Shown: positions 1-64,000 of the stretch, piece after piece | Layout: each line of letters opens with the position of its first letter | How positions within the stretch are numbered: the first letter of the stretch is position 1 | From: Alteromonas aestuariivivens | GTDB taxonomy: Bacteria > Pseudomonadota > Gammaproteobacteria > Enterobacterales > Alteromonadaceae | DNA: 64,000 bases | Assembly (NCBI RefSeq): GCF_003367475.1 | Contig: NZ_QRHA01000001.1 | Location: 310,001-374,000, forward strand | Direction of reading: 5' to 3' | Notes under the pieces: generated by a model | Told to the model about the DNA's origin: nothing | Seen by the model: only the letters and a program-made list of their open reading frames with translations | Database searches by the model: none | Translations under genes and position numbers: made by a program

Positions 1-92
1 CAGTTCTGGCAGTTGCAGGCCAGGGTGATGCTTGGGTCTCCCCGCACCTGAATCGTCAGTTTTCCGCACATACATTGTGCTTTTCGTTCCAT
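1..92 (-). CDS. GFA/CENP-V-fold protein, N-terminal fragment (runs off the window)
   Basis: Only the first 30 codons lie in the window; the gene continues past base 1. The start is the ATG at 92-90. The translation begins MERKAQCMCGKLTIQVRG and ends near ACNCQNC. A C-x-C-G-K-L motif followed about 20 residues later by C-x-C-x-x-C is the zinc-binding N-terminus of the GFA (glutathione-dependent formaldehyde-activating, former DUF636) family. Those proteins are small cytoplasmic zinc proteins, mostly of unknown substrate. It lies 30 bases downstream of the adenine/adenosine deaminase gene on the same strand and could be co-transcribed with it. The family call is fairly safe; no specific function can be given. 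Confidence 0.72.
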   Translation of the reverse strand, partial: MERKAQCMCGKLTIQVRGDPSITLACNCQN

Positions 93-122
93 TGTTTTTC
101 CCCAGCCGTGGCTGCCCAATAA

Positions 123-1121
123 TCAAGCGTAGTATTGTTCCAGTCTATCCAAATACGCTCGCTTGTCACTTTCTGGCAACCAGGTTACGGAAAACGCATT
201 TGCCATCAGGGTTTTCAATTCCGAACGGGAAAAGTCGCCTTCCTGTTGCAGGGCAATCAGGTTTTCGTTCAGGTAAGCCCTGAAATAGGCCGGATCGTCA
301 GAGTTGATGGTGGCTTTCATACCCCGCTTGAGCATGTCGCGGATTTCCCCTGAAGTCAGTGACTGGACCACAAACTGGTTCGAAACGGGGCACACAGTGA
401 GGCCCAGCCCTTTGCTTTTGATCAGTTCACACAACTCGTCTGATTCCAGCGCATTAACGCCGTGATCGATTCGATCGACTTCTATTTCTTCAAGCACCTG
501 TCGAATGTGTTCTAAAGTATTTTTTTGATTTACGTCGCAATGCATGGTGAGTTTTAAACCCCATTTCCGTGCCAGCGCGAAAACGTCTTTGAATTTTATC
601 GGCGGGTTATTGAACTCGTCAGAATCGAGTCCAACGCCTACCAGCCAGTCCAGATACGGCTCGGCCAGTTTAAGGTGCTCCATGGCAGACTCGGCGCTCA
701 TATCGCGTAAAAAACACATTATGAGCTGGCTGCGTATACCAAGCTTGTTCTCGGCATCGCACTGGGCCCGGCGAATGCCCTTAATCACAGTGTCGAAGGC
801 CACGCCGCGAATGGTATGGCCCTGGGGGTCAAAGAATATTTCGGCGTAAACAATGTTTTGTGAAGCGGCTTTGGCCAGATAATCCCAGGTGAGCTGATAG
901 AAATCGTCTTCTTCAATTAGCACGCTCATGCCGGCATAGTAAATTTTCAAAAATGAGGGAAGATCGTAAAAGTCGTAAGCGGCAATCAGTGCCTGAGGCG
1001 TGTCGAACGGTAAGCTAACGTTGTTTTTCTTGGCCAATGCAAAGCTGAGTTCCGGCTCCAGGGTGCCTTCAATGTGGACGTGTAATTCTGCCTTGGGCAT
1101 GTTTTCGATAAATGCTTTCAT
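123..1121 (-). CDS. adenosine/adenine deaminase (probable adenine deaminase type)
   Basis: This is a cytoplasmic zinc hydrolase that deaminates a purine (adenosine to inosine, or adenine to hypoxanthine) in purine salvage. At 332 residues it has the normal length of the family. The N-terminal metal-ligand motif is H14-V-H16-I-E-G-T, the third ligand is H194 in the HCD motif, and D275-D276 lie in NSDDPAYF. The NSDDPAYF form and the MPKAELHVH start are, from memory, more typical of the adenine deaminase (type 2) branch than of E. coli Add, which has a TDDP motif. I therefore lean to adenine as substrate but cannot exclude adenosine. A GFA-family gene follows closely on the same strand. No dedicated regulator is visible. 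Confidence 0.88.
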   Translation of the reverse strand: MKAFIENMPKAELHVHIEGTLEPELSFALAKKNNVSLPFDTPQALIAAYDFYDLPSFLKIYYAGMSVLIEEDDFYQLTWDYLAKAASQNIVYAEIFFDPQGHTIRGVAFDTVIKGIRRAQCDAENKLGIRSQLIMCFLRDMSAESAMEHLKLAEPYLDWLVGVGLDSDEFNNPPIKFKDVFALARKWGLKLTMHCDVNQKNTLEHIRQVLEEIEVDRIDHGVNALESDELCELIKSKGLGLTVCPVSNQFVVQSLTSGEIRDMLKRGMKATINSDDPAYFRAYLNENLIALQQEGDFSRSELKTLMANAFSVTWLPESDKRAYLDRLEQYYA

Positions 1122-1338
1122 AATCCAGATTCTCGATACAGCAAAAGGCGGGGAGCAGCAAATACTGTTCCAGAAGGCTGAGTGTTACTCCAGCCGACAG
1201 GCATGGGCAGTAAAACGGAGTAAAACCCACCTGAAGAGGGCCAAAATTGAGCAAGTGCACCAATAAAAGGCCACAAACTTTACAAATCGGGGCTGTGTTG
1301 GATAGTATTGACGCGCTGTTTCACTCAAAGGTTTTGAA

Positions 1339-1740
1339 TTGAATTCGATTGCCAGGCTGTTTACCGTTTTTGCTGTGATGGTTGCTCTTTGCGGGCAGGC
1401 GTTTTCGTACGCCGAAATGCATTGCGAAATGGCCATGCAGGCAACCGGTACACCGGCTTCAAAGCCGGCGCAGAATAGCCACGCAGCCATGGGCCACGCC
1501 ATGATGCAGCATGGTGATATGAACCATGACATGGCTCCCGTTGCAGAAGCGCAGGCAGCACAGGACTGCTGTGCATCCGATTGCCAGTGCCCGATGAACG
1601 CCTGTACTTCCTACACCTGTGTCAGTTTCCAGCTACAAATAGCAGAGGCTGGCGTGCAGTCTGAGGTCTACGCAGCTGCCCAGTCTGCAACCCCAAAATC
1701 CAGTATTACTTCCCTTTATCGCCCACCGATAATTACCTGA
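1339..1740 (+). CDS. secreted Met/His/Cys-rich protein upstream of the copper efflux operon
   Basis: A 133-residue protein that I cannot assign to a named family. The start is a TTG at 1339 with an AAAGG ribosome site about 8 bases upstream; it gives a normal signal peptide (MNSIARLFTVFAVMVALCGQ). The mature part has a Met/His-rich stretch (HAAMGHAMMQHGDMNHDM, about residues 48-65) followed by a cysteine cluster with CC, CxC and further cysteines (about residues 79-95). Such Met/His/Cys composition is typical of periplasmic copper-binding proteins. It precedes cusCBA genes on the same strand with a 116-base gap, so a role in copper binding or sensing is a reasonable inference. A CopL- or DUF2946-like relationship is possible but not demonstrated. 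Confidence 0.72.
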   Translation: MNSIARLFTVFAVMVALCGQAFSYAEMHCEMAMQATGTPASKPAQNSHAAMGHAMMQHGDMNHDMAPVAEAQAAQDCCASDCQCPMNACTSYTCVSFQLQIAEAGVQSEVYAAAQSATPKSSITSLYRPPIIT

Positions 1741-1803
1741 TACAGGATCATTGTGCCTGAAATTTACCGTACCTGAGGCGGTTACAATGGGCTGCCACTG
1801 AGC

Positions 1804-1826
1804 GTTGACCCGATATCATAAATATC
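1804..1826 (+). promoter_or_regulatory. possible promoter and small inverted repeat before cusC
   Basis: A TTGACC hexamer at 1804-1809 could be a -35 element. It is followed by the inverted repeat GATAT-CATAA-ATATC at 1812-1826, about 30 bases before the cusC start. It does not resemble the E. coli CusR box. This is a weak, motif-level suggestion only. Confidence 0.22.
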
Positions 1827-1856
1827 AACTAATTTTTTTTACAAGGGACAATTCCG

Positions 1857-3221
1857 ATGCTTGTGAATACATTGCGTTCAGTACGCCTGGGTATTTTGTT
1901 CTGTGGTTTTTTGCAAGCGGTGAGTGCTCACTCACAGGAGGCGCTTTCGCTGCAGCATGCCATTGATATAGCGCTCAGTAACGACCCCTGGGTGAAAGGC
2001 AGCCTGTTGAAACAGCAGGCGCTGGAAGAACAGGTTGTGGCAGCCGGTACATTGCCGGACCCTACAGTCTCCATTGGCCTGATGAACCTGCCGATGGACA
2101 GCTGGAGCTTTGATCAGGAAGCCATGACCCAGTTCAAAATTGGCGTAACCCAGATGTTTCCACGTGGGGATGCGCTGGAAATTCGTCAGGGGCAGTTGAA
2201 GGCCGAGTCACAGAAATATCCCCTGCTGCGCGACGATCGTCGGGCCACAATAGAGAGTAAAGTGACCCAGTTGTGGCTGGAGGTGTACCAGGCACAGGCC
2301 ACCATTGCGTTAATTGAACAGGACAAAGCCCTGTTTGAACAACTGGTGGAGGTAACCCGCGCCAGTTACGCATCGGCCACGGGTAAGACCCGTCAGCAGG
2401 ACATCATTCGTGCCCAGTTGGAGCTGGTGCAGTTGGATGACCGTTTGACGGTACAGTACCAGCAACTTGAAGCTGCTGCTGCACAATTGTCAGAGTGGCT
2501 GTATCAGTTTGACGCCGCTAACCCTGACATGCTGATGAACTTCGACAACGTTGTGCTGGCTGAAGGTGTTGCAGAGCGATTGCCGGAGTTGACGTTAGAC
2601 CCTCTGGCCGATGCCGGGCTTTCACGCAGCGAACTGGCTCGCCGTCTGGCTGGCCACCCTGCAATACTGGCAATTGACGTTTCCCAGCAGGTTGCGCATA
2701 AGGAAACCGAACTGGCCCGTCAGCAAAACCAGCCCCAGTGGGGCGTTAACGCCAGTTATGCCTACAGGGACAGTGCGCCCAATGGCATGGACCGGGCTGA
2801 TTTTTTCTCCGTGGGCGTCACCTTCGACCTGCCACTGTTTTCCGAGAACCGCCAGGACAAACAGGTTTCGGCTTCAGTGGCTATGGCCGAATCGGTGAAA
2901 ACCGAAAAGCTGCTAACCCTCAAGGCCATGCTCAGTCAGGTTGAAAAAGGGCTTCGTCAATTGGCGCGGCTCAGACAGCGTGATGGGTTGTACAGCGAGG
3001 AACTGCTGGCTCAGGTGCGCGAACAGTCTGAGGCCTCGCTGACCGCCTACACTAATGATGACGGTGATTTCGCTGAGGTGATCCGTGCCCGTATCGCGGA
3101 ACTGAACGCCAAAATTGCTGCGCTTCAAATCGAGGTGGATATTCTCAAAATCACCGCGCAGCTGAATTACTATTTTGCCCAATCCGGATCCAATCCGGCA
3201 CCTGTAATGGGAGACAACTAA
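1857..3221 (+). CDS. cusC: CusC/CzcC-type outer membrane efflux protein (TolC family)
   Basis: This is the outer-membrane channel of a tripartite heavy-metal RND pump. Its 454 residues begin with a signal peptide (MLVNTLRSVRLGILFCGF, cleavage near SAHSQ). The body has the long amphipathic helices and repeat structure of outer membrane efflux proteins, for example the start LSLQHAIDIALSNDP and the central PQWGVNASYAYRD strand segment. It would assemble as a trimer joined to the CusB adaptor. The stop codon overlaps the start of the next gene by one base (ATGA-type junction at 3221), showing tight translational coupling with cusB. The symbol is by family and context; substrate (copper or silver versus another divalent metal) is inferred from the CusF-like domains in the neighbour. 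Confidence 0.87.
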   Translation: MLVNTLRSVRLGILFCGFLQAVSAHSQEALSLQHAIDIALSNDPWVKGSLLKQQALEEQVVAAGTLPDPTVSIGLMNLPMDSWSFDQEAMTQFKIGVTQMFPRGDALEIRQGQLKAESQKYPLLRDDRRATIESKVTQLWLEVYQAQATIALIEQDKALFEQLVEVTRASYASATGKTRQQDIIRAQLELVQLDDRLTVQYQQLEAAAAQLSEWLYQFDAANPDMLMNFDNVVLAEGVAERLPELTLDPLADAGLSRSELARRLAGHPAILAIDVSQQVAHKETELARQQNQPQWGVNASYAYRDSAPNGMDRADFFSVGVTFDLPLFSENRQDKQVSASVAMAESVKTEKLLTLKAMLSQVEKGLRQLARLRQRDGLYSEELLAQVREQSEASLTAYTNDDGDFAEVIRARIAELNAKIAALQIEVDILKITAQLNYYFAQSGSNPAPVMGDN

Positions 3222-4960
3222 TGTCCGAGAAAACAAAAACAATAATCGTGGCGGCGCTGGCGGGTGCAGCGATAGGAGCCGCAGCGCTGTGGGTATTGCA
3301 ACCGGCTGAACAGGCACATCAAAGTGACGCTTCCGGTGAGAAGAAACCATTGTACTGGGTGGCGCCGATGGACTCGAACTACCGTCGTGACAAACCCGGT
3401 AAATCGCCGATGGGGATGGACCTTATTCCGGTTTATGAAGAAGACGCCGGGGCCGCAGACAACAGTGCCGGCACGGTAACCATCTCGCCTGATGTGGTGA
3501 ATAACCTGGGGGTGAGAACCGCCAAAGTGGTGCGCACTTCATTGGAATCCAACTTGTTAACGGTGGGCTATGTGCAGTATGACGAAGACACTCTGGTGCA
3601 CATTCACCCCAGAGTGGAAGGCTGGATTGAACAGCTTTTCGTTAAGGCCGCCGGTGAGCCGGTAAGCAAGGGACAGCCCCTGTACACGCTGTATTCGCCC
3701 CAGCTGGTGACCGCGCAGGAAGAATTGTTGATTGCCCTCAGGCGTAACAACGAAACCCTGGTCAGCGCTGCCAAAGAGCGCCTGCAGTCGTTGCATCTGT
3801 CGCCGGAATTTATTGCCAAGCTGATGAAAAACAGGAAGGTTTACCAGAGTGTGACCTTTTATTCTCCGCAGTCCGGTGTGGTGGATGGATTGCAGATCCG
3901 TGAAGGATTCTTCGTTCAGCCCGGCACCACGCTGATGAGCATTGGGCAGCTTAATGAAGTGTGGGTGGAAGCCGAGGTGTTTGAACGGGATGCCGCACTG
4001 GTAAGGGCAGGGCTGCCGGTCACCATGACGCTGGACTATCTGCCGGGTAAAACCTGGCAGGGCGTGGTGGATTATGTTTACCCGACGCTGGACGCCCAGA
4101 ACCGCACGTTGCGGGTTCGCATGCGCTTTAGCAACCCTGAGCATCAGCTCAAGCCCAACATGTTTGCGCAAGTTACCATTGTTGCAGGTGAGTCGCCCAA
4201 TACCCTGGTGGTGCCGAAAGAATCGGTGATCCGCACCGGCAAGCAGGACCGGGTGGTACTCGATAAGGGCGACGGGCGCTTTAAGTCGGTGGCGGTAAGC
4301 ATCGGGCGGGTGACCGGGGAAAATATTGAGATCCTTGATGGCCTTGCCGAAGGCGACGTGGTGGTCACCTCGGCCCAGTTTCTGATTGATTCCGAGTCAA
4401 GCAAAACCTCCGATTTCAAGCGCATGAGCCATGACGCCGAGCCGGATTCAGTGTGGATGGAAGGCAGTGTGAACTCGGTGATGGCGGGGCATCGCATGGT
4501 CAACATTACCCATGGCCCGGCCGAGGCGTGGAACTGGCCTGAAATGACGATGGATTTTACCGTTGACGAATCGGTTGATATGGATGCCCTGGAAGCCGGG
4601 CAGTCGCTGCATTTTGAAGTGACCAAAACCTCTGGTGGTGGCTACAGGTTAACAGGCATCCACATTATGCAAGGCATGGACAACAGCGCTTCTTCGGCCA
4701 CAGTAAACGGTGTGATCAATACGGTGGACAGCGAAAACCGAGTGCTGAATATCAGCCGCGGCGCCATCGAAAAATGGGACAGGCCGCCCGCCACCATGGA
4801 CTTCAGAGTGGCAGATGACATTGACCTTTCCTTGCTCAAGGCGGGCATGACCGTCAGCTTTACTTTTGAAGTCGGCGACGATTTTGTGGTGGTGGCGATT
4901 ACGCCGGTTGATGCCGGCGGGCATGATATGGCTGGCCATGCTGATCACAGCAATCACTGA
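3221..4960 (+). CDS. cusB: CusB-type periplasmic adaptor with heavy-metal-binding and two CusF-like domains
   Basis: This is the membrane-fusion protein of the metal efflux pump, 579 residues. Residues 8-26 form a membrane anchor. Residues about 44-72 are a heavy-metal-binding domain of the YWVAPMDSNYRRDKPGKSPM type. The barrel-sandwich/hairpin adaptor body spans about 90-395. Two CusF-like domains follow, at about 410-485 and 494-565. The first has the copper-binding set H, W, M, M (HGPAEAWNWPEMTMDF). The second keeps the W and one M (SRGAIEKWDRPPATMDF) but lacks the His and the first Met, so it is probably impaired. A short His-rich tail (GHDMAGHADHSNH) ends the protein. Fusing CusF to CusB would deliver periplasmic Cu(I)/Ag(I) directly to the pump. 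It is coupled to cusC (1-base overlap) and lies 17 bases before cusA. Confidence 0.9.
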   Translation: MSEKTKTIIVAALAGAAIGAAALWVLQPAEQAHQSDASGEKKPLYWVAPMDSNYRRDKPGKSPMGMDLIPVYEEDAGAADNSAGTVTISPDVVNNLGVRTAKVVRTSLESNLLTVGYVQYDEDTLVHIHPRVEGWIEQLFVKAAGEPVSKGQPLYTLYSPQLVTAQEELLIALRRNNETLVSAAKERLQSLHLSPEFIAKLMKNRKVYQSVTFYSPQSGVVDGLQIREGFFVQPGTTLMSIGQLNEVWVEAEVFERDAALVRAGLPVTMTLDYLPGKTWQGVVDYVYPTLDAQNRTLRVRMRFSNPEHQLKPNMFAQVTIVAGESPNTLVVPKESVIRTGKQDRVVLDKGDGRFKSVAVSIGRVTGENIEILDGLAEGDVVVTSAQFLIDSESSKTSDFKRMSHDAEPDSVWMEGSVNSVMAGHRMVNITHGPAEAWNWPEMTMDFTVDESVDMDALEAGQSLHFEVTKTSGGGYRLTGIHIMQGMDNSASSATVNGVINTVDSENRVLNISRGAIEKWDRPPATMDFRVADDIDLSLLKAGMTVSFTFEVGDDFVVVAITPVDAGGHDMAGHADHSNH

Positions 4961-4977
4961 ACCGGGAGCCATTATCA

Positions 4978-7900
4978 ATGATTGAAGCCATAATTCGATG
5001 GTCGGTCGGCAACCGCTTTTTTGTTCTGCTGTCGACCCTGATTGTGATTTTTGCCGGTCTTTTTGCGCTTAAAAATACGCCGGTGGACGCCATTCCTGAT
5101 TTGTCCGACGTGCAGGTAATAGTCAAGACCAGCTACCCCGGGCAGGCACCCCAGGTAGTGCAGGATCAGATCACCTTTCCGCTTACTACGGCCATGTTGT
5201 CGGTGCCCGGTGCACAAACGGTAAGGGGGTTTTCGTTCTTCGGGGATTCTTACGTCTACATCATTTTTGATGATGACACCGATTTATACTGGGCGCGCAG
5301 CCGGGTGCTGGAATACCTCAGCCAGGCCGCATCCAACCTGCCGGCCAATGCCAAACCGGAGCTTGGGCCGGACGCCACCGGTGTAGGCTGGGTGTACATT
5401 TATGCTCTGGCCGACAAAACCGGCCGCCACGACATCAGCCAGTTGCGCAGTATTCAGGACTGGTTCCTCAAGTACGAACTGCAAACGGTACCCGGTGTCT
5501 CGGAAGTGGCCACCGTGGGCGGTATGGTCAAACAGTATCAGGTGCAGGTGGACCCGGATAAACTGCGCGCCTACGGCATTCCCTTGTCTTTGATCCAGCT
5601 GGCGTTGGACAAGGGCAACCAGGAAACCGGTGCGTCGGTCATTGAAATGGCCGAAGCCGAATACATGGTCACTGCCACCGGCTACATTCAATCAGTAGCC
5701 GATATCGAATCCATCCCGCTGGGCATTAATGCCTCCGGCACACCGCTGACCATCGGCGATGTGGCACAGGTTAATGTTGGGCCACAGATGCGCCGTGGTA
5801 TAGCTGAGCTCAATGGTGAAGGCGAAGTGGTTGGTGGCGTGGTGGTGATGCGCTTTGGTGAAAATGCGCAGAAAACCATCGATGGAGTTAAAGCCAAACT
5901 GGCTGAGTTGCAGCGTTCGTTGCCCGACGGCGTGGAAGTGGTGACCGTCTACGACCGTTCGCAACTGATTGAACGAGCAGTGGACAACCTATGGAGCAAG
6001 CTGCTCGAAGAACTGGCTGTGGTGGCATTGGTTTGCGTGGCGTTCCTGTTCCATCTGCGCTCTTCGATTGTGGCGGTGGTGACCTTGCCGCTGGGTATTT
6101 TGGTATCGTTCATTGTGATGTACCTGCAAGGCATTAATGCCAACATTATGTCACTGGGGGGCATAGCCATTGCCATCGGGGCCATGACCGACGGTGCCAT
6201 TGTGATGATCGAAAATATGCACAAGCATATGGAGAAGACCCCTCTCACCGATGAAAACCGTTGGCAGATTGTCGCCAAGGCCGCCTCGGAAGTAGGGCCG
6301 GCTCTGTTTTTCAGCCTGTTGATCATTACTGTGTCGTTCCTGCCGGTATTTATTCTCGAAGCCCAGGAAGGCAGGATGTTCTCGCCGCTGGCCTATACCA
6401 AAACCTACGCCATGGCAGCGTCGGCCGGGCTTGCCATTACGCTGGTGCCGGTGCTAATGGGTTACTTCATTCGCGGCAAGGTGATTTCTGAGCATAAAAA
6501 CCCGCTCAACCGGTTACTGATTGCGGCTTACCTGCCGGTATTGAAACAGGTACTGAAATTTCCTAAAGCGACATTGCTTGCGGCTATGGTGATCACGGTA
6601 CTGGGTTTCTATCCGCTGGACAAAATTGGCAGTGAATTCATTCCGCCACTGGATGAGGGCGACCTGATGTACATGCCCACCACCTACCCGGGAGTGTCGA
6701 TAGGGAAAGCCCGTGAGTTGTTGCAGCAAACCGATAAGCTCATACGCACCGTCCCGGAAGTACAGAACGTGTTCGGTAAAGTGGGGCGGGCGGATACGGC
6801 AACTGACCCAGCGCCACTGACCATGATTGAAACCTTCATTCAACTCAAACCCAAAAGTGAATGGCGTGAGGGGCTGACTACCGAAAGCCTGAAGGCGGAA
6901 CTGGATTCTTTAGTGAAGTTTCCGGGCCTGACCAACGCCTGGGTGATGCCCATCAAAACCCGCATTGACATGCTGGCAACCGGCATCAAGACCCCGGTGG
7001 GCATTAAGGTAGCCGGGCCAGACCTGGCGGTGATCCAGGACATCGGCCAGCAACTGGAAACCATTCTTAAAGATGTGCCGGGAACCGCATCGGTGTATTC
7101 CGAAAGGGTCGCCGGTGGCCGCTACATCAAAGTGGACATTCAGCGTGACAAAGCCAGCCGGTTTGGTCTCAACATTGCCGATGTGCAGCAGGTGATTTCC
7201 ACCGCCATTGGAGGCATGAATGTGACTCAGACCGTTGAAGGCCAGGAACGTTACCCGGTTAATTTGCGTTACCCGCAGGACTACCGCAACTCCCCGGAGA
7301 GTCTGGCGCGGCTCCCTATCGTGACACCCACCGGGCAGCGTATCGCCCTGGGTGATGTTGCCCGGGTGTATGTGGAAAGTGGCCCGCCGGGGATCAAAAG
7401 TGAAAACGCCCGCATCAATGGCTGGAGCTACATCGACATCGACGGTGTGGACATTGGCAGTTATGTTGCCAACGCCAAAGCGGCGCTGGCCGATAAGCTG
7501 GAATTGCCGGCCGGTTATTCACTGAACTGGGCCGGGCAGTACGAATACATGGAACGGGCCAAGGAAAAGCTCAGCTATGTGTTACCGCTGACTCTGGCAA
7601 TTATTCTGGTGCTGCTGTACCTGAATTTCCGCTCATTCAGTGAAGTGGCGATCATCGTGGTGTCGTTGCCAATGGCCCTGATTGGTGGCCTGTGGTTGAT
7701 GTACCTGGAGGGCTTCAATTTCTCGGTGGCTGTTGGGGTTGGCTTCATTGCCCTTGCCGGCGTTGCGGTTGAGATTGGCGTGATCATGCTGGTATACCTG
7801 AACCAGTCATATCAGGCCATGCAGGAAGACTGTGCCCGGCAGGGGCGGGCCTTGACCCGCAGCGATTTGGCGCAGGCAGTAACGGATGGTGCCGGAATGC

Positions 7901-8835
7901 GGGTCCGCCCGGTGATGATGACGGTCGCTACCATTATTATTGGTTTGCTTCCTATTCTTTACGGCAGTGGCACCGGTTCGGAAGTGATGAGCCGGATTGC
8001 TGCGCCCATGGTGGGCGGTATGGCCAGTGCCGTGCTGCTGACCTTGCTTGTGTTGCCTGCCATTTACTTCCTGTGGCGAAGCCACCAGGTTGGCAATGAC
8101 ACCCGACCGCCGTTCAGCCTGCTCAAAACCAGCCGTAAATACCACAAGTGGCTGATGGCGTTCATTGGACTGCAGTTTGTGATCTGGTCAGTGACCGGTA
8201 CCTACATGGTGTTTTTTGATATTGATTACATTCACGGCGACACCCTGGTACATACGCCGCAGGATAAAATTGACCCCAACACCATTCACTATTCTCAGGC
8301 TGAGCTATTTGCTGACCATAGAGGCGCTCACGATGTGTCACTGGGTACGCTGGCCGGGCAAGCGGTTTACCGCTTCCGTGCAGGTGAGCAACGGGTGATG
8401 GTCAGTGCGCACAATGGCAAAGTGCTGTCGCCGCTGGACGAAGCTACCGCCGTTGAACTGGCGAAGGCATACTATACCGGTGACGGAGAAGTGGAACAGG
8501 CTGAGCTGATTACGGAAAACCCGCCGTTTGAATTAAGCCCCAGAGCGTTACCGGCCTGGCGGGTGGACTTCGACAATTTCGCTGCGCCAACCATTTACAT
8601 ACAGGCTCAAACCGGAGAGTTGGCAGGCAAGCGCCATACGTTCTGGCGTCTGTTTGACTGGATGTTTCGTTTCCATGTCATGGATTACTCCTCCGGTGAG
8701 GAAATCGACAATCGTCTGCTGTTCTGGCTCACCCTGCTGGGGATTGGTGGCGGCGTGTCCGGTTTGCTTCTGACCTATTTCCGGGTTTTCAGGAAAAATC
8801 CGCCTGGGCATGCCATTACCGATGCGTTGAATTAA
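4978..8835 (+). CDS. cusA: CusA-type heavy-metal RND pump fused to a C-terminal PepSY membrane domain
   Basis: This is the inner-membrane proton-driven pump subunit for Cu(I)/Ag(I). The RND core occupies about residues 1-1040, the usual length of a whole CusA/CzcA. It has the N-terminal helix, two periplasmic loops and the charged TM4 segment IAIGAMTDGAIVMIEN expected of the family. Unusually, about 240 further residues follow, starting near 1045 (KTSRKYHKWLMAFIGLQF). They contain a transmembrane helix, two PepSY-like periplasmic stretches (for example RALPAWRVDF, then TIYIQAQTGE) and a C-terminal helix before the stop. This tail is similar to the N-terminal third of the next protein. There is no stop or frameshift between core and tail, so it is a real fusion in this sequence. 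The 12-base gap to the reductase gene implies one transcript. Confidence 0.93.
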   Translation: MIEAIIRWSVGNRFFVLLSTLIVIFAGLFALKNTPVDAIPDLSDVQVIVKTSYPGQAPQVVQDQITFPLTTAMLSVPGAQTVRGFSFFGDSYVYIIFDDDTDLYWARSRVLEYLSQAASNLPANAKPELGPDATGVGWVYIYALADKTGRHDISQLRSIQDWFLKYELQTVPGVSEVATVGGMVKQYQVQVDPDKLRAYGIPLSLIQLALDKGNQETGASVIEMAEAEYMVTATGYIQSVADIESIPLGINASGTPLTIGDVAQVNVGPQMRRGIAELNGEGEVVGGVVVMRFGENAQKTIDGVKAKLAELQRSLPDGVEVVTVYDRSQLIERAVDNLWSKLLEELAVVALVCVAFLFHLRSSIVAVVTLPLGILVSFIVMYLQGINANIMSLGGIAIAIGAMTDGAIVMIENMHKHMEKTPLTDENRWQIVAKAASEVGPALFFSLLIITVSFLPVFILEAQEGRMFSPLAYTKTYAMAASAGLAITLVPVLMGYFIRGKVISEHKNPLNRLLIAAYLPVLKQVLKFPKATLLAAMVITVLGFYPLDKIGSEFIPPLDEGDLMYMPTTYPGVSIGKARELLQQTDKLIRTVPEVQNVFGKVGRADTATDPAPLTMIETFIQLKPKSEWREGLTTESLKAELDSLVKFPGLTNAWVMPIKTRIDMLATGIKTPVGIKVAGPDLAVIQDIGQQLETILKDVPGTASVYSERVAGGRYIKVDIQRDKASRFGLNIADVQQVISTAIGGMNVTQTVEGQERYPVNLRYPQDYRNSPESLARLPIVTPTGQRIALGDVARVYVESGPPGIKSENARINGWSYIDIDGVDIGSYVANAKAALADKLELPAGYSLNWAGQYEYMERAKEKLSYVLPLTLAIILVLLYLNFRSFSEVAIIVVSLPMALIGGLWLMYLEGFNFSVAVGVGFIALAGVAVEIGVIMLVYLNQSYQAMQEDCARQGRALTRSDLAQAVTDGAGMRVRPVMMTVATIIIGLLPILYGSGTGSEVMSRIAAPMVGGMASAVLLTLLVLPAIYFLWRSHQVGNDTRPPFSLLKTSRKYHKWLMAFIGLQFVIWSVTGTYMVFFDIDYIHGDTLVHTPQDKIDPNTIHYSQAELFADHRGAHDVSLGTLAGQAVYRFRAGEQRVMVSAHNGKVLSPLDEATAVELAKAYYTGDGEVEQAELITENPPFELSPRALPAWRVDFDNFAAPTIYIQAQTGELAGKRHTFWRLFDWMFRFHVMDYSSGEEIDNRLLFWLTLLGIGGGVSGLLLTYFRVFRKNPPGHAITDALN

Positions 8836-8847
8836 GAGGCGAGCAGT

Positions 8848-10674
8848 ATGCAGTGGATAAGAAAAATACATAAATGGGCGTCTTTAGTGGTGGGAATGCA
8901 GTTTTTGCTGTGGTTAGGCAGCGGCCTGTATTTCAACCTCATGGACCACCACAAGGTGGGCGGACACACTTATCGCAGCCACGCTCATCACGAACCGGGC
9001 GATATTGATGTAACCGCATTGGTAGAGCCAAAAGCGGTGTTGCAGCGTAATCCTAAAAGCGTTGTCATTACGCAAATTGAGTTGCTGGGACAGCCCTATT
9101 ACCTGCTTACTCATAAATTGGGGCTATACCGGGACTTTGAAAATGACTACAGCCTGGTGGATGCATACAGTGGCGAGCGGGTCGATATCGATGCGTCGTT
9201 TGCTACCCGGCTGGCCCGTCAGTCATACAACGGACCGGGGGCGGTGGATTCTGTGACCTTGTTGCAGCCGCCTTTGGAAGACTTCCCCAAGCAAAAGAAT
9301 GCTACCTGGCGGGTTAACTTTGCCGATGACATTGACACCAGCGTCTACATTGAAGCTGGCTCCGGTCGTGTGGTGGGCCACAGTGACGCGCATAAACGCC
9401 TGGCCGACATTTTCTTCATGCTGCACTTTATGGATTACGGAAATGAAGGCAGCTTCAATAACATTCAAATCATTCTGTTTGCCTTTATTACGCTGTGGCT
9501 GGCGTTAACCGGACTCATCTGGACGGTGGACCTGGCGTTCCGCGGGCAGTACAAGGTGGCGTGGCTGTCAGCCACAATCCCGGTCAAAATATTTGATCAG
9601 CAGCGTCGTCCCCTTTGGGAAGTCGAGCTTTCCAGTGCCACCAATATTCTGGACGGACTGGCTGAGCACGGTATAGCCCTGCCGTCTACCTGTGGTGGCG
9701 GCGGCACCTGTGGACGGTGCAAGGTACTGATTAACCCATCAACGGAACCCACATCCGCAGACCATGAGCAGTTCTCTGTTGACGAGTTGGAGCAGGGCTT
9801 CCGACTGGCCTGTCAGCACTTCTCCACTGACGTTCAGGACATGACCCTGTTTGACGTGACAGATGCCAAAAAGGTCACGCTGGAACTGACTAACAGCCGC
9901 TTTGTCAGCTCGAATATCAAAGAGTTGAGGTTCAAAGTCATTGGCAACCGCCTGACCTATAAAGCCGGGGCATTTGTGCGCTTCTTTATTCCTCATGGGC
10001 ACGGTGACGTGCGCCCTAAAAACATCCCTCACCAATATGCCGGCAACTGGGAAGGGGTTCCTGATGAGCAGTTTGAACGCCATGCCTGTTTGCGCAGTTA
10101 TTCACTGGCCAGTGACAGTCACACATCCGAAGAACTTGTGTTTGCCATCAAATACCAGCGTGCCCCTGAGCCCGGAGTTCCGGCTGGGGTAGGGTCGTCA
10201 TACCTGTGTAATATGGAGCCGGGACAGCGGGTGGATGCAATGGGGCCGTTCGAGGATTTCTATGCCGAGCCAGACTACTCAGGGCCAATGATTCTGATCG
10301 GGGCGGGCTCAGGGATGGCACCGCTGCGTTCGATCATTCTGGAGCGGTTGCGGGTGATGAAATCTACGCAGCCGATAAATTTTTACTTTGGTGCCCGAAC
10401 CGAAGAGGATTTGTTGTATCAGCAAGAGTTCTTTGCCCTGAGCCGTAAGTTCAGCAACTTCCATTTTACCCCGGTGCTGTCCAGGGCTTCGGACGACTGG
10501 TTAGGCGCGACCGGGTATGCACAGCAGGTGCTGTTTGCCAATAGCACAACCAGCGACTTGCTGGCGGCGAAATACTTTATCTGCGGGCCAGCAGGCATGA
10601 TGGACGATGCGATGAACCAGCTGCGAGAGCTCGGCGTTGAAGCAAAAGATCTGTACTTTGATAGTTTTGCCTGA
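8848..10674 (+). CDS. PepSY membrane-anchored 2Fe-2S ferredoxin/flavin reductase
   Basis: A 608-residue electron-transfer protein. About residues 1-235 form a PepSY-TM module (IRKIHKWASLVVGMQF, then a periplasmic part and two further helices). About 245-335 are a plant-type 2Fe-2S ferredoxin domain with C282, C288, C291 and C322 (C-x5-C-x2-C-x30-C). About 345-608 are a ferredoxin-NADP reductase/NqrF-like FAD and NAD(P)H domain with R-S-Y-S for FAD and IGAGSGMAPLRS plus ICGPAGMMDDAM for the nucleotide. It should take electrons from cytoplasmic NAD(P)H through FAD and 2Fe-2S towards the membrane. Placement directly after the pump gene suggests a metal reductase or electron input to the efflux complex; that role is inference. 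A ferric reductase is the alternative. Confidence 0.85.
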   Translation: MQWIRKIHKWASLVVGMQFLLWLGSGLYFNLMDHHKVGGHTYRSHAHHEPGDIDVTALVEPKAVLQRNPKSVVITQIELLGQPYYLLTHKLGLYRDFENDYSLVDAYSGERVDIDASFATRLARQSYNGPGAVDSVTLLQPPLEDFPKQKNATWRVNFADDIDTSVYIEAGSGRVVGHSDAHKRLADIFFMLHFMDYGNEGSFNNIQIILFAFITLWLALTGLIWTVDLAFRGQYKVAWLSATIPVKIFDQQRRPLWEVELSSATNILDGLAEHGIALPSTCGGGGTCGRCKVLINPSTEPTSADHEQFSVDELEQGFRLACQHFSTDVQDMTLFDVTDAKKVTLELTNSRFVSSNIKELRFKVIGNRLTYKAGAFVRFFIPHGHGDVRPKNIPHQYAGNWEGVPDEQFERHACLRSYSLASDSHTSEELVFAIKYQRAPEPGVPAGVGSSYLCNMEPGQRVDAMGPFEDFYAEPDYSGPMILIGAGSGMAPLRSIILERLRVMKSTQPINFYFGARTEEDLLYQQEFFALSRKFSNFHFTPVLSRASDDWLGATGYAQQVLFANSTTSDLLAAKYFICGPAGMMDDAMNQLRELGVEAKDLYFDSFA

Positions 10675-10748
10675 TATGCCGGGGTACAGATGGCTTGCGG
10701 GTTATCCGGTGAGTTGATAGTCGTTGACGGGGTAACTGTGGTGGAAAT

Positions 10749-10782
10749 ATCAAGGGCGCAGATCGTCTTCGGCGCCCTTGAT
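10749..10782. terminator. hairpin terminator between convergent genes
   Basis: An 11-bp perfect stem (ATCAAGGGCGC at 10749-10759, GCGCCCTTGAT at 10772-10782) lies between the end of the reductase gene and the end of the porin gene. The flanking sequence is only moderately T-rich, so it may serve both directions with modest strength. Confidence 0.7.
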
Positions 10783-10792
10783 AATTGTTCAG

Positions 10793-11497
10793 TTAAAACC
10801 CAAATGTGCGGGATATACTCAGTACAATGCGTTCGTCTGCCGTGTCCCAGTCCAGATTGGTGTTTTCTGCTGCTATTTCTACACTGAAGCCGGCCAGACT
10901 GGTTTGATAAGCCAGTCGGTAGTGGTGATATGAACTGTCGCTACCGTTCCAACTCCATTTATCGCCGTCCCAGGAATTAGACACATCGAAACTGGCCCGA
11001 AGGGCATGGTTGGGTGCCAGTTGGAAAGTGTGGGCAACCATGCTCACCGTGTGGTTGGCACCGGTACCAAAGTAATCCCAACTGTACCAGAAGTTTAGCT
11101 CTGTGTTACCCAGTGCATTAGCATAGCCAAAATTGGCATAAACTTCCGGGTAGTTACCATCGCTGGATGCGTCACCACCATGATAGGTGTAATAGGCCAT
11201 GCCGTAGTCAACACTAAACTGTTTGTTCAGTTGCACATACTGGCCGACATAAAAATCCCATTCAATGTTGGTTTCGCCACCAAAGTCCACATTGGAGGCC
11301 CAGGTTCCAGCGTAAAAACCCCCATCAAACGCCTTGTCCAGACTAGCCTGGATGGCCGCAGAATTTTGTGTCTGGCTTACCCCATTGAAGGTGTAGTCCG
11401 AAGCTGCCGTTACCGAGGTGCTCCAGTCAGCGTGTGCAGTTTGCGTGGTGCTAACCAGCGCCAGGGAAAAGATCAGGGTATTAATTAATGACTTCAT
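10793..11497 (-). CDS. TorF-family putative porin, last gene of the choline operon
   Basis: An outer-membrane beta-barrel protein of 234 residues. A clear signal peptide (MKSLINTLIFSLALVSTTQ, cleavage after AHA) precedes alternating aromatic/polar strands (SDYTFNGVSQTQNSAAIQ, LAYQTSLAGFSVEIAAE) and a terminal Phe in RTFGF, which is the standard outer-membrane assembly signal. The N-terminal SDY-x-F-x-G-x-S-Q motif is the hallmark of the TIGR02001/TorF putative porins, whose substrate is unknown. It begins 4 bases after the stop of the BCCT transporter, so it is almost certainly co-transcribed with betIBA. That context suggests outer-membrane passage of choline or betaine, but no sequence feature proves it. 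Confidence 0.8.
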   Translation of the reverse strand: MKSLINTLIFSLALVSTTQTAHADWSTSVTAASDYTFNGVSQTQNSAAIQASLDKAFDGGFYAGTWASNVDFGGETNIEWDFYVGQYVQLNKQFSVDYGMAYYTYHGGDASSDGNYPEVYANFGYANALGNTELNFWYSWDYFGTGANHTVSMVAHTFQLAPNHALRASFDVSNSWDGDKWSWNGSDSSYHHYRLAYQTSLAGFSVEIAAENTNLDWDTADERIVLSISRTFGF

Positions 11498-11501
11498 AAC
11501 G

Positions 11502-12725
11502 TTAACTCATACTCTCAATTTTACTGAAATCGATGGTGTTCTCTTTTGGGGAACCACTAATGTTGGTAACCGTGTGATGCTTTTGGTAAAGAATGTAACC
11601 AAAGCATGCGAAAAAGATGGCTATTACCAGAGCACCCACCCATTGGATTTGCAGAAAGTTCAGCTTGAACAGCAGCGTCAACAGAGACAGTGCTGCAATG
11701 TTCAAAATGATGTAGTTAGCTTTACCCAGGCGCTCGACCGTCAGATTAAGGTTATCGGTGTACAGTCGGATCAGTGAGTCCAGTGAATTGATAACAAACA
11801 CCACACCTACAAAAACCATGGCAAAGTTCAGCAACCCTTCGGTTGAAATTCCTGCATCATGATAGTGATACAGAACTGCTAACCAGGTAGCGATCGGGAT
11901 CGAAGGAAAGATCAACATCGCCAGCAAGACCTGATAGGTCTTCAGGCCACCCACAAAACGTGAGGTAAACTGACCAATCATAATGCTCCAGGCAAACCAC
12001 CAGAAAAGATAGAACTCATGATAGTCATTCAGCGGCAGTACAAAGTGGTGCATGTTGGGGAAGTAGTCGCCCAGCATCGCCAGGTTGTCCATGTAGCTGG
12101 ATACTTCGCTGTCTCCAAACGCAAAGGCTGAGGTACCCATAAATGCAATCAGGGCAATAAACAGCCAGCTGGTGGACAGGCTCAAAAAGCGCACATACTT
12201 GATGTCGGTACTTGAGTAAACCGCAAAGGCGATTGCTGCGAAAACGATCAGGTAAAATACCGGCAGTATGGACTCGCCATCTCCGATTGCTGGCAGGTAC
12301 CACGGCAGATTTGACAACAACAGGTAAGCCGTAAAGGCACAGGTGCCAATGATCACCACGTTATTGATCACTTTGACTAATGGTTTTTCAAAGAACTTTA
12401 CTTTCGGTTCTATTACGCAGAAATAAAAGCAGGTTAAAAAGTAAAAGCCCCAGATGAGAAAGCCCCAAAACCCAAACTCGATAGCGAGGGGATTGGTAAA
12501 GCCATACTCTGGGCTTGCGCTTATGTCTGCATAACCCGCGAATTCGGTGAGCGGGAACATGATTAAGCCAACATCCAGGCCGGACGTGAATAAGATCGCA
12601 ATGAAAGTAAAGGTTCTGACAGGGGTTACGCCCACAACGGGAACATTGCCCCACTTGTAGATAAAGTAAGCCACCGACAACAGGGTAAATAGGATACCTG
12701 CACTAAGCCAAATGGTCATTGTCAC
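11502..12725 (-). CDS. short, divergent BCCT-family transporter (probable choline uptake)
   Basis: A polytopic inner-membrane protein of 407 residues with about 11-12 hydrophobic segments. The stretch FYLFWWFAWSIMIGQF resembles the conserved helix of betaine/choline/carnitine transporters (typically FYWAWWxxWxPFVGxF), followed by the short R-x-x-G-G turn. BCCT proteins are normally 500-670 residues, so this one is short and lacks the long C-terminal osmosensing tail. It sits downstream of betA (151 bases) and upstream of the porin (4 bases) in the choline oxidation operon, which supports choline as substrate. The classification is by motif and context; a distant or unrelated transporter family remains possible. 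Confidence 0.65.
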   Translation of the reverse strand: MTMTIWLSAGILFTLLSVAYFIYKWGNVPVVGVTPVRTFTFIAILFTSGLDVGLIMFPLTEFAGYADISASPEYGFTNPLAIEFGFWGFLIWGFYFLTCFYFCVIEPKVKFFEKPLVKVINNVVIIGTCAFTAYLLLSNLPWYLPAIGDGESILPVFYLIVFAAIAFAVYSSTDIKYVRFLSLSTSWLFIALIAFMGTSAFAFGDSEVSSYMDNLAMLGDYFPNMHHFVLPLNDYHEFYLFWWFAWSIMIGQFTSRFVGGLKTYQVLLAMLIFPSIPIATWLAVLYHYHDAGISTEGLLNFAMVFVGVVFVINSLDSLIRLYTDNLNLTVERLGKANYIILNIAALSLLTLLFKLNFLQIQWVGALVIAIFFACFGYILYQKHHTVTNISGSPKENTIDFSKIESMS

Positions 12726-12834
12726 CCTCCCAATACGAATAAAAATAACTCATAACTACTCCGGTTATTTAGTGTGAAAAATGCGCTTTTGGTCCCTGGA
12801 ATAAATAGCAACAGCCGTGTTGATGCTCTCCCGG

Positions 12835-12852
12835 CCCCGAACTGATTCGGGG
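12835..12852 (-). other. strong hairpin between betA and the transporter gene
   Basis: CCCCGAA-CTGA-TTCGGGG is a perfect 7-bp stem with a 4-base loop, in the 151-base gap after betA. No T-run follows on the minus strand, so it is not a classical terminator. It may stabilise or process the polycistronic mRNA and set transporter expression apart from the enzymes. Confidence 0.5.
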
Positions 12853-12876
12853 AGGAGTCTGAAAAGCACGTCCGAA

Positions 12877-14529
12877 TTAACGTTGTGTTGTTTGCCAGTC
12901 CTGGCTGGGTGCCACGCGCACGGGTTCACTGGTTTCGGGTTGAATGCCGAGAATTAGGTCTGCGGCCTTTTCTGCAACCATGATGGTGGGGGCATTCAGG
13001 TTACCATTGGGGATGGTCGGGAAGATGGATGAATCCACCACTCGTAATCCCTCAATACCATGTACCTGAGTTTTAGAATTAACAACCGCCATTTTGTCTT
13101 CACCCATCTTGCAGGAACAGGACGGGTGGTAAGCGCTTTCAACTGCCTGACGGACAAACTGGTCGATTTCGTCATTGCTTTGAACGTGTTCGCCGGGTTG
13201 GATTTCGCCATCCCGAAATTCGTCAAATGCTGGTTGGGAAATGATTTCCCGGGTCAGACGGACACAGGCCCGGAACCCTTCAATGTCGTCCGGATGTTCC
13301 AGATAATTAAACTGGATCTTCGGCGGCACAGCTGGATCGCTGGACTGCAGGGTTATTTCGCCACGGCTTTTGGGCTTGTTATGACCAACATGTACCTGAA
13401 AACCGTGCCCTTCAAAGGCCTGCTTGCCATCGTAGCGTATCGCGGCCGGTAAAAAATGATACTGGATATCCGGCCATTCAACACCGGGTTTGGAGCGAAT
13501 AAACGCGCAGGATTCAAAGTGATTGGTCACACCCAATCCAGTGCGGTTCAGGATCCACTCAGTACCGATTTTGGCCTTCGACAGTAGTCCCAGCTTGCCA
13601 TTAAGAGTAATCGGTTGTTTGCACTTGTACTGGAAGTAGAATTCCAGGTGGTCCTGCAAATTTTTACCCACTCCCGGTAGTTCATGCTGGACATCTACGC
13701 CGGCATTTTTCAGAACCTCTGCATCGCCAATTCCTGACAACTGCAAAATGTGTGGTGAGCCTATCGGACCGGCACTGAGGATCACTTCTTTATTGCAGCG
13801 GGCCTGTTTTGTGGCGCTGCCGACCCGGTATTCCACACCTACAGCTTTTTTGTTTTCCAGCAATACCCGGCTTACCAGTGCGCCGGTAATGATGGTCAGA
13901 TTGTCGCGGTTTTTAACCGGATCCAAATACTCCCGGCTGGTGGAACTGCGCACGCCATCTTTGACGGTCATATGCATCGGGCCAAAACCTTCCTGCTGCT
14001 CGCCGTTGTAGTCATTGGTGACCGCGTAGCCTGCCTGTTCTCCGGCTTTGATAAACGCCTTATACAAAGGGTTTTTCATCTCGTTGCCGTTGTTTACACC
14101 GACTTTGCCACTCCCACCACGATAGGAATCTGTCCCGCGGTACCAGGTTTCGGCTTTTTTGAAATACGGCAGACACGCCTGGTAATTCCAGCCTTCAGCA
14201 CCGTGCTGTTCCCACTCATCAAAGTCTTTGGCATGACCACGTACGTAGACCATTCCATTGATGGATGAAGAACCTCCCAGCACTTTACCCCGAGGACAAT
14301 GCATCTCGCGGTTGTTCAGAAACGGCTCTGGCTGAGTATGGAACTGCCAGGCATATTTCTTGGTATTCATTGGGATCGACAATGCGGTAGGCATTTTTAT
14401 GAAAATACTTTTGTCGGATCCGCCGGTTTCAAGCAGCAGCACCTGATTGTGAGGATTGGCAGACAGACGGTTTGCCAGCACACATCCGGCAGACCCCGCG
14501 CCTACAACAATGTAATCGAAATCGCTCAT
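12877..14529 (-). CDS. betA: choline dehydrogenase
   Basis: This is an FAD-dependent GMC-family oxidoreductase that oxidises choline to betaine aldehyde, the first step of glycine-betaine synthesis, at the inner membrane face. The N-terminal Rossmann motif is [15 protein letters not shown] (about residues 8-22). The GMC signature [19 protein letters not shown] lies at about 80-98, and the C-terminal [10 protein letters not shown] and [18 protein letters not shown] segments are typical of BetA. At 550 residues the length is normal. It lies 9 bases after betB in the order betI-betB-betA. Other GMC alcohol dehydrogenases look similar, but the bet context makes choline the clear assignment. Confidence 0.94.
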
Positions 14530-14538
14530 GCTGCCTCC

Positions 14539-16002
14539 TTAAAACGGACTTTCAATTTGGCTCATACCCACATAAACCGATTTGGTCTGGGTATAACTGT
14601 TAAGCGTTTCAACGCCGTTTTCCCGGCCGATACCGGACTGCTTGTAACCGCCCACAGGCATTTCAGCAGGTGAGTTGCCGTAACTGTTGATCCAACAGAT
14701 CCCGGCTTTTAGCTGGTGAATAACCCGATGGGCACGTTGAATGTTCGTACTAAATACGCCTGCCGCCAGACCAAGATCAGTGTTATTGGCACGTGCTATT
14801 ACGTCGTTTTCATCTTCAAACACCAACACACTCATTACAGGCCCGAAGATCTCCTCTTTGACAATGGTCATGTCGTCATGGCAATCGACAAACACCGTCG
14901 GCGCAACGAAGTAACCGTTTGGGGCTGATTCAGGAGATAAGGCATACCCACCGGTGAGCAATGTTGCCCCTTCGGCTTTACCTTTTTCGATGTAATCGAG
15001 TACCAGCTTCTGGTGCTTTTCGGAAATTAAAGCGCCCAGATTCACGTCCGGATCCAATGGATCGCCGGCGATAATGTTGTTTTCGGTGCGGGTCTTCAGC
15101 TCCGCCAAAAAGGCATCATAGATGTTTTTGTGCACATAGACCCGGGTACAGTTAGTACATATTTCACCCTGGGTGTAGAAGTTACCCAGCATGGCAGCAC
15201 TGACGGCCTGAGAGATATCCGCGTCATCAAAAACGAGCAGCGGTGATTTCCCCCCCAGCTCCATCGTGACTTCCTTCAGGTTCGAGGTAGCGCTTTGCAT
15301 CACTTTCTTGCCTGTACCCACCTCACCGGTGAAAGACACTTTTTCTATGTCGTGATGAGTGGTCAGCCATTGGCCGACGTTGGCGGCACCCTGAACCACA
15401 TTGAAAACACCGGCAGGCATGCCTGCTTCGATAAAGATCTCCGCGAGTTTGATTGCTCCCATCGGAGTTTCTTCTGACGGCTTGAAAATCATGGCGTTGC
15501 CCGCCGCCAGTGCAGGACCCGATTTCCAACATGCAATCTGAAGCGGATAATTCCATGCACCAATACCGGCACAAATGCCAAGTGGTTCACGGCGGGTGTA
15601 GAAGAAATCTTGCCCCACGGTTTGCTGGGAGCCCAGTTGGGCAGGAGCTAAGCCTGCGAAGTACTCTATGACATCAGCACCGGTTTCCACGTCTACGCAA
15701 TCAGCTTCCTGGATCGGTTTGCCCGTATCCAGGACCTCCAGTCGAGCCAGCTCATTGTTGCGCTCACGCAGCAGTGCAACGGCTTTGAGTAAGATGCGAC
15801 TGCGCTCCACTGGGCTCATGGCTGACCATTGTGCAAAGCCCTTTTTTGCACTTTCGATAGCTTGAGCTAGTACATATTCATCGGCTTCCTCAACATGATA
15901 GATCTCTTGCCCGGTCGCCGGATTCTTGACTGAAAAAGTGTTGCCGCCGTTATTCGCGACAAACTGGCCGTGTATGAAGTTCTGATATACTGGCAGGGTC
16001 AT
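14539..16002 (-). CDS. betB: betaine aldehyde dehydrogenase
   Basis: This is a cytoplasmic NAD(P)-dependent aldehyde dehydrogenase that converts betaine aldehyde to glycine betaine, completing osmoprotectant synthesis or feeding betaine catabolism. Its 487 residues carry the standard ALDH landmarks: the PWNYPLQ-type substrate/cofactor stretch ([12 protein letters not shown], about 157-168), the glutamate motif [12 protein letters not shown] (about 252-263) and the nucleophilic cysteine in [14 protein letters not shown] (about 278-291). The start is 1 base downstream of the betI stop, indicating translational coupling. Length and motif spacing match E. coli BetB. Confidence 0.95.
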
Positions 16003-16003
16003 A

Positions 16004-16594
16004 TTAGTCTCCGCTCAATGAAATTAAGTTCTCGATGTAGTGCTTTGCGAGTTGCTCCGCCTCTTTGAACTCCGTTTCATTGGCCTGGCTTAATACCGCC
16101 CGAAGCCACAACCCATCTATCATGCCGGCACTGAGTTTGGCGGCTTTTTGCGCGTCAGATTTTGACATCAACGAATTCAACGAAAACAGTAGGTTGCTAT
16201 AAAGACGTTGGGCGTTGATACGTTGCAATCGCCCCAACCGAGGGGCATGCATCGACTGAGCCCAGAAACTCAACCAGGTTTTGGTTGAACGGGCGCTTTG
16301 CTGCACGACGGAAAAGTTTGCCTCAACAATAAACATAAGACGCTCTTTTGGCGTACAGCCATTTTGGGTCTTTGATACGAGCGTGGTACGCAAGTTGTTC
16401 AGCAAAAATCTCACTGTGGCCTCGAGCAGGCCGTCTTTACCACCAAAATAATGGCTGATGATTCCCGACGATAGTCCGGCTCGTTTGCTGATACTGTTAA
16501 TGGTCGTAGCGTGTAAGCCCAACTCTGCAACTGACTCCAATGTCGCCTCAATAAGCTGTTGGCGACGTATGGGCTCCATTCCTACTTTTGGCAT
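16004..16594 (-). CDS. betI: TetR-family choline-responsive repressor
   Basis: A 196-residue DNA-binding repressor that in E. coli represses the bet genes and is relieved by choline. The N-terminal helix-turn-helix is at about residues 22-50 ([20 protein letters not shown], then [16 protein letters not shown]). The C-terminal ligand domain follows, with the [18 protein letters not shown] segment usual in BetI. The ATG at 16594 gives [18 protein letters not shown], the normal BetI start. It is the first gene of the operon, and a matching palindromic operator sits 10 bases before its start codon, consistent with autoregulation. Confidence 0.94.
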
Positions 16595-16603
16595 AATTTT
16601 TTA

Positions 16604-16620
16604 TTGATTGACTGTTCAAT
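16604..16620. promoter_or_regulatory. BetI-type operator
   Basis: TTGATTGACTGTTCAAT contains the inverted repeat ATTGA-CTGT-TCAAT (16607-16620). It resembles, from memory, the E. coli BetI binding site (TTGATTGGACGTTCAAT). It is 10 bases before the betI start codon, where binding would block transcription. Match to the known site is by recall, not alignment. Confidence 0.65.
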
Positions 16621-17055
16621 TAAAATAAATTTTAAACAGTACGAATTAATTAATCAAGCCTTTGGTTGATGGTTTTTTGTTCTTAACATCCTTATTTGAA
16701 TTATATTTATATGAATTTCAATAACTTGATTTCACTCTCTAATGTAGTCAAGCAAAAGCAATTGGTTTGAGTTGAATGTAATTTTAATATCAAAATCGTT
16801 CAGGTGGAGCAGGTCAGGGAACCAGTATATGCCGACTAAAAAGCAAGCTTTGGCAGAGGTTGAACGGGACTTTAAAAAGTATGAAACATTGTTTTGAACG
16901 CAGAGGGGTGTTGGCTGACGAGCCAGCCAATGTTTGCTTGCCCTTAGGAGCCATCAAACTCCCACGCCGGATCTTTTCTGGCCCGGGAGGGCCATTAAAA
17001 TACCGGAACTGGGCCTGAATTTGTCCACAGGGGCTAATGGCAAAGGGTACGCAGA

Positions 17056-17135
17056 CTAAGCTTGAAGGTCCTCGCCTTTGCCCTGAAAGTGCTCAGAATG
17101 AACAAATGTTAAATAAAAAAGATCAACAGGCCCTA
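17056..17135 (-). repeat. truncated copy of the 181-bp terminal-inverted-repeat element
   Basis: On the minus strand the sequence starting at 17135 reads TA-GGGCCTGTTGATCTTT and stays similar to the left part of the intact element at 63788 for about 80 bases. Shared blocks include TTTCAGGGCAA, GGCGAG and AAGCTTAGTC. The other terminal repeat is missing, so this is a single decayed end, immediately downstream of the acid-sugar operon. Confidence 0.75.
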
Positions 17136-17205
17136 GAAAATCGCGGTGGTCTGGGTAATTGAATTTTCCATGGGCTGACGAGGCCTGTCCCTGGTTGTGG
17201 GAGAA

Positions 17206-17493
17206 TTATTTCTGCAGGTGGAAACATTCCACCTGTTTGTCGGCTACCAGCGGGCCGACCCTGTCTGAAAAGGTTTTGAAATGTTCGGTTTCAAGGTGAT
17301 ATTCAAAATCGGCTTTTGAGTTGTAGATCTCGTACAGAAACACCAGATTGGGGTTGTTTTCACTCACCGCAACATCAAACACGGTGCAGGCTTCTTCGTT
17401 GGAAAGAGAGTCCTCAGCCTGTTTGAGCATTGCCGGCATAAACGCCTGCATCTGGCCTTCATTGATAAGAAATTTCACGGTTACAATGTACAT
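17206..17493 (-). CDS. ABM-fold protein (antibiotic biosynthesis monooxygenase/quinol monooxygenase-like)
   Basis: A 95-residue ferredoxin-like alpha/beta-barrel protein. The start MYIVTVKFLINEG and the C-terminal half (LVFLYEIYNSKADFEYHLET, then EHFKTFSDRV) match the dimeric ABM superfamily, which includes YgiN quinol monooxygenase, LsrG and sugar mutarotases of similar fold. It is the last gene of the kinase/decarboxylase operon, 8 bases after the decarboxylase gene. That placement suggests it acts on an intermediate or product of the same pathway, perhaps as an isomerase, epimerase or mutarotase rather than an oxygenase. Its real reaction cannot be told from sequence. Confidence 0.72.
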   Translation of the reverse strand: MYIVTVKFLINEGQMQAFMPAMLKQAEDSLSNEEACTVFDVAVSENNPNLVFLYEIYNSKADFEYHLETEHFKTFSDRVGPLVADKQVECFHLQK

Positions 17494-17501
17494 ACGTATC
17501 C

Positions 17502-18140
17502 TTACTTTTTGAATTTATTAATTAATTCCTGGATTTCGCTGTCAAGCAAGCGGTTGGCCGGTTTGCCCTGCAACATAAGCGCAATTTTGCAGCTTTCTTC
17601 CAGTTCTTCCATACCATAAACGCATTTTTCCACGTCGGGGGCCGAAACAATGGGGCCATGGTTGGCCATGATTATCCCGGGGTGACTGGCGGCAATCGCG
17701 CCTACAGCTTCTGCCAGTTTGTCGTCGCCCGGCGCAAAGTAGGGCACCATGGCAATGGCCCCAAGGCGCATGGTCAGGTACGGGGTGTAACAGGGAACAC
17801 AATTGGTGACATCGTCACACGGCAGGCATGAAAGGGCAGTGGCGTGTGTGGAGTGCAGATGGATCACGCAGGTGTCATCGGGGCGTTGGTCATAAATGGC
17901 TTTGTGCAGGCGAAATTCTTTCGACGGCGGCGCACCTTTTAACAGGGTGCCGTCGTGACTGACCACCGACAACTCGTCCGCTTCCAGAAAACCGAAACAG
18001 GTGTTGGTGGGGGTCATTACCCAGCCCTCAGCGATGCGGATGCTCATATTGGCAGACGCACCGGACGTCAGGCCGCGGTCAAAAATGGACTTGGCATAGG
18101 TGACAATTTTTTGTTTGGCAATGTGTTCGGTTAACAACAT
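17502..18140 (-). CDS. otnC: class II aldolase-family 3-oxo-tetronate 4-phosphate decarboxylase
   Basis: A 212-residue zinc-dependent enzyme of the class II aldolase/L-ribulose-5-phosphate 4-epimerase (AraD) family. Metal-binding histidines are visible in HLHSTHATAL (about residues 97-106) and the NHGP motif at about 164-167. In the acid-sugar pathways known from DUF1537 work, the enzyme at this position (OtnC) decarboxylates a 3-oxo-tetronate 4-phosphate to dihydroxyacetone phosphate or an isomer. Its start overlaps the 3' end of the kinase gene by 10 bases, so the two are translationally coupled. L-fuculose-phosphate aldolase would be the alternative family member, but the kinase partner favours OtnC. 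Confidence 0.82.
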   Translation of the reverse strand: MLLTEHIAKQKIVTYAKSIFDRGLTSGASANMSIRIAEGWVMTPTNTCFGFLEADELSVVSHDGTLLKGAPPSKEFRLHKAIYDQRPDDTCVIHLHSTHATALSCLPCDDVTNCVPCYTPYLTMRLGAIAMVPYFAPGDDKLAEAVGAIAASHPGIIMANHGPIVSAPDVEKCVYGMEELEESCKIALMLQGKPANRLLDSEIQELINKFKK

Positions 18141-19423
18141 GATAAGGTTTCCAATGCTTGAAAGAAAAAGTCTTGCTGGCCGAAATTGCCCGATTTGAGG
18201 GCCAGATTTATCGGCTGTTCACCAGGGGTTTGTACCATGGGCACGCCGGGGGCGATGGATTTGCCAATATAGAAGCTGTCCACACCCAGTGCATTGACCA
18301 CCGCGCCCGAAGTTTCTCCGCCCGCCACTACAAAATTGCGCACACCCAGCTGGTCACTGGCTGCAATGGCCAGCGCACCGAAGGTTTGTTCTATGAGGCC
18401 AGCGATGAATTCGGCGCCATAGTTCTGATGATTTTCAGCAATGATGTCGGGAGCTGCGGTGGCTGTGACCAGCGGAGCCCGGTCAATTGCCGAAGCCAGC
18501 CATGTAATAATGGAATCCACCGACTGTTCGCCGGTCACCAGTTTTGCCGGGTCAAGCTCCATGACCGGGTGACTGGTGCGATACGCGGCAACCTGCTTTT
18601 GGGTCATGGCAGAACAGCTGCCGCTCAGCACCAGCGTTGGTGCGGCGATGGGCTGCACGCTACTGGTTACTTCTGTCAGGTTTCCGCCACAGTCCTCAAA
18701 CTCTTTTCCCAAACCGATGGCCAGCCCAGAGCCGCCGGTAATCAGTGTGAATGATGACAGGCATTCGCCAATGCACTTGAGATGGTCGGTACTGAGGGCA
18801 TCCAGCACCAGATAATGATGGTTCACGCGTTGGGTTTCCAGCGCTTCTGTTAATGCTCCCGGGCCTTGTTCAACGACCTGGCTTGGGATCGATACCGCTT
18901 TACCTGTGCCTTGGGCTTCCATCATCCGGACCAGTGAAGAATCCTTCATTGGTGTCAGCGGGTGGTCCTTCATTGGGCTTTCATGCAGCAACTGGTCAAA
19001 CACAAACAGATGGCCCTGATACACCGTACGGCCGTTAACCGGCAATGCCGGGCAAACTACGGTAGAGGCTGCATTAAGCTTTGACATCAGTGCGTCGATA
19101 ACCGGCCCGATATTGCCCTCTGGCGTTGAGTCAAATGTTGAGCAATATTTGAAGTAATATTTAGCGCATCCCAGTGACTGCAGCACCTCCAGGCAGGCCA
19201 GTGACAGTTCAACTGCGTCCTGGACTGGGATGGTTCTGGATTTAACCGCAATCACAACGGCATCCACGTCCTTGATATTGGCAATTTGCTGAGGCGTAGG
19301 CAGCCCATTAACCTGAATGGTGCGCAAACCGCTTGCAACCAGGAAGCTGGCCAAATCTGTGGCACCGGTAAAATCGTCAGCTATGCACCCCAGCCAGGGG
19401 GTAGAGTCAGTCACTTTGTTCAT
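18131..19423 (-). CDS. otnK: four-carbon acid sugar kinase (DUF1537 family)
   Basis: A 430-residue cytoplasmic ATP-dependent kinase that phosphorylates a sugar acid, classically a 3-oxo-tetronate at O4. The N-terminal substrate domain opens with CIADDFTGATDLASFL (about residues 13-28), the family hallmark. The C-terminal nucleotide-binding domain has LSGSCSAMTQ (about 268-277) and FVVAGGETSGAVV (about 365-377). It is the first gene of the minus-strand operon kinase-decarboxylase-ABM. It is divergent from a GntR regulator, with a 120-base shared promoter region. The exact acid is open: the accompanying enzymes differ from the described threonate and erythronate clusters. Confidence 0.88.
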   Translation of the reverse strand: MNKVTDSTPWLGCIADDFTGATDLASFLVASGLRTIQVNGLPTPQQIANIKDVDAVVIAVKSRTIPVQDAVELSLACLEVLQSLGCAKYYFKYCSTFDSTPEGNIGPVIDALMSKLNAASTVVCPALPVNGRTVYQGHLFVFDQLLHESPMKDHPLTPMKDSSLVRMMEAQGTGKAVSIPSQVVEQGPGALTEALETQRVNHHYLVLDALSTDHLKCIGECLSSFTLITGGSGLAIGLGKEFEDCGGNLTEVTSSVQPIAAPTLVLSGSCSAMTQKQVAAYRTSHPVMELDPAKLVTGEQSVDSIITWLASAIDRAPLVTATAAPDIIAENHQNYGAEFIAGLIEQTFGALAIAASDQLGVRNFVVAGGETSGAVVNALGVDSFYIGKSIAPGVPMVQTPGEQPINLALKSGNFGQQDFFFQALETLSCC

Positions 19424-19445
19424 ATTTCTTTTACTTGCATTAGCA

Positions 19446-19465
19446 ATACATTAACTTATACATTA
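19446..19465. promoter_or_regulatory. direct repeat ATACATTA x2 in the divergent promoter
   Basis: ATACATTA occurs at 19446-19453 and again at 19458-19465, a 12-base period, in the region between otnK and the GntR gene. It may be a regulator site or part of overlapping -10 elements. Evidence is limited to the repeat itself and its position. Confidence 0.35.
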
Positions 19466-19543
19466 TATTATTTGAAGTTTACAGTACCTTGTTCGCTGTA
19501 ACAGCGGATTAGTGTTCAACGTGCGAATTGAAAGGGTAAAGCC

Positions 19544-20197
19544 GTGTCATTAAGTCAGCGTGCTTACGAAGAATTACGGGAAAAAATTCTCAACAACGAG
19601 TTAAAACCCGGGCGCTTCTTTCTGGAAAAAGAGCTGGCTGAGCTGTTGGGGATCAGCCGTACTCCGCTCAAGGAGGCGCTGGTTAAGCTGGAAAATGAGG
19701 GGTTGATCAAAGTGCAGCCCCGCCACGGTATGCAGGTGTTGCCTCTGTCTGCAGATGACATGCAGGAGGTCTATCAGATTATTACCGCTCTGGAGTGCGA
19801 AGCGGTGTCGGTTATTGCCAACAAGGGTTTGCAGGACGAGGAAATTGGCCAGCTTGAACAGACCGGAATAGCCATGGCCGAAGCACTGGAGCGGGACGAC
19901 CTCGAAGCCTGGGCCAAAGCGGATGAAGATTTTCACCGCCTGCTACTGGCCTTTTGCGGCAATGCCCGCTTGAAGCAGACCGTATTGAATTATTGGGATC
20001 TTGCCCATCGCGCCCGTTACTTTACCTTGCAGTTACGGGACAAGCCGGTTAATTCAACGCTTGATCATCAGCAGGTGATTGAAGCGATAAAACATAAAGA
20101 TCCGCAAAAAGCGGTATCGATACATCGCCAGCACCGTGTGAACGGCGGCGCCAGTTTAGTCCGGATCATCAGACAATATCGGCTGGATCATTTGTGA
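19544..20197 (+). CDS. GntR-family regulator with FCD domain
   Basis: A 217-residue transcription factor. The N-terminal winged helix-turn-helix (about residues 1-68) carries the GntR motif LAELLGISRTPLKEALVKLE. The C-terminal FCD ligand domain (about 78-210) has the metal-ligand pattern D-x3-H in DEDFHRLLLAF and a later HRQHR. FCD regulators of this FadR subgroup usually sense sugar acids or other carboxylates and repress adjacent catabolic genes. It is divergent from the kinase operon and 28 bases upstream of the dehydrogenase gene, so it probably controls both arms of the acid-sugar locus. Confidence 0.88.
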   Translation: MSLSQRAYEELREKILNNELKPGRFFLEKELAELLGISRTPLKEALVKLENEGLIKVQPRHGMQVLPLSADDMQEVYQIITALECEAVSVIANKGLQDEEIGQLEQTGIAMAEALERDDLEAWAKADEDFHRLLLAFCGNARLKQTVLNYWDLAHRARYFTLQLRDKPVNSTLDHQQVIEAIKHKDPQKAVSIHRQHRVNGGASLVRIIRQYRLDHL

Positions 20198-20225
20198 TAT
20201 CCAACGGAAACAGGAAACAGCAACA

Positions 20226-21329
20226 GTGAAATCAGAATTCTCAATAACCGTATTACCCGGAGATGGTATTGGCCATGAAGTGACGCCAGTGTGTCTGGAA
20301 TTGCTGGACAAGGTCTGCAAGCAGGTTGGGGGGGTAAGCCTGAATTACAGCTCATTTGCTGCGGGCGCAGTGCATTACAAGGAAACCGGTGTTTCACTGC
20401 CCGAAGAAGCCTTGCAGCACGCGTTTGACAGCGATGCCACATTGTTGGCGTGCATGGGAATGCCGAGCATTCGTTATCCGGACGGGCGGGAAATTGCCCC
20501 GCAACTGGAACTGCGGGAAAAAATGGATTTGTTCGCCGGCGTCAGGCCGGTGAAAACCATGCCAGGATTGCCGTTACCGCTTACCTCAGAGAAGGCGCAG
20601 AATCTTGATTTCATTCTGATACGTGAGAGCACCGAGGGCCTGTTTGCCAGCCGGGAAAAGTTCAAAATTGAGGGCGAAGGTGCTGATGAGGCAGCGTACG
20701 ACACCCAGAAAATCAGCCGTAAAGGCTGTGAACGCCTGTTTGACTTCGCCTTCGAACTGGGTCGCCAGCGCAGGAATGAAGGATACAAGGGCCTGGTAAC
20801 CTGTGTTGATAAAGCAAACGTGTTAGGGTCGTTTTATTACATGCGGCAAATCTTCGACGAAGTGGCAGCGAAAAATCCCGATGTGGATAACAACCACGTA
20901 TATGTCGACGCCGCGGCCCTGCAGCTGGTGGGGCGGCCGTGGCAGTTTGATGTGATTGTCACCGAGAACATGTTCGGTGACATTCTGTCGGATTTGGGCG
21001 CTGGCCTAATGGGCGGCATGGGCATGGCACCCTCAGCGGATATTGGCATTGAAAAAGCGGTGTTCCAGCCTTGCCACGGTACGGCACCCGACATCATTGG
21101 CCAGGGTAAAGCCAACCCGACCGCGATGTTTTTGTCAGCCGCGATGATGTTACGCTGGCTGGGCAACAAGCACGATAATTCCAGTGCCATTGAGGCCGCG
21201 CGTAAAATCGACACGGCAGTTGAGAATGCCTATGCCACCGGTACCTTGTTGCCTTATGAACTTGGAGGCACTTCCGGTACCGAGGCGATTTCGTCGTTGG
21301 TGTTCGCAGAACTGGACAAACTGGCCTGA
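20226..21329 (+). CDS. isocitrate/isopropylmalate dehydrogenase-family enzyme (tartrate/acid-sugar dehydrogenase-like)
   Basis: A 367-residue NAD-dependent beta-hydroxyacid oxidative decarboxylase. The N-terminal VLPGDGIGHEV, the substrate-region RESTEGLFASRE (about residues 136-147), and the signature VTENMFGDILSDLGAG (about 245-260) define the family. It is in a catabolic locus with its own GntR regulator and a carboxylate transporter, with no leuA, leuC or leuD nearby. It is therefore unlikely to be LeuB; tartrate/D-malate dehydrogenase is the closest known type. In this context it may oxidise, and perhaps decarboxylate, a sugar acid or its phosphate, a job done by PdxA2 or LtnD/DenD in known DUF1537 pathways. 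The substrate is unknown. Confidence 0.85.
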   Translation: MKSEFSITVLPGDGIGHEVTPVCLELLDKVCKQVGGVSLNYSSFAAGAVHYKETGVSLPEEALQHAFDSDATLLACMGMPSIRYPDGREIAPQLELREKMDLFAGVRPVKTMPGLPLPLTSEKAQNLDFILIRESTEGLFASREKFKIEGEGADEAAYDTQKISRKGCERLFDFAFELGRQRRNEGYKGLVTCVDKANVLGSFYYMRQIFDEVAAKNPDVDNNHVYVDAAALQLVGRPWQFDVIVTENMFGDILSDLGAGLMGGMGMAPSADIGIEKAVFQPCHGTAPDIIGQGKANPTAMFLSAAMMLRWLGNKHDNSSAIEAARKIDTAVENAYATGTLLPYELGGTSGTEAISSLVFAELDKLA

Positions 21330-21403
21330 CTAAGCCGATGCCCGGGGGAGTTTTTCTTACCGGCAGGATTGGCAGGTTACAAAAAATGATTCGGAGTAGC
21401 ACT

Positions 21404-22408
21404 ATGAAGAAGATCATTCTACCGGCGCTGATTATGGCGAGTGTCATCGCCACTCTGGCCCACGCCGCGCGGCCTTATCCGGTACGCCCAATCACCAATA
21501 CGGTGGTGTGGTCGGCAGGTGGGGGCACAGATGCGGTGAATCGTATGATCATGGCTGAAATGGCCAAAGTGCTCGACACCCGCATCAACGTGGTCAATAA
21601 AACCGGCGGCATAGCCGGCTCCATTGGCATGAATTCTGTGCTTAGCAAGCGCCCGGATGGCTACAACCTGGTGGGCATATCCAGTTCTAACGTGGTGGCA
21701 GCGGTGAACGGAGGCTGGAACGAGCGTTTTGATGTCTGGTCGCCGTTCATCGTCGGCAGTTCGCCGGACGTCATTTCGGTCAATACTGACTCACCAATAA
21801 CATCACTGCAGGACCTCGTGGCTCATCAGGCTCAATCACAACAGGCGTATAAAGCCGGGGCCGGCGGAACGGGGGGCATTCACCATCTGTATCTGCTGGA
21901 GCTGGCACGTGTCAGTGGCGTAGATTTTCAGTTTGTCCCTTACCCTGGCTCGGCTCCCTCTCAAACGGCCGCCATCACTGGCGAAGTGGATGTGGTGATC
22001 ACCTCCATGGCAGAGCAGGCCCAGTTGATCCGCGGTGGCAAATTGCGCCCGCTGGCAATGCTGCACCCTGAACCATTTGAGCTGGAAGGTGTTGGTACTA
22101 TTCCCAGTGCGTTCGGCCTTTACCCTGAGCTAGCGGAGCACTTGCCTCTCAGCCAGGCCATTGGTTTTGCGGTTCACCAGAATGCGCCTGACGACGTAAA
22201 AACAAAACTGGGTAAAGCCTTTGAAGCCGCCATGCAGTCGCCGGTGGTAAAGCAATGGGCCAGGGACAATTACTATCAGTTGTCTGGCAAGCATGGTGAA
22301 GCGGCCCGCGACGAGTTTGCTGCACTGGAGTCGTATTTTACCTGGACCTTGCAGGGGCTGGGTTCGAACAAGTTTTCACCAGACAAATTTGGCATCCCCA
22401 AACCCTGA
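21404..22408 (+). CDS. tctC: TctC/Bug-type periplasmic solute receptor
   Basis: This is the periplasmic binding protein of a tripartite tricarboxylate transporter. The open frame extends upstream to 21338, but the ATG at 21404 has a GGAG ribosome site and yields a proper signal peptide (MKKIILPALIMASVIATLAH). The mature protein of about 310 residues has the Bug landmarks: the N-terminal RPYPVRPITNTVVWSAGGGT segment, NKTGGIAGSIG in the ligand cleft, and the later YKAGAGGTGGIHHL loop. Such receptors bind carboxylates through two water-bridged aspartate-free loops, and paralogues differ in ligand. It is followed by its TctB and TctA partners, so the system is complete. The ligand is probably the acid metabolised by the neighbouring enzymes. 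Confidence 0.87.
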   Translation: MKKIILPALIMASVIATLAHAARPYPVRPITNTVVWSAGGGTDAVNRMIMAEMAKVLDTRINVVNKTGGIAGSIGMNSVLSKRPDGYNLVGISSSNVVAAVNGGWNERFDVWSPFIVGSSPDVISVNTDSPITSLQDLVAHQAQSQQAYKAGAGGTGGIHHLYLLELARVSGVDFQFVPYPGSAPSQTAAITGEVDVVITSMAEQAQLIRGGKLRPLAMLHPEPFELEGVGTIPSAFGLYPELAEHLPLSQAIGFAVHQNAPDDVKTKLGKAFEAAMQSPVVKQWARDNYYQLSGKHGEAARDEFAALESYFTWTLQGLGSNKFSPDKFGIPKP

Positions 22409-22464
22409 TTTTGGGTATCAGGGAGCTGGTTCGCCACTATGAGTAGACAGAGATTGGGTAACCC

Positions 22465-23277
22465 ATGGAACAACAGTCAAACGCGCCGTCGACAGTTCTG
22501 ACTGCCGGGTCGGCAGCTGATGCGCAGCAGGATTTTAAGGTCGCGCTGGTGTTGCTGGCGGTTGCCGTGGCATTGCTGGTTCATACTCTGGGCTTTCCGA
22601 TGTCAGGCAGTTATGGCGGGGTAGATAACCAGTGGTTTGTTTCTCCGGCGTTGTTCCCATTACTGGTGTGCGGTCTGTTGGTAATTTGCAGTGGAATGTT
22701 GCTTTATAAAGCTACCCGAAAGCAGGGTTTCAGGGGCTTTGGTGAACTGCGAGGGTGGCTGGGTGACTGGCGTAATGAGCGTATAAAAGACCGCTGGTAC
22801 GTGATTGGCTTGTTGCTGGTTTACGTGTATGTGTATATTCCTTCCACCGACTTCTATCTTGCCTCCGTTGTATTTCTGTTGTCCCTTACCAGTCGTTTTT
22901 ATTACCCGATGGTTAACGGTCTGAGCCGCTCAAGCACGTTGCATCTGGTGCTGGCCCTATGTCTGATTGCCGTCAAATTGAACGTCAACGTATCAGAAGA
23001 TACCCATTGGCTGAGCATAAACTACGATGAGGATGCCATCCGGTACAGCGACTTGAGTATGCTGATGGCATTGATGTGCCTGCTGACCTTAAGTGTGTGC
23101 TTTCCTCAGAACAAGGATCGCAAACGTGCGGTGATTCAGGTTCTGGTGGTTCTGCTGGTTCCACTGTTGTTGGTTTGCACTTTTAACTTCCTGCTGTATG
23201 TACCTATGCCGGTGGAATACGGTACGGTGAGTGATTTCCTGAATTATCTGGTATACGACGTACTGGCTTTCCAGTAG
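22465..23277 (+). CDS. tctB: TctB-type small membrane subunit of the tripartite transporter
   Basis: A 270-residue membrane protein with about six hydrophobic segments. It has the layout of the TctB (DUF1468) family: an N-terminal helix (VALVLLAVAVALLVHTLGF), the short motif PALFPLLVCGLL (about 66-77), then later helices. It is longer than many TctB proteins (about 150-200 residues) because of an extra C-terminal pair of helices. It lies between tctC and tctA, as in other complete systems. TctB is required for transport, but its mechanism is not well defined. Confidence 0.8.
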   Translation: MEQQSNAPSTVLTAGSAADAQQDFKVALVLLAVAVALLVHTLGFPMSGSYGGVDNQWFVSPALFPLLVCGLLVICSGMLLYKATRKQGFRGFGELRGWLGDWRNERIKDRWYVIGLLLVYVYVYIPSTDFYLASVVFLLSLTSRFYYPMVNGLSRSSTLHLVLALCLIAVKLNVNVSEDTHWLSINYDEDAIRYSDLSMLMALMCLLTLSVCFPQNKDRKRAVIQVLVVLLVPLLLVCTFNFLLYVPMPVEYGTVSDFLNYLVYDVLAFQ

Positions 23278-23288
23278 TCAGGAGGCTT

Positions 23289-24836
23289 GTGATGCTGGAG
23301 CAATTTTCCCACTTCTTTTCAACACTCTTTGCCCTGGCAACGAGCCCGACCAATCTGCTGGTGGTTTTCGGAGCCAGTTTTGTCGGCATCATTTTTGGTT
23401 CTATGCCCGGGCTCACAGCGACTCTGGGAATCGCATTGTTAACATCTCTGACCTACGGTTTTGGGCCGGATGTGGCCCTGCTTGCTCTGCTCGGGTTATA
23501 CGTGGGGGCGATATATGGTGGGTCCTACCCGGCAATTCTCATCAACATACCGGGCACGCCTGCGGCAGCGGCAACGGCGCTGGATGGTTACCCACTCACA
23601 CAGAAAGGCCAGGCCGGGAGGGCGCTGGGGCTTACTACCACTGCGTCGTTTATTGGCACCCTGATTGGCCTGTTGTTCCTGGTTACCCTGTCACCTTTTA
23701 TCGCCAGTATGGCGTTGCAGTTTACCTCCTGGGAATTCTTTTTGCTGGCCCTGTTCGGCATTGTTATCAGCGGCACCCTTACCAGCCCGGGCACGGTGCT
23801 CAAGGGCTGGATAGCCGGATTGATAGGGTTGTTCCTGGCAACTATCGGGCGGGACTCTCTGCAGTATTTTCCCCGCTACACGGCAGGCTTCAGCGAACTG
23901 GATGCCGGGCTTGAGATTGTGCCTGTGCTCATCGGCGCGTTTGGCATCCCGCAGGTGATTCGGGTGTTGTCAGAGCGGCGGTCACTGGCCGAAGCGCCTA
24001 AACTTGGGCGGATTCTGCCGGAATTATCTGCCATCACCCGAAACATAAAACATATTTTTCGCTCATCAACCATTGGGGTTGGCGTTGGTTCTGTACCGGG
24101 GATTGGTGAGGATATCGCCGGTTGGGTGTCGTACAGCACGGCCAAAAATGCCAGTACGCCTGAACAGCAGAAGGAATTCGGCAAGGGCTCTGAAGCAGCA
24201 ATAGTGTCGTCAGAAACAGCCAACAATGCCTGTATTGGCGGCGCCTTGATCCCGTTGCTGACCCTTGGGATCCCTGGCAGCCCGCCTGCGGCCATGTTGC
24301 TTGGGGCGTTGCTGCTGCACGGCATTACCCCGGGCCCCTCTATTGAAGTAGACCATCCGAATTTTCTGCTCGAAGTGACAGCCATTATGGTGCTGGCGTC
24401 TTTCGCCATGTGGGCAAATGGTATGTTGCTGGCAAAGCAGGTGGTGAAACTGCTGACCATCCCGGCACCGCTGTTTATTCCGGTAGTCGGGATACTGTGT
24501 ATTTTGGGCGGGTATGCGCTCGGCTTGAGTATTTTCAATTTGTACATTCTGATACCGGTTGGCATCGCGGCCTATTTTCTGGGAGAAATGGATTTTCCCA
24601 TTGCACCCATGGTGATAGGCCTGGTGCTGGGTGGCATGGCAGATGAAAGCCTGCGGCGTGCGTTAATGTTGAGTGAGGGCAGCTTCCTGCCCATGTTTGA
24701 ACGTCCGGTTGCAGTGATTTTGCTGGTGATCATTGGCTGCTTCATTGTTAATCAGATACCGGCGGTAAGAACCAGGACCACCTCTTTCTGGGCTGGGCTG
24801 TTTTCACGGCTTGCACGCAAAAGCCCGGTGGTCTGA
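23289..24836 (+). CDS. tctA: TctA-type large membrane subunit of the tripartite transporter
   Basis: The 515-residue channel-forming permease, with about 11-12 helices. The duplicated TctA motifs are clear: FVGIIFGSMPGLTATLGIAL (about 37-56) and VGSVPGIGEDIAGWVSYSTA (about 268-287), together with ALLGLYVGAIYGGSYPAILI and NACIGGALIPLLTLGIPG. It uses the membrane ion gradient to import the carboxylate delivered by TctC. The start is 11 bases after tctB. The length is that of a normal TctA (about 500). Confidence 0.94.
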   Translation: MMLEQFSHFFSTLFALATSPTNLLVVFGASFVGIIFGSMPGLTATLGIALLTSLTYGFGPDVALLALLGLYVGAIYGGSYPAILINIPGTPAAAATALDGYPLTQKGQAGRALGLTTTASFIGTLIGLLFLVTLSPFIASMALQFTSWEFFLLALFGIVISGTLTSPGTVLKGWIAGLIGLFLATIGRDSLQYFPRYTAGFSELDAGLEIVPVLIGAFGIPQVIRVLSERRSLAEAPKLGRILPELSAITRNIKHIFRSSTIGVGVGSVPGIGEDIAGWVSYSTAKNASTPEQQKEFGKGSEAAIVSSETANNACIGGALIPLLTLGIPGSPPAAMLLGALLLHGITPGPSIEVDHPNFLLEVTAIMVLASFAMWANGMLLAKQVVKLLTIPAPLFIPVVGILCILGGYALGLSIFNLYILIPVGIAAYFLGEMDFPIAPMVIGLVLGGMADESLRRALMLSEGSFLPMFERPVAVILLVIIGCFIVNQIPAVRTRTTSFWAGLFSRLARKSPVV

Positions 24837-24879
24837 ATGTGCTGATCCTGTTGCTTGCTAAATCCCTTAAGGCGCTATT

Positions 24880-25908
24880 ATGTCTGATAATTTAACTGTG
24901 GTGTGTTCAGGAACCGGGTATTTCAGCCAGTTCCACTATGAAGCCTGGAACCGCTTACCGGGGGCAACGATTGTTGGAGTCAACAATCGCAATCGGGACA
25001 AAGCCATGGAATTTGCCCAAAGGTTCAACATTGGGGACTACGATAATGATCTGCAGCGCTTGCTCGAGCGCTGTAAACCGGACCTGGTGGATGTAATAAC
25101 CCCGCCGGAAACCCACCTCCAGGCGGTAAAAATTGCTGCCGGGCTGGGTATTGATGTGATTTGTCAGAAGCCATTTGGTGAAAACCTGGAACAGGCACAA
25201 GAGATGACCCGGATTGCCGCCGATGCGGGCATTAAACTCATCGTGCACGAAAATTTCCGCTTTATGCCCTGGTATCGCAAAATCAAGCAACTGCTTGATG
25301 AAAACAGGCTGGGCGAAGTTCTCAATGTGGAATTCAAGCTTCGCCCGGGAGACGGCCAGGGCCCCGAGGCCTACCTGGCGCGCCAGCCCTATTTTCAGCA
25401 AATGCCCAAGTTTCTGGTGCACGAAACCGCTATCCATCTGGTCGATACCTTTCGTTTTCTGTTCGGTGAACCTAATAATCTGTTCGCCAAGCTGCGCCGC
25501 TGCAACCCCCACATTAAAGGCGAGGATGCCGGGCTTATCCTGTTTGAATTTCAAAACCGCATTCAGGCGGTGTTCGACGGCAATCGCTTGCTGGACCACT
25601 GTGCCACTAATACCCGCCGTACCATGGGGGAAATGGAAATTGCCGGTACCCACGGGGAACTGCGCTTGAATGGCGAAGGGGGCATACTGCTGCGCGAATT
25701 TGGCCGCCAACAGTGGGTTGAACAGCCTTATGAATGGCGGGATCAGCACTTCGGGGGGGATTGTGTATTTAATACCATCGAGCACATAGCCGCACATTAC
25801 CTTACCGGCGCAGCGCTGGAAAATCAGGGCTTTGAGTACCTTAAAAACATCGAAATTGAACAGGCCATATATCATTCGGCGCACAGCGGAAACCTGATCG
25901 CCTTTTAA
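24880..25908 (+). CDS. Gfo/Idh/MocA-family NAD(P)-dependent oxidoreductase
   Basis: A 342-residue cytoplasmic dehydrogenase. The N-terminal Rossmann domain (about 1-125) starts VVCSGTGYFSQFHYEAW, a slightly unusual G-x-G-x-x motif. It has the family motif CQKPFGENLEQAQEM (about 95-109) with the catalytic-type lysine in the EKP-like position (here QKP). The C-terminal domain contains HETAIHLVDTFRFLFGEP (about 185-202), where the His-x3-His pair usually contributes to catalysis. Family members oxidise sugars, inositols or sugar acids; D-apiose dehydrogenase is one example in an acid-sugar route. Here it probably oxidises a sugar to a lactone or a sugar acid to a keto acid. It is followed by a lactonase gene. 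Confidence 0.88.
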   Translation: MSDNLTVVCSGTGYFSQFHYEAWNRLPGATIVGVNNRNRDKAMEFAQRFNIGDYDNDLQRLLERCKPDLVDVITPPETHLQAVKIAAGLGIDVICQKPFGENLEQAQEMTRIAADAGIKLIVHENFRFMPWYRKIKQLLDENRLGEVLNVEFKLRPGDGQGPEAYLARQPYFQQMPKFLVHETAIHLVDTFRFLFGEPNNLFAKLRRCNPHIKGEDAGLILFEFQNRIQAVFDGNRLLDHCATNTRRTMGEMEIAGTHGELRLNGEGGILLREFGRQQWVEQPYEWRDQHFGGDCVFNTIEHIAAHYLTGAALENQGFEYLKNIEIEQAIYHSAHSGNLIAF

Positions 25909-25951
25909 TGCGTTTTCGTTAACTGCCAGTGATTTTTTACAGGGACCAGTA

Positions 25952-26956
25952 GTGACCATGAATTACCCGCCAGCGTTAAACCTTAATGACATCACTTTTA
26001 CCGGCTCAGGTCTGGTGCGCCCGGAGTGTGTGCTGGCAACCGCCGCCGGCAATCTGTATGTATCCGACTTTCGTGGTGGTGTGAGCCGCATTGCGCCAGA
26101 TGGCCAGTGTACGTTCTTTGGCGGTGGTGAAGTGGCAGGGCGAGAGGATCCACCCGGTATTTTAAAGCCCAATGGTATTTGCTTGTTACCCGACGGCAGC
26201 TTTCTGGTCGCACATTTGGGTACGGCGGATGGGGGCGTTTATCGCATCGACCGTGAGCACAACATTGAACCCTGGTTACTGGAGGTTGAGGGGCAGCCCC
26301 TGCCACCGAGTAACTTTATTTATCTGGACCATCAGGGGCGCTACTGGCTAACGGTCAGTACCCGCCAGATCCCCAGGGCAAAGGGCTACCGCTCGGATGT
26401 TCAAGACGGGTTTATCGTGCTTATAGACCAGCACAGTGCCCGCATTGTGGCTGATAATATTGGTTACACCAACGAAGTGTATGTTACTCCCGATGGCAAC
26501 ACTCTTTATGTTAACGCAACTTTCAGTCGTGGAACCCTGCGCTACGACATTGACGCAAACAACAACCTTATTAATCCAACGCTCGCAGCCCAGTACGGGC
26601 AGGGTATCTATCCGGATGGCCTGACCATGGATACCGAGGGGTACCTATGGGTAACCAGCATTGTCAGCAACAGCGTAGTGCGGGTGAACCCGAATAGTGG
26701 TGAAACCCGGCTAATGCTGCAAGATGTGGATCAGGCGCATTTGCAATGGGTTGAGCAGGCATATCTGACCCATCAGATGGGCCGCCCCCATCTGGATAAC
26801 GTAAAAAGTGAACGGTTGAACAACATCAGTTCGCTGGCTTTTTCCGGCAACGATTTATCGAAAATAAACATGGGCTGTTTACTGGGGCAGCAGGTGGCCC
26901 AGATTGCTTCTGTGTATCAAGGCCTTAAACCCAGCCACTGGCATTTTGACGACTGA
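25952..26956 (+). CDS. SMP-30/gluconolactonase-like six-bladed propeller protein
   Basis: A 334-residue beta-propeller. Recurrent blade motifs are visible: NLYVSDFRGGVSRIAPDG, GICLLPDGSFLVAHLG, NEVYVTPDGNTLYVNATF and PDGLTMDTEGYLWVTSI. The Asn and Asp residues in NEVYVTPDG and YPDGLTMDTEG occupy positions that bind Ca in SMP-30 lactonases. No signal peptide is visible, so it is cytoplasmic. In this operon it most likely hydrolyses the sugar lactone formed by the preceding dehydrogenase. It is the last gene before a bidirectional terminator, closing the acid-sugar cluster. A strictosidine-synthase-like paralogue of other function is possible. Confidence 0.82.
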   Translation: MTMNYPPALNLNDITFTGSGLVRPECVLATAAGNLYVSDFRGGVSRIAPDGQCTFFGGGEVAGREDPPGILKPNGICLLPDGSFLVAHLGTADGGVYRIDREHNIEPWLLEVEGQPLPPSNFIYLDHQGRYWLTVSTRQIPRAKGYRSDVQDGFIVLIDQHSARIVADNIGYTNEVYVTPDGNTLYVNATFSRGTLRYDIDANNNLINPTLAAQYGQGIYPDGLTMDTEGYLWVTSIVSNSVVRVNPNSGETRLMLQDVDQAHLQWVEQAYLTHQMGRPHLDNVKSERLNNISSLAFSGNDLSKINMGCLLGQQVAQIASVYQGLKPSHWHFDD

Positions 26957-26973
26957 AGCAGATTTTACGTTAA

Positions 26974-27013
26974 TAAAAAAGCCCTCCCGGTTTGGGAGGG
27001 CTGATTCATTTTT
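26974..27013. terminator. bidirectional rho-independent terminator
   Basis: The 9-bp stem AGCCCTCCC (26980-26988) pairs with GGGAGGGCT (26994-27002). An A-run lies before it and a T-rich run after it, so it can stop transcripts of both the lactonase gene and the convergent sulfatase gene. Confidence 0.93.
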
Positions 27014-27026
27014 GAATAGTAACCTT

Positions 27027-28466
27027 TTATTGCAGAATTTTTCTTTCCTTTACCGGGTACCAGTCGGTCAGTTTCTGTGACAAGCGCTCAACCAGTTCAG
27101 GGTGTTGTTCTGCGAGATTATGTTTCTCGTGTTCGTCTTCCAGCAGATTGTAGAGCCGTGGAGGAACCAAAACATCCTCGTGGTATTTCTGATAGGAGAC
27201 GTTCTCACCATCGTAGCTCAGGATCAGCTTCCATGGCCCTTCGATCACCCAGCGATAAAGCAGTGTAGCTTCCGGATTATTAAGATCACCCATATCATGG
27301 GCAAAGCCTTCTCCGAAAACGGTGTCACGCTCAATGGGCGTCTGCTGTTTCATATTGTCAAACAGGTTTAATCCTGGCAGTCCTTCCGGTACCTCAATGC
27401 CCGCAGCGCCCAAAATGGTGGGCAGAATATCAATACTGCTGATTGGCTCAGGGCGCATTTGCGCTTTCAACTGGCTTGGCAGCGAGAACATAATTGGGGT
27501 GCGCACACCGCTTTCTCCCGGGCTTTGCTTGGAGTGGGGTAAAAAGCCGTCGGTTTTGGTTGGGTTGGAAATCCACCCGTTGTCGGAAACGTACACTATC
27601 AGGGTGTTGTCCTTGAGGCCTTTTTGCTCCAGATGCTCCATCAGTTGTCCATTGGTTTCATCGAACCACTCGATCATCGCATAGTATTTGGCGATGGAAA
27701 TGGGCAGGCCTTTGTCGGTGTATTTTGCAAGAATACGCTCTGGTGGTGTGTGAGGGGTGTGCGGCATAAAGGGCGCATACCAGACTAAAAAGGGTTTGTT
27801 TTCAGCACTTACCCGGTCTACAAATTCAAAAATGGTGTCCAGCCCCTCACGGCCAATTTTTAGGCCGTCGTCACCATGGCGGCCACCTGGCTGAGGAAAG
27901 CCGCGGGTCATGCCTTCATCAAAGCCGCCGCGCTGATAGCTGCCTTCCCACCACTTGCCCGTTTGCAGGGACACGTAGCCTTTTTGCCTGAGCAGTTCCG
28001 GCAGGGTGTCCAACGTGTCGATTTTTGCAATGATTTCGCCACGTTGCTGCTGGTAAAGTTCGCCCTCTCTGCCGCCAGGCAGCAATCGGGAAGGATCGTT
28101 ACCGGTAATGCCGTGCTGCGATGCGTAGTAGCCTGTGGCGACGGTGGCCAGTGACGGGCGGCACAGTGAGGTGGGAACGTAGCCACGTTTGAACGTTACC
28201 CCTTCGTGGGCAATGTTATCCAGTGCTGGTGTTTTAACGATATCGTGGCCCATAAAGCCGTAGTCGTTCCAAGCGTGGTCGTCAGACAGTATGACAACAA
28301 TGTTGGGCGGCGGGGTATCCGAGATCGCTGCCGAGCTTGGCCCAGACTGTGTACTCGCGCTGGAACAGGCGCCCAGAGTCGCAACTGCCATCGAAAACAG
28401 AGCAATGCGCAATTTTTTGCCCAGATTATTGCAGGTGAATACATTTTTCTTTTGTAGGTAAAGCAT
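27027..28466 (-). CDS. lipoprotein sulfatase with non-canonical maturation motif
   Basis: A 479-residue type I sulfatase/alkaline-phosphatase-fold hydrolase that removes sulfate esters from a carbohydrate. The signal peptide ends in a lipobox-like TLGAC, so it is probably a membrane lipoprotein. Metal-binding residues appear early in VVILSDDHAWNDYG. The formylglycine region reads SLCRPSLATVATGYY with C102; the usual consensus is C-x-P-S/T-R, but here the fifth residue is Leu (C102-R-P-S-L106). Later KWWEGS, FMPHTPHTPPE and VSDNGW are typical. It is downstream of a GH105 gene on the same strand (75-base gap) and belongs to the carbohydrate locus. Whether the motif change alters maturation or marks a subfamily cannot be told here. 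Confidence 0.88.
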   Translation of the reverse strand: MLYLQKKNVFTCNNLGKKLRIALFSMAVATLGACSSASTQSGPSSAAISDTPPPNIVVILSDDHAWNDYGFMGHDIVKTPALDNIAHEGVTFKRGYVPTSLCRPSLATVATGYYASQHGITGNDPSRLLPGGREGELYQQQRGEIIAKIDTLDTLPELLRQKGYVSLQTGKWWEGSYQRGGFDEGMTRGFPQPGGRHGDDGLKIGREGLDTIFEFVDRVSAENKPFLVWYAPFMPHTPHTPPERILAKYTDKGLPISIAKYYAMIEWFDETNGQLMEHLEQKGLKDNTLIVYVSDNGWISNPTKTDGFLPHSKQSPGESGVRTPIMFSLPSQLKAQMRPEPISSIDILPTILGAAGIEVPEGLPGLNLFDNMKQQTPIERDTVFGEGFAHDMGDLNNPEATLLYRWVIEGPWKLILSYDGENVSYQKYHEDVLVPPRLYNLLEDEHEKHNLAEQHPELVERLSQKLTDWYPVKERKILQ

Positions 28467-28507
28467 TTACACTTCCTGATGGTTGACTTTATTACCAGTA
28501 TGCCCGC

Positions 28508-28523
28508 GCGTTAAAGTAAACGC
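28508..28523. promoter_or_regulatory. inverted repeat GCGTT-N6-AACGC before the sulfatase
   Basis: GCGTTAAAGTAAACGC lies in the 75-base gap upstream of the sulfatase start. Its AACGCATT half is shared with a perfect palindrome upstream of the preceding GH105 gene. The AACGC end is 57 bases from the start codon in both cases, suggesting a common regulator. Confidence 0.45.
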
Positions 28524-28541
28524 ATTTGCCGACATGGTTAT

Positions 28542-29747
28542 TTATTCGGATTTTGTTTGTTGTAGAGCCAGGTCGTAGATCATGGAACCTGCCAGCAAAA
28601 AGGCGCCTACGCCATAAAGTTGCGAATCTTCGTAAGTCACCACATCGGGTTTGTCATTCACGCCCTGAACCCAGCCAAATTTGCCGTCCGGGTGCAATGA
28701 ACTCTCTAGCACCGTCCAGCCTTTTACAATGTAGGGAAGGTAGTCAGATTGCCCAAGTAAGCCCTGATTGACGCCCCAGGCCAGACCGTAGACAAAAAAT
28801 GCGGTACCGCTGGATTCAGGCTCGGCGTAGTTTTCACCGCCCAGCAGTGACATGGGCCAGGAGCCGTCCTGCTTTTGCAGTTTCACCAGCGTATTGGTGA
28901 GTTCAATGTAGAGGTTTTCATAGTAGGCCCGGTATGGGTGATCCTCAGGTATGTATTCCAGGGTATTGACAACACCTGCGTACACCCAGCCAACCCCACG
29001 GGACCAGAAAACCGGCTCACCGAATTTTCCGGTACGGGTAAAGTAGCGGGAGTCACGAAAGACCAGGCCGGTTTTGTCATCTCTGAGGTAATCGATGGTT
29101 GCCTTGAATTCCTTGTGGGCGTAGTCCATATACTTCGGATCGCCGGTTACCTGAGTCAGACCAAACCAGGTGGGTGGAGCCATAAACAGGGCATCTGCCC
29201 AGCACCAGCGAACCTGGCAGGGGTGAACATTGTCTTCGTTGCGCCCGTCAACAAACTCCAGGCTGGTATCGGCGGCTCGCTCGATGATTGGATCAAACGC
29301 TTCGATAAGTGGTGCGATAACGTCGGGGTCGGGATGACGTTCGTAGAACCACAGGTTCATCTGGCCAATAACCTGATCGTCTGCAAAGTACTTTACCCGC
29401 CCCAGACGCCAGTCGTGATCATTGCCAACATAACCTATCCAGGTTTCGTAAAAGGGGTTTTCCGAACGCTCTGCAACTTTGGTCAGGCCTTTGTAAAACG
29501 CACCCTGGATCCAGCGCCCATAAGCCTCAGAGCCTTTTCTGGCCCGCCCCACGTGAGGCATGTAAGAGGTATGGGCAATTTGCCAGTTAGCGGCTTTTTC
29601 AATGCTCTGTAAAACCTGTTGCGGTTGTGGCAGGGAGGCTGTCGGTTCATCTTTGGCTCTGCTGAGCTGGCTCTGAGTCTTTGCTGAACAGGCAGCTAAT
29701 AATGCCATTGTCATGACAACGGAAACGGTACGCAAAAATGGCTTCAT
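28542..29747 (-). CDS. GH105/GH88-type unsaturated uronyl hydrolase, lipoprotein
   Basis: An (alpha/alpha)6-barrel hydrolase that removes the 4,5-unsaturated uronic acid left at the non-reducing end by polysaccharide lyases (YteR/unsaturated rhamnogalacturonyl hydrolase family). The open frame begins at 29792, but the ATG at 29747 gives MKPFLRTVSVVMTMALLAAC, a lipoprotein signal with lipobox LLAAC. In that numbering D185 in RWCWADALFMAPP is the likely catalytic acid. Other family motifs are YFADDQVIGQ, FRDSRYF, FWSRGVGWVYAG, and the C-terminal DSQLYGVGAFLLA. Length (401 residues) is normal. A paralogue lies at 38326. The sulfatase follows, so the pair may act on a sulfated oligouronide. Precise substrate (ulvan, rhamnogalacturonan or glycosaminoglycan-like) is not decided. 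Confidence 0.88.
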   Translation of the reverse strand: MKPFLRTVSVVMTMALLAACSAKTQSQLSRAKDEPTASLPQPQQVLQSIEKAANWQIAHTSYMPHVGRARKGSEAYGRWIQGAFYKGLTKVAERSENPFYETWIGYVGNDHDWRLGRVKYFADDQVIGQMNLWFYERHPDPDVIAPLIEAFDPIIERAADTSLEFVDGRNEDNVHPCQVRWCWADALFMAPPTWFGLTQVTGDPKYMDYAHKEFKATIDYLRDDKTGLVFRDSRYFTRTGKFGEPVFWSRGVGWVYAGVVNTLEYIPEDHPYRAYYENLYIELTNTLVKLQKQDGSWPMSLLGGENYAEPESSGTAFFVYGLAWGVNQGLLGQSDYLPYIVKGWTVLESSLHPDGKFGWVQGVNDKPDVVTYEDSQLYGVGAFLLAGSMIYDLALQQTKSE

Positions 29748-29794
29748 ATCCCTAAACCCCCGGTTTTCAAATGTGTTCCTTTGCGTAGGCAAAA

Positions 29795-29804
29795 GCGTTA
29801 ACGC
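29795..29804. promoter_or_regulatory. palindrome GCGTTAACGC before the GH105 gene
   Basis: A perfect 10-bp palindrome with AA before and ATT after (AAGCGTTAACGCATT), 48-57 bases upstream of the start at 29747. It looks like a LacI/GalR-type operator and shares a half-site with 28508-28523. No LacI-type gene is in the window. Confidence 0.45.
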
Positions 29805-29931
29805 ATTGAAGCAGATTTATAACAATTCGTTGACGTGGTGTGAAGGGTTTTGTGATTGTTTTTTGTTTAATTATGACTATTTGTGATTGTATTGGGTTGT
29901 TTGTGGTTGCTTTGGGCGACGGTAACGGGCA

Positions 29932-29969
29932 TAAAAAAATGCGCATCAGCAACAGGGGCTGATGCGCAT
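29932..29969 (-). terminator. rho-independent terminator of the TonB receptor gene
   Basis: ATGCGCATCAGC (29939-29950) pairs perfectly over 12 bp with GCTGATGCGCAT (29958-29969). On the minus strand the stem is followed by a run of seven T, 21 bases past the stop of the receptor gene. It separates the receptor transcript from the GH105-sulfatase transcript. Confidence 0.95.
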
Positions 29970-29990
29970 TCACTATGACAAAAGGTCGAA

Positions 29991-32900
29991 TTACAGGCGG
30001 GCGGTGACGCCCAGCATTACCCGGCGGTCAGTCAGGCCCTGTGAACAGAACAGCGCGCCTTCGTTAACGCACCACTGGTTACGGTCTCCACGCAGCAGGT
30101 TGACGCCTTCCAGGCCAACCGTGAACATGTCGTTGATGTCGTAGCTAACACTCATATTGAGCTGGGCACGATCATCGACGATGCGGTTAAGGTCAAAACT
30201 GATTTTGTCGTCTGTCTTGAATGAAGAGCGCCAGGTGTAGCGTGCGCGCACACTCAAATCGTATTTGTCGTAGAACAGTGTGATGTTGTAGGAATCCTGT
30301 GACAGATCCAGCAGCTCTATACGTTCCATAACTACGTCGTCGTCCAGGGTCGGCGTAGACATGTCAGTATCCGTGCGGCCCAGGATCTTGTTCAGGGCGT
30401 TACCATCACCGCTACCGTCGTTGTAGGAATCGATTTTCGAGCCCGCTTCCTGATAGGTATAGTTGGCGATAATACCAAAACCGGATGCCCAGCCTAATGA
30501 GTCTTCCCAGGCCGACAGATCCTGTTGGAAGGCTATTTCTACCCCGGTCTGGGTTTCTTCGTTTTCAACGTTGAAAATACTCTCCAGCGGAACGCAGATA
30601 CCGGCACCTTCGGTTACCGAAGACCATACGTTGCGGTCGGTAATTGTGGGGTTGAAAATCCCGCCTTCTTCACAGGGGGCGGTGATATCACGCTCAATCT
30701 GTCCACTTTCACCAATGGGCTCAGCCGGGTTGTCACGTACAGTGGCAAAAATGTCTTCCCGGATTTTATGGAACAAACCAATGCTGAAGAAACTGGCCTC
30801 TGACAGATAATATTCGGCCGAGATGTCGAACGATAATACCTGTTCCGGTTTCAACTGAGGGTTACCTCTGACGACGGCGGCTCCGGCACCACCGGGATAG
30901 TTAATTGACACTGACATGTCGTTGAAGTCAGGTCGGCGGATGTCCTTAGCGATGCCGCCACGAATCAGCAGGTCGTCGGTGACTTCGGCGGAAATGTTAA
31001 ATCGAGGCAGCACAAAGTCGTAGTCTGAGGTATCAACAATGCGTTCAAGAACAACGTTATCCTGGGCGTTGTTACCGATGGAGGTGACTTCGGTGTCGAT
31101 GTAGCGAACACCCACGTTTCCGTTGATGGGAATATCACCAATATCGAAGGAGAAATCACCTTGCAGGTACATGGCTAGGGTTTCTTCGGAAATATCCGAG
31201 AATGAGCTGACATTAACGGAAGGTTCATCCATTGCGTCAAGCCCAGCGGTAACCAGGGCACTGTTCAGCGCATCAATTACCGCTGCAGGGTTGCTGAATG
31301 CCAGGTCGTTGTTGACCATCAGGTAATCCCGTACGTACAGGGTACGGTTGTCCGCGGCGTTGAAGTTGTCCGGCCCTGCAGTGATGATATCGGAAAACAG
31401 GCTGGCCCGGGGGCGGTTGGCATGGTTGGCAGTACTGGTGTAGTTGTAACTCGCATCCACATCGTTGAACTCGGTTGAGCTCTCGTTCCAGCGCAAGCCG
31501 GCTTTCACTTCAACAAAGAAGGGGTTCAAATCAGCCACATCGTAGGCGGCATCAAACCGAAACGCGGTTTCGTCATTTTTACGGTTATTCAGTCCACGCG
31601 CTACCTGACGAAGCGCATAATTTTGTGGGTTCAGCATGTCGGCAGTCGAAGGTGACTCGGGCAAACCTTCGGCAATGGCAAACTGCAGGGTGCCACCGGA
31701 TGCGTCAAACACCATTGGAACCGCGTTATCCAGTGATCCCAGTTCTTCGGGTTGCATGGCGTTGGGGTTAATGAAGTCCAGTGTGGTATTCATGCTGGGG
31801 AATACGGAATCGGAATCGGCGTAAGAAACTTCTGCCGACAGCATCAGGTTGTCCAACGCCCATTCGCTGCCCAGCGCAAACACGCGGCTGTCAGTGACCC
31901 GGGAGCCGGTGATACCGCTTACGCGCAGGTTTGGATCAGAACCTTCGGTGGCGCGGATGATGCCGCTGAGTACCGCCTGCACTTCACCCAGTACCAGCGG
32001 GCCGTTGGGGCCGTCTATAGTGCCCAGGTTGATGGTTTCAAATTCTTCATTAATGGTATTGTCTACCACCGAGTTGGCCCCGGTACCGGAGAACAAAGCC
32101 CGCGAGGTTTTTTGTGCCCGTTGTTGATCGTTGATGGTGGCATCAAAATACACTTTTACGTCATTGGTGGGGGCGTATTCAAAAGAGGCCGTGTAGTTTT
32201 TGGTTTCGTACTCGTAACGGGTGATGACCTGATCAAAGAACTGGGTACGGAAAAACGGGAAGTCTTCGGCACTGGCGCGGCCGGAATCCGGTAGTACTTC
32301 GCGGTCACGGTCGTAACGGGGGTCAAAGGAAGCCACATCCTGCTCTGCGTAACTGGCAGTGAAAACCACTCCAATGTCACCGGCGTCAGTGGACCATTTG
32401 TCGCCAAACGTGCCTGAAATGCGAGGGTAGGTACTGTCGGCCAAATCACTGTTTTCTGCCTGTACCCGGAATGTGGCTACACGTTCATCGAGGCTTAAGC
32501 CCCGCAGGGTACGCAGGTTGATGGTACCACCTACAGAACCTTCAACGGTTTCGGCAGTAGGAACTTTAATAACTTCCAGAGAGGAAATCAGCGCAGCAGG
32601 CAGGTCGTCAAAGCTGATGCCGGTGCGGCCGTCACCTGAGCCTACAGTTGCGACACCGTTAATTTCCACCCGGTTGGCGTTGGTTCCGCGAATCTGTACG
32701 CCAGTACCGACACCGGCAGTCCGGTCAATCTGCACCCCGGTGATGTTTTCCAGCACTTCCGCCAGGTTCTGGTCGGGCAGTTTACCGATGTCTTCGGCCT
32801 GAATAACTTCTTTGATACTGGAGGCATAGCGTTTTTCTGCAAGGGCGCTGGCCAGTGCGCTGCGGATACCGGTTACGTTAATGACTTCAACCGTATTGTC

Positions 32901-33011
32901 AGCGCTCTCTGAGCTGTCGCTTTCCTGTGCCATGGCAGCAGTGGAAAGACCGCTCAAGGAAGCCGCTACTGCAATGGCTAAACTGGAGCGTCTTTGAAAT
33001 AGATTTTTCAT
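29991..33011 (-). CDS. TonB-dependent receptor for oligosaccharide uptake
   Basis: A 1006-residue outer-membrane active transporter energised by TonB-ExbBD. It has a signal peptide (cleavage near AMAQ), a TonB-box-like VEVINVTG at about 43-50, a plug domain (about 55-190: IQAEDIGKLPDQNLAEVLEN, then GVQIRGTNANRVEINGV) and a 22-strand barrel with a final TARL. The GKLPDQNLAE motif is common in Alteromonadales/xanthomonad carbohydrate receptors. It lies between GH105-sulfatase genes and a GH2 gene on the same strand, so it probably imports the oligosaccharide those enzymes trim. A regulatory motif shared with the GH2 promoter lies 80 bases upstream. There is no SusD partner, as expected in Gammaproteobacteria. 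Confidence 0.93.
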   Translation of the reverse strand: MKNLFQRRSSLAIAVAASLSGLSTAAMAQESDSSESADNTVEVINVTGIRSALASALAEKRYASSIKEVIQAEDIGKLPDQNLAEVLENITGVQIDRTAGVGTGVQIRGTNANRVEINGVATVGSGDGRTGISFDDLPAALISSLEVIKVPTAETVEGSVGGTINLRTLRGLSLDERVATFRVQAENSDLADSTYPRISGTFGDKWSTDAGDIGVVFTASYAEQDVASFDPRYDRDREVLPDSGRASAEDFPFFRTQFFDQVITRYEYETKNYTASFEYAPTNDVKVYFDATINDQQRAQKTSRALFSGTGANSVVDNTINEEFETINLGTIDGPNGPLVLGEVQAVLSGIIRATEGSDPNLRVSGITGSRVTDSRVFALGSEWALDNLMLSAEVSYADSDSVFPSMNTTLDFINPNAMQPEELGSLDNAVPMVFDASGGTLQFAIAEGLPESPSTADMLNPQNYALRQVARGLNNRKNDETAFRFDAAYDVADLNPFFVEVKAGLRWNESSTEFNDVDASYNYTSTANHANRPRASLFSDIITAGPDNFNAADNRTLYVRDYLMVNNDLAFSNPAAVIDALNSALVTAGLDAMDEPSVNVSSFSDISEETLAMYLQGDFSFDIGDIPINGNVGVRYIDTEVTSIGNNAQDNVVLERIVDTSDYDFVLPRFNISAEVTDDLLIRGGIAKDIRRPDFNDMSVSINYPGGAGAAVVRGNPQLKPEQVLSFDISAEYYLSEASFFSIGLFHKIREDIFATVRDNPAEPIGESGQIERDITAPCEEGGIFNPTITDRNVWSSVTEGAGICVPLESIFNVENEETQTGVEIAFQQDLSAWEDSLGWASGFGIIANYTYQEAGSKIDSYNDGSGDGNALNKILGRTDTDMSTPTLDDDVVMERIELLDLSQDSYNITLFYDKYDLSVRARYTWRSSFKTDDKISFDLNRIVDDRAQLNMSVSYDINDMFTVGLEGVNLLRGDRNQWCVNEGALFCSQGLTDRRVMLGVTARL

Positions 33012-33090
33012 TGTGTTGTTCCCCGTCTACGTGTTCTCAGATAAAAACTTATACACAAAATAAACCATTATCAAACAAAATTTAAACAAT

Positions 33091-33114
33091 TGTGAGTGAA
33101 GTTGATACAATTTG
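33091..33114. promoter_or_regulatory. 24-bp motif shared by TonB receptor and GH2 promoters (copy 1)
   Basis: TGTGAGTGAAnTTGATnCA followed by TTG occurs here and again at 35861-35884; 20 of 24 positions are identical. Both copies precede minus-strand genes of the same carbohydrate locus in the same orientation. It is a candidate operator or conserved promoter element. Confidence 0.55.
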
Positions 33115-33218
33115 CGCCTTAATGATTTTGCTCGGCGTTGTTTTGAACAAAATCTGTTGGGTAGAGGACAGGCAGCTATATTTACCAAGCACACGCTGAC
33201 GGCCCTGAATGCCCAACG

Positions 33219-35639
33219 TCAATTCACGCTCAGATACGCTCCTTTGAAGTTCTGAGTGTTAAAGCCAATAACTGCCCGCGCTTTACTTTCGGGCTGATAA
33301 ACTATCCGGGCAACACCATTAGCCATCTCTATGTTGCTGGTACCCAATGGTGTGCCCTGGTTGTCAATCAATTGCCCTACGCCGTTGAGCACAGAGAAAT
33401 AGCCTCGTTCTGAGAAATCGGTTACCCGACTGCCCGCGCTGTCCAGTGCTTCAGCAGTTATTAAATAAGTACCGTCGGATTGTTGGGTTGCTGCCAGTCT
33501 GATGCTATCGAGCTTGCCGCTTTCTCCAACCGTATAGTGAACGGTCATAGTGTCAGTGACCTGGCTGCCGTCGGCATGAATGCCATTTACCGCTAGCTCG
33601 TTGTCACCGTCTTTGAATGGTACCTGCCATACCAGGCCGTGGGCCGGAAAGTGCCCGTATTGCCTTTGCTTTTCCCCGAGTGACTGGCCATTTAAAAACA
33701 GCTCCGCCTTTTCGGTATTACAGTAAACTTTTACCGGTCGCCCCTCCGTTGGCCCGAAACGATGGGTCCAGGTATGGGATTCGATGTAGCAAAACGGTTC
33801 ATCAGACCAATAGCTGGCAAATACGTAGTAGGCATCCTTGGGACTACCTGCGCGATCGACCAAGCCCTTTTGATTGACATAAGGTATGGGATTTTCGGGC
33901 CGCAAGGGGGTGCCAAAATCCTTGAAGGCCCACTGTGCATTACCGGCAAAATTGTCCAGTGACTCGGATACACTCAGATGCCAGTCAAACAGGTTAACGA
34001 TGTAGTTTTCATTCCAGTCAGAATCTTTGGCGACGCTGGTTACCGCAGACTGATTTACGGCTTCGGTAACCGAAACCTGCGCACCCTGCATGCCGTCGAC
34101 GGAAACTGGCGTCTCGGTATGCCGGCCTACGTGGCTGGAACCACCATATTCCATATGCAGAAAGGCAGGGTACTTTTGCATGGCGTCTTTCAATGCAGCT
34201 TCGTATTGGCCATAGGCACCTCCGTACCAGCCAGCCCAGATCGAGGGCGAAAAGGCATCGACAATTTCGGCACCCGGGTAGTATTTGCGCATTGTGGTCA
34301 GGCGTGATGGGTCGAGCTCTTTAACTAAAGCGTTGAGTTTCTTAACGTAAGGCACAATGACCTCATCGCTGCCGCCGCCGGGGAAGTCTTCCACCCAGTA
34401 CATTTCATTGCCTAATGACCAGAAGGCGATACTGGGGTGATTGAAATTCTGTTCTATCTGACGGGTCAGCAAGCGTTCGGTGTTTTGTTCCCATACTTCT
34501 CCGCCTTTACCCCCCCTGCACCAGGGCAGTTCATCCCAGATCACCAGGCCGAGTTCGTCGGCAGCTTTATACACCTCCGGATCCTGGGGGTAATGGCCGA
34601 GGCGAACAAAATTTGCACCCATTTCCTTGATCATGCGCATGTCTTTCCAATGTTGCTGATTGGAAAGTGCAGCCCCCACACCAGCGTGTTCTTCATGTCT
34701 GTGGGTGCCGCGGATCAGAGTACGTTTTCCATTAATAAAGAAGCCCTGATTGGGACGCATCTCAAACCAGCGGTATCCAAATCGGGTGTCGAGCTGATGA
34801 ATAACGGTGCGGCTGTCATCAACCAGTGCAACTTTTACCGTGTAAAGGTTGGGGGTGTCCGGTGACCACAACTGGGGTTGTGGTAATTCTGCCAATGACA
34901 CACTGAAGGAATTGAGCCCGCCTTTCAGAGTGAGGGGCAGCTGCTGCTCCAGTTGCGTTGTTCCATCGGGATTTTGGAGACTAACTACAGCCTGTGTGGC
35001 GACGGTTGAACCCGTTTTGAGTACCTGGTAATGCACTTCCGTTGTGGCAGTTTCTTGTGTGACTGCAGGCGTCGCAACCCTGACTTGCTGAATGTAAGCC
35101 GAAGGCAAAGCCTTCAGCCACACATCCCTCGTGATACCGCCGAAAATAAAAAAATCGGCTTTCTGTGAGGGGATCAGATCCGGATTGTAGCCGTTTGTTA
35201 CCCGAACCATTATGTCTGCAGTGCTGTTGGCCGTTACAAAGGGGGTAATGTCCACTTCAAACCCCAGATAGCCACCCACATGGCCTCCGGCCTTGTGGCC
35301 ATTAACGAAGACCTCGGTCTCCATGTTGGCCCCTTCAAAATACAGGACATGATTTTCAGCCTGCCCGATAGGAAGCTGTTTGCGATACCAGCTGGCCCCT
35401 CGCCGGTAACCGGGGATTGGGTCAACAGTATCGGTCGCATTCCAGGTATGGGGGAGGCTGACTGCCTGCCAATCAGAATGCGTAAGGGCCTGTTCGACGC
35501 TTGATTCATTGCTTTCAAGATATTGCCAGTCAGCATTGATGTTAGTGACGCCATAATCGGTGGCAAAACACAGAAGAGGTATCAGACTTAAGCCCACTGC
35601 CTGAAAAAGGTTACGCCACAATTGATGTGTCAATATCAT
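33219..35639 (-). CDS. glycoside hydrolase family 2 enzyme (beta-galactosidase/beta-glucuronidase type)
   Basis: An 806-residue retaining beta-glycosidase with a signal peptide (MILTHQLWRNLFQAVGLSLI, cleavage near CFAT), so periplasmic. GH2 architecture is clear: an N-terminal sugar-binding domain (SLPHTWNATDTVDPIPGYRR, then GASWYRKQL), an immunoglobulin-like domain (TPNLYTVKVALVDDSR), and the TIM barrel from GTHRHEEHAGVG. The acid/base is E412 in SLGNEM and the nucleophile E497 in HMEYGG. C-terminal beta-sandwich domains follow (VYCNTEKAELFLNGQSLGEK, a DUF4982-like module). The linkage cleaved is not predictable. In this locus it likely acts on side chains or oligomers released together with the unsaturated uronate. 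Its promoter shares a motif with the receptor gene. Confidence 0.9.
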   Translation of the reverse strand: MILTHQLWRNLFQAVGLSLIPLLCFATDYGVTNINADWQYLESNESSVEQALTHSDWQAVSLPHTWNATDTVDPIPGYRRGASWYRKQLPIGQAENHVLYFEGANMETEVFVNGHKAGGHVGGYLGFEVDITPFVTANSTADIMVRVTNGYNPDLIPSQKADFFIFGGITRDVWLKALPSAYIQQVRVATPAVTQETATTEVHYQVLKTGSTVATQAVVSLQNPDGTTQLEQQLPLTLKGGLNSFSVSLAELPQPQLWSPDTPNLYTVKVALVDDSRTVIHQLDTRFGYRWFEMRPNQGFFINGKRTLIRGTHRHEEHAGVGAALSNQQHWKDMRMIKEMGANFVRLGHYPQDPEVYKAADELGLVIWDELPWCRGGKGGEVWEQNTERLLTRQIEQNFNHPSIAFWSLGNEMYWVEDFPGGGSDEVIVPYVKKLNALVKELDPSRLTTMRKYYPGAEIVDAFSPSIWAGWYGGAYGQYEAALKDAMQKYPAFLHMEYGGSSHVGRHTETPVSVDGMQGAQVSVTEAVNQSAVTSVAKDSDWNENYIVNLFDWHLSVSESLDNFAGNAQWAFKDFGTPLRPENPIPYVNQKGLVDRAGSPKDAYYVFASYWSDEPFCYIESHTWTHRFGPTEGRPVKVYCNTEKAELFLNGQSLGEKQRQYGHFPAHGLVWQVPFKDGDNELAVNGIHADGSQVTDTMTVHYTVGESGKLDSIRLAATQQSDGTYLITAEALDSAGSRVTDFSERGYFSVLNGVGQLIDNQGTPLGTSNIEMANGVARIVYQPESKARAVIGFNTQNFKGAYLSVN

Positions 35640-35774
35640 AAACCAAACCCTGTTGAGTATTTGCTCGTAGCCATGTAGCCCATTTCAGACCTGTCGTCTG
35701 AGCCGCTTGCCAATGTATGAAACGGCTTTCCAAGACTGAAAGGTACCCATTTTTTATTAATGTCATATGGCTAA

Positions 35775-35787
35775 GTGGTAATGCCAA
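35775..35787. promoter_or_regulatory. UxuR/ExuR-like operator, weaker copy
   Basis: GTGGTAATGCCAA matches TTGGTAATACCAA (36052-36064) at 11 of 13 positions. It lies about 140 bases upstream of the GH2 start and could let the adjacent FadR-type regulator control that gene. Confidence 0.45.
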
Positions 35788-35860
35788 TATTTCCAGTCTA
35801 GCGAGCTGTACACCACTTGTCCATAGTGAAAGTTACGAAATATTAACAAATGATAAACTT

Positions 35861-35884
35861 TGTGAGTGAATTTGATTCATATTG
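35861..35884. promoter_or_regulatory. 24-bp motif shared by TonB receptor and GH2 promoters (copy 2)
   Basis: TGTGAGTGAATTTGATTCA followed by TATTG. This copy contains the palindrome TGAAT-TTG-ATTCA, which is degenerate in the receptor copy at 33091. It lies 222 bases from the GH2 start, further away than the 80 bases seen at the receptor gene. Confidence 0.5.
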
Positions 35885-36051
35885 TGGGCTGTTTGGTATG
35901 CCGGTTTGTATCGGTATAATCTCTTTATATATCAATGACTTTTAATTTTTGTCAGGTATGGTTGTTTTGGGTTAGGTTATGTTTTTGTAATTTTGTATGG
36001 TTATATTGGCTATTTTGTTTTCGATTTTAAGCAAACTGGAATAGAATTCGT

Positions 36052-36064
36052 TTGGTAATACCAA
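36052..36064. promoter_or_regulatory. UxuR/ExuR-like operator before the GntR gene
   Basis: TTGGTA-A-TACCAA is a perfect palindrome and closely resembles the E. coli UxuR/ExuR consensus (TTGGTATACCAA, from memory). It is 46 bases before the regulator start, fitting autoregulation by a hexuronate-responsive FadR-type protein. Confidence 0.68.
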
Positions 36065-36109
36065 TTCAGGTGCAATTAATCGAAACAGAAGTTTTGTCAG
36101 GGTGCGTAA

Positions 36110-36805
36110 ATGGAGCTGGAAGCAATTAAAACACAGCGGCTGTATGTCAAAGTTGCTGAACAAATATCTAATCTGGTCAAAAGCGGCGAATTGTCATCAG
36201 GCCAGCGATTGCCTTCTGAACGGGATCTGGCAGAGAAGCTTGGAGTCAGCCGGCCCACCATCCGGGAAGCCATGATTGCGCTCGAGTTGGCCGGTATTAT
36301 TGAAATCAGAACCGGCTCGGGCATCTATGTACTTGATCAGTCACCGGAACTGACGCTGGAAGATGAAGGTGTTGGCCCCTTTGAGATACTGGATACCCGA
36401 TATATTCTGGAATCAGAGGCCTGTGCATTGGCCGCCGCCAGGATCACCGACAAGCAACTGGCTGAGTTAAAAGATATTATCCTGGAGATGGAGGAAGAGG
36501 AAAAACGTCCTGATGCCTCTGAAAAGGCGGATATGAAGTTTCATTTACTGATAGCGGAAGCCAGCCAGAATTCTGCCATTAGCGTGATCATTAAGTGGTT
36601 GTGGGAGTTGAGAAACCGCTCTTCACTGAGCCAGCTGTTTATGTCCCGGTTGCGCAAAGAAGGTATTCATCCGTCGATCAACGAGCACAGGAAAATTCTT
36701 CGGGCACTGGAACGGCGCGATCCTGAACGCGCGCGAAGCGCTATGAAAGCGCACATTGAAAATGCGACTGAAGCTGCCTCGGCGTATTTTGATTCTGGCA
36801 GGTAA
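36110..36805 (+). CDS. FadR-type GntR regulator (probable UxuR/ExuR-like)
   Basis: A 231-residue transcription factor. The winged helix-turn-helix is at about residues 8-75 (LPSERDLAEKLGVSRPTIRE, then AMIALELAGIIEIRTGSGIYVL). The FCD ligand domain is at about 95-225, with a D-x3-H-type metal site in ADMKFHLLIAEASQNSA and a later NEHRKILRALE. UxuR and ExuR of enterobacteria are of this type and respond to hexuronates or fructuronate. It is followed by uxuA (181-base gap) and preceded by a UxuR-like palindrome, so it is probably the local hexuronate repressor. I withhold a gene symbol because the effector is not known. Confidence 0.88.
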   Translation: MELEAIKTQRLYVKVAEQISNLVKSGELSSGQRLPSERDLAEKLGVSRPTIREAMIALELAGIIEIRTGSGIYVLDQSPELTLEDEGVGPFEILDTRYILESEACALAAARITDKQLAELKDIILEMEEEEKRPDASEKADMKFHLLIAEASQNSAISVIIKWLWELRNRSSLSQLFMSRLRKEGIHPSINEHRKILRALERRDPERARSAMKAHIENATEAASAYFDSGR

Positions 36806-36947
36806 CTGTACCGCAACGTTAAATTGTTAATTTTTTGAGGTTGAACTACCGCGAGTCGGACCTGAAATACCAGGTTTTGGCTCTGTACCTACCATTATGC
36901 TGTTGTATTTTTAGCCATGATTGTGCTTAAATTGATAAGGTGGCCTT

Positions 36948-36957
36948 ACCAATTGGT
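36948..36957. promoter_or_regulatory. palindrome ACCAATTGGT before uxuA
   Basis: A perfect 10-bp palindrome 30 bases upstream of the uxuA start. It has the half-sites of the UxuR-type operator in the opposite (everted) order, ACCAA-TTGGT, so it may or may not bind the same regulator. Confidence 0.4.
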
Positions 36958-36986
36958 TGGGGCGTTGAAATTTTTAGGACAACAGT

Positions 36987-38162
36987 ATGAAAGAAACCTG
37001 GCGCTGGTTTGGCCCAAACGACTCCATTACTCTGGAAATGATAGCCCAGGCGGGAGCCACGGGTATTGTTACTGCACTGCATGAGGTACCTACCGGACAA
37101 GTCTGGCCTTACGACACTCTGGTAGAACGTAAGCAGATGATCGAGCAGGCAGGCCTGACATGGTCAGTCATTGAGAGCGTTCCGGTTCATAATGACATTA
37201 AAACCCGAACCGGTAATTTTCAGACCTACATTGAAAACTACAAGCAAAGCGTGATGAATGCCGGCAAAGCCGGTATTGAGTACATTTGCTACAACTTTAT
37301 GCCGGTGGTCGACTGGACACGCACCAATCTGAATTATCGCCTGCCTAACAACAGTTTTGCCCTGCGTTTCGAGATGAGTGATTTTATTACTTACGACGTT
37401 TTCGTACTTGAGCGCAAAAACGCCCGCGATGATTATACCGATGAACAACTTCAGAAGGCTGAACAGCGATTTAATGCACTCACTCAGGACGAACTGAAGT
37501 TGCTGGAGGAAAACATCATTGCCGGTTTACCCGGCGGTGAGGGTTCCTATGACCGTGAATCCATTAAAGTAGCCATTGGTGAGTTCATTGAACTGGGCAC
37601 CGAGGGCCTGAGAAACAATCTGTTCGCCTTTTTACGTGAAATCATTCCGGTCGCAGAAGAGTACGGCGTTAAGATGTGTATTCATCCGGACGATCCGCCG
37701 TTCTCGCTGTTTGGTCTGCCCAGAATTGTCTCTACCCAGGACGATGCCCGTAAGGTAGTGACCGCCGTTCCAAGCCAATCCAATGGCCTTACCCTGTGTG
37801 CGGGCTCCTATGGCGCCCGAGGCGACAACAATCTGGTCAGCATGGCAGAAGAGTTTGCGGAAAAGATTTATTTTGTCCACCTTCGTAACGTGATCCGGGA
37901 AGCAGACGGTTCTTTTTATGAATCTGAGCATCTGTCCGGAGATAACGACATGGTAGGGTTAATTGGGGCTTTGCTGGATGCCGAAGAGAAAACCGGCTTG
38001 CAAATACCCATGCGACCGGATCACGGCCATCTGATGGCAGACGAGATTAATGCAGAGGGCGTTAAACCGGGTTATTCCTATATGGGGCGGTTAAAAGGGC
38101 TCGCTGAGTTACGTGGTGTGATCCATACGTTCACGGAATTCAAAAAACTGGGTTTGCGTTGA
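36987..38162 (+). CDS. uxuA: mannonate dehydratase
   Basis: A 391-residue cytoplasmic TIM-barrel enzyme that dehydrates D-mannonate to 2-keto-3-deoxy-D-gluconate in the glucuronate branch of hexuronate catabolism. The start MKETWRWFGPNDSITLEMIA, the metal-site region KMCIHPDDPPFSLFGLPRIV (about 229-248), and the C-terminal MRPDHGHLMADE (about 341-352) are characteristic of UxuA. Length is as in E. coli (394). UxuB, KdgK and KdgA are not in the window and must be encoded elsewhere. The gene links the extracellular uronyl hydrolases to central metabolism and implies that the polysaccharide contains glucuronic (or iduronic) acid. Confidence 0.96.
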   Translation: MKETWRWFGPNDSITLEMIAQAGATGIVTALHEVPTGQVWPYDTLVERKQMIEQAGLTWSVIESVPVHNDIKTRTGNFQTYIENYKQSVMNAGKAGIEYICYNFMPVVDWTRTNLNYRLPNNSFALRFEMSDFITYDVFVLERKNARDDYTDEQLQKAEQRFNALTQDELKLLEENIIAGLPGGEGSYDRESIKVAIGEFIELGTEGLRNNLFAFLREIIPVAEEYGVKMCIHPDDPPFSLFGLPRIVSTQDDARKVVTAVPSQSNGLTLCAGSYGARGDNNLVSMAEEFAEKIYFVHLRNVIREADGSFYESEHLSGDNDMVGLIGALLDAEEKTGLQIPMRPDHGHLMADEINAEGVKPGYSYMGRLKGLAELRGVIHTFTEFKKLGLR

Positions 38163-38257
38163 TACCTTTTCTGAGGCAGGCAGAGTCTTTATGAAATAGG
38201 ACTTGCCGTCGACGTTCTGAATTATCGGCAGTGCAGAATTGTCGATTTGCTGTGTTG

Positions 38258-38289
38258 AAAACCAGTACCTATTTGGGTACTGGTTTTTT
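38258..38289. terminator. bidirectional rho-independent terminator
   Basis: AAAACCAGTACC (38258-38269) pairs over 12 bp with GGTACTGGTTTT (38276-38287), followed by further T. It separates uxuA from the convergent second uronyl hydrolase gene. Confidence 0.93.
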
Positions 38290-38325
38290 GCGTTTAAGCC
38301 ACAGTAGATAGTGTGGCGGCCCCGA

Positions 38326-39540
38326 TTAGTCAGGGGCCGAACAGTAGTCCAGTTGATTGTTGGCCGGTTGTGACTGACACCGTTTATACAGTTCAGATGC
38401 TGCGAGCAGGACCGCACCGGTGCCGTACAGCTGGGTACTGTCTTCCACTACAGATTCAGGGCCAAAGCCTATTTGCTGAACCCAGGTCAGGCTGCCATCG
38501 TCGCGCACTGAGTTTTTCATGGCTTGCCAGGCTTTATCTATGATTGGGTTGTAGGTGGCGGCATCCAGTAAGCCATTGTCAACCCCCCAAACCAGACCGT
38601 AGAGGAAGAATGCCGTTCCACTGAGTTCTTTTGAGGTTTGCTCTGGTGCCATCAGGGATGCTGCCCAGAATCCGTCTTCACGCTGGGTTTTCACCAGACC
38701 TTTTGCCATACGTTTAAACAGGGCTTCGTATTTGTCCTTGTGATTGTTGGGTAGTCCGTCCAGCCCTTCCAGAATATCGACCATTGCCGCGAAAACCCAG
38801 CCGTTGCCCCGGCCCCAGTGTACGTCTTCGCCAAAGTCTCCCTTTTTGCCAATAAACCGGGAGTCACGGAAATAGAAGCCGGTTTTTTCGTTGAAGAGGT
38901 AGTCGGTAGCGGCCCAGAATTCGTGATTAAAGAACTCAAAAATTTCATCATTACCAGTGATGTGCGCAATGTCTATCCACACTGCGGAAGCCATGAAAAG
39001 CGCGTCCGACCAGCACCAGCGCAGTTGGCACAGGCGCAGTTCCTGTTCTCCCAGAGCGTCGCTGTTGAAAGCCAGATCAACATTGGGTTTGGCCTCGGCG
39101 ATGTGGGTAAGCAGGTTCTTTGATGCCAGTATGGCTTGTTCGCCAGCTCTTCCGCTCAGGTATAAATCAGTGTAGACCTGGCCTACCGCGTAATCGTCAG
39201 CATGATACGCCCGCGGGCCGAGTAAAAAGTGATTGGTATCGTCCGCCCAATGCAGGATATCGCGATAAAGCGCACCATTCTGGGTGGTGTCAGCCCAGCG
39301 GTTAAGGCCTACGTAAAATGCAGCGTGTACCCAGCCCCAGGTGTTGTAGGTTTGTTTGTGAAAACTGGGAATGTAATCAAAGTTATCTAAATGTTGCAGT
39401 TGCCAGTCAGCAACCTGGTTGGCAATCTTTTCAACCTGGTACTGAGGCTGCGCGTCCTGCTGGCACTGGGCCTTACCAGCGACACCTGCAACCATCAAAG
39501 CCAGCGCCAACCGACCTAATTTTGATTTTAATCTGCTCAC
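38326..39540 (-). CDS. second GH105/GH88-type unsaturated uronyl hydrolase
   Basis: A 404-residue paralogue of the enzyme at 28542. The signal peptide (MSRLKSKLGRLALALMVAG, cleavage near AQCQ) has no convincing lipobox, so it is probably a soluble periplasmic protein. D179 in RWCWSDALFMASAVW is the likely catalytic acid. Other shared landmarks are YHADDYAVGQVYTDLYL, FRDSRFIGKKGDFGEDVHWG, RGNGWVFAAMVDI and DSTQLYGTGAVLLAASELY. Two uronyl hydrolases of different cell location suggest different oligomer specificities. It is divergent from a GntR regulator with a palindrome in the shared promoter. Assignment to GH105 rather than GH88 is by overall likeness. Confidence 0.87.
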   Translation of the reverse strand: MSRLKSKLGRLALALMVAGVAGKAQCQQDAQPQYQVEKIANQVADWQLQHLDNFDYIPSFHKQTYNTWGWVHAAFYVGLNRWADTTQNGALYRDILHWADDTNHFLLGPRAYHADDYAVGQVYTDLYLSGRAGEQAILASKNLLTHIAEAKPNVDLAFNSDALGEQELRLCQLRWCWSDALFMASAVWIDIAHITGNDEIFEFFNHEFWAATDYLFNEKTGFYFRDSRFIGKKGDFGEDVHWGRGNGWVFAAMVDILEGLDGLPNNHKDKYEALFKRMAKGLVKTQREDGFWAASLMAPEQTSKELSGTAFFLYGLVWGVDNGLLDAATYNPIIDKAWQAMKNSVRDDGSLTWVQQIGFGPESVVEDSTQLYGTGAVLLAASELYKRCQSQPANNQLDYCSAPD

Positions 39541-39584
39541 GATTATGCCTCTTGTGTTTTTACAATTTTTGCTAAAATGTTACA

Positions 39585-39600
39585 TGTATGATGTCATACA
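39585..39600. promoter_or_regulatory. palindrome TGTATGA-TG-TCATACA in the divergent promoter
   Basis: Perfect 7-bp half-sites with a 2-base spacer, 45 bases before the uronyl hydrolase start and about 185 bases before the GntR gene. This is a good candidate operator for the adjacent FadR-type regulator. Confidence 0.62.
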
Positions 39601-39785
39601 ACAACTGGGGCAACAACAGACTTTTGTGCAAAAAGGGACCTTTCCCTGAGTTTGGTTTGTCAGTATATTTTGTGCCGTATTTCTGGCGGAAATCTTCAGC
39701 ACGGGTTGTGCTCCGTTGTAAGTTTTTTTGGGCTGGCGGTCATAAATTGCCAGACGGACTTTTTAAACATTGAATAAGAATCTGG

Positions 39786-40529
39786 ATGGAAAAAACACAA
39801 GGCAATATCAGTCTCGGCAGGGTTAGTTCATCTTCTCTGACATCGGAACTGACCGCAAAATTGCGCTCATATATACAATCCCAGCAGGTTAAAGTGGGCG
39901 ACAAACTGCCAACGGAAAAGGCCATCGCAGAGGAAGCGGGGGTAAGCAGAACTGTCGTGCGGGAAGCGCTGGCAAGGTTGAGTGCTGAGGGGCTGATTGA
40001 CGTCCGGCGGGGGGTTGGCGTTTATGTGCTCAGCAAGTCACCTTCCCGCGCGTTCCACATTTCTTCCACCGAACTGAACATTGCTGAGAACGCCTGTCAG
40101 TTACTGGAAATCCGCATGGCCGTTGAAACCGAAATGGCGGGTTTGGCTGCCGAACGCCGTACCGAATCAATGGCAACGAAGTTGCAAGAATTGCAGGATG
40201 AGTTTGGTGCCCGGCTAACTCTGGGGGAATCCTTGATTGACGAAGATTTTCAGTTGCATTTGTGCATAGCCGAAGCGTCGCAGAACAGCTATTTTGAACG
40301 ATTTTTGCAATTCATCGGAAAACAGATGATCCCGGATCGAACCGTTGCCATGGCGGCTGCGGCAGAGCATATGACTATCATTGATTACCTGCATTTGATT
40401 CATGAGGAGCATCAGGATATCGTAGATGCAATTATCTCGCAGGATAAACCTGCGGCCCAGGCTGCGGCCCGAAAACACATAGGTAACAGTTTGCAGCGCT
40501 ACCGTAAGGTTCTGAAAAATAAAGCGTAA
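39786..40529 (+). CDS. second FadR-type GntR regulator
   Basis: A 247-residue transcription factor. The winged helix-turn-helix (about residues 15-82) reads LPTEKAIAEEAGVSRTVVRE, then ALARLSAEGLIDVRRGVGVYV. The FCD domain (about 100-240) has DEDFQLHLCIAEASQNSYF with the D-x3-H-like site and a later HEEHQDIVDAI. It is of the KdgR/UxuR-like FadR subgroup that answers to sugar acids. It is divergent from the second uronyl hydrolase and probably controls it via the palindrome at 39585. Two FadR-type regulators in one locus may sense successive pathway intermediates. Confidence 0.87.
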   Translation: MEKTQGNISLGRVSSSSLTSELTAKLRSYIQSQQVKVGDKLPTEKAIAEEAGVSRTVVREALARLSAEGLIDVRRGVGVYVLSKSPSRAFHISSTELNIAENACQLLEIRMAVETEMAGLAAERRTESMATKLQELQDEFGARLTLGESLIDEDFQLHLCIAEASQNSYFERFLQFIGKQMIPDRTVAMAAAAEHMTIIDYLHLIHEEHQDIVDAIISQDKPAAQAAARKHIGNSLQRYRKVLKNKA

Positions 40530-40546
40530 TTCGCAATAAAGGCAAG

Positions 40547-41236
40547 CTATTGTTTTAGGCAGGCATGCAAGCGCTCATACTGCGGGCAACCAGGGTTGAG
40601 GTATATGCCGACTGGCGTATGTAATAGCGGTTCTGCTGCCAGTTGAAGGTTTAACCCGGGATTGGTTTTTTCTGCCAGTGCTGCACTGACCTTGTCCGCC
40701 ATGACAAAATCTACCCTGCCAAGCTGCAACAGGCTGAACCCCTGGTTGAGGCTTTCTATATAGACCAGCTTAAGGCCCCGCATAATAAGTTGCTGATGGA
40801 TTTCACCCTTGCTGGAGGGTCGCAGAACAGCAACGCTTTTTCCTGTGGTTAACTGACGGTCGTTGAGACTGAAGTGCCCTTGTTTACGAATTCGGGCAAG
40901 GCCGATTATCACTTCGCCGTCAGACAAACGGTAAAAGTTGGTTGAAACATCCCCTGCCAAAGGGGGATAGAAGCTTGCACACCAGTTATTGTCCTGGATC
41001 CAGGTGTGTGCCCTTGCAGGCGGCACTATCAATGGTTCCACCTGGGTTGAACAGTTCTGAAGTTTTTCCCGCAGCAGACGGAACGCAATGCCGTTGTTTT
41101 CCATATCGATGCTGGTGAAAGGCGGGTACTCCACCGCCAATACCGGAACGGAATGGTTTTGTGCCAAACTGCTGAAGGCTGGCAGCAGCAGGCCTGTAGC
41201 TGTAACTAAGAATCTGGATAAAAACGACTTTTTCAT
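40547..41236 (-). CDS. periplasmic solute-binding-like protein (SBP type 3 fold), no transporter partner
   Basis: A 229-residue secreted protein with a signal peptide (MKKSFLSRFLVTATGLLLPA, cleavage near SLAQ). The start of the mature part, VPVLAVEYPPFTSIDMENNG, followed by IAFRLLREKLQN, is the amino-acid-binding-protein pattern. VLRPSSKGEIHQQLIMRG and LLQLGRVDFVMADKVSAAL follow the type 3 fold. Length is slightly short. No ABC permease or ATPase gene is near, so it is more likely an orphan binding or sensor protein of the kind common in marine gammaproteobacteria. It converges with the GntR gene at a 17-base gap. No ligand can be named. Confidence 0.7.
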   Translation of the reverse strand: MKKSFLSRFLVTATGLLLPAFSSLAQNHSVPVLAVEYPPFTSIDMENNGIAFRLLREKLQNCSTQVEPLIVPPARAHTWIQDNNWCASFYPPLAGDVSTNFYRLSDGEVIIGLARIRKQGHFSLNDRQLTTGKSVAVLRPSSKGEIHQQLIMRGLKLVYIESLNQGFSLLQLGRVDFVMADKVSAALAEKTNPGLNLQLAAEPLLHTPVGIYLNPGCPQYERLHACLKQ

Positions 41237-41506
41237 ATTGTGCGGGCATTTGCCCCTTAATTTCGACCGGGATTAAATACAACGTCCGATTAAGCCTGGC
41301 TCCTTGACATGGTGCCCGCCTGACACAACGGGCCGCAATGATACTATGCGATTGCACAAAAACTGATCGGAACAGAGCGATGCTGTCGCTGCGAGTTTTT
41401 CAGCCTGAGGTATGGCTGACTGAACGCAGTCTCATTGCACTGAACGGTGACACCGCATAAAGTAGTGCAGACAATTGACACTCGACGATTTATACAGGCA
41501 ATAAAA

Positions 41507-42802
41507 ATGATAAAAGCAACTTCTTTGGTGCTGGCTTTGGGGCTTGTATCCCATTCAGCATTAGCGGCACTTTCATCGACGGAACAGCAAATCGTATCCT
41601 ACCTGGACAGCACAAACTCCCAGGCTGAGGCTCTGCTGGAGCGAAGCGTTAACATTAATAGTGGAACCATGAATTTTGCCGGTGTGGAAGCGGTGGCTAA
41701 TCTGCTGATCCCTGAATTTGAAGCGCTGGGGTTCACGGCCCGCTTTGAGTCAGGGGAAAAATTTGGTCGGGCTGGCCACCTCATTGCAGAGCTGGAAGGC
41801 GGAAAAGGGCCAAAAATGTTGTTAATCGGCCACCTGGATACGGTATTTGAACCGGACAGCCCATTTCAGACTTTTACGCGCCTGGCAGACAATAAGGCAA
41901 TGGGGCCGGGAATAGCTGATATGAAAGGTGGCAACATCATTATGTTGCAGGCACTTCGGGCGCTGAATCACAGCGGTGATCTGGCCGACATGAATATCAG
42001 AGTGGTTATTACCGGTGATGAAGAACTGAGTGGTGACCCATTGTCACTGTCGAAGCAGGCACTGGTTGATGCCGCCAAATGGGCCGATATCGCTCTGGGG
42101 TTTGAAAACGGTGACGGCAATCCGGCAACCGCCAATATTTCCCGACGTGGCTCGGTGGACTGGACACTGAAAGTGACTGGTGTACCCTCCCACTCCTCGC
42201 AGATTTTTCAGCCCGCAATAGGAGCCGGTGCTATCTATGAAGCTGCAAGAATACTGAACGCATTTTACGAAGGATTGCGAAGTGAAGAGTTACTGACCTT
42301 TAACCCTGGCAGAATCATTGGTGGTACTACCATAACCCATGATCGGGCCAGTAACAGTGGTACCTCCTTCGGAAAGAACAATGTCGTGGCGGAGTCGGCC
42401 ATTGTGACTGGCGACATTCGTGCAATTTCGTTGCAGCAACTGAACCGGGTTCAACAGAAAATGACTGAAATAGTGAGTCAGAACCTGCCACAGACGTCTG
42501 CGGTTATCGAGTTTGGCGACGGATATCCACCTTTGGCACCCACCGAAGGGAACAAACAACTGTTGGCTATCTACAGTGCAGTGAGTGAAGATTTGGGCCA
42601 GGGCAGTGTTGCCGCGGTTAACCCGCTCAATGCCGGAGCGGCTGATGTATCTTTCACGTCAGAATATGTGTCCATGGCCATAGACGGGCTGGGTATGAGC
42701 GGTACCGCCGGGCATACGGTGAATGAAACCGGCGACCTGGATGCCTTACCGGCACAATCGAAACGTGCCGCCTTGTTGATGCTCAGATTAAAGCAGCTTT
42801 AA
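41507..42802 (+). CDS. M20-family metallopeptidase (glutamate carboxypeptidase-like), secreted
   Basis: A zinc exopeptidase/amidohydrolase. The open frame starts at 41447, but the ATG at 41507 gives a clear signal peptide (MIKATSLVLALGLVSHSALA) and a mature protein of about 411 residues. The two-zinc site is visible as GHLDTVF (first His and Asp), GPGIADMKGG (bridging Asp), and VVITGDEELSGDP (catalytic and ligand Glu). The C-terminal GTAGHTVNETGDLD carries the last His. The arrangement is that of the CPG2/carboxypeptidase G2 (M20A) group, which cleaves C-terminal glutamate from peptides or folates. The substrate in this organism is unknown. It is a monocistronic gene with its own promoter region. 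Confidence 0.9.
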   Translation: MIKATSLVLALGLVSHSALAALSSTEQQIVSYLDSTNSQAEALLERSVNINSGTMNFAGVEAVANLLIPEFEALGFTARFESGEKFGRAGHLIAELEGGKGPKMLLIGHLDTVFEPDSPFQTFTRLADNKAMGPGIADMKGGNIIMLQALRALNHSGDLADMNIRVVITGDEELSGDPLSLSKQALVDAAKWADIALGFENGDGNPATANISRRGSVDWTLKVTGVPSHSSQIFQPAIGAGAIYEAARILNAFYEGLRSEELLTFNPGRIIGGTTITHDRASNSGTSFGKNNVVAESAIVTGDIRAISLQQLNRVQQKMTEIVSQNLPQTSAVIEFGDGYPPLAPTEGNKQLLAIYSAVSEDLGQGSVAAVNPLNAGAADVSFTSEYVSMAIDGLGMSGTAGHTVNETGDLDALPAQSKRAALLMLRLKQL

Positions 42803-42810
42803 TCTTTGAA

Positions 42811-42840
42811 TGGAAAGCCGCCAGACTCTGGCGGCTTCCA
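42811..42840. terminator. GC-rich hairpin between convergent genes
   Basis: GCCGCCAG (42817-42824) pairs with CTGGCGGC (42828-42835), extended by TGGAA and TTCCA outside. A T-run is lacking, so it is a weaker terminator for the convergent peptidase and ABC-F genes. Confidence 0.6.
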
Positions 42841-42857
42841 TCAATTCAGCGGCAGAA

Positions 42858-44441
42858 TTAGCGCGCACTGACAAATTCGTCGTAGGTACCCTGGAAATAG
42901 GTTAACTTGCGATCTTTGATTTCTATCACTGAAGTGGCGAGACTTGAGACAAACTCGCGGTCGTGACTGACGAAAATCAACGTGCCGTCGAAGTCTTTCA
43001 AAGCCTTGTTCAGTGCTTCAATGGCTTCCATGTCCATATGGTTGGTGGGTTCGTCCATGATGATCACATTGATTTCCTGCATCATCAGCTTGCCGAACAT
43101 CAAACGGTTCTTTTCGCCCCCGGAACACACTTTAACGTCCTTGACGATGTCATCGGCACTGAACAGCAATCTGCCCAGAATCGCTCGTACCGCAAGGTCA
43201 TCATGTTTGGGAGTGCGCCATTGAGACATCCAGTCAAACAGGTTCATCGACTTGGCAAAATCCCGGCTCACATCCTGGGCCAGATAACCAATCGCGGCAT
43301 TTTCCGACCATTTGATGGTGCCGCCGTTGGCGGTAATTTCGTTGACCAGACAACGCAGAAAGGTGGTTTTACCGGCACCGTTTTCACCAATCACTGCAAG
43401 CTTGGAACCGGCTTCCAGCAGAATGTCGCCACCTTTGAACAGGGTTTCGCCGTCAAAACCGTGTTCCAAATCGTGTAATTCCAATGCCTGGCGGTGGAGT
43501 TTTTTATGTTGCTTGTAAGTAATGTAAGGCGACTGACGGCTGGAAGCGATGACTTCCTGCAATTCAATTTTCTCCATCCGGCGGGCGCGAGAGGTGGCCT
43601 GTTTGGCTTTAGATGCGTTGGCAGAGAAGCGGTTTACAAAACTCTGCAGTTCTTTGATTTCGGCTTCTTTCTTGGCGTTTTCATTCAACAGCTGCTCCTG
43701 TGCCAGACTGGAGGCGGCCAGGTAGGCTTCGTAGTTGCCCGGGTAGATGCGCAGTTCGCCGTAATCTATATCGGCCATGTGGGTACATACCGCGTTCAGA
43801 AAGTGGCGATCGTGTGAAATTATCACCATGGTACACTTGCGCAGATTAAGCACATCTTCCAGCCACTTGATGGTGTAAATGTCGAGGTTGTTGGTTGGCT
43901 CGTCCAGCAGCAGAATGTCCGGGTTGGAGAACAGCGCCTGTGCGATCAGTACCCGCAATTTCAAACCTGGTGCCACTTCCGACATTTTGCCGTAGTAATA
44001 GGATTCGTCGATGCCTGTTTCGACCAGCAGTTCAATAGCGCGGGTTTCGGCGGTGTAACCGTCCATTTCAGCAAACTCGGATTCCAGATCCGCAACCCGC
44101 ATGCCGTCTTCTTCTGACATGTGATCCTGGGCGTAAATCTGGTCCCGCTCCTGTTTGACTGCCCAGAAATGCGGGTTACCCATCATGACTGCGTCCACAA
44201 CCGAAAATTCTTCGAAGGCAAACTGGTTTTGGTTCAGGGTTCCAATGCGTTCACCGGGAGTGACTGAAACATTGCCTGAAGTGGGAGCCAGTTCACCGCT
44301 TAAAATCTTCATAAAGGTGGATTTGCCGCAGCCATTGGCGCCGATAAGGCCGTATTTATTGCCGTTACCGAATTTGGCAGAAATGTTTTCAAACAGCGGC
44401 TTGGCACCAAACTGCATGGTGATATTGGCGGTGGTGATCAA
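42858..44441 (-). CDS. ybiT: ABC-F family ATPase, YbiT type
   Basis: A 527-residue soluble protein with two ABC domains and no membrane part. These proteins act on the ribosome E site to relieve stalling. The first Walker A is [11 protein letters not shown] (about 36-46) and the second [11 protein letters not shown] (about 349-359). The second signature [12 protein letters not shown] and Walker [15 protein letters not shown] are standard. The first signature is the degenerate [18 protein letters not shown], which is characteristic of YbiT. The linker [20 protein letters not shown], the P-site tRNA-interaction motif, is intact. Start [20 protein letters not shown] and length match E. coli YbiT (530). 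Confidence 0.92.
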
Positions 44442-44657
44442 AAGAGTACTTCCTATGGAACGCAGGCCAGAATGCGCAATGACGAGCGGGTATCTGGGAT
44501 TGAGGTAAAAAAACGCGCGTACTTTACCCTAATAGGGCTGAACAATAAACCGCCAATCACCAATCAACTCATTTTTATTGCTAACAAAGAAATGGGAAAC
44601 ATGCAGTCGAAATTACTTCTGCATTGGTCAGGGTTTTGCTCCGCAGGCATTTTTTGC

Positions 44658-45209
44658 TCAGGTTGCCAGTTTGCTTCTTTGGCCGGCTATCCGGTGCAGT
44701 GACCACAGCAAAACGGCGAGACCTACCACATCCGAAGCCAGTGCATACCATGCACCGACAAGAAAACTGTATAAGGCCCAAAGCACGACTCCCGAAAACA
44801 GAATGATTTTATTGATCACAATACTTTGTTGCAGCGCTGACAAGGTCACCAGAAAAGTCGCCACTGCCGGAATAAACGGCAGGTTTGCGGTGAGGAGAGC
44901 GGGCATGTCGCCGCGTTGCACGGACTCAGTGCCATACCAGTAAAAGGCGATGGAAAAGGCAACAAGCGGCATGACACAGGATAATTTTTGACGAGCCTTT
45001 TGGGAGGTAAAAATGGCGGCAATGTACACCGCCACATTCACGAAGGAAATCAGGCCTCCGGTAAAACCTTGGTTGAGAATCAATGTCATACCAAAAAAAC
45101 TGACCGCCAGTACGTTGACCTGCAAAAAGCGAATGCGATCTGTTTGGTAGTAGGCGATCATGGTCAGCAGCACTGCCAGGAGGCCAATCAGATTGGTCAA
45201 GATCATCAT
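44658..45209 (-). CDS. YgjV-family inner membrane protein
   Basis: A 183-residue polytopic protein with five or six hydrophobic helices. Its start MMILTNLIGLLAVLLTMIAY, the LQVNVLAVSFFGMTLILNQG segment and the later LSALQQSIVINKIILFSG resemble the bacterial inner membrane YgjV family of unknown function. Its start codon overlaps the end of the upstream membrane-protein gene by 4 bases (ATGA-type), so both are co-transcribed. I can support the membrane location but only weakly the family. Confidence 0.68.
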   Translation of the reverse strand: MMILTNLIGLLAVLLTMIAYYQTDRIRFLQVNVLAVSFFGMTLILNQGFTGGLISFVNVAVYIAAIFTSQKARQKLSCVMPLVAFSIAFYWYGTESVQRGDMPALLTANLPFIPAVATFLVTLSALQQSIVINKIILFSGVVLWALYSFLVGAWYALASDVVGLAVLLWSLHRIAGQRSKLAT

Positions 45210-45910
45210 GCGGCATGTTTGCCAAAGTCAATGGCCCGCTGTACGTCCTGCTTGCCCTTGCTCAGGTACAAAGACAATACCAATAACATGTACACGCCAA
45301 TCAGACCCCAAACAAAAAACGGGCTCTTTTCGGCCCATTGAGGGGCGTATGCGGATTGCATTGCAAGCAGCACATAGCAGGCGGTGTAACCAAGGTGCAG
45401 CCGTTTGCTGCTCTGATCGCCTGAAGCCACCATGTACCAAGCATAGACCACAAGGTGCCAGCACATCATGATCACAAACAGTAAATGCATTTGGTTGAGC
45501 GATATTTTCAGAGCAATAAATTCACCCGGTTTCCAGCTGTTGAACTGGTCGGGGGCAGAAGAAAGGGTTCCAATCAGCAGAATTGCATAGGGCAACGCAG
45601 CCAGGGTGACCTGGATCAGGTCGAGTATGTACATGGTGATCAGACGCAATGAACACAAGTTGGATAGGTTATCGTCGGTGTCGTTGTGTGAGAAGTACGC
45701 GGAATAGGCAAGAAAGTAATAGGAAGTAAACAGGATCACCACCAGAAACAGTACGATCCGTTGAATAAAGCCGTGGGTGTCCAGATTGAGTTCACGGTGG
45801 TAAAGGTAAAACTGAATGTACTCGATGGAAACGACCAGAATACCCAGTGCCACAATAGCCAGAATCAGGTCCTCAATCCGGCCTGCTACGTTTTTATATA
45901 AATTATTCAA
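45206..45910 (-). CDS. unrecognised integral membrane protein
   Basis: About 234 residues, with six or seven predicted helices and a conspicuous aromatic content (IEYIQFYLYHREL, LFVIMMCWHLVVYAWYMVA). An open frame extends to 45970. A TTG at 45910 with the ribosome site AGGGG 7 bases upstream gives a better start (MNNLYKNVAGRIEDLILAIV). It overlaps the following YgjV-like gene by 4 bases and is likely co-transcribed with it. I do not recognise the family. Conserved His residues in helices hint at metal or heme contact, but this is speculation. Confidence 0.68.
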   Translation of the reverse strand: MNNLYKNVAGRIEDLILAIVALGILVVSIEYIQFYLYHRELNLDTHGFIQRIVLFLVVILFTSYYFLAYSAYFSHNDTDDNLSNLCSLRLITMYILDLIQVTLAALPYAILLIGTLSSAPDQFNSWKPGEFIALKISLNQMHLLFVIMMCWHLVVYAWYMVASGDQSSKRLHLGYTACYVLLAMQSAYAPQWAEKSPFFVWGLIGVYMLLVLSLYLSKGKQDVQRAIDFGKHAA

Positions 45911-46001
45911 AGTATTACCCCTGATATTTTTGTTGTTATTGGCGTTGCCAGTGTAACAACTCGGCCACATAAGGCAAAATCAGGGGTTTTTTGTCGGTAT
46001 T

Positions 46002-47420
46002 TTATACTTCTATGGTCTGATTAAGCTGCGGTATTTTCGCTTTCCACCCGAACTGGGATAAATGCTGCTTCAATGCCTGTTTGGTTTCTTCCTCACCGTG
46101 TACCAGAAACAGTTGTGGCCTGGGGTCTGAAAAGTGGGCGAGCCAGTCTGTGAGCTGGGACTGACTGGCGTGGGCAGAGAATCCGCCCAGGGTATGTATT
46201 TGTGCCCGTACAACAATCGACTCCCCGGCAATTCGAATCCGTTCTGTACCATCCACAAGGGTTCTGCCGGGGGTGCCGATGGCCTGATAGCCGACAAAAA
46301 TCACATGAGACTGGCGTCGCCACAGGTTGTGTTTTAGGTGATGGCGAATGCGCCCACCGTTGCACATGCCGCTGCCGGCAATAATGATGGCACCGCTTTC
46401 GATGCGATTGAGCGCCATGGATTCTTCGGTCGTAACGGAATAGCGCAGAGTGGGCAAAAACGTATGCAGACTGTGCTGGTGGCGATGGGCAGGGTCATCA
46501 TGCTGTTCGATTGCTGCAAGGTCTTTGCGGTTGTAAACGTCCTGATAGCGATGGTACAGCTCGGTGACGGCAATCGCCATGGGGCTGTCCAGGCTAATCA
46601 GTCGCTGGGGCAACTTACCTTGCTGGTATAGCTCGCCCAGCCGGAACAGAATTTCCTGTGTACGGCCTACCGCAAACGACGGGATTAATATATTGCCGCC
46701 GTTCTGAGATGCGTCAATGATTACCTGCTCGAACTCATCGAGGGTTTCCGCCATGGAACGGTGTTCGCGGTCACCATAAGTCGATTCCATCAGAACAACG
46801 TCAGCGTCTTGCAGGTAGGCCGGATTGCGCAGCAGAGCGGCCTGGGAGTTGCCCAAATCACCGGAAAATACCAGCCTGCGGCGCACTGTGCCCTCGTTAA
46901 TGGTCAGCTGTACAATGGACGAGCCAAGAATGTGCCCGGCCTCCGCCAGGCACAGGTCGACGCCATGCAAAACAGGCCGCGGGCTGTTGTAGGCGATGCC
47001 TTCACAGCAGGCGAGGGTGGCATCAACGTCCTCCAATGTGTAAAGGGGTTCTATCTCCTTTTTTCCAGAGCGACGCCGGCGCTTGTTCTCCCATTCGGTA
47101 TCTCGCATCTGCAGGGACGCGGCGTCCTTGAGAAGAATTTCAATCAGTTCGCAGGTTGGTGTAGTCATGTAAATTGGGCCACGGTAGCCGAACTTGACCA
47201 GCATGGGCAGGCGTCCACAGTGATCCAGATGGGCGTGGGATAAAACCACGGCATCTATGTCCTGCACCGAAAACGGGAAGTGGCTGAAGTTACCCTGTTC
47301 TTCCTTGCGGCTGCCCTGGTACAGTCCGCAATCCAGCAAAATAGTCCCCGACTCTGTTTTCAACAGATACATTGAGCCGGTTACGCCCTCAACGGCGCCT
47401 AGAAAGGTCAGTGATGCCAT
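46002..47420 (-). CDS. metallo-beta-lactamase/beta-CASP-fold RNA nuclease
   Basis: A 472-residue cytoplasmic zinc nuclease of the CPSF73-like bacterial group. The metallo-beta-lactamase domain has the metal motif SHAHLDHCGRLP (about 60-71), a later HILGSSIVQL and SGDLGN. The beta-CASP insert and RMMBL-like end follow (SGMCNGGRIRHHLKHNL, then IHTLGGFSAHASQSQL and VHGEEE). Proteins of this type process mRNA or rRNA, and the substrate of the gammaproteobacterial members is poorly defined. It follows the Na/Pi transporter gene on the same strand with an 18-base gap, suggesting co-transcription. Confidence 0.9.
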   Translation of the reverse strand: MASLTFLGAVEGVTGSMYLLKTESGTILLDCGLYQGSRKEEQGNFSHFPFSVQDIDAVVLSHAHLDHCGRLPMLVKFGYRGPIYMTTPTCELIEILLKDAASLQMRDTEWENKRRRRSGKKEIEPLYTLEDVDATLACCEGIAYNSPRPVLHGVDLCLAEAGHILGSSIVQLTINEGTVRRRLVFSGDLGNSQAALLRNPAYLQDADVVLMESTYGDREHRSMAETLDEFEQVIIDASQNGGNILIPSFAVGRTQEILFRLGELYQQGKLPQRLISLDSPMAIAVTELYHRYQDVYNRKDLAAIEQHDDPAHRHQHSLHTFLPTLRYSVTTEESMALNRIESGAIIIAGSGMCNGGRIRHHLKHNLWRRQSHVIFVGYQAIGTPGRTLVDGTERIRIAGESIVVRAQIHTLGGFSAHASQSQLTDWLAHFSDPRPQLFLVHGEEETKQALKQHLSQFGWKAKIPQLNQTIEV

Positions 47421-47438
47421 GGGTGTTGCCCCTGTTAT

Positions 47439-49093
47439 TTATTGGCTCGCCACTAGCGGTTCGGGTTCCGGCATCTCTGGGCGAACGATGGCGGCCAGCG
47501 CCGTAACCCTGTGGGTGGCTTTGTGCCAGGTTTTGGTGATATGCCAGGCTTCCTGCAAGCTGTCGATGGCTGATGACATTTGTGCAATTTCTATCTGGTG
47601 ACGGGTACCTGCCATGATCAATGTTGCCTTGATGCGATCTTTTTCCTGCAGGATGGAGTCCAGTGTTGAATTAATGTCGCTGTTTGCAGCTTCTTGGGCA
47701 TGCGTTACCGTTACCATGTTGTTGTAGACCTGATTCAGGAATCCCGCCAGTTCGGATTCCAGCGTCGGATCCCGGAGTTTTTCCCGGGTATTCCAGCTGG
47801 CCGCCAAAGTGTCGGCAGACAGAGTGCAGTCCACAAGGTAGTGCTCAACCCGCATCAGGGTTGCCAGTTGTTCGGTGGTTTCGTCTGGCAGTGCCGCACT
47901 CTCCAGATTGACGATAAATCTGGATATTTGCCGGGCAAGGTTATTGAGTACATCGCGCTGCTGGCGGAATTTACTGGCATCATACTGTGGGCTGATGGCC
48001 AGTTGGTACAGATTCAGGAATCGCTGTTGTACGACATCGAGTTCATTCAACAAGGCGTTTACGGCCAGAGCGGGTGTCTGGGCAATGGTGTTGTCCAGAA
48101 AACGCGGGTGGGACTCGGTTTCTTCCCAGCTTTTGAAGCGCTGCTCCAGCCAGCGCGCCAGATTATCCATAAACGGAAAAATCAACAACAGCCCCAGCAG
48201 GTTGAATAGCGTATGGAACAAAGCCAGTGTGATGCCTGTGTCCGGATCCAGGCTGAGCAGGGCACTGATCGAGTTGATAAGGTAGAAAAGCACCGGCAGG
48301 ATAAGCATCGCCACCACTGCGGTGATCAAATTGAACAGCACCTGCGCAGCGGCCGCTCGCTTGGCGGCTGAAGTGGCACCAATGGCAGCAAATACCGCAG
48401 TTGAGGTGGTACCCACATTGGCGCCGACCACCATGGCTGCGGCGGCATACAGGCCAATTACCCCACTCGATGCTGCTGTAATGGTAATGGCAATTGACGC
48501 ACTGGAAGATTGGGTCAGGGTGGTCACTAGAACTCCAAGCAGCAGGTAAATCACTAACGCTGACATACCGTCTGCGGTGAACCGGGTGAGGGAAAAGGTT
48601 TCTACAATACCTTCGAAGCTTTGTTTCAGGACGCCGATGCCGATGAAAAACAGCCCGAAACCAACCAGCGCAACGCCAGCGGACGCCAGTTGCCCTGGGC
48701 CTCGCATCAGTTTTAACAGCATGCCAATACCTATCAGTGGCAGTGCGAAAGCCTGAATGTTGACTTCAAAACCCAGCAGGGCAACCAGCCACCCGGTCAT
48801 GGTGGTGCCAATGTTGGCACCGAAAATGACGCCCAGAACCTGATGCAGGTTGATAAGCCCAGCGTTGACAAAGCCCAGTGAAGCAACCGTAACTGCGCTG
48901 GAGGATTGCACGATGGCGGTCATGAGGAAACCGGCCAATACTCCCCTGAGTGGGGTATCGGTCCAGCGGGTGAGCAGGTGGCGCAATCCTGGCCCTGCGG
49001 CTGTTTTCAAACCGTCGGTCATCATGCCAATGGCAAGAAGAAAATGCCCAGTCCACCGAGTACCGCGCCGGCTGTACTGATTGCCTCTCCCAT
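47439..49093 (-). CDS. Na/Pi cotransporter family protein with apparent frameshift near the start
   Basis: A sodium-phosphate cotransporter (NptA/PF02690 type) with a C-terminal PhoU-like cytoplasmic domain, about 550 residues when repaired. The true start is ATG at 49093-49091 giving MGEAISTAGAVLGGLGIF, but that frame stops at about 49022. The rest (from LLAIGMMTDGLKTAAG) is in the next frame. Restoring one T in the four-T run (plus-strand AAAA at 49041-49044) joins both into GGLGIFLLAIGMM, exactly the family start. The two QSSSA repeats (IVQSSSAVTVASLGF and TLTQSSSASIAIT) mark the inverted transport repeats. The long frame upstream to 49301 is an artefact. It could be a sequencing error, a real mutation or a recoding site. 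Confidence 0.85.
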
Positions 49094-49236
49094 AACGTCC
49101 CAATTCAATCCAAATGAATTTTAAGCGTAGTGCAGCGGCTGTGATTTGCATTTGCCGCAGATCAAACAATGGGTGTTTCCATAACCGGGCAAGTGAGAAG
49201 GGGAATGTAAAAGGCCGTTCAATTTGATTGGGATAT

Positions 49237-49265
49237 AAAAAAAAGCACCTACTTTTGGTAGATGC
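49237..49265 (-). terminator. rho-independent terminator after the PEP-CTERM gene
   Basis: GCACCTAC (49245-49252) pairs with GTAGATGC (49258-49265) with one mismatch. On the minus strand a run of eight T follows (49244-49237). It ends the PEP-CTERM transcript before the Na/Pi gene. Confidence 0.82.
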
Positions 49266-49346
49266 CTTTTCGATAGTTAAGCGTATCAGATTGTGCTGCA
49301 CCGGCCCTTAAGGGCTGGCGGTGACCGATATCGGCCTGTCCGAAAA

Positions 49347-49976
49347 TTACTTTTTACTGAACAGTCTGCGTGCGCTCAGTCCCAGCAGGCCAACCATAAA
49401 CAGACCGATAGATGCAGGTACTGGTACGTCGATAGAGATTTTTTGTACCCGGAAACCGTTATCGCCTTCGTCGCTGTCAGGCTGGATATCAATCAGTGTG
49501 GAAAACCCGTCAAGGTCAAACTCGGCTGAATCTGCCGGACCATCGACAAAGTTTTCTGTGTGAGGATAGCCAAAGCGAACCTGTGCACCGTCACCGTCTT
49601 CCAACTGAGAAGCCCATTTGGAGCCAAAGAAGATCTCTACCCAGGAAAATTTCGCATCCGGGTCACCGTCACTGGTGAGTTTAAAGAACAGGGTTTCCTG
49701 CAAATCCGGTGTATCGTCCAATTTGTAATCGTCGGAAAAGCCGCTGTAAACACCAAGGCCCTGAGTAAACTGTTCAACTTTAACGCCGTCCACTTTCTCG
49801 CCCATATAGGAAGCCCGCCCGGTGACGGTCAGAGTATAACCACCAGAGTTAAAGGTGAGGCTATCGTACAACTGGTTACCACCAGGGCCGGAAAAATCAA
49901 AGGTGATAATCGCGGCATTGGCACTCGCCCCAAGCAGAAGACCAAATCCCAAACAACATCCTTTAAGAAACTTCAT
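49347..49976 (-). CDS. PEP-CTERM sorting-domain exported protein
   Basis: A 209-residue protein with a signal peptide (MKFLKGCCLGFGLLLGASAN) and a C-terminal sorting tail VPVPASIGLFMVGLLGLSAR followed by RLFSKK. That tail has the P-x-P motif, one transmembrane helix and a basic end that exosortase recognises. The mature part (IITFDFSGPGGNQLYDSLTF and so on) is acidic and unassigned. Such proteins are exported, processed by exosortase and linked to extracellular polysaccharide. No exosortase or EPS genes are in the window. The gene is preceded by a clear sigma-54 promoter, as known for PEP-CTERM genes governed by PrsK/PrsR-type systems. Confidence 0.9.
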   Translation of the reverse strand: MKFLKGCCLGFGLLLGASANAAIITFDFSGPGGNQLYDSLTFNSGGYTLTVTGRASYMGEKVDGVKVEQFTQGLGVYSGFSDDYKLDDTPDLQETLFFKLTSDGDPDAKFSWVEIFFGSKWASQLEDGDGAQVRFGYPHTENFVDGPADSAEFDLDGFSTLIDIQPDSDEGDNGFRVQKISIDVPVPASIGLFMVGLLGLSARRLFSKK

Positions 49977-50048
49977 AACATACTCCTGAATAATTTTACT
50001 TCTATTAGATTCAAGCGAGGCTAAATCTTAATATTACTCTTTGTGAAT

Positions 50049-50064
50049 AGCACTTAACGTGCCA
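50049..50064 (-). promoter_or_regulatory. sigma-54 (RpoN) promoter of the PEP-CTERM gene
   Basis: On the minus strand TGGCACGTTAAGTGCT has GG-N10-GC spacing and differs at a single conserved base from the sigma-54 consensus TGGCACGNNNNTTGCT. It lies 73 bases before the start codon. It also contains the inverted repeat GCAC-N5-GTGC. Confidence 0.82.
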
Positions 50065-50230
50065 ATCTTTTTAGTTGTTAAATAACAATGGCTTGCGTGA
50101 TTTTTTTAACGTAGGAAAATCCGAGTGTAAAAAATCCGGACAACTTGATGGCGATTAAACCGTCAATGTGGCCCGGAATTTGAGTTTGCAATTTGAAGGG
50201 GTAAATTCCGATGTATCTGCAGCGGGAACT

Positions 50231-51370
50231 TCAAGTAATCATTCGGTAGGCCATGAGTCGTATTTCCTGGCCAATGAGCTTGAAAAACGGGTTCCAGCTG
50301 TCCCAGTTAATGTGGTCATCAATATCAAGCAGTTTAGGATACGCCATCACATGCTGATATATGGCCTGATAAAGGTAAGGAACTTTCGTGGGGCAAAAGA
50401 CTCCTGGAAAGACTGCGGAGCGGTCAGCGAGATGGCGGTAGGTTTTCTTTTCAGACCTGCTTTGGAGTCGCCTAAGCAGCAGCCACGAGTGTGGTAAAGG
50501 ATAAAGCGGTGGGCATTGCTTCAGATAGACATTCAGAATATTGCTCATCAGAGCCGGGTCCCACGCCAGGGTGACAATGTCCAAATCGTTGGCAACGCGG
50601 ATACAGTCTTCACGCTGGATTTGGTAATGAAAATACTCAACAAACGTTTTGTTGCCCTGGGTTGGGGATGCAAAGGTTATGCTCTGGAATTTTGCCGGGA
50701 TATTTTCTTCTTTCAGCCATAAGGCAATGAGCGGGCTGAGTGCGCCTCCCAGACTGTGCCCGGTAGCGATGATGGAAAGGGGCTCTGAGCCTGGTTTCAG
50801 CGACTCCTGTTGCTCTCTGAAGAATTCAAGCAGATTTGAATTGCAACCCAGTATGCCGATGGGCGGCCGCAGCGCCTGCATAACCAGCAGGCCAAAAAAA
50901 CTGCTTTCTGATATGCATGGCAATTGGTCTTCCTGAAGCTGGGTGATTTTACTGCAGCTTGGTGAAAGGATTGGGTTGTTCTTTCCATTTTTATCTTTTT
51001 TCTCTGTGTAGCCGGGCCAAAGTTTCAAATCCTTGGCCTGAAAATTCCAGAGTACCCAATTGGGCAAAGAAATGGGGTTGGTGCCGCGCACCACAATGGC
51101 AAAGTGGTTTTCTTGAACTCGGTGTTTAACCACATACACCAGCGCGTCATCAAATTTCGAACCGGGCAGGGCAAACAGGGCTGGCCCCCAGACCCGTTCC
51201 CATTGGCCCTGTACAACGGCGCTTTTGGCGATTTCATCATCAATTTCATGACTGATTTTTCTCGCATTTTCACGGTCGGTGGCGGTGGCAGCATAGTGGA
51301 AATACGAGATGTAGCAGAGAGCCAGCATTTGCTGGGTTTCGGAGAACGCTGAACTGGGTGTATTGGGCAT
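50231..51370 (-). CDS. class 3 lipase-family alpha/beta hydrolase
   Basis: A 379-residue hydrolase with the lipase signature IATGHSLGGALSPLIALWL (about residues 203-221), where the Ser of GHSLGG is the nucleophile. The Asp of NDLDIVTLAWDP and a downstream His are probable triad partners. HFAIVVRGTNPISLPNW contains the oxyanion-loop strand of Lipase_3 proteins. No signal peptide is visible, so it may be cytoplasmic or leave by a non-Sec route. A 213-base gap separates it from the AsmA-like gene. The substrate is unknown. Confidence 0.85.
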   Translation of the reverse strand: MPNTPSSAFSETQQMLALCYISYFHYAATATDRENARKISHEIDDEIAKSAVVQGQWERVWGPALFALPGSKFDDALVYVVKHRVQENHFAIVVRGTNPISLPNWVLWNFQAKDLKLWPGYTEKKDKNGKNNPILSPSCSKITQLQEDQLPCISESSFFGLLVMQALRPPIGILGCNSNLLEFFREQQESLKPGSEPLSIIATGHSLGGALSPLIALWLKEENIPAKFQSITFASPTQGNKTFVEYFHYQIQREDCIRVANDLDIVTLAWDPALMSNILNVYLKQCPPLYPLPHSWLLLRRLQSRSEKKTYRHLADRSAVFPGVFCPTKVPYLYQAIYQHVMAYPKLLDIDDHINWDSWNPFFKLIGQEIRLMAYRMIT

Positions 51371-51539
51371 AATATCTTCCCTGATGGTGTGCTTAGTTGA
51401 GGAGTTACAGCCTTACCTGAAAACCATGGTGAGTTGATGTCCTGAATCATCTCAGTCAGTGAAGCTTTATTGAGACGCAGTGTTGGGCCATTGAACGGCC
51501 CCAATCTATGGTAGGGGGATTGCTTTTTATTGGCAGATG

Positions 51540-51566
51540 GCCACCTGGCAAGGCAGTACAGGTGGC
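51540..51566. terminator. hairpin after the AsmA-like gene
   Basis: GCCACCTG (51540-51547) pairs with CAGGTGGC (51559-51566) with an 11-base loop, 18 bases past the stop of the AsmA-like gene. No T-run follows, so its strength as a terminator is uncertain. Confidence 0.5.
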
Positions 51567-51583
51567 ATTGATTACGTATTTAG

Positions 51584-52369
51584 CTACTGCTTGAACAACT
51601 CTTTTAGTTTTTTGTCAGCTTTTTCCAACAATTTGCCTTTTTCTTCTTCGAGCTTTTCTTTTGCTTTCGCTTTTGCCTGCTCCTCAACGATATCCCTGGC
51701 TTTCGCCTTGGCCTCTTTGATCAGATTCGCCAGCATCTGGTTGAAAATCGCAGCACCCACCTGATCCGCAGGCAGTCCGTCTGGCTCGCCAATCGGGCCG
51801 GCATGGAACGTGGGCAAGGTTACATCGTAGGATTTTTTCTCCAGCTTAAGCTCACCAGTTTGCAGTGCTTCCGCATTGATCCTGAGCCGGGTATTCGCAA
51901 CCGTCACTTTTTTTACCAGTACCAGTGGAGAATCAGACTTTTCCGTTGTTTCCTGTGCTGTGCCATCTTTGGTGGGCAAAGAGGATTGTAGGTTGTCTTT
52001 CAGCACCAGCAAATTGGACTGGCCGGACTCGTTAACTTCATATAATACCTGGGGGGCATCAATCAGTATTTCCTGGATCACATAGGGCTCCTTCATGGAA
52101 GCGCCCAGGTCCATTGCCAGTTGGTTCAGGTTAAATGCCTTATCGGAAGTAAAGCCGTTTGGATTCATCACCTCCAGACCGGAAATTTCCAGCCGGCCTT
52201 CTCTGAAAATGAGGCTAACGCTGGCAACGTTGACATCGGTCTTCAGATATCTGCTGCCCTGCTGTTCAATTTGATTGTGGATGAACTCATCGGCTCCGCT
52301 GAGCAGATACCAAATCCCGCCCGCTACGATCACCAACAGAACGAGTAGGAAAATTAACACTTTTTTCAT
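51584..52369 (-). CDS. AsmA/DUF748-like membrane-anchored periplasmic protein
   Basis: A 261-residue protein with one N-terminal helix (MKKVLIFLLVLLVIVAGGIW) and a periplasmic body. The pattern SRYLKTDVNVASVSLIFREG, then RLEISGLEVMNPNGF, is the AsmA N-terminal repeat seen in the AsmA/DUF748 group, which takes part in envelope lipid traffic or assembly. The last 45 residues are a very charged helix (EEQAKAKAKEKLEEEKGKLL) that may form a coiled coil. It is much shorter than AsmA proper (about 600 residues). Function unknown. Confidence 0.75.
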   Translation of the reverse strand: MKKVLIFLLVLLVIVAGGIWYLLSGADEFIHNQIEQQGSRYLKTDVNVASVSLIFREGRLEISGLEVMNPNGFTSDKAFNLNQLAMDLGASMKEPYVIQEILIDAPQVLYEVNESGQSNLLVLKDNLQSSLPTKDGTAQETTEKSDSPLVLVKKVTVANTRLRINAEALQTGELKLEKKSYDVTLPTFHAGPIGEPDGLPADQVGAAIFNQMLANLIKEAKAKARDIVEEQAKAKAKEKLEEEKGKLLEKADKKLKELFKQ

Positions 52370-52484
52370 TGCCGCTTCCTTATGCTTTAAACAGATGTGT
52401 GCTTATAGTAGATCATGTGTACCGGCTGTCGTAGTTCCGGGCCGATTTTATTTGCCCTGTCCCTGCGCGAATGGGTCAGGTGGT

Positions 52485-53504
52485 TCAAAAGGCACCAATA
52501 TTATAGAGAATAACCAAAGTGCCTCCCTTCAGGGTACTGCCATAATTGAGATTGATGCCCACGCCCAGATTGGTAACGTAATTGCCAAATTTAGGTGTGT
52601 TGATCAGCCAGCCGGCACCCAGTTCGTAATAGTGTGAACTGCCTGTAGGCTCTGACAGGTAACCGCCTACGTTAACCCGGGAAAACCTGGACCACAGTTG
52701 TTGGCTGCTGTTTGTGTCGCGAAAAACAGGGCGGCTGAGTTCGATGCCGTTTGACCAGTACCAGGCATGGGGACGCACATCGTGAGCGTCGATATCTGCA
52801 TGGATTGTCTGGCCAAAAAGATAATGCCAGGCGGAAAAAAGGCGGTATCGAGTATTGCGCCCCTGCCAACGGTAATTCAGTCGAATAGTGGGTTCGAACA
52901 TCAGTGCGTTAACGTCGTAATTGGAGAATACCCCATTGATGACCGGCTTGAACGCTTTGGCAAGCGGAGAAATAAACTCGAAAGTGTTTTCGTAGTGCAT
53001 CCAGCTTGCGCTAAACCTGGCCTGACCCTGCCAGTGGTCGGTGAAATTTTTGAGATAGGAGACGCCCAAGTGAGCACTGTAAACCCGATGTTCCGCTAAA
53101 TCTCTGGACTCCCGATCAAGCTGAACTCGCTGTTTAACCTGCAACGCGGCAAATTTTCCGGTAAGTGAAATCTGGTCCCCGTTTTCCGTCTGCAACCAAA
53201 GCTTGTTCCATGGAAGGCTGACCTGATTCAGTGAATCTCTGATTGCCCGGGCTTCATCGGAACCAAATTCATCGTTGTCGGTTCCCAGTAAGCGATTTGG
53301 GTCGAAGTCCCAGACGCCAAGTTGCATGACTTCGTCATCGCTCAGCAGAGAGGCAGTGACCAGGGTTTCTGACAGGTCCTTTTGAACCAAGGGGGTAAAC
53401 TGGCGCTGCAATTCGCTGATTTCGGGGGTTGAGGCCATAGCGGAAACTCCAATCCAGTAACCGGGCAGGCAAATCGCGAAGAAAAATCTCCATTGGTAAT
53501 GCAT
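52485..53504 (-). CDS. solitary autotransporter-like outer membrane beta-barrel protein
   Basis: A 339-residue protein with a signal peptide (MHYQWRFFFAICLPGYWIGV, cleavage near SAMA). From about residue 110 onward it has alternating aromatic strands such as HRVYSAHLGVSYLKNFTDHW, FEPTIRLNYRWQGRNTRYRL and SSHYYELGAGWLINT. It ends ILYNIGAF, with the C-terminal Phe of outer-membrane proteins. This layout fits the PF11557 (solitary autotransporter-like barrel) family, where a barrel is not preceded by a passenger. A GVWDFDPNRLLGTDNDEFGS region lies before the barrel. No function is known to me. Confidence 0.75.
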   Translation of the reverse strand: MHYQWRFFFAICLPGYWIGVSAMASTPEISELQRQFTPLVQKDLSETLVTASLLSDDEVMQLGVWDFDPNRLLGTDNDEFGSDEARAIRDSLNQVSLPWNKLWLQTENGDQISLTGKFAALQVKQRVQLDRESRDLAEHRVYSAHLGVSYLKNFTDHWQGQARFSASWMHYENTFEFISPLAKAFKPVINGVFSNYDVNALMFEPTIRLNYRWQGRNTRYRLFSAWHYLFGQTIHADIDAHDVRPHAWYWSNGIELSRPVFRDTNSSQQLWSRFSRVNVGGYLSEPTGSSHYYELGAGWLINTPKFGNYVTNLGVGINLNYGSTLKGGTLVILYNIGAF

Positions 53505-53693
53505 AATTTCCCTATCTTACAGAACGTCAAACATATTAAAGATGAAACCGTCACACCAGTTCAATCGGGCGAACAAGTGGCATTTAATAGTGTAGAGGGA
53601 TTGAGCGGCATCGCGAGAATAATGGTGTGCGCAAAAACAATGAGCTCGAGCTGGAGGAAATGGCCCCGAATGAGGCCATAGGTTCATTTTTGG

Positions 53694-55226
53694 TTAACGG
53701 GCGTATCGGGCCGGTTGTCCCTCTGCGGGTAAACTGGAGAGAATAAAATCCCGTATGTCCTGATTGGATGTTTCGAGATCCTGTCTGCGGAGATACATCA
53801 TATGGCCGCTTCTGTAGCCTTTGAAGCTCATACGGCCTTTCATGCGGCCACTGGGGTCCAGCTGCCACAGGGTGTACTTGGCATCAAAGTAATTGGTTGC
53901 GCCATCGTAATAGCCGGACTGGATCATAACCTTGAGGTAGGGGTTGGCCGCCATGGCCTGCCGTAAATCCTCGCCGCTGTGATTGTCGTTGTGGTCCCAT
54001 GGATGCACATTGCCAAACATGTTGTATTTTATATCGGTTTTGAAGTTCAGCTGTTCACGCAGGTAATAATTGATAGCCGGTGTGAAGGCGTGCAGCCACG
54101 ATGTCAGTTCTGCATTATAGTCGGGTTGGGTACCTGCATCCTGACGGTCCATTCCCAGATAGCGGCTGTCCAGCCTGCCTACGGTTTTACCTTCTGTCCG
54201 CAGCAGTTCCTTCCAGAAAAACTGGGGGCTTACATCAAGGTTGTTTTGCGCAATGGCCTGCTCGGACAAGCCGGAATAGGCTGACATCCTGCTGATGATA
54301 TTCTTTTTTTCAACTTCGGGAATGAACCCTCCCCTTGCAAGTGCAGGCAGCAATTCCTTCAGCGTAAATTCTTCTACCTCGGCGAGAAAAGATTCCAGTT
54401 CCATGGCCTGAAACTGGGGAGCAAGCACATTGTGATGCCAGGCTGTGGCCGCGAAGTAGGGTAGACGGTTCGCGGCTTTCACCGGGCCATCCCGTTTGAT
54501 ACCTAACCCGGTAGGAGAGACCAGGATGACACCATTTAAATACATCCACTGCTGATTTTGCAGTGCAAGAGCTAAACCGGATACCCGGGTTGTGCCGTAA
54601 CTTTCACCGATCAGATATTTGGGTGAGCGCCATCGGTTGTTGCGGGTGACAAATGTGTTTATCCACTCTGCGAGATACTGTATGTCAGCATTGACACCAA
54701 AAAACATTGCTTGTTGCTCTTCCTTGCTCATGGCATCGCCGTCCTTATTTTTGAGCACCCGACTGTAGCCCGTATTCACCGGGTTTACATACACAATGTC
54801 GGCAACATCAAGAATGGAATAGGGGTTGGACTTGACTCCATAAGGCTGGAGAGGGTAACCCTCATCATCAATGTTCAGTAACTTTGGGCCAGTATAGGCA
54901 ATGTGCATCCAGACTGAAGCGGAACCCGGTCCGCCATTGAAACTGATCATCAGAGGGCGAGTGGTGGTGTCTTGGGCATCACTACGCTGGTAGTAAGTAT
55001 AGTGGAGCGTGGCAACGGCCTCGCCGTCGGCATTCCAGACCGGCTGAGTGCCTACTGTTGCGGTGTAGGGAATCTTTTTCCCGCGGATGGTGGTTTTATG
55101 CTCGGTTGTTACTTCGGTTTGCGGTTCAATTTCACGAGAGCTGTTCTGTAATTCAGCCTGGGCGGGCAATACAAGAAAAATACAAAATGTCATCATGACA
55201 CTGAGGAAGCGGTAATTCCTGACCAT
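53694..55226 (-). CDS. S10-family serine carboxypeptidase-like enzyme, secreted
   Basis: A 510-residue alpha/beta hydrolase with a signal peptide (MVRNYRFLSVMMTFCIFLVL, cleavage near AQAE). The N-terminal FNGGPGSASVWMHIAYTGPK motif is the S10 oxyanion-loop signature. S209 in LIGESYGTTRVSGLALALQN is the nucleophile. Further hallmarks are VMIQSGYYDGATNYFDAKYT, with the Asp partner, and FKGYRSGHMMYLRRQDLE, with the catalytic His. S10 enzymes are acid carboxypeptidases best known in eukaryotes, and bacterial members are exported. It is monocistronic, with a 533-base region upstream. Confidence 0.9.
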   Translation of the reverse strand: MVRNYRFLSVMMTFCIFLVLPAQAELQNSSREIEPQTEVTTEHKTTIRGKKIPYTATVGTQPVWNADGEAVATLHYTYYQRSDAQDTTTRPLMISFNGGPGSASVWMHIAYTGPKLLNIDDEGYPLQPYGVKSNPYSILDVADIVYVNPVNTGYSRVLKNKDGDAMSKEEQQAMFFGVNADIQYLAEWINTFVTRNNRWRSPKYLIGESYGTTRVSGLALALQNQQWMYLNGVILVSPTGLGIKRDGPVKAANRLPYFAATAWHHNVLAPQFQAMELESFLAEVEEFTLKELLPALARGGFIPEVEKKNIISRMSAYSGLSEQAIAQNNLDVSPQFFWKELLRTEGKTVGRLDSRYLGMDRQDAGTQPDYNAELTSWLHAFTPAINYYLREQLNFKTDIKYNMFGNVHPWDHNDNHSGEDLRQAMAANPYLKVMIQSGYYDGATNYFDAKYTLWQLDPSGRMKGRMSFKGYRSGHMMYLRRQDLETSNQDIRDFILSSLPAEGQPARYAR

Positions 55227-55759
55227 GTTTGGGTACCTTGGCTATTTTGCGGCGAATTTTATACCAAACAGGCCCAGATCTGAAAACTTGCCCTTTTGTA
55301 GTGACAATACATTGTGTTTAATCGCCCGCTATTGTTTGAATTTTTCCGGACCGGTGTCCGGACCAACCATCGTTAGCCACGCAATACTGCACACTGGGTT
55401 TAGTATAAAAGTTGTATTTTTGAGAGCCGAGGTGTATTTCATCTGGCTAACTCATAATAAAACATTACTATATTAAACTAATTTTTTGAATTTTAAGTGT
55501 TTTTTGTTGCATTTGAGGTCGCTTGAAATTCATTGTTCTGGATGTATTCTTAATTTAGCGTGTCTTTTCAACGGGCCACTTCGAGCCCGGCAAGTGTTTA
55601 ATCTTACCTCGCAAAATCTTTTAGATTGGTTAACGAATAGAGTTTGTTGCTGCTGTTTTCCGCACAGCATGCCAAGGTCCGGGTTATCTCAGCGGCACGT
55701 TTTTTGGCAGAGGCTTCACGGTATCCTGTGGCCGCCCCACGTTACTTCAGGAAGACTGT
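55227..55759. other. 533-base AT-rich intergenic region
   Basis: Lies between two divergent genes. It contains the perfect palindrome TCCGGAC-CGGT-GTCCGGA at 55345-55362 and long AT-rich stretches that can hold promoters for both genes. An open frame at 55486-55821 was rejected. I recognise no gene here. Confidence 0.6.
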
Positions 55760-56770
55760 ATGAAATTTTTATTGTTCGCATTGTTATTCACTGCCACTCT
55801 GCAGGCCAATACGCTGGATGAGTTGCTTACTGTTCCCCGAAGTGAAGCGCTAAACACGAATATGGAAATTCAGTACCGGATCATCGTCCCCGAGTCCGCG
55901 GCCGAAGGAAAGCGCTTCCCGGTGATTTACTGGTTACACGGCAAGGGGGGGAGGGTGCTTGACGATGCCTTTGAGAATTCGGGAATGGGTTATTACAGCC
56001 ACAGGTTTTATCAGGATGCCGTAGCCCAGGGGTTAATGCAGGAAGCTATTCTGGTGTATATGTATGCCGGGGCGCCGGTCACCATGTGGGCTAACATGCT
56101 GCCGGGAGAGTTGCAGTGCCCTCCTCCCAGTACCCGGGTTTTTCGTAATGTTTGCCCGGGGGACAAGTGTCCTGCAGGGTGTGAAAACGGCGAAGAGACT
56201 TTTGACGGTAACGATTATCAGGTGGAAACCGCTTTTATTCGGGATTTTATTCCTTATATAGAGCGCAATTATCCAGTGCGAAGAGGCGCAAGGAATCGTG
56301 CCATTGCTGGGTTTTCAATGGGTGGCTTTGGTGCCTTTCTTTATGGCTTTCGTTATCCGCGGATGTTCGGTTGTATTGTTTCTGCAGATGGTTCTCTGAT
56401 CACCGAGTCTCAAACACTCTTTCTGGAGCCGGTAACCTGGGAGAACTACTTTGAGGAAAATGAGATCTATCTCAAACGCAATAGCGTTTTTTATATCGCC
56501 GAAGTTTATCAGCGTTGGGCCAGCAGGCAGGATCCCAGCCGTTTGCCCAAATTCGCTGTAATACAGGGAGGGTTATATCCCTGGTACCAGAATTTCGTAG
56601 AGCGCCTGGACGAATTGGGTCTTGAGATGACACGCCGTCCACATCCTGAACTTGACCCTGAACTGCCTGAGAACCGCAGAGTGAATCACCATGTGTTCGA
56701 TGAGGTGATGGCAAGGGATGGTGACTGGATACACAGCTTTATGGAAGGGTGTTTCCCAGGCGATCCCTGA
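55760..56770 (+). CDS. secreted esterase D-type alpha/beta hydrolase
   Basis: A 336-residue putative esterase (PF00756 type). The signal peptide is MKFLLFALLFTATLQANT. VIYWLHGKGGRVLDDAFENS is the oxyanion strand; S186 in AIAGFSMGGFGAFLYGFRYP is the nucleophile. The C-terminal NRRVNHHVFDEVMARDGDW carries the probable His and a DGDW tail. A cysteine-rich insert (PPPSTRVFRNVCPGDKC, then PAGCENGEE, about residues 118-140) is unusual for the family and may form disulfides. Family members cleave carbohydrate or aryl esters. The substrate cannot be told. Confidence 0.85.
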   Translation: MKFLLFALLFTATLQANTLDELLTVPRSEALNTNMEIQYRIIVPESAAEGKRFPVIYWLHGKGGRVLDDAFENSGMGYYSHRFYQDAVAQGLMQEAILVYMYAGAPVTMWANMLPGELQCPPPSTRVFRNVCPGDKCPAGCENGEETFDGNDYQVETAFIRDFIPYIERNYPVRRGARNRAIAGFSMGGFGAFLYGFRYPRMFGCIVSADGSLITESQTLFLEPVTWENYFEENEIYLKRNSVFYIAEVYQRWASRQDPSRLPKFAVIQGGLYPWYQNFVERLDELGLEMTRRPHPELDPELPENRRVNHHVFDEVMARDGDWIHSFMEGCFPGDP

Positions 56771-56787
56771 TACGGGATAGTAGCCAT

Positions 56788-56813
56788 CAGAGTGGTGAAA
56801 TCCCACCACTCTG
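56788..56813. terminator. hairpin between convergent esterase and serine hydrolase genes
   Basis: CAGAGTGGTG (56788-56797) pairs perfectly with CACCACTCTG (56804-56813), loop of 6. No long T-run follows, so it may be a weak bidirectional terminator. Confidence 0.65.
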
Positions 56814-56818
56814 GGCGG

Positions 56819-58441
56819 TTATTCTGCTGAAGTATTGTTGCCCGCAACAGGTTTGAAGTACATGTCGCTGTATTCGTGATACTCAGGTACCGTCGCTTTG
56901 AACGGAGCCAGCGTAAAACCCGTTACCGTTCTCTGTGGGCTTACGTCAAACAGGATCATGGCGTCATCTGCCGCATTCGGGTTGTGCCACCGAATCACAA
57001 ACCGGTGATCGTCAAAAGGCTCAAGAAAGCCGCTTAGCATGGGCATTTTTTCAGATTCAATGGTGAGTTTTTGGCTTGCGTATTTTATCCTGAATGCACC
57101 AAACCACTGGTCTTCAAATTCACCTGCGTACTGTGGCAGTTCAAGCACCACGTGGCCGCTGCCGGCCAGTTCAATTTCCCGTTCCTGACTAAGCACCTTA
57201 TTGTGCTGCTGTAATGCGGAATAGGCGCTTATCCAGTTTTCTGCTGCTGGCGGTTTGGGTTTACCCATATAAGCCTTGAGGATGGTTTGCATTACAGCAC
57301 CCCGGGCACCATAATTGGAACCATTGTTCAGCAACACCACCCCCAGGTTTAGTTCCGGAACCAGTGTAACGTAGGTTTGATAGCCGGAAAGTGTGCCGGT
57401 ATGAGATATCACTTTGTGACCGAGAACGTCGGCCAGACGCCAACCTATTCCATAAGCACTAAACTGAGTTTCATCCCAGGCCCGGTCTATATCCGAAATG
57501 GGCAGCAGGGTTTGGGGGGACCACATAAACTCTATGCTGTCAGAGGATAAAAAGGCTTTACCATCGGGGAGCTTTCCACCGTTAAGCCACATGGACAACC
57601 ATTTCAGCATTTCTTTGGCGTTACAGGTAAGGCCTCCTGCGGCGGCCGACACCAGGCCCTGCTGACGGATTTGGTTGCGGGGAATGGCGTACTGCCCCCT
57701 TTGCTCACTGAATCCAAAGCTTACGGCATGATTGACCAGTGCCGATGGAGGGACATCACCGGCAAAGCAGTGCATGCCCAAGGGAGCAAAAATGTGTTTG
57801 TCGATAAAGTCCTGGTATTTTTCCCCCGTAGTGCTGGCAATCACTTCTCCCGCGGTAATGTACATCACATTATTGTATGCATACGCACTTCTGAAACTGG
57901 TTTTTGGGGTCAGATAGCGCAGATTATGAATGATTTCCTCGCGGCTGAATCCACTGGGTTCTGGCCACAACATGCTGTCGCCAGCGCCGGATGCGAGGCC
58001 GCTTCGGTGTGTAAGCAAATCCAGAACAGTGAATTCCCGGGTTACCCAAGGGTCTGCCATTTGAAAATGCGCTAAATGATCGGTTACTCGCTGCTGCCAG
58101 TTGAGGTCACCGCTTTCAGCTAAAAGGGCAATTCCGGTAGCGGTAAAGGCCTTGCTCACGGATGCCAGACGAAAATAGGTTTCCGGTGTTACCGGCAGAC
58201 GGTCTTCAATACTGCGTAAACCGTGCCCTTGCAGATAGACGACTTGATTGTCCTTGACTACCCCCACACTCATTCCCGGAGTATGGAACTGAACAAGTGC
58301 CTGCTCGATAACTTCGGGCAAGTCATTCAGGGAGGCGGGCAATGTGCTGGCATTCGCAGGGGATACGCCGAGCATGACACTACAGGCCAGCAGCCCTGTG
58401 ATGCCGGAAAAATTATTGAATCGTTTGATTTTATTAAACAT
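56819..58441 (-). CDS. class C beta-lactamase/penicillin-binding-fold serine hydrolase
   Basis: About 540 residues, exported (MFNKIKRFNNFSGITGLLAC, cleavage near ANA). The ATG at 58441 has a GAGGGG ribosome site; an open frame continues to 58453. The catalytic S-x-x-K is in RLASVSKAFTATGIALLAES (Ser about 96). Y-x-N is in SAYAYNNVMYITAGEVIA, and the third motif is the HTGTLSGYQTYVTL region. The C-terminal 150 residues are a separate DUF3471-like lipocalin-type domain (SQKLTIESEKMPMLSGFLEP). Such proteins are usually esterases or D-aminopeptidases, not resistance enzymes. No substrate is predictable. Confidence 0.87.
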   Translation of the reverse strand: MFNKIKRFNNFSGITGLLACSVMLGVSPANASTLPASLNDLPEVIEQALVQFHTPGMSVGVVKDNQVVYLQGHGLRSIEDRLPVTPETYFRLASVSKAFTATGIALLAESGDLNWQQRVTDHLAHFQMADPWVTREFTVLDLLTHRSGLASGAGDSMLWPEPSGFSREEIIHNLRYLTPKTSFRSAYAYNNVMYITAGEVIASTTGEKYQDFIDKHIFAPLGMHCFAGDVPPSALVNHAVSFGFSEQRGQYAIPRNQIRQQGLVSAAAGGLTCNAKEMLKWLSMWLNGGKLPDGKAFLSSDSIEFMWSPQTLLPISDIDRAWDETQFSAYGIGWRLADVLGHKVISHTGTLSGYQTYVTLVPELNLGVVLLNNGSNYGARGAVMQTILKAYMGKPKPPAAENWISAYSALQQHNKVLSQEREIELAGSGHVVLELPQYAGEFEDQWFGAFRIKYASQKLTIESEKMPMLSGFLEPFDDHRFVIRWHNPNAADDAMILFDVSPQRTVTGFTLAPFKATVPEYHEYSDMYFKPVAGNNTSAE

Positions 58442-58552
58442 TGTGCCCCTCATAGTGTGACTTGCTACTGTTGCGTGTCAGCAATCGAAAGTCAACTACC
58501 GGGCAGAAAGTGCATGAGTAATACTGCGGCTGAAGATCAGCAATGACGTTGG

Positions 58553-59146
58553 TCAGATTCCGGATTTTTCAGGCCATGCCAGCGCTTTGAAGTGTTTTCG
58601 GCACATGGACTCATAGCGGTCATTGCCACCAATTTCTACCTGGTCACCAGCGGTCAGTGGGGCTCCGTTAACGTCCAGGCGTACTACGAAATTGGCTTTT
58701 CGACCGCAGTGGCAGACGGTTTTTAGTTCGAACAGTTTGTCTGCCCAGGCCAGAAGGTAATGGCTCCCCTCAAAGGTTTCACCTACAAAATCGGTGCGCA
58801 GGCCATAGGCGAGTACAGGAATATGGAGGTCGTCGACAATGTCCACCAGTTGCCGAACTTGGGCTTTGGTCAGAAACTGGGCTTCATCGATAAATACGCA
58901 GTGCAATGGAGCACTCTGAAGTTGGTTTTGCACCGCTTCGAACAGATTGTCGTCGCGGCAATATAATAGGGCGTCAGCCTGCAGACCAATTCGTGAGGTC
59001 ACTTTGCCGACTTCGTAGCGGTGGTCCAGTGCTGCAGTATATATCAGCGCACGCATTCCCCGCTCCTGGTAATTGTATGCAGACTGCAATAGCGAAGTGG
59101 ACTTTCCGGCATTCATCGCCGAATAGTAGAAATAGAGTTGAGCCAT
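58553..59146 (-). CDS. tdk: thymidine kinase
   Basis: This 197-residue cytoplasmic enzyme phosphorylates thymidine for salvage. Walker A lies at the start ([20 protein letters not shown]). The metal/catalytic region [20 protein letters not shown] (about 84-103) and the lasso region follow. The structural zinc is held by [12 protein letters not shown] and a later ESMCRKHF. This is a normal type II TdK of usual length (190-205). It lies 5 bases downstream of a GGDEF-EAL gene on the same strand and should be co-transcribed with it. Confidence 0.96.
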
Positions 59147-59151
59147 GGTGT

Positions 59152-61173
59152 TTACTGTTTCTGATTTTCAAGCCACTGTCTGATTGCTTCAGCGCTGAGG
59201 GGCCGTGCGTAGTGAAAACCCTGTAAACAATCCACTCCCATTTCAATCAGGCGCTCGGCATGAGCGTTTGATTCAATCCCCTCGGCGATGGTTTTGCAGC
59301 CAAACTCTCTTGCGATCATCAAAGTCGCCCGGATAATAGTATCACTGCCTTCTTCGAGTTTCTGTACGAAAGAGCGATCAATTTTTATGTGGTCAAAACT
59401 TAAGGACTGCAGCTGGCTGAGGGAAGAAAATCCGGTGCCAAAGTCATCAATGGATATCTGAACTTTACGGGCCTTGATGGCATTTACCTGTCGGACAACC
59501 GTTTCACGGTTGTCTGCGAATACAGACTCGGTGATCTCAAGATGCAGGCGGGTAGGGTCCAGGCCACTGCTTTTCAGCACTTTGTCGAGGGTATTTACAA
59601 AGCGGTCGTCCATCAGTTGTATGACCGAGACATTGACAGAAACCGCCACTTCGCTTTCCTGCGGCCACTGGGCCGCGACAATGCATGCCCTATGCAGCAC
59701 CCAGGTACCAATATCATGGATCAGGCCGGTTTTCTCCGCCAGTGGTATAAATACTGACGGTGGCACGCTGCGATCACCATACTCCCATCTCAGCAAGGCT
59801 TCGACGGCCCAGGGTTGCCTTTTGGCTGCACTGAGGATGGGCTGGAACATTACAAACAACTGGCCATTTTCTATGGCCCGACGCAGGCCGTCACGAAGGT
59901 CCTGCTCTTCTCTTGCCATCTGGTAAATGGCCTGATTGAAGACGCCCACGCTGCCTCTGGCATTCCGTTTTCGGTTGTACATTGTCAGATCCGCTTCCTG
60001 GATCAGTATCTGAGCGGTTTTACCGTGGTCCGGATACAGTGCAATGCCGATGGACGCATCCAGTGAAATCTGGTTTTCCTCAACAATAATAGGGTCGGAA
60101 ATGCCACTTCTAGCAGCCTGGGCAACCGCAATGGCGGTATCTTCATTGGCGTAGGGAAGTACAATGACAAACTCATCACCACCCCAGCGTGCGAGGTGGT
60201 CCGGATCGCAGAAGCGCTTGAGCCGGGTGGCAACTTCAACCAGCACCTTGTCTCCCACCCAGTGGCCGAGGCTGTCATTAACTTGCTTGAAGCCGTCCAG
60301 ATCGACAAACAGTACAGCAAGTGTGTTGTGCAGTTTTTCGGTGGTACGGATGATTTCTTCCAACTGCCGTATGAAGCCCAGGCGATTCAGCAACAGGGTC
60401 AGCGGGTCCCGGTTGGAAAGCCGGTGCATTTCATTGGTTCTGCGGGTGACTTCCGCTTCCAGGCTGGCGTTAATGTGATCAAGCTTTTCATTGCTGCGCC
60501 GGAGATCTTCGTTGATGCGACGCACTTCATTACGTTCGATTTTCATCTGCTGAACCAATTCATTATTGGCATGTTTCAGTCTGATGGCTTTATGAAAGAA
60601 ATTATTGGATTTGAACCCGGTAAACAGCATCGATACCCAAAATAACAAGCCCAGCACACCAATGGTGGTAAAGTCGTCCTTTGAATTAACGACAGACTGG
60701 ATTGAAATCGGCAGTATCAGCATGCTGCAGTAAAAAATCAGCAGGGTGCGACTGGGCGCAAGTACGGTTGCTGCGCCCGCAGCCATGGCACTCAGAATAA
60801 CCAGGGTAGTAGCCAATTCGATGGTGTTCATGCTGTTGAACAGGGTGATGCTGTACGCAGCCCAGACGAACGCCATAGCAACGGCGCCGGTGTGAAACCG
60901 CAGGAATGACCATTTGGGATTGTAGTCGGTATCTCTTACCCGGGTCTGCCAGTGAAAAGCGTCCACCAGGCGCAGTGTTATGATGCCAATGGTGACTACC
61001 CAGAACCAAAATTTTATCGTTGCAGTTTGCGGATTCGGGAGCCCAAATATTAACCCACTCATGGCCACAAAGCTCATGATCATTCCGGTGAAAATGTTAC
61101 CGTAGAGCAGTTCCAGAGTGTCTTTGGAAGCCAGATGATGGTCGAGTTTTATTGTCCCGGAGCGTACCTGCAC
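59152..61173 (-). CDS. membrane GGDEF-EAL cyclic-di-GMP enzyme
   Basis: A 673-residue protein. The N-terminal region (about 25-195) has six or so hydrophobic helices of a membrane sensor (MASE-like). A helical linker (195-255) joins it to a GGDEF diguanylate cyclase domain (about 258-420) with [17 protein letters not shown], and an EAL phosphodiesterase domain (about 440-665) with [10 protein letters not shown]. The EAL catalytic set looks complete: [36 protein letters not shown] and CLQGFHYA. The inhibitory-site R-x-x-D before GGDEF is degenerate (C-D-P-D-H). It may make or break c-di-GMP; the net activity is not predictable. The downstream tdk is coupled by 5 bases. Confidence 0.93.
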
Positions 61174-61274
61174 AGAAGGGGCCTGACTGCATGTTTCAAA
61201 TGTTAATGAATTGAAAATACAGCAATCTTTTGCGGATCACAATTGGGATTTCAATCTCAGGGGGGCAAAGTGGT

Positions 61275-61300
61275 ACAAAAAAGGCGGTCATTGACCGCCT
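61275..61300 (-). terminator. rho-independent terminator of the acyl-CoA dehydrogenase gene
   Basis: AAGGCGGTCA (61280-61289) and TGACCGCCTT (61291-61300) form a 10-bp stem. On the minus strand a T-run follows (61280-61276), 21 bases past the gene stop. Confidence 0.92.
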
Positions 61301-61321
61301 TGGGAATATTCAAAAACAGCT

Positions 61322-63571
61322 TTACGCCGCATGTTGCTGGGTTTCCTTAGCTGATTTTGTATCAGATGCAGGAATCAATTCCATGTCGAAGGTAAACTCA
61401 TCAACCCGCACGGCAAGTTTACGTTTTTCATTGTAATCGTGCAGTAAAGCGGCTTCCTCATTGGTGATAGTACCTTTCTCAGTCAGCTTGTTAAGGGCAT
61501 TTTCCAATGACAGGAAAGGCACCACAGGCTCTTGACGCAGGGCTTTTTGAACTTTGGCCAACAGATGTGCAACCGCATGTTTGGCTTTGAAGGCCTGCTC
61601 ATTGATGTGGTTACCATCACCTTCAATCGGGCGAACCAGATGAGTCAGCTGCGCTTTAACGCTGTTGTCCTGCATGGATGCCAGTGACAGTTCACGCACC
61701 AAATCGTCGCTGATGCTGCTGACACTGTTGGTGTAGGTATTGGTTAATACCCGCATCAGACCGCGAGTGGCTGCGTTCGGGAAGTTGTTGATGAAATCTA
61801 CCAGCGCCTGTTCAGCTTGTTGCAAAGACCACTGCATGGCGTAATCAAAATACGGTTTAGCCAACTTGCGATCCTCGATACGCTGCTCATAGAAGCGCAC
61901 AGCGGCCATGGCACCGTAGAGGTAGCTCATGACGTCGCCCAGACGTGCTGACAGTAACTCCGCTTTTTTCAGGTCACCGCCCAGTACTGCCAGAGACAGA
62001 TCAGCCAGCGGTGCCAGCTTTGCTGATAACGCGTTGATGCGCTTTTCGTATTTGCGGACTTCCGGCATGCTGGATTCGCAGCCACGTACAAATGGCAGAT
62101 AGCTCTTAGCCAGGCTGCGCAGGGAATTTTTCACGCTGAAGGTAACGGTTTTGCGCAAGACTGTATTGAATTCAGCATCGGCACTGGGCTCGTTGCTGTG
62201 GATCAGGTCCACCATTTCCTTCAAATACGGATGGCAGCGCATGGCACCCTGACCGAAAATCATCAGGTTACGGGTGAGAATGTTGGCACCTTCAACCGTG
62301 ATCGCGATAGGCAGTGCACTGTAGCCACCCGCAAGGGTATTCTGGGGGCCGCGCTGAATGGCTTTACCAGCCTGAATGTCCATCGCAGAATTCATCACGT
62401 CACGACCCAGCTCGGTCATGTGATATTTTGCAATTGCCGTTACAACGGAAGGTTTCAGGCCCAGCCCAAGACCTTCAGTGGTCAGAACCCGCATGGCTTC
62501 CAGCAGGAAAGTTTTGCCGGCGATGTCCGCAAGTTTGCCCTGGATCCCTTCAAAGCGACCAATAGGTAGGCCAAATTGTTCACGCACGAAAGAGTATTCG
62601 GCCGCACCTTTGAGTGCAGACTGCGCTGTCGCAACGCCCATCGCGGGCAATGAGATACCCCGGCCAGCGCCCAGGCAGCTAACCAGCATTTGCCAGCCAC
62701 GGCCGATGTTCTTCTGGCCACCAATGATGAAATCCATCGGAATGAACACGTCTTTACCTCGGGTTGTACCGTTGTAGAAACGTTGTCCCATTGGGTCGTG
62801 GCGGTTGCCCAGTTCCACACCAGGGTGTGATTTTGGTAGCAGGGCACAGGTAATTCCCAGCTCCAGCTTGTCACCCAACAGATGCTCGGGGTCAAAGACT
62901 TTAAATGCCAGACCCAGCACAGTTGCGATCGGTGCCAGGGTGATGTAGCGCTTGTCCCAGCTCACAGAAAGCCCAATGACTTCTTCGCCGTTCCATTCGC
63001 CCTTGGTAACAATTGCAGCATCCGGAATGCCTCCGGCATCAGAGCCTGCTTCGGGGCTGGTTAGCGCGAAGCATGGAATGTCCTGACCAACGGCCAGACG
63101 TGGCAGCCAGTAATTCTGTTGTTCCTGGGTTCCGTAATGCATCAGCAGTTCGCCCGGGCCCAGTGAGTTCGGTACCATCACAGTCACTGCCAGGGCACCG
63201 CTTTTGGCGGCGATGGTGGCAACAATGGTGGAGTTGGCGTACGGGCTGAATTCAAGACCGCCGAATTTCTTCGGAATGATCATCGAGAAGAAACGGTTTT
63301 TACCCAGAAAATCGAGAATTTCCTGAGGGATGTGCTTGCCGTTGCCAAGTTCAAAATCGTCAATCATGGCAAGCAGTTCGGTTACAGGGCCATTCAGGAA
63401 CGCCTGTTCATCGGCGCTGAGTTTGGCCTGCGGGACATTACGCAGTGCCTGCATATCAGGTTTGCCCTGATAGATGGAAGATTCAATCCAAATATCTCCT
63501 GCGTCCAGAGCTTCTTGCTCGGTAATCGAAATAGGAGGAAGGACTTTTTTTAAACTTGTTCTGATACTCAT
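61322..63571 (-). CDS. fadE: acyl-CoA dehydrogenase, FadE type
   Basis: A 749-residue FAD enzyme that introduces the alpha-beta double bond in acyl-CoAs, first step of beta-oxidation. The N-terminal and middle ACAD domains include the flavin/substrate stretch CFALTSPEAGSDAGGIPDAA (about 170-189). The catalytic core follows from FIIGGQKNIGRGWQMLVSCL to the C-terminal DUF1974-like helical region. E. coli FadE has 814 residues and this one lacks its membrane-like N-terminal helices. The gene is monocistronic, ended by a good terminator. Upstream a 213-base region precedes an intact repeat element. A paralogous medium-chain dehydrogenase is a less likely reading. Confidence 0.9.
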   Translation of the reverse strand: MSIRTSLKKVLPPISITEQEALDAGDIWIESSIYQGKPDMQALRNVPQAKLSADEQAFLNGPVTELLAMIDDFELGNGKHIPQEILDFLGKNRFFSMIIPKKFGGLEFSPYANSTIVATIAAKSGALAVTVMVPNSLGPGELLMHYGTQEQQNYWLPRLAVGQDIPCFALTSPEAGSDAGGIPDAAIVTKGEWNGEEVIGLSVSWDKRYITLAPIATVLGLAFKVFDPEHLLGDKLELGITCALLPKSHPGVELGNRHDPMGQRFYNGTTRGKDVFIPMDFIIGGQKNIGRGWQMLVSCLGAGRGISLPAMGVATAQSALKGAAEYSFVREQFGLPIGRFEGIQGKLADIAGKTFLLEAMRVLTTEGLGLGLKPSVVTAIAKYHMTELGRDVMNSAMDIQAGKAIQRGPQNTLAGGYSALPIAITVEGANILTRNLMIFGQGAMRCHPYLKEMVDLIHSNEPSADAEFNTVLRKTVTFSVKNSLRSLAKSYLPFVRGCESSMPEVRKYEKRINALSAKLAPLADLSLAVLGGDLKKAELLSARLGDVMSYLYGAMAAVRFYEQRIEDRKLAKPYFDYAMQWSLQQAEQALVDFINNFPNAATRGLMRVLTNTYTNSVSSISDDLVRELSLASMQDNSVKAQLTHLVRPIEGDGNHINEQAFKAKHAVAHLLAKVQKALRQEPVVPFLSLENALNKLTEKGTITNEEAALLHDYNEKRKLAVRVDEFTFDMELIPASDTKSAKETQQHAA

Positions 63572-63787
63572 TGTAAACTCATCCGCTCATCTGACCAGTT
63601 GTGTGAAGTGATACTACGATGACTTTAAAAAAAGATCAAATATTCCGTTACAAAGTCGTTAAAACGTGGGGCGAATGCGTCTAGCATGAAGCGAGCCCTG
63701 AGCCGGAGACCTTTTTGTTTGACGTAAGATCAGGAGGATTTTCGTTTGGGCTACTTATACTTATGAATGATAAACGGATACACTCTA
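63572..63787. other. promoter region of the acyl-CoA dehydrogenase gene
   Basis: Non-coding, with AT-rich parts near 63620-63660 (GACTTTAAAAAAAGATCAAA) from which the minus-strand gene is probably transcribed. I see no clear operator. The intact repeat element starts immediately after it. Confidence 0.5.
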
Positions 63788-63968
63788 GGGCCTGTTGATC
63801 TTTGCTGTTCGAAATTTGTTCTCTCTGAGTGTTTTCAGGGCAAGGCGAGAGTCATGAAGCTTAGTCAGCTAAGTAAATGACGAACAACGCAGCCATGGAA
63901 GCACTCAGAGTGAACCCGAAATGCACGACAATTTGTTGCAAAATTGAACACTAAAGATCAACAGGCCC
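63788..63968. repeat. 181-bp MITE-like element with perfect terminal inverted repeats
   Basis: The 16-bp ends GGGCCTGTTGATCTTT (63788-63803) and AAAGATCAACAGGCCC (63953-63968) are perfect inverted repeats. Each end is flanked by TA (63786-63787 and 63969-63970), as for a TA target duplication. The interior is a further imperfect palindrome around the shared word CTCTGAGTG. No open frame fills it. Size, ends and TA flanks suit a non-autonomous element mobilised by an IS630 or IS427-type transposase, but no transposase is in the window. A truncated copy lies at 17056-17135. Confidence 0.85.
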
Positions 63969-64000
63969 TAGACGTTAGTTAATTGAGCAATAAGGCAGAG

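Follow-up and report, generated by a model that had tools for sequence, protein, structure and literature searches.

A putative variant 3-oxo-tetronate gene set in Alteromonas aestuariivivens with candidate substitutes for LtnD and OtnI

L-threonate and D-erythronate are degraded in Escherichia coli through a four-step route consisting of LtnD, OtnI, OtnK and OtnC (ygbJKLM), and the D-threonate route combines the DUF1537 kinase DtnK with PdxA2, a dehydrogenase of related fold. OiaK also belongs to DUF1537. A three-step bypass (LtnD, 2-OtnK and 2-OtnC) works without OtnI (Guo et al. 2024, as described in an excerpt of PMC12540250), and the D-apiose/apionate route comprises a dehydrogenase, lactonase, kinase and decarboxylase (as outlined in an excerpt of PMC11747546).

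We analysed a 64,000-nucleotide stretch of the A. aestuariivivens genome (hereafter the window), in which positions 17206–26956 hold ten genes that are all intact open reading frames. Pfam and NCBIfam profiles assigned each gene to the family named in the initial annotation, confirming its gene list. The features are as follows.

17206..17493, minus strand: ABM-fold protein, candidate OtnI substitute that would interconvert 2-oxo- and 3-oxo-tetronate; PF03992, 56.3 bits
17502..18140, minus strand: probable OtnC (Aldolase_II); NF043034, 242.7 bits (cut-off 250)
18131..19423, minus strand: OtnK, 3-oxo-tetronate kinase (DUF1537: SBD_N/NBD_C); NF043035, 533.6 bits (cut-off 350)
19451..19466, no strand assigned: operator-like site within the divergent promoter region, TTAACTTATACATTAT; 3 mismatches to TTAATGTATACATTAA
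19544..20197, plus strand: GntR/FCD protein, putative regulator of the two divergent arms; PF00392, PF07729
20226..21329, plus strand: IPMDH-like dehydrogenase, proposed tetronate dehydrogenase (LtnD/DenD substitute); PF00180 (Iso_dh), 296.9 bits, with residue signature and tree
21338..22408, plus strand: TctC solute receptor, whose true start codon may be further in; PF03401
22465..23277, plus strand: TctB; PF07331
23289..24836, plus strand: TctA; PF01970, 432.8 bits
24880..25908, plus strand: Gfo/Idh/MocA dehydrogenase, proposed aldose 1-dehydrogenase; PF01408
25952..26956, plus strand: SMP-30-like lactonase; PF08450, 78.4 versus 26.3 bits
26980..27002, on both strands: terminator-like stem 3' of the plus-strand genes; 10-pair stem with 7 GC pairs and a T-rich tail

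The otnC and otnK reading frames overlap by 10 bases. Neighbouring sulfatase, GH88, TonB and GH2 genes were not taken as part of the same unit because the terminator-like stem lies between, an exclusion that is a judgement call; terminator-like sites in the region numbered 13 (shuffled mean, 13.3) and sigma-70-type sites 5 (shuffled mean, 8.7).

Comparison of sequences and gene neighbourhoods slightly favours a role of this locus in tetronate (four-carbon aldonate) catabolism, through a modified DUF1537 3-oxo-tetronate pathway in which the IPMDH-like and ABM-fold proteins would be stand-ins. In the proposed route, TctCBA would import a tetronate and/or the Gfo/Idh protein would oxidize the matching aldose to a lactone that the SMP-30-like protein would open. 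The IPMDH-like enzyme would then convert tetronate to 2-oxo-tetronate, using NAD(P) and a metal and without decarboxylation; the ABM-fold protein would shift the carbonyl to give 3-oxo-tetronate; OtnK would phosphorylate this at O4; and OtnC would decarboxylate the phosphorylated product to dihydroxyacetone phosphate. We infer oxidation at C2 rather than C3. The enzyme family of the IPMDH-like protein prefers 2R substrates, a preference that would make the substrate L-threonate or D-erythronate.

The IPMDH-like protein matches 16 NCBIfam models, always below the cut-off; these include the LeuB equivalog (265.6 versus 353.2 bits) and the tartrate/D-malate dehydrogenase model TIGR02089 (249.3 versus 470.4 bits). 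A role in leucine biosynthesis was rejected given that the host genome has a separate LeuB that passes the cut-off (509.2 bits). Among 100 aligned sequences, Phe replaces the catalytic Tyr and Gly a nearby Asn in all 73 members of the set that contains the IPMDH-like protein, and both Tyr and Asn are kept in the other 27 (27/27), LeuB and DmlA among them; the Phe/Gly signature maps to a single change on the tree, with support of 99/90. The loss of Tyr fits oxidation without decarboxylation, the latter step being left to OtnC, and we propose that the protein substitutes for LtnD/DenD. The structure model (mean pLDDT 76.4) is below 50 at residues 136–151 and too weak for use around F140.

The ABM family is usually labelled monooxygenase. 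LsrG is a P-DPD isomerase with carbonyl-shift chemistry, and the LsrG isomerase model NF007791 was the sole NCBIfam match of the ABM protein (E = 4.6e-7; 30.2 bits, cut-off 135). Fold searches returned LsrG structures 2gff and 3qmq among many matches to ABM proteins, ranked 8th and 20th among similar ones, and do not discriminate function; against 3qmq the TM score was 0.90 with 20% identity. The initial annotation had assigned no role to this protein. The comparative data make it a likely OtnI substitute. Proteins of this type (at least 95 bits) occur in 24 of 30 module genomes versus 1 of 30 classical genomes, a comparison to which selection caveats apply, and all six module genomes without one have an OtnI-model match of at least 246 bits; tested across 30 genomes, ABM presence against OtnI absence was not significant (p = 0.55).

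This tracking of the module by ABM, and the OtnI-model matches where ABM is missing, bear on whether oxidation takes place at C3 instead. The IPMDH-like protein keeps three arginines (R97, R107 and R133), which in IPMDH hold the beta-carboxylate; their retention suits a carboxylate beta to the oxidized hydroxyl and hence oxidation at C3, with no isomerase needed. The enzyme would then supply 3-oxo-tetronate directly to OtnK, the Tyr-to-Phe change would keep the 3-oxo acid from decarboxylating, and the ABM protein would correct C2 configuration or tautomers or have a minor role; two loci with IPMDH-like and OtnK genes have no ABM gene nearby (L022 and L189). Given the distribution of ABM, we regard this alternative as rather unlikely.

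The proposed replacement of LtnD and OtnI draws on their distribution. The host genome (99.83% complete) has no match to the LtnD (NF043037) or OtnI (NF043033) models at E ≤ 1e-60, and its best OtnI-model match at E ≤ 0.001 is partial (91.7 bits, cut-off 325). The set is also conserved, and the initial claim that it differs from the LtnD/OtnI-containing route holds. In a survey of 100 OtnK loci, in which OtnI was counted with E. coli YgbM alone as query, LtnD was nearby in 57 and OtnI in 69. An IPMDH-like gene was found in six loci and an ABM gene in six, with both in five (co-occurrence, p = 5e-7), and LtnD and OtnI were absent nearby in all seven loci with either or both. For the IPMDH set and likewise for the ABM set, LtnD (0/6) and OtnI (0/6) gave Fisher p values of 0.005 and 0.0006, respectively; four of the six IPMDH-positive genomes come from one family, two of these being sister species. 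Five of 30 OtnK-bearing genomes (G000, the host, and G137, G055, G247 and G252) lack both LtnD- and OtnI-model matches at E ≤ 1e-60, and all five have ABM. Counting against replacement, LtnD passes its cut-off in 14 of the 30 module genomes. It lies beside an OtnK in seven of these 14, and in G258 and G262 that OtnK is the only one, so the IPMDH-like gene is no stand-in for a missing LtnD there. OtnI beside IPMDH in L024, L025 and L035 was set aside as support, since OtnK is missing at E ≤ 1e-60 from the genomes of L024 and L025, and OtnI matches of about 40–100 bits opposite IPMDH were attributed to antisense artefacts caused by a run-on open reading frame in the first profile.

The arrangement recurs elsewhere. 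All ten genes occur in identical divergent layout in L009 and L010, whose genomes belong to a different family within the order, and nine of ten are present on a Paraglaciecola contig (L013; GntR is not in that stretch), so the layout is not a product of chance. Among near relatives it is rare: at E ≤ 1e-80, the IPMDH-like gene was found in five of the 247 genomes from the order, including the window's own, and in none of six sampled congeners. Gene sets of a similar kind are also present in several further bacterial groups.

Counting from its first base, the operator-like site lies 28 bases from the start of otnK and 93 from that of gntR. With up to three mismatches, the palindrome TTAATGTATACATTAA was present in all six IPMDH-positive survey loci versus 3 of the 94 others, in 17 of 69 IPMDH-ascertained loci and in none of 16 Tyr-type loci (L077–L092). 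Counting against the proposal, just 1 of 14 remote OtnK loci of module-bearing genomes has a site, and this locus proves to be the module contig. In its favour, the classical locus L234 carries an exact site, 10 bases upstream of its ltnD gene. We infer that the GntR protein is paired with TTAATGTATACATTAA-like candidate sites, through which it would control both divergent arms.

These distributions also bear on the idea that the IPMDH-like, Gfo/Idh and SMP-30 proteins serve an unrelated acid (for example, a tartrate-like dicarboxylate) and have only regulation in common with OtnK–OtnC–ABM. The module halves lie apart in some genomes (for example, G252: L019 versus L127), 38 of 69 IPMDH-ascertained loci hold no partner gene sought within the fetched DNA, and G258 and G262, as noted, keep LtnD beside their only OtnK. 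Against these stand the shared TTAATGTATACATTAA site, the absence of LtnD from all six IPMDH-positive survey loci and the presence of OtnK in 17 of 28 Phe-type genomes without OtnK in the fetched IPMDH locus versus 81 of the 398 genomes sampled across the phylum (the OtnK comparison giving 38/52 takes in one Tyr-type genome, L057). We consider a separate acid improbable.

Regarding the order of steps, the initial annotation had suggested phosphorylation first, followed by oxidation and decarboxylation by the IPMDH-like enzyme; the DtnK/PdxA2 D-threonate route has this order. IPMDH, PdxA and their kin classically decarboxylate after oxidation. The kinase, however, passes the 3-oxo-tetronate kinase equivalog cut-off and is far under that of the D-threonate kinase model NF047819 (DtnK; 123.2 versus 450 bits), so oxidation should precede phosphorylation; the catalytic Tyr is missing from the 73 Phe-type sequences; and OtnC, which falls just short of its cut-off (next best family, 91.5 bits) and carries an Aldolase_II domain in Pfam, is the expected decarboxylase of the locus and would be redundant under the suggested order. 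The suggested order is therefore probably wrong, and we give this rival very little weight.

The preferred tetronate route may have a sugar-to-lactone-to-acid lead-in through the Gfo/Idh and SMP-30-like proteins, a suggestion of the initial annotation that remains plausible. The best PDB sequence for the Gfo/Idh/MocA protein is 5uhw (E = 5e-36; PDB name 'Oxidoreductase protein'), which we take to be an apiose dehydrogenase structure. SMP-30 metal ligands are Glu, Asn and Asp, and the corresponding E25, N174 and D222 are near-invariant (at least 93%) in 16 sequences. A D-apiose route, in which the Gfo/Idh protein would be an apiose dehydrogenase acting before a lactonase, an oxidoisomerase, OiaK and OiaC, recalls the dehydrogenase–lactonase–kinase–decarboxylase set described in the excerpt of PMC11747546 but was rejected as scarcely credible, given that the kinase is far from the OiaK model (121 bits, cut-off 700) and that an oxidoisomerase was identified in none of the ten genes.

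We tentatively suggest, at somewhat less than even confidence, that such loci represent a widespread overlooked sugar-acid branch in which both steps before OtnK are replaced, by a pure tetronate dehydrogenase, derived from a decarboxylating beta-hydroxyacid dehydrogenase through loss of the catalytic Tyr, and by an ABM oxo-tetronate isomerase, feeding C4 aldoses and aldonates, possibly including the ascorbate breakdown products L-threose and L-threonate, into glycolysis. If so, functions would be gained for an IPMDH-like clade and an ABM clade, both at present only loosely placed by family models, a decarboxylating dehydrogenase family would offer a natural case of losing the decarboxylation step, tetronate use by bacteria with OtnK but without LtnD or OtnI would be explained, and a candidate regulatory site would be available for regulon mapping.

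Among known systems, the E. coli ygbJKLM route shares with this locus an OtnK over the cut-off, a probable OtnC of Aldolase_II type and the predicted end product dihydroxyacetone phosphate; here, IPMDH-like and ABM-fold proteins would take the place of LtnD and OtnI, and Gfo/Idh, SMP-30 and TctCBA are extra. The OtnC of the three-step bypass, as described in the excerpt of PMC12540250, has an F_bP_aldolase domain, whereas that of this locus is Aldolase_II and accompanies no LtnD-model match. Unlike in the DtnK/PdxA2 route, the kinase lies far below the DtnK cut-off and the dehydrogenase is Iso_dh in Pfam, not PdxA; the D-apiose/apionate route (OiaK/OiaC) differs in its kinase and in the oxidoisomerase, identified in none of the ten genes. 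The ABM protein has the fold of LsrG at 20% identity, with 30.2 bits against the cut-off of 135. With IPMDH/LeuB, DmlA and tartrate dehydrogenase, the IPMDH-like protein shares its sequence family, the Lys and Asp residues and the three arginines, and it differs from them by the changes of Tyr to Phe and Asn to Gly.

The ten-gene set claimed in the initial annotation was found intact in the window, laid out as follows.

17206–17493, minus strand: ABM-fold (ABM) protein
17502–18140, minus strand: OtnC, 8 bases from the ABM gene
18131–19423, minus strand: OtnK (OtnC/OtnK spacing, −10 bases)
19451–19466: weak site resembling TTAATGTATACATTAA (3 mismatches)
19544–20197, plus strand: GntR/FCD regulator
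20226–21329, plus strand: isopropylmalate dehydrogenase-like (IPMDH-like) protein
between the IPMDH-like and Gfo/Idh genes, plus strand: TctC, TctB and TctA, in this order
24880–25908, plus strand: Gfo/Idh
25952–26956, plus strand: SMP-30
26980–27002, after the plus-strand genes: terminator-like stem (the regional stem total was not above that of shuffles)

This layout, with plus-strand intergenic gaps of 8–56 bases, suggests two divergent operons flanking a promoter region of 120 bases. Convergent with the operon lie minus-strand sulfatase, GH88, TonB receptor and GH2 genes (27027–35639), likely a polysaccharide-degradation cluster. Minus-strand genes at 12877–16594 (GMC oxidoreductase, aldehyde dehydrogenase and a TetR protein with a BetI-type C-terminal domain) are probably choline-to-betaine genes.

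OtnK scored 533.6 bits against the NCBIfam 3-oxo-tetronate kinase model (cut-off, 350), and fell under the cut-offs of the D-threonate kinase (123.2 bits; cut-off, 450) and OiaK (121 bits; cut-off, 700) models; OtnC reached 242.7 bits (cut-off, 250). At E ≤ 1e-60, neither an LtnD-model nor an OtnI-model match was found in the host genome (99.83% complete), and both were also absent from four others (G137, G055, G247 and G252) among 30 genomes searched. All five genomes carry OtnK and the ABM gene.

The IPMDH-like protein, the proposed LtnD substitute, fell below the cut-off of all 16 NCBIfam models that it matched, and the host genome encodes a separate LeuB. Among 100 aligned family members, 73, including the window protein, have Phe at the LeuB/DmlA Tyr position; the same 73 have Gly for Asn in the 'AN(L/V)RP' motif, the remaining 27 have Tyr and Asn, and no mixed rows were seen. 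The 73 sequences form one side of a single branch (support, 99/90). The window protein retains Lys196, Asp228, Asp252, Asp256 and three Arg, residues with functional roles in this family. A Lys–Tyr pair reportedly performs the acid–base chemistry in these oxidative decarboxylases (so the title of a 2009 paper by Aktas and Cook, cited in PMC8468904); loss of the Tyr would fit oxidation without decarboxylation.

The only NCBIfam match of the ABM protein was a weak one to the LsrG isomerase model (E = 4.6e-7). LsrG shifts a carbonyl between adjacent carbons, the same type of reaction as that of OtnI. The predicted ABM structure was confident (pLDDT, 96.9) and resembled E. coli LsrG (3qmq; TM, 0.90). 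Foldseek returned 148 chains at E ≤ 0.001, and LsrG ranked 8, 18, 20 and 32 among the best 50 of these; given this scatter among many ABM-fold matches, the isomerase role is proposed mainly on the basis of co-occurrence and exclusion. One ABM protein (L069:4044–4724) has a long C-terminal extension, either a fusion or an over-long frame.

In the genome collection, at least 586 stretches were confirmed, of which 80 loci were kept. Sixteen (L077–L092) are Tyr-type, and 15 of these share common neighbour clusters, unannotated but presumably leucine genes. The remaining 64 (L013–L076), with the window and four order genomes, gave 69 IPMDH-ascertained loci (66 Phe-type; L057, L073 and L075 Tyr-type). 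OtnK, OtnC, Gfo, SMP-30 and ABM occurred together in seven; one lacked only SMP-30, one lacked only ABM, two had OtnK and ABM, one OtnK alone and 19 other partial sets. None of the sought partners was seen in 38, many on short contigs. LtnD was nearby in one locus (94 bits) and OtnI in three. An OtnI-like gene adjoins a Phe-type IPMDH gene in L024, L025 and L035; the L024 and L025 genomes had no OtnK at E ≤ 1e-60. The transporter near the module varies between the Tct, TRAP (DctP, DctM) and ABC types, the last with a receptor of the sugar type, compatible with acid as well as sugar uptake.

Because choosing loci by IPMDH is biased, we also surveyed from OtnK itself, which was found in 81/398 phylum and 14/369 class genomes. 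Of 106 distinct places, 100 were fetched; the window and L011 were already covered and four others were left out. The survey contained LtnD in 57 loci, OtnI in 69, IPMDH-like in six, ABM in six and the latter two together in five. Neither LtnD nor OtnI occurred in any of the seven loci with IPMDH-like or ABM (Fisher P = 0.005 for LtnD absence and 0.0006 for OtnI absence, for each gene). One family accounts for four of the six IPMDH-positive genomes, and two of these four (L213 and L216) come from sister species, so independent events number fewer than six. A further 21 loci (between L138 and L237), 18 with OtnC and three with OtnK alone, have no LtnD, OtnI, ABM, IPMDH or other sought gene nearby and are other variants.

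A palindrome, TTAATGTATACATTAA, was spotted in the promoter regions of window-type loci. Allowing up to 3 mismatches, it matched 23 times in 17/69 IPMDH loci versus 4 times in mononucleotide shuffles. All but two of the 23 lie at module genes; of these 21, two are within a mechanically extended GntR frame. It was absent from all 16 Tyr-type loci L077–L092, and in the survey it occurred in 6/6 IPMDH-positive loci versus 3/94 others (P = 7e-8). Among remote OtnK loci of IPMDH genomes it was found in 1/14, that one being the module contig itself. One of the three other survey loci with a site is L234, a classical LtnD–OtnK–OtnC–OtnI locus, where an exact copy at about 10161 lies 10 bases upstream of ltnD, which hints at a common effector.

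At the genome level, OtnK was present in 19/22 IPMDH-like-bearing genomes picked for nearby module genes and in 19/30 of another sample; without L057 (Tyr-type) and L011 (OtnK inside the locus), the latter becomes 17/28, versus 81/398 phylum genomes. The ABM type (≥95 bits) occurred in 24/30 module genomes versus 1/30 classical LtnD–OtnI–OtnK genomes (4/30 at E ≤ 1e-15); seven module genomes had contributed rows to the ABM model, and among the 23 that had not, 17 match. Six module genomes were drawn from the survey for holding ABM or IPMDH, including G698, in which no IPMDH-like gene was seen on its short contig. All six without ABM (G506, G249, G255, G257, G258 and G260) have an OtnI-model match of at least 246 bits, so every one of the 30 has ABM, an OtnI-model match or both. 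ABM is also present in 19 of the 25 with an OtnI-model match, and its presence was not significantly associated with OtnI absence (P = 0.55). OtnI exceeded its cut-off in only 6/30, and the matches may include hydroxypyruvate-isomerase-like proteins. Counting against a simple replacement, LtnD exceeded its cut-off in 14/30, adjoining OtnK in seven (G248, G258, G262, G267, G603, G605 and G790), mostly at a second OtnK locus but at the sole OtnK in G258 and G262. In such genomes, the role of the IPMDH-like gene may be to bring another substrate into the pathway, not to substitute for LtnD.

For the upstream steps, the closest PDB sequence to Gfo/Idh was 5uhw (127.6 bits), which we take to be an apiose dehydrogenase, and SMP-30 retains three metal-ligand-type residues. 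A lead-in from tetrose through lactone to tetronate by these two enzymes would be plausible. Gfo was nearby in 5/6 and SMP-30 in 1/6 IPMDH-positive survey loci, making the lactonase the more dispensable part.

Among the matches listed, open-access titles and abstract openings held no account of an IPMDH-like/ABM variant; this coverage did not extend to the primary DUF1537 paper by Zhang et al. (2016), which PMC12540250 cites. In PMC12540250, Aldolase_II-type OtnC is linked to a four-step route via 3-oxo-tetronate, whereas an OtnI-free bypass employs F_bP_aldolase-type OtnC. The window OtnC is of the Aldolase_II type and thus differs from that of the bypass, so that a source of 3-oxo-tetronate would be needed, as in the four-step route.
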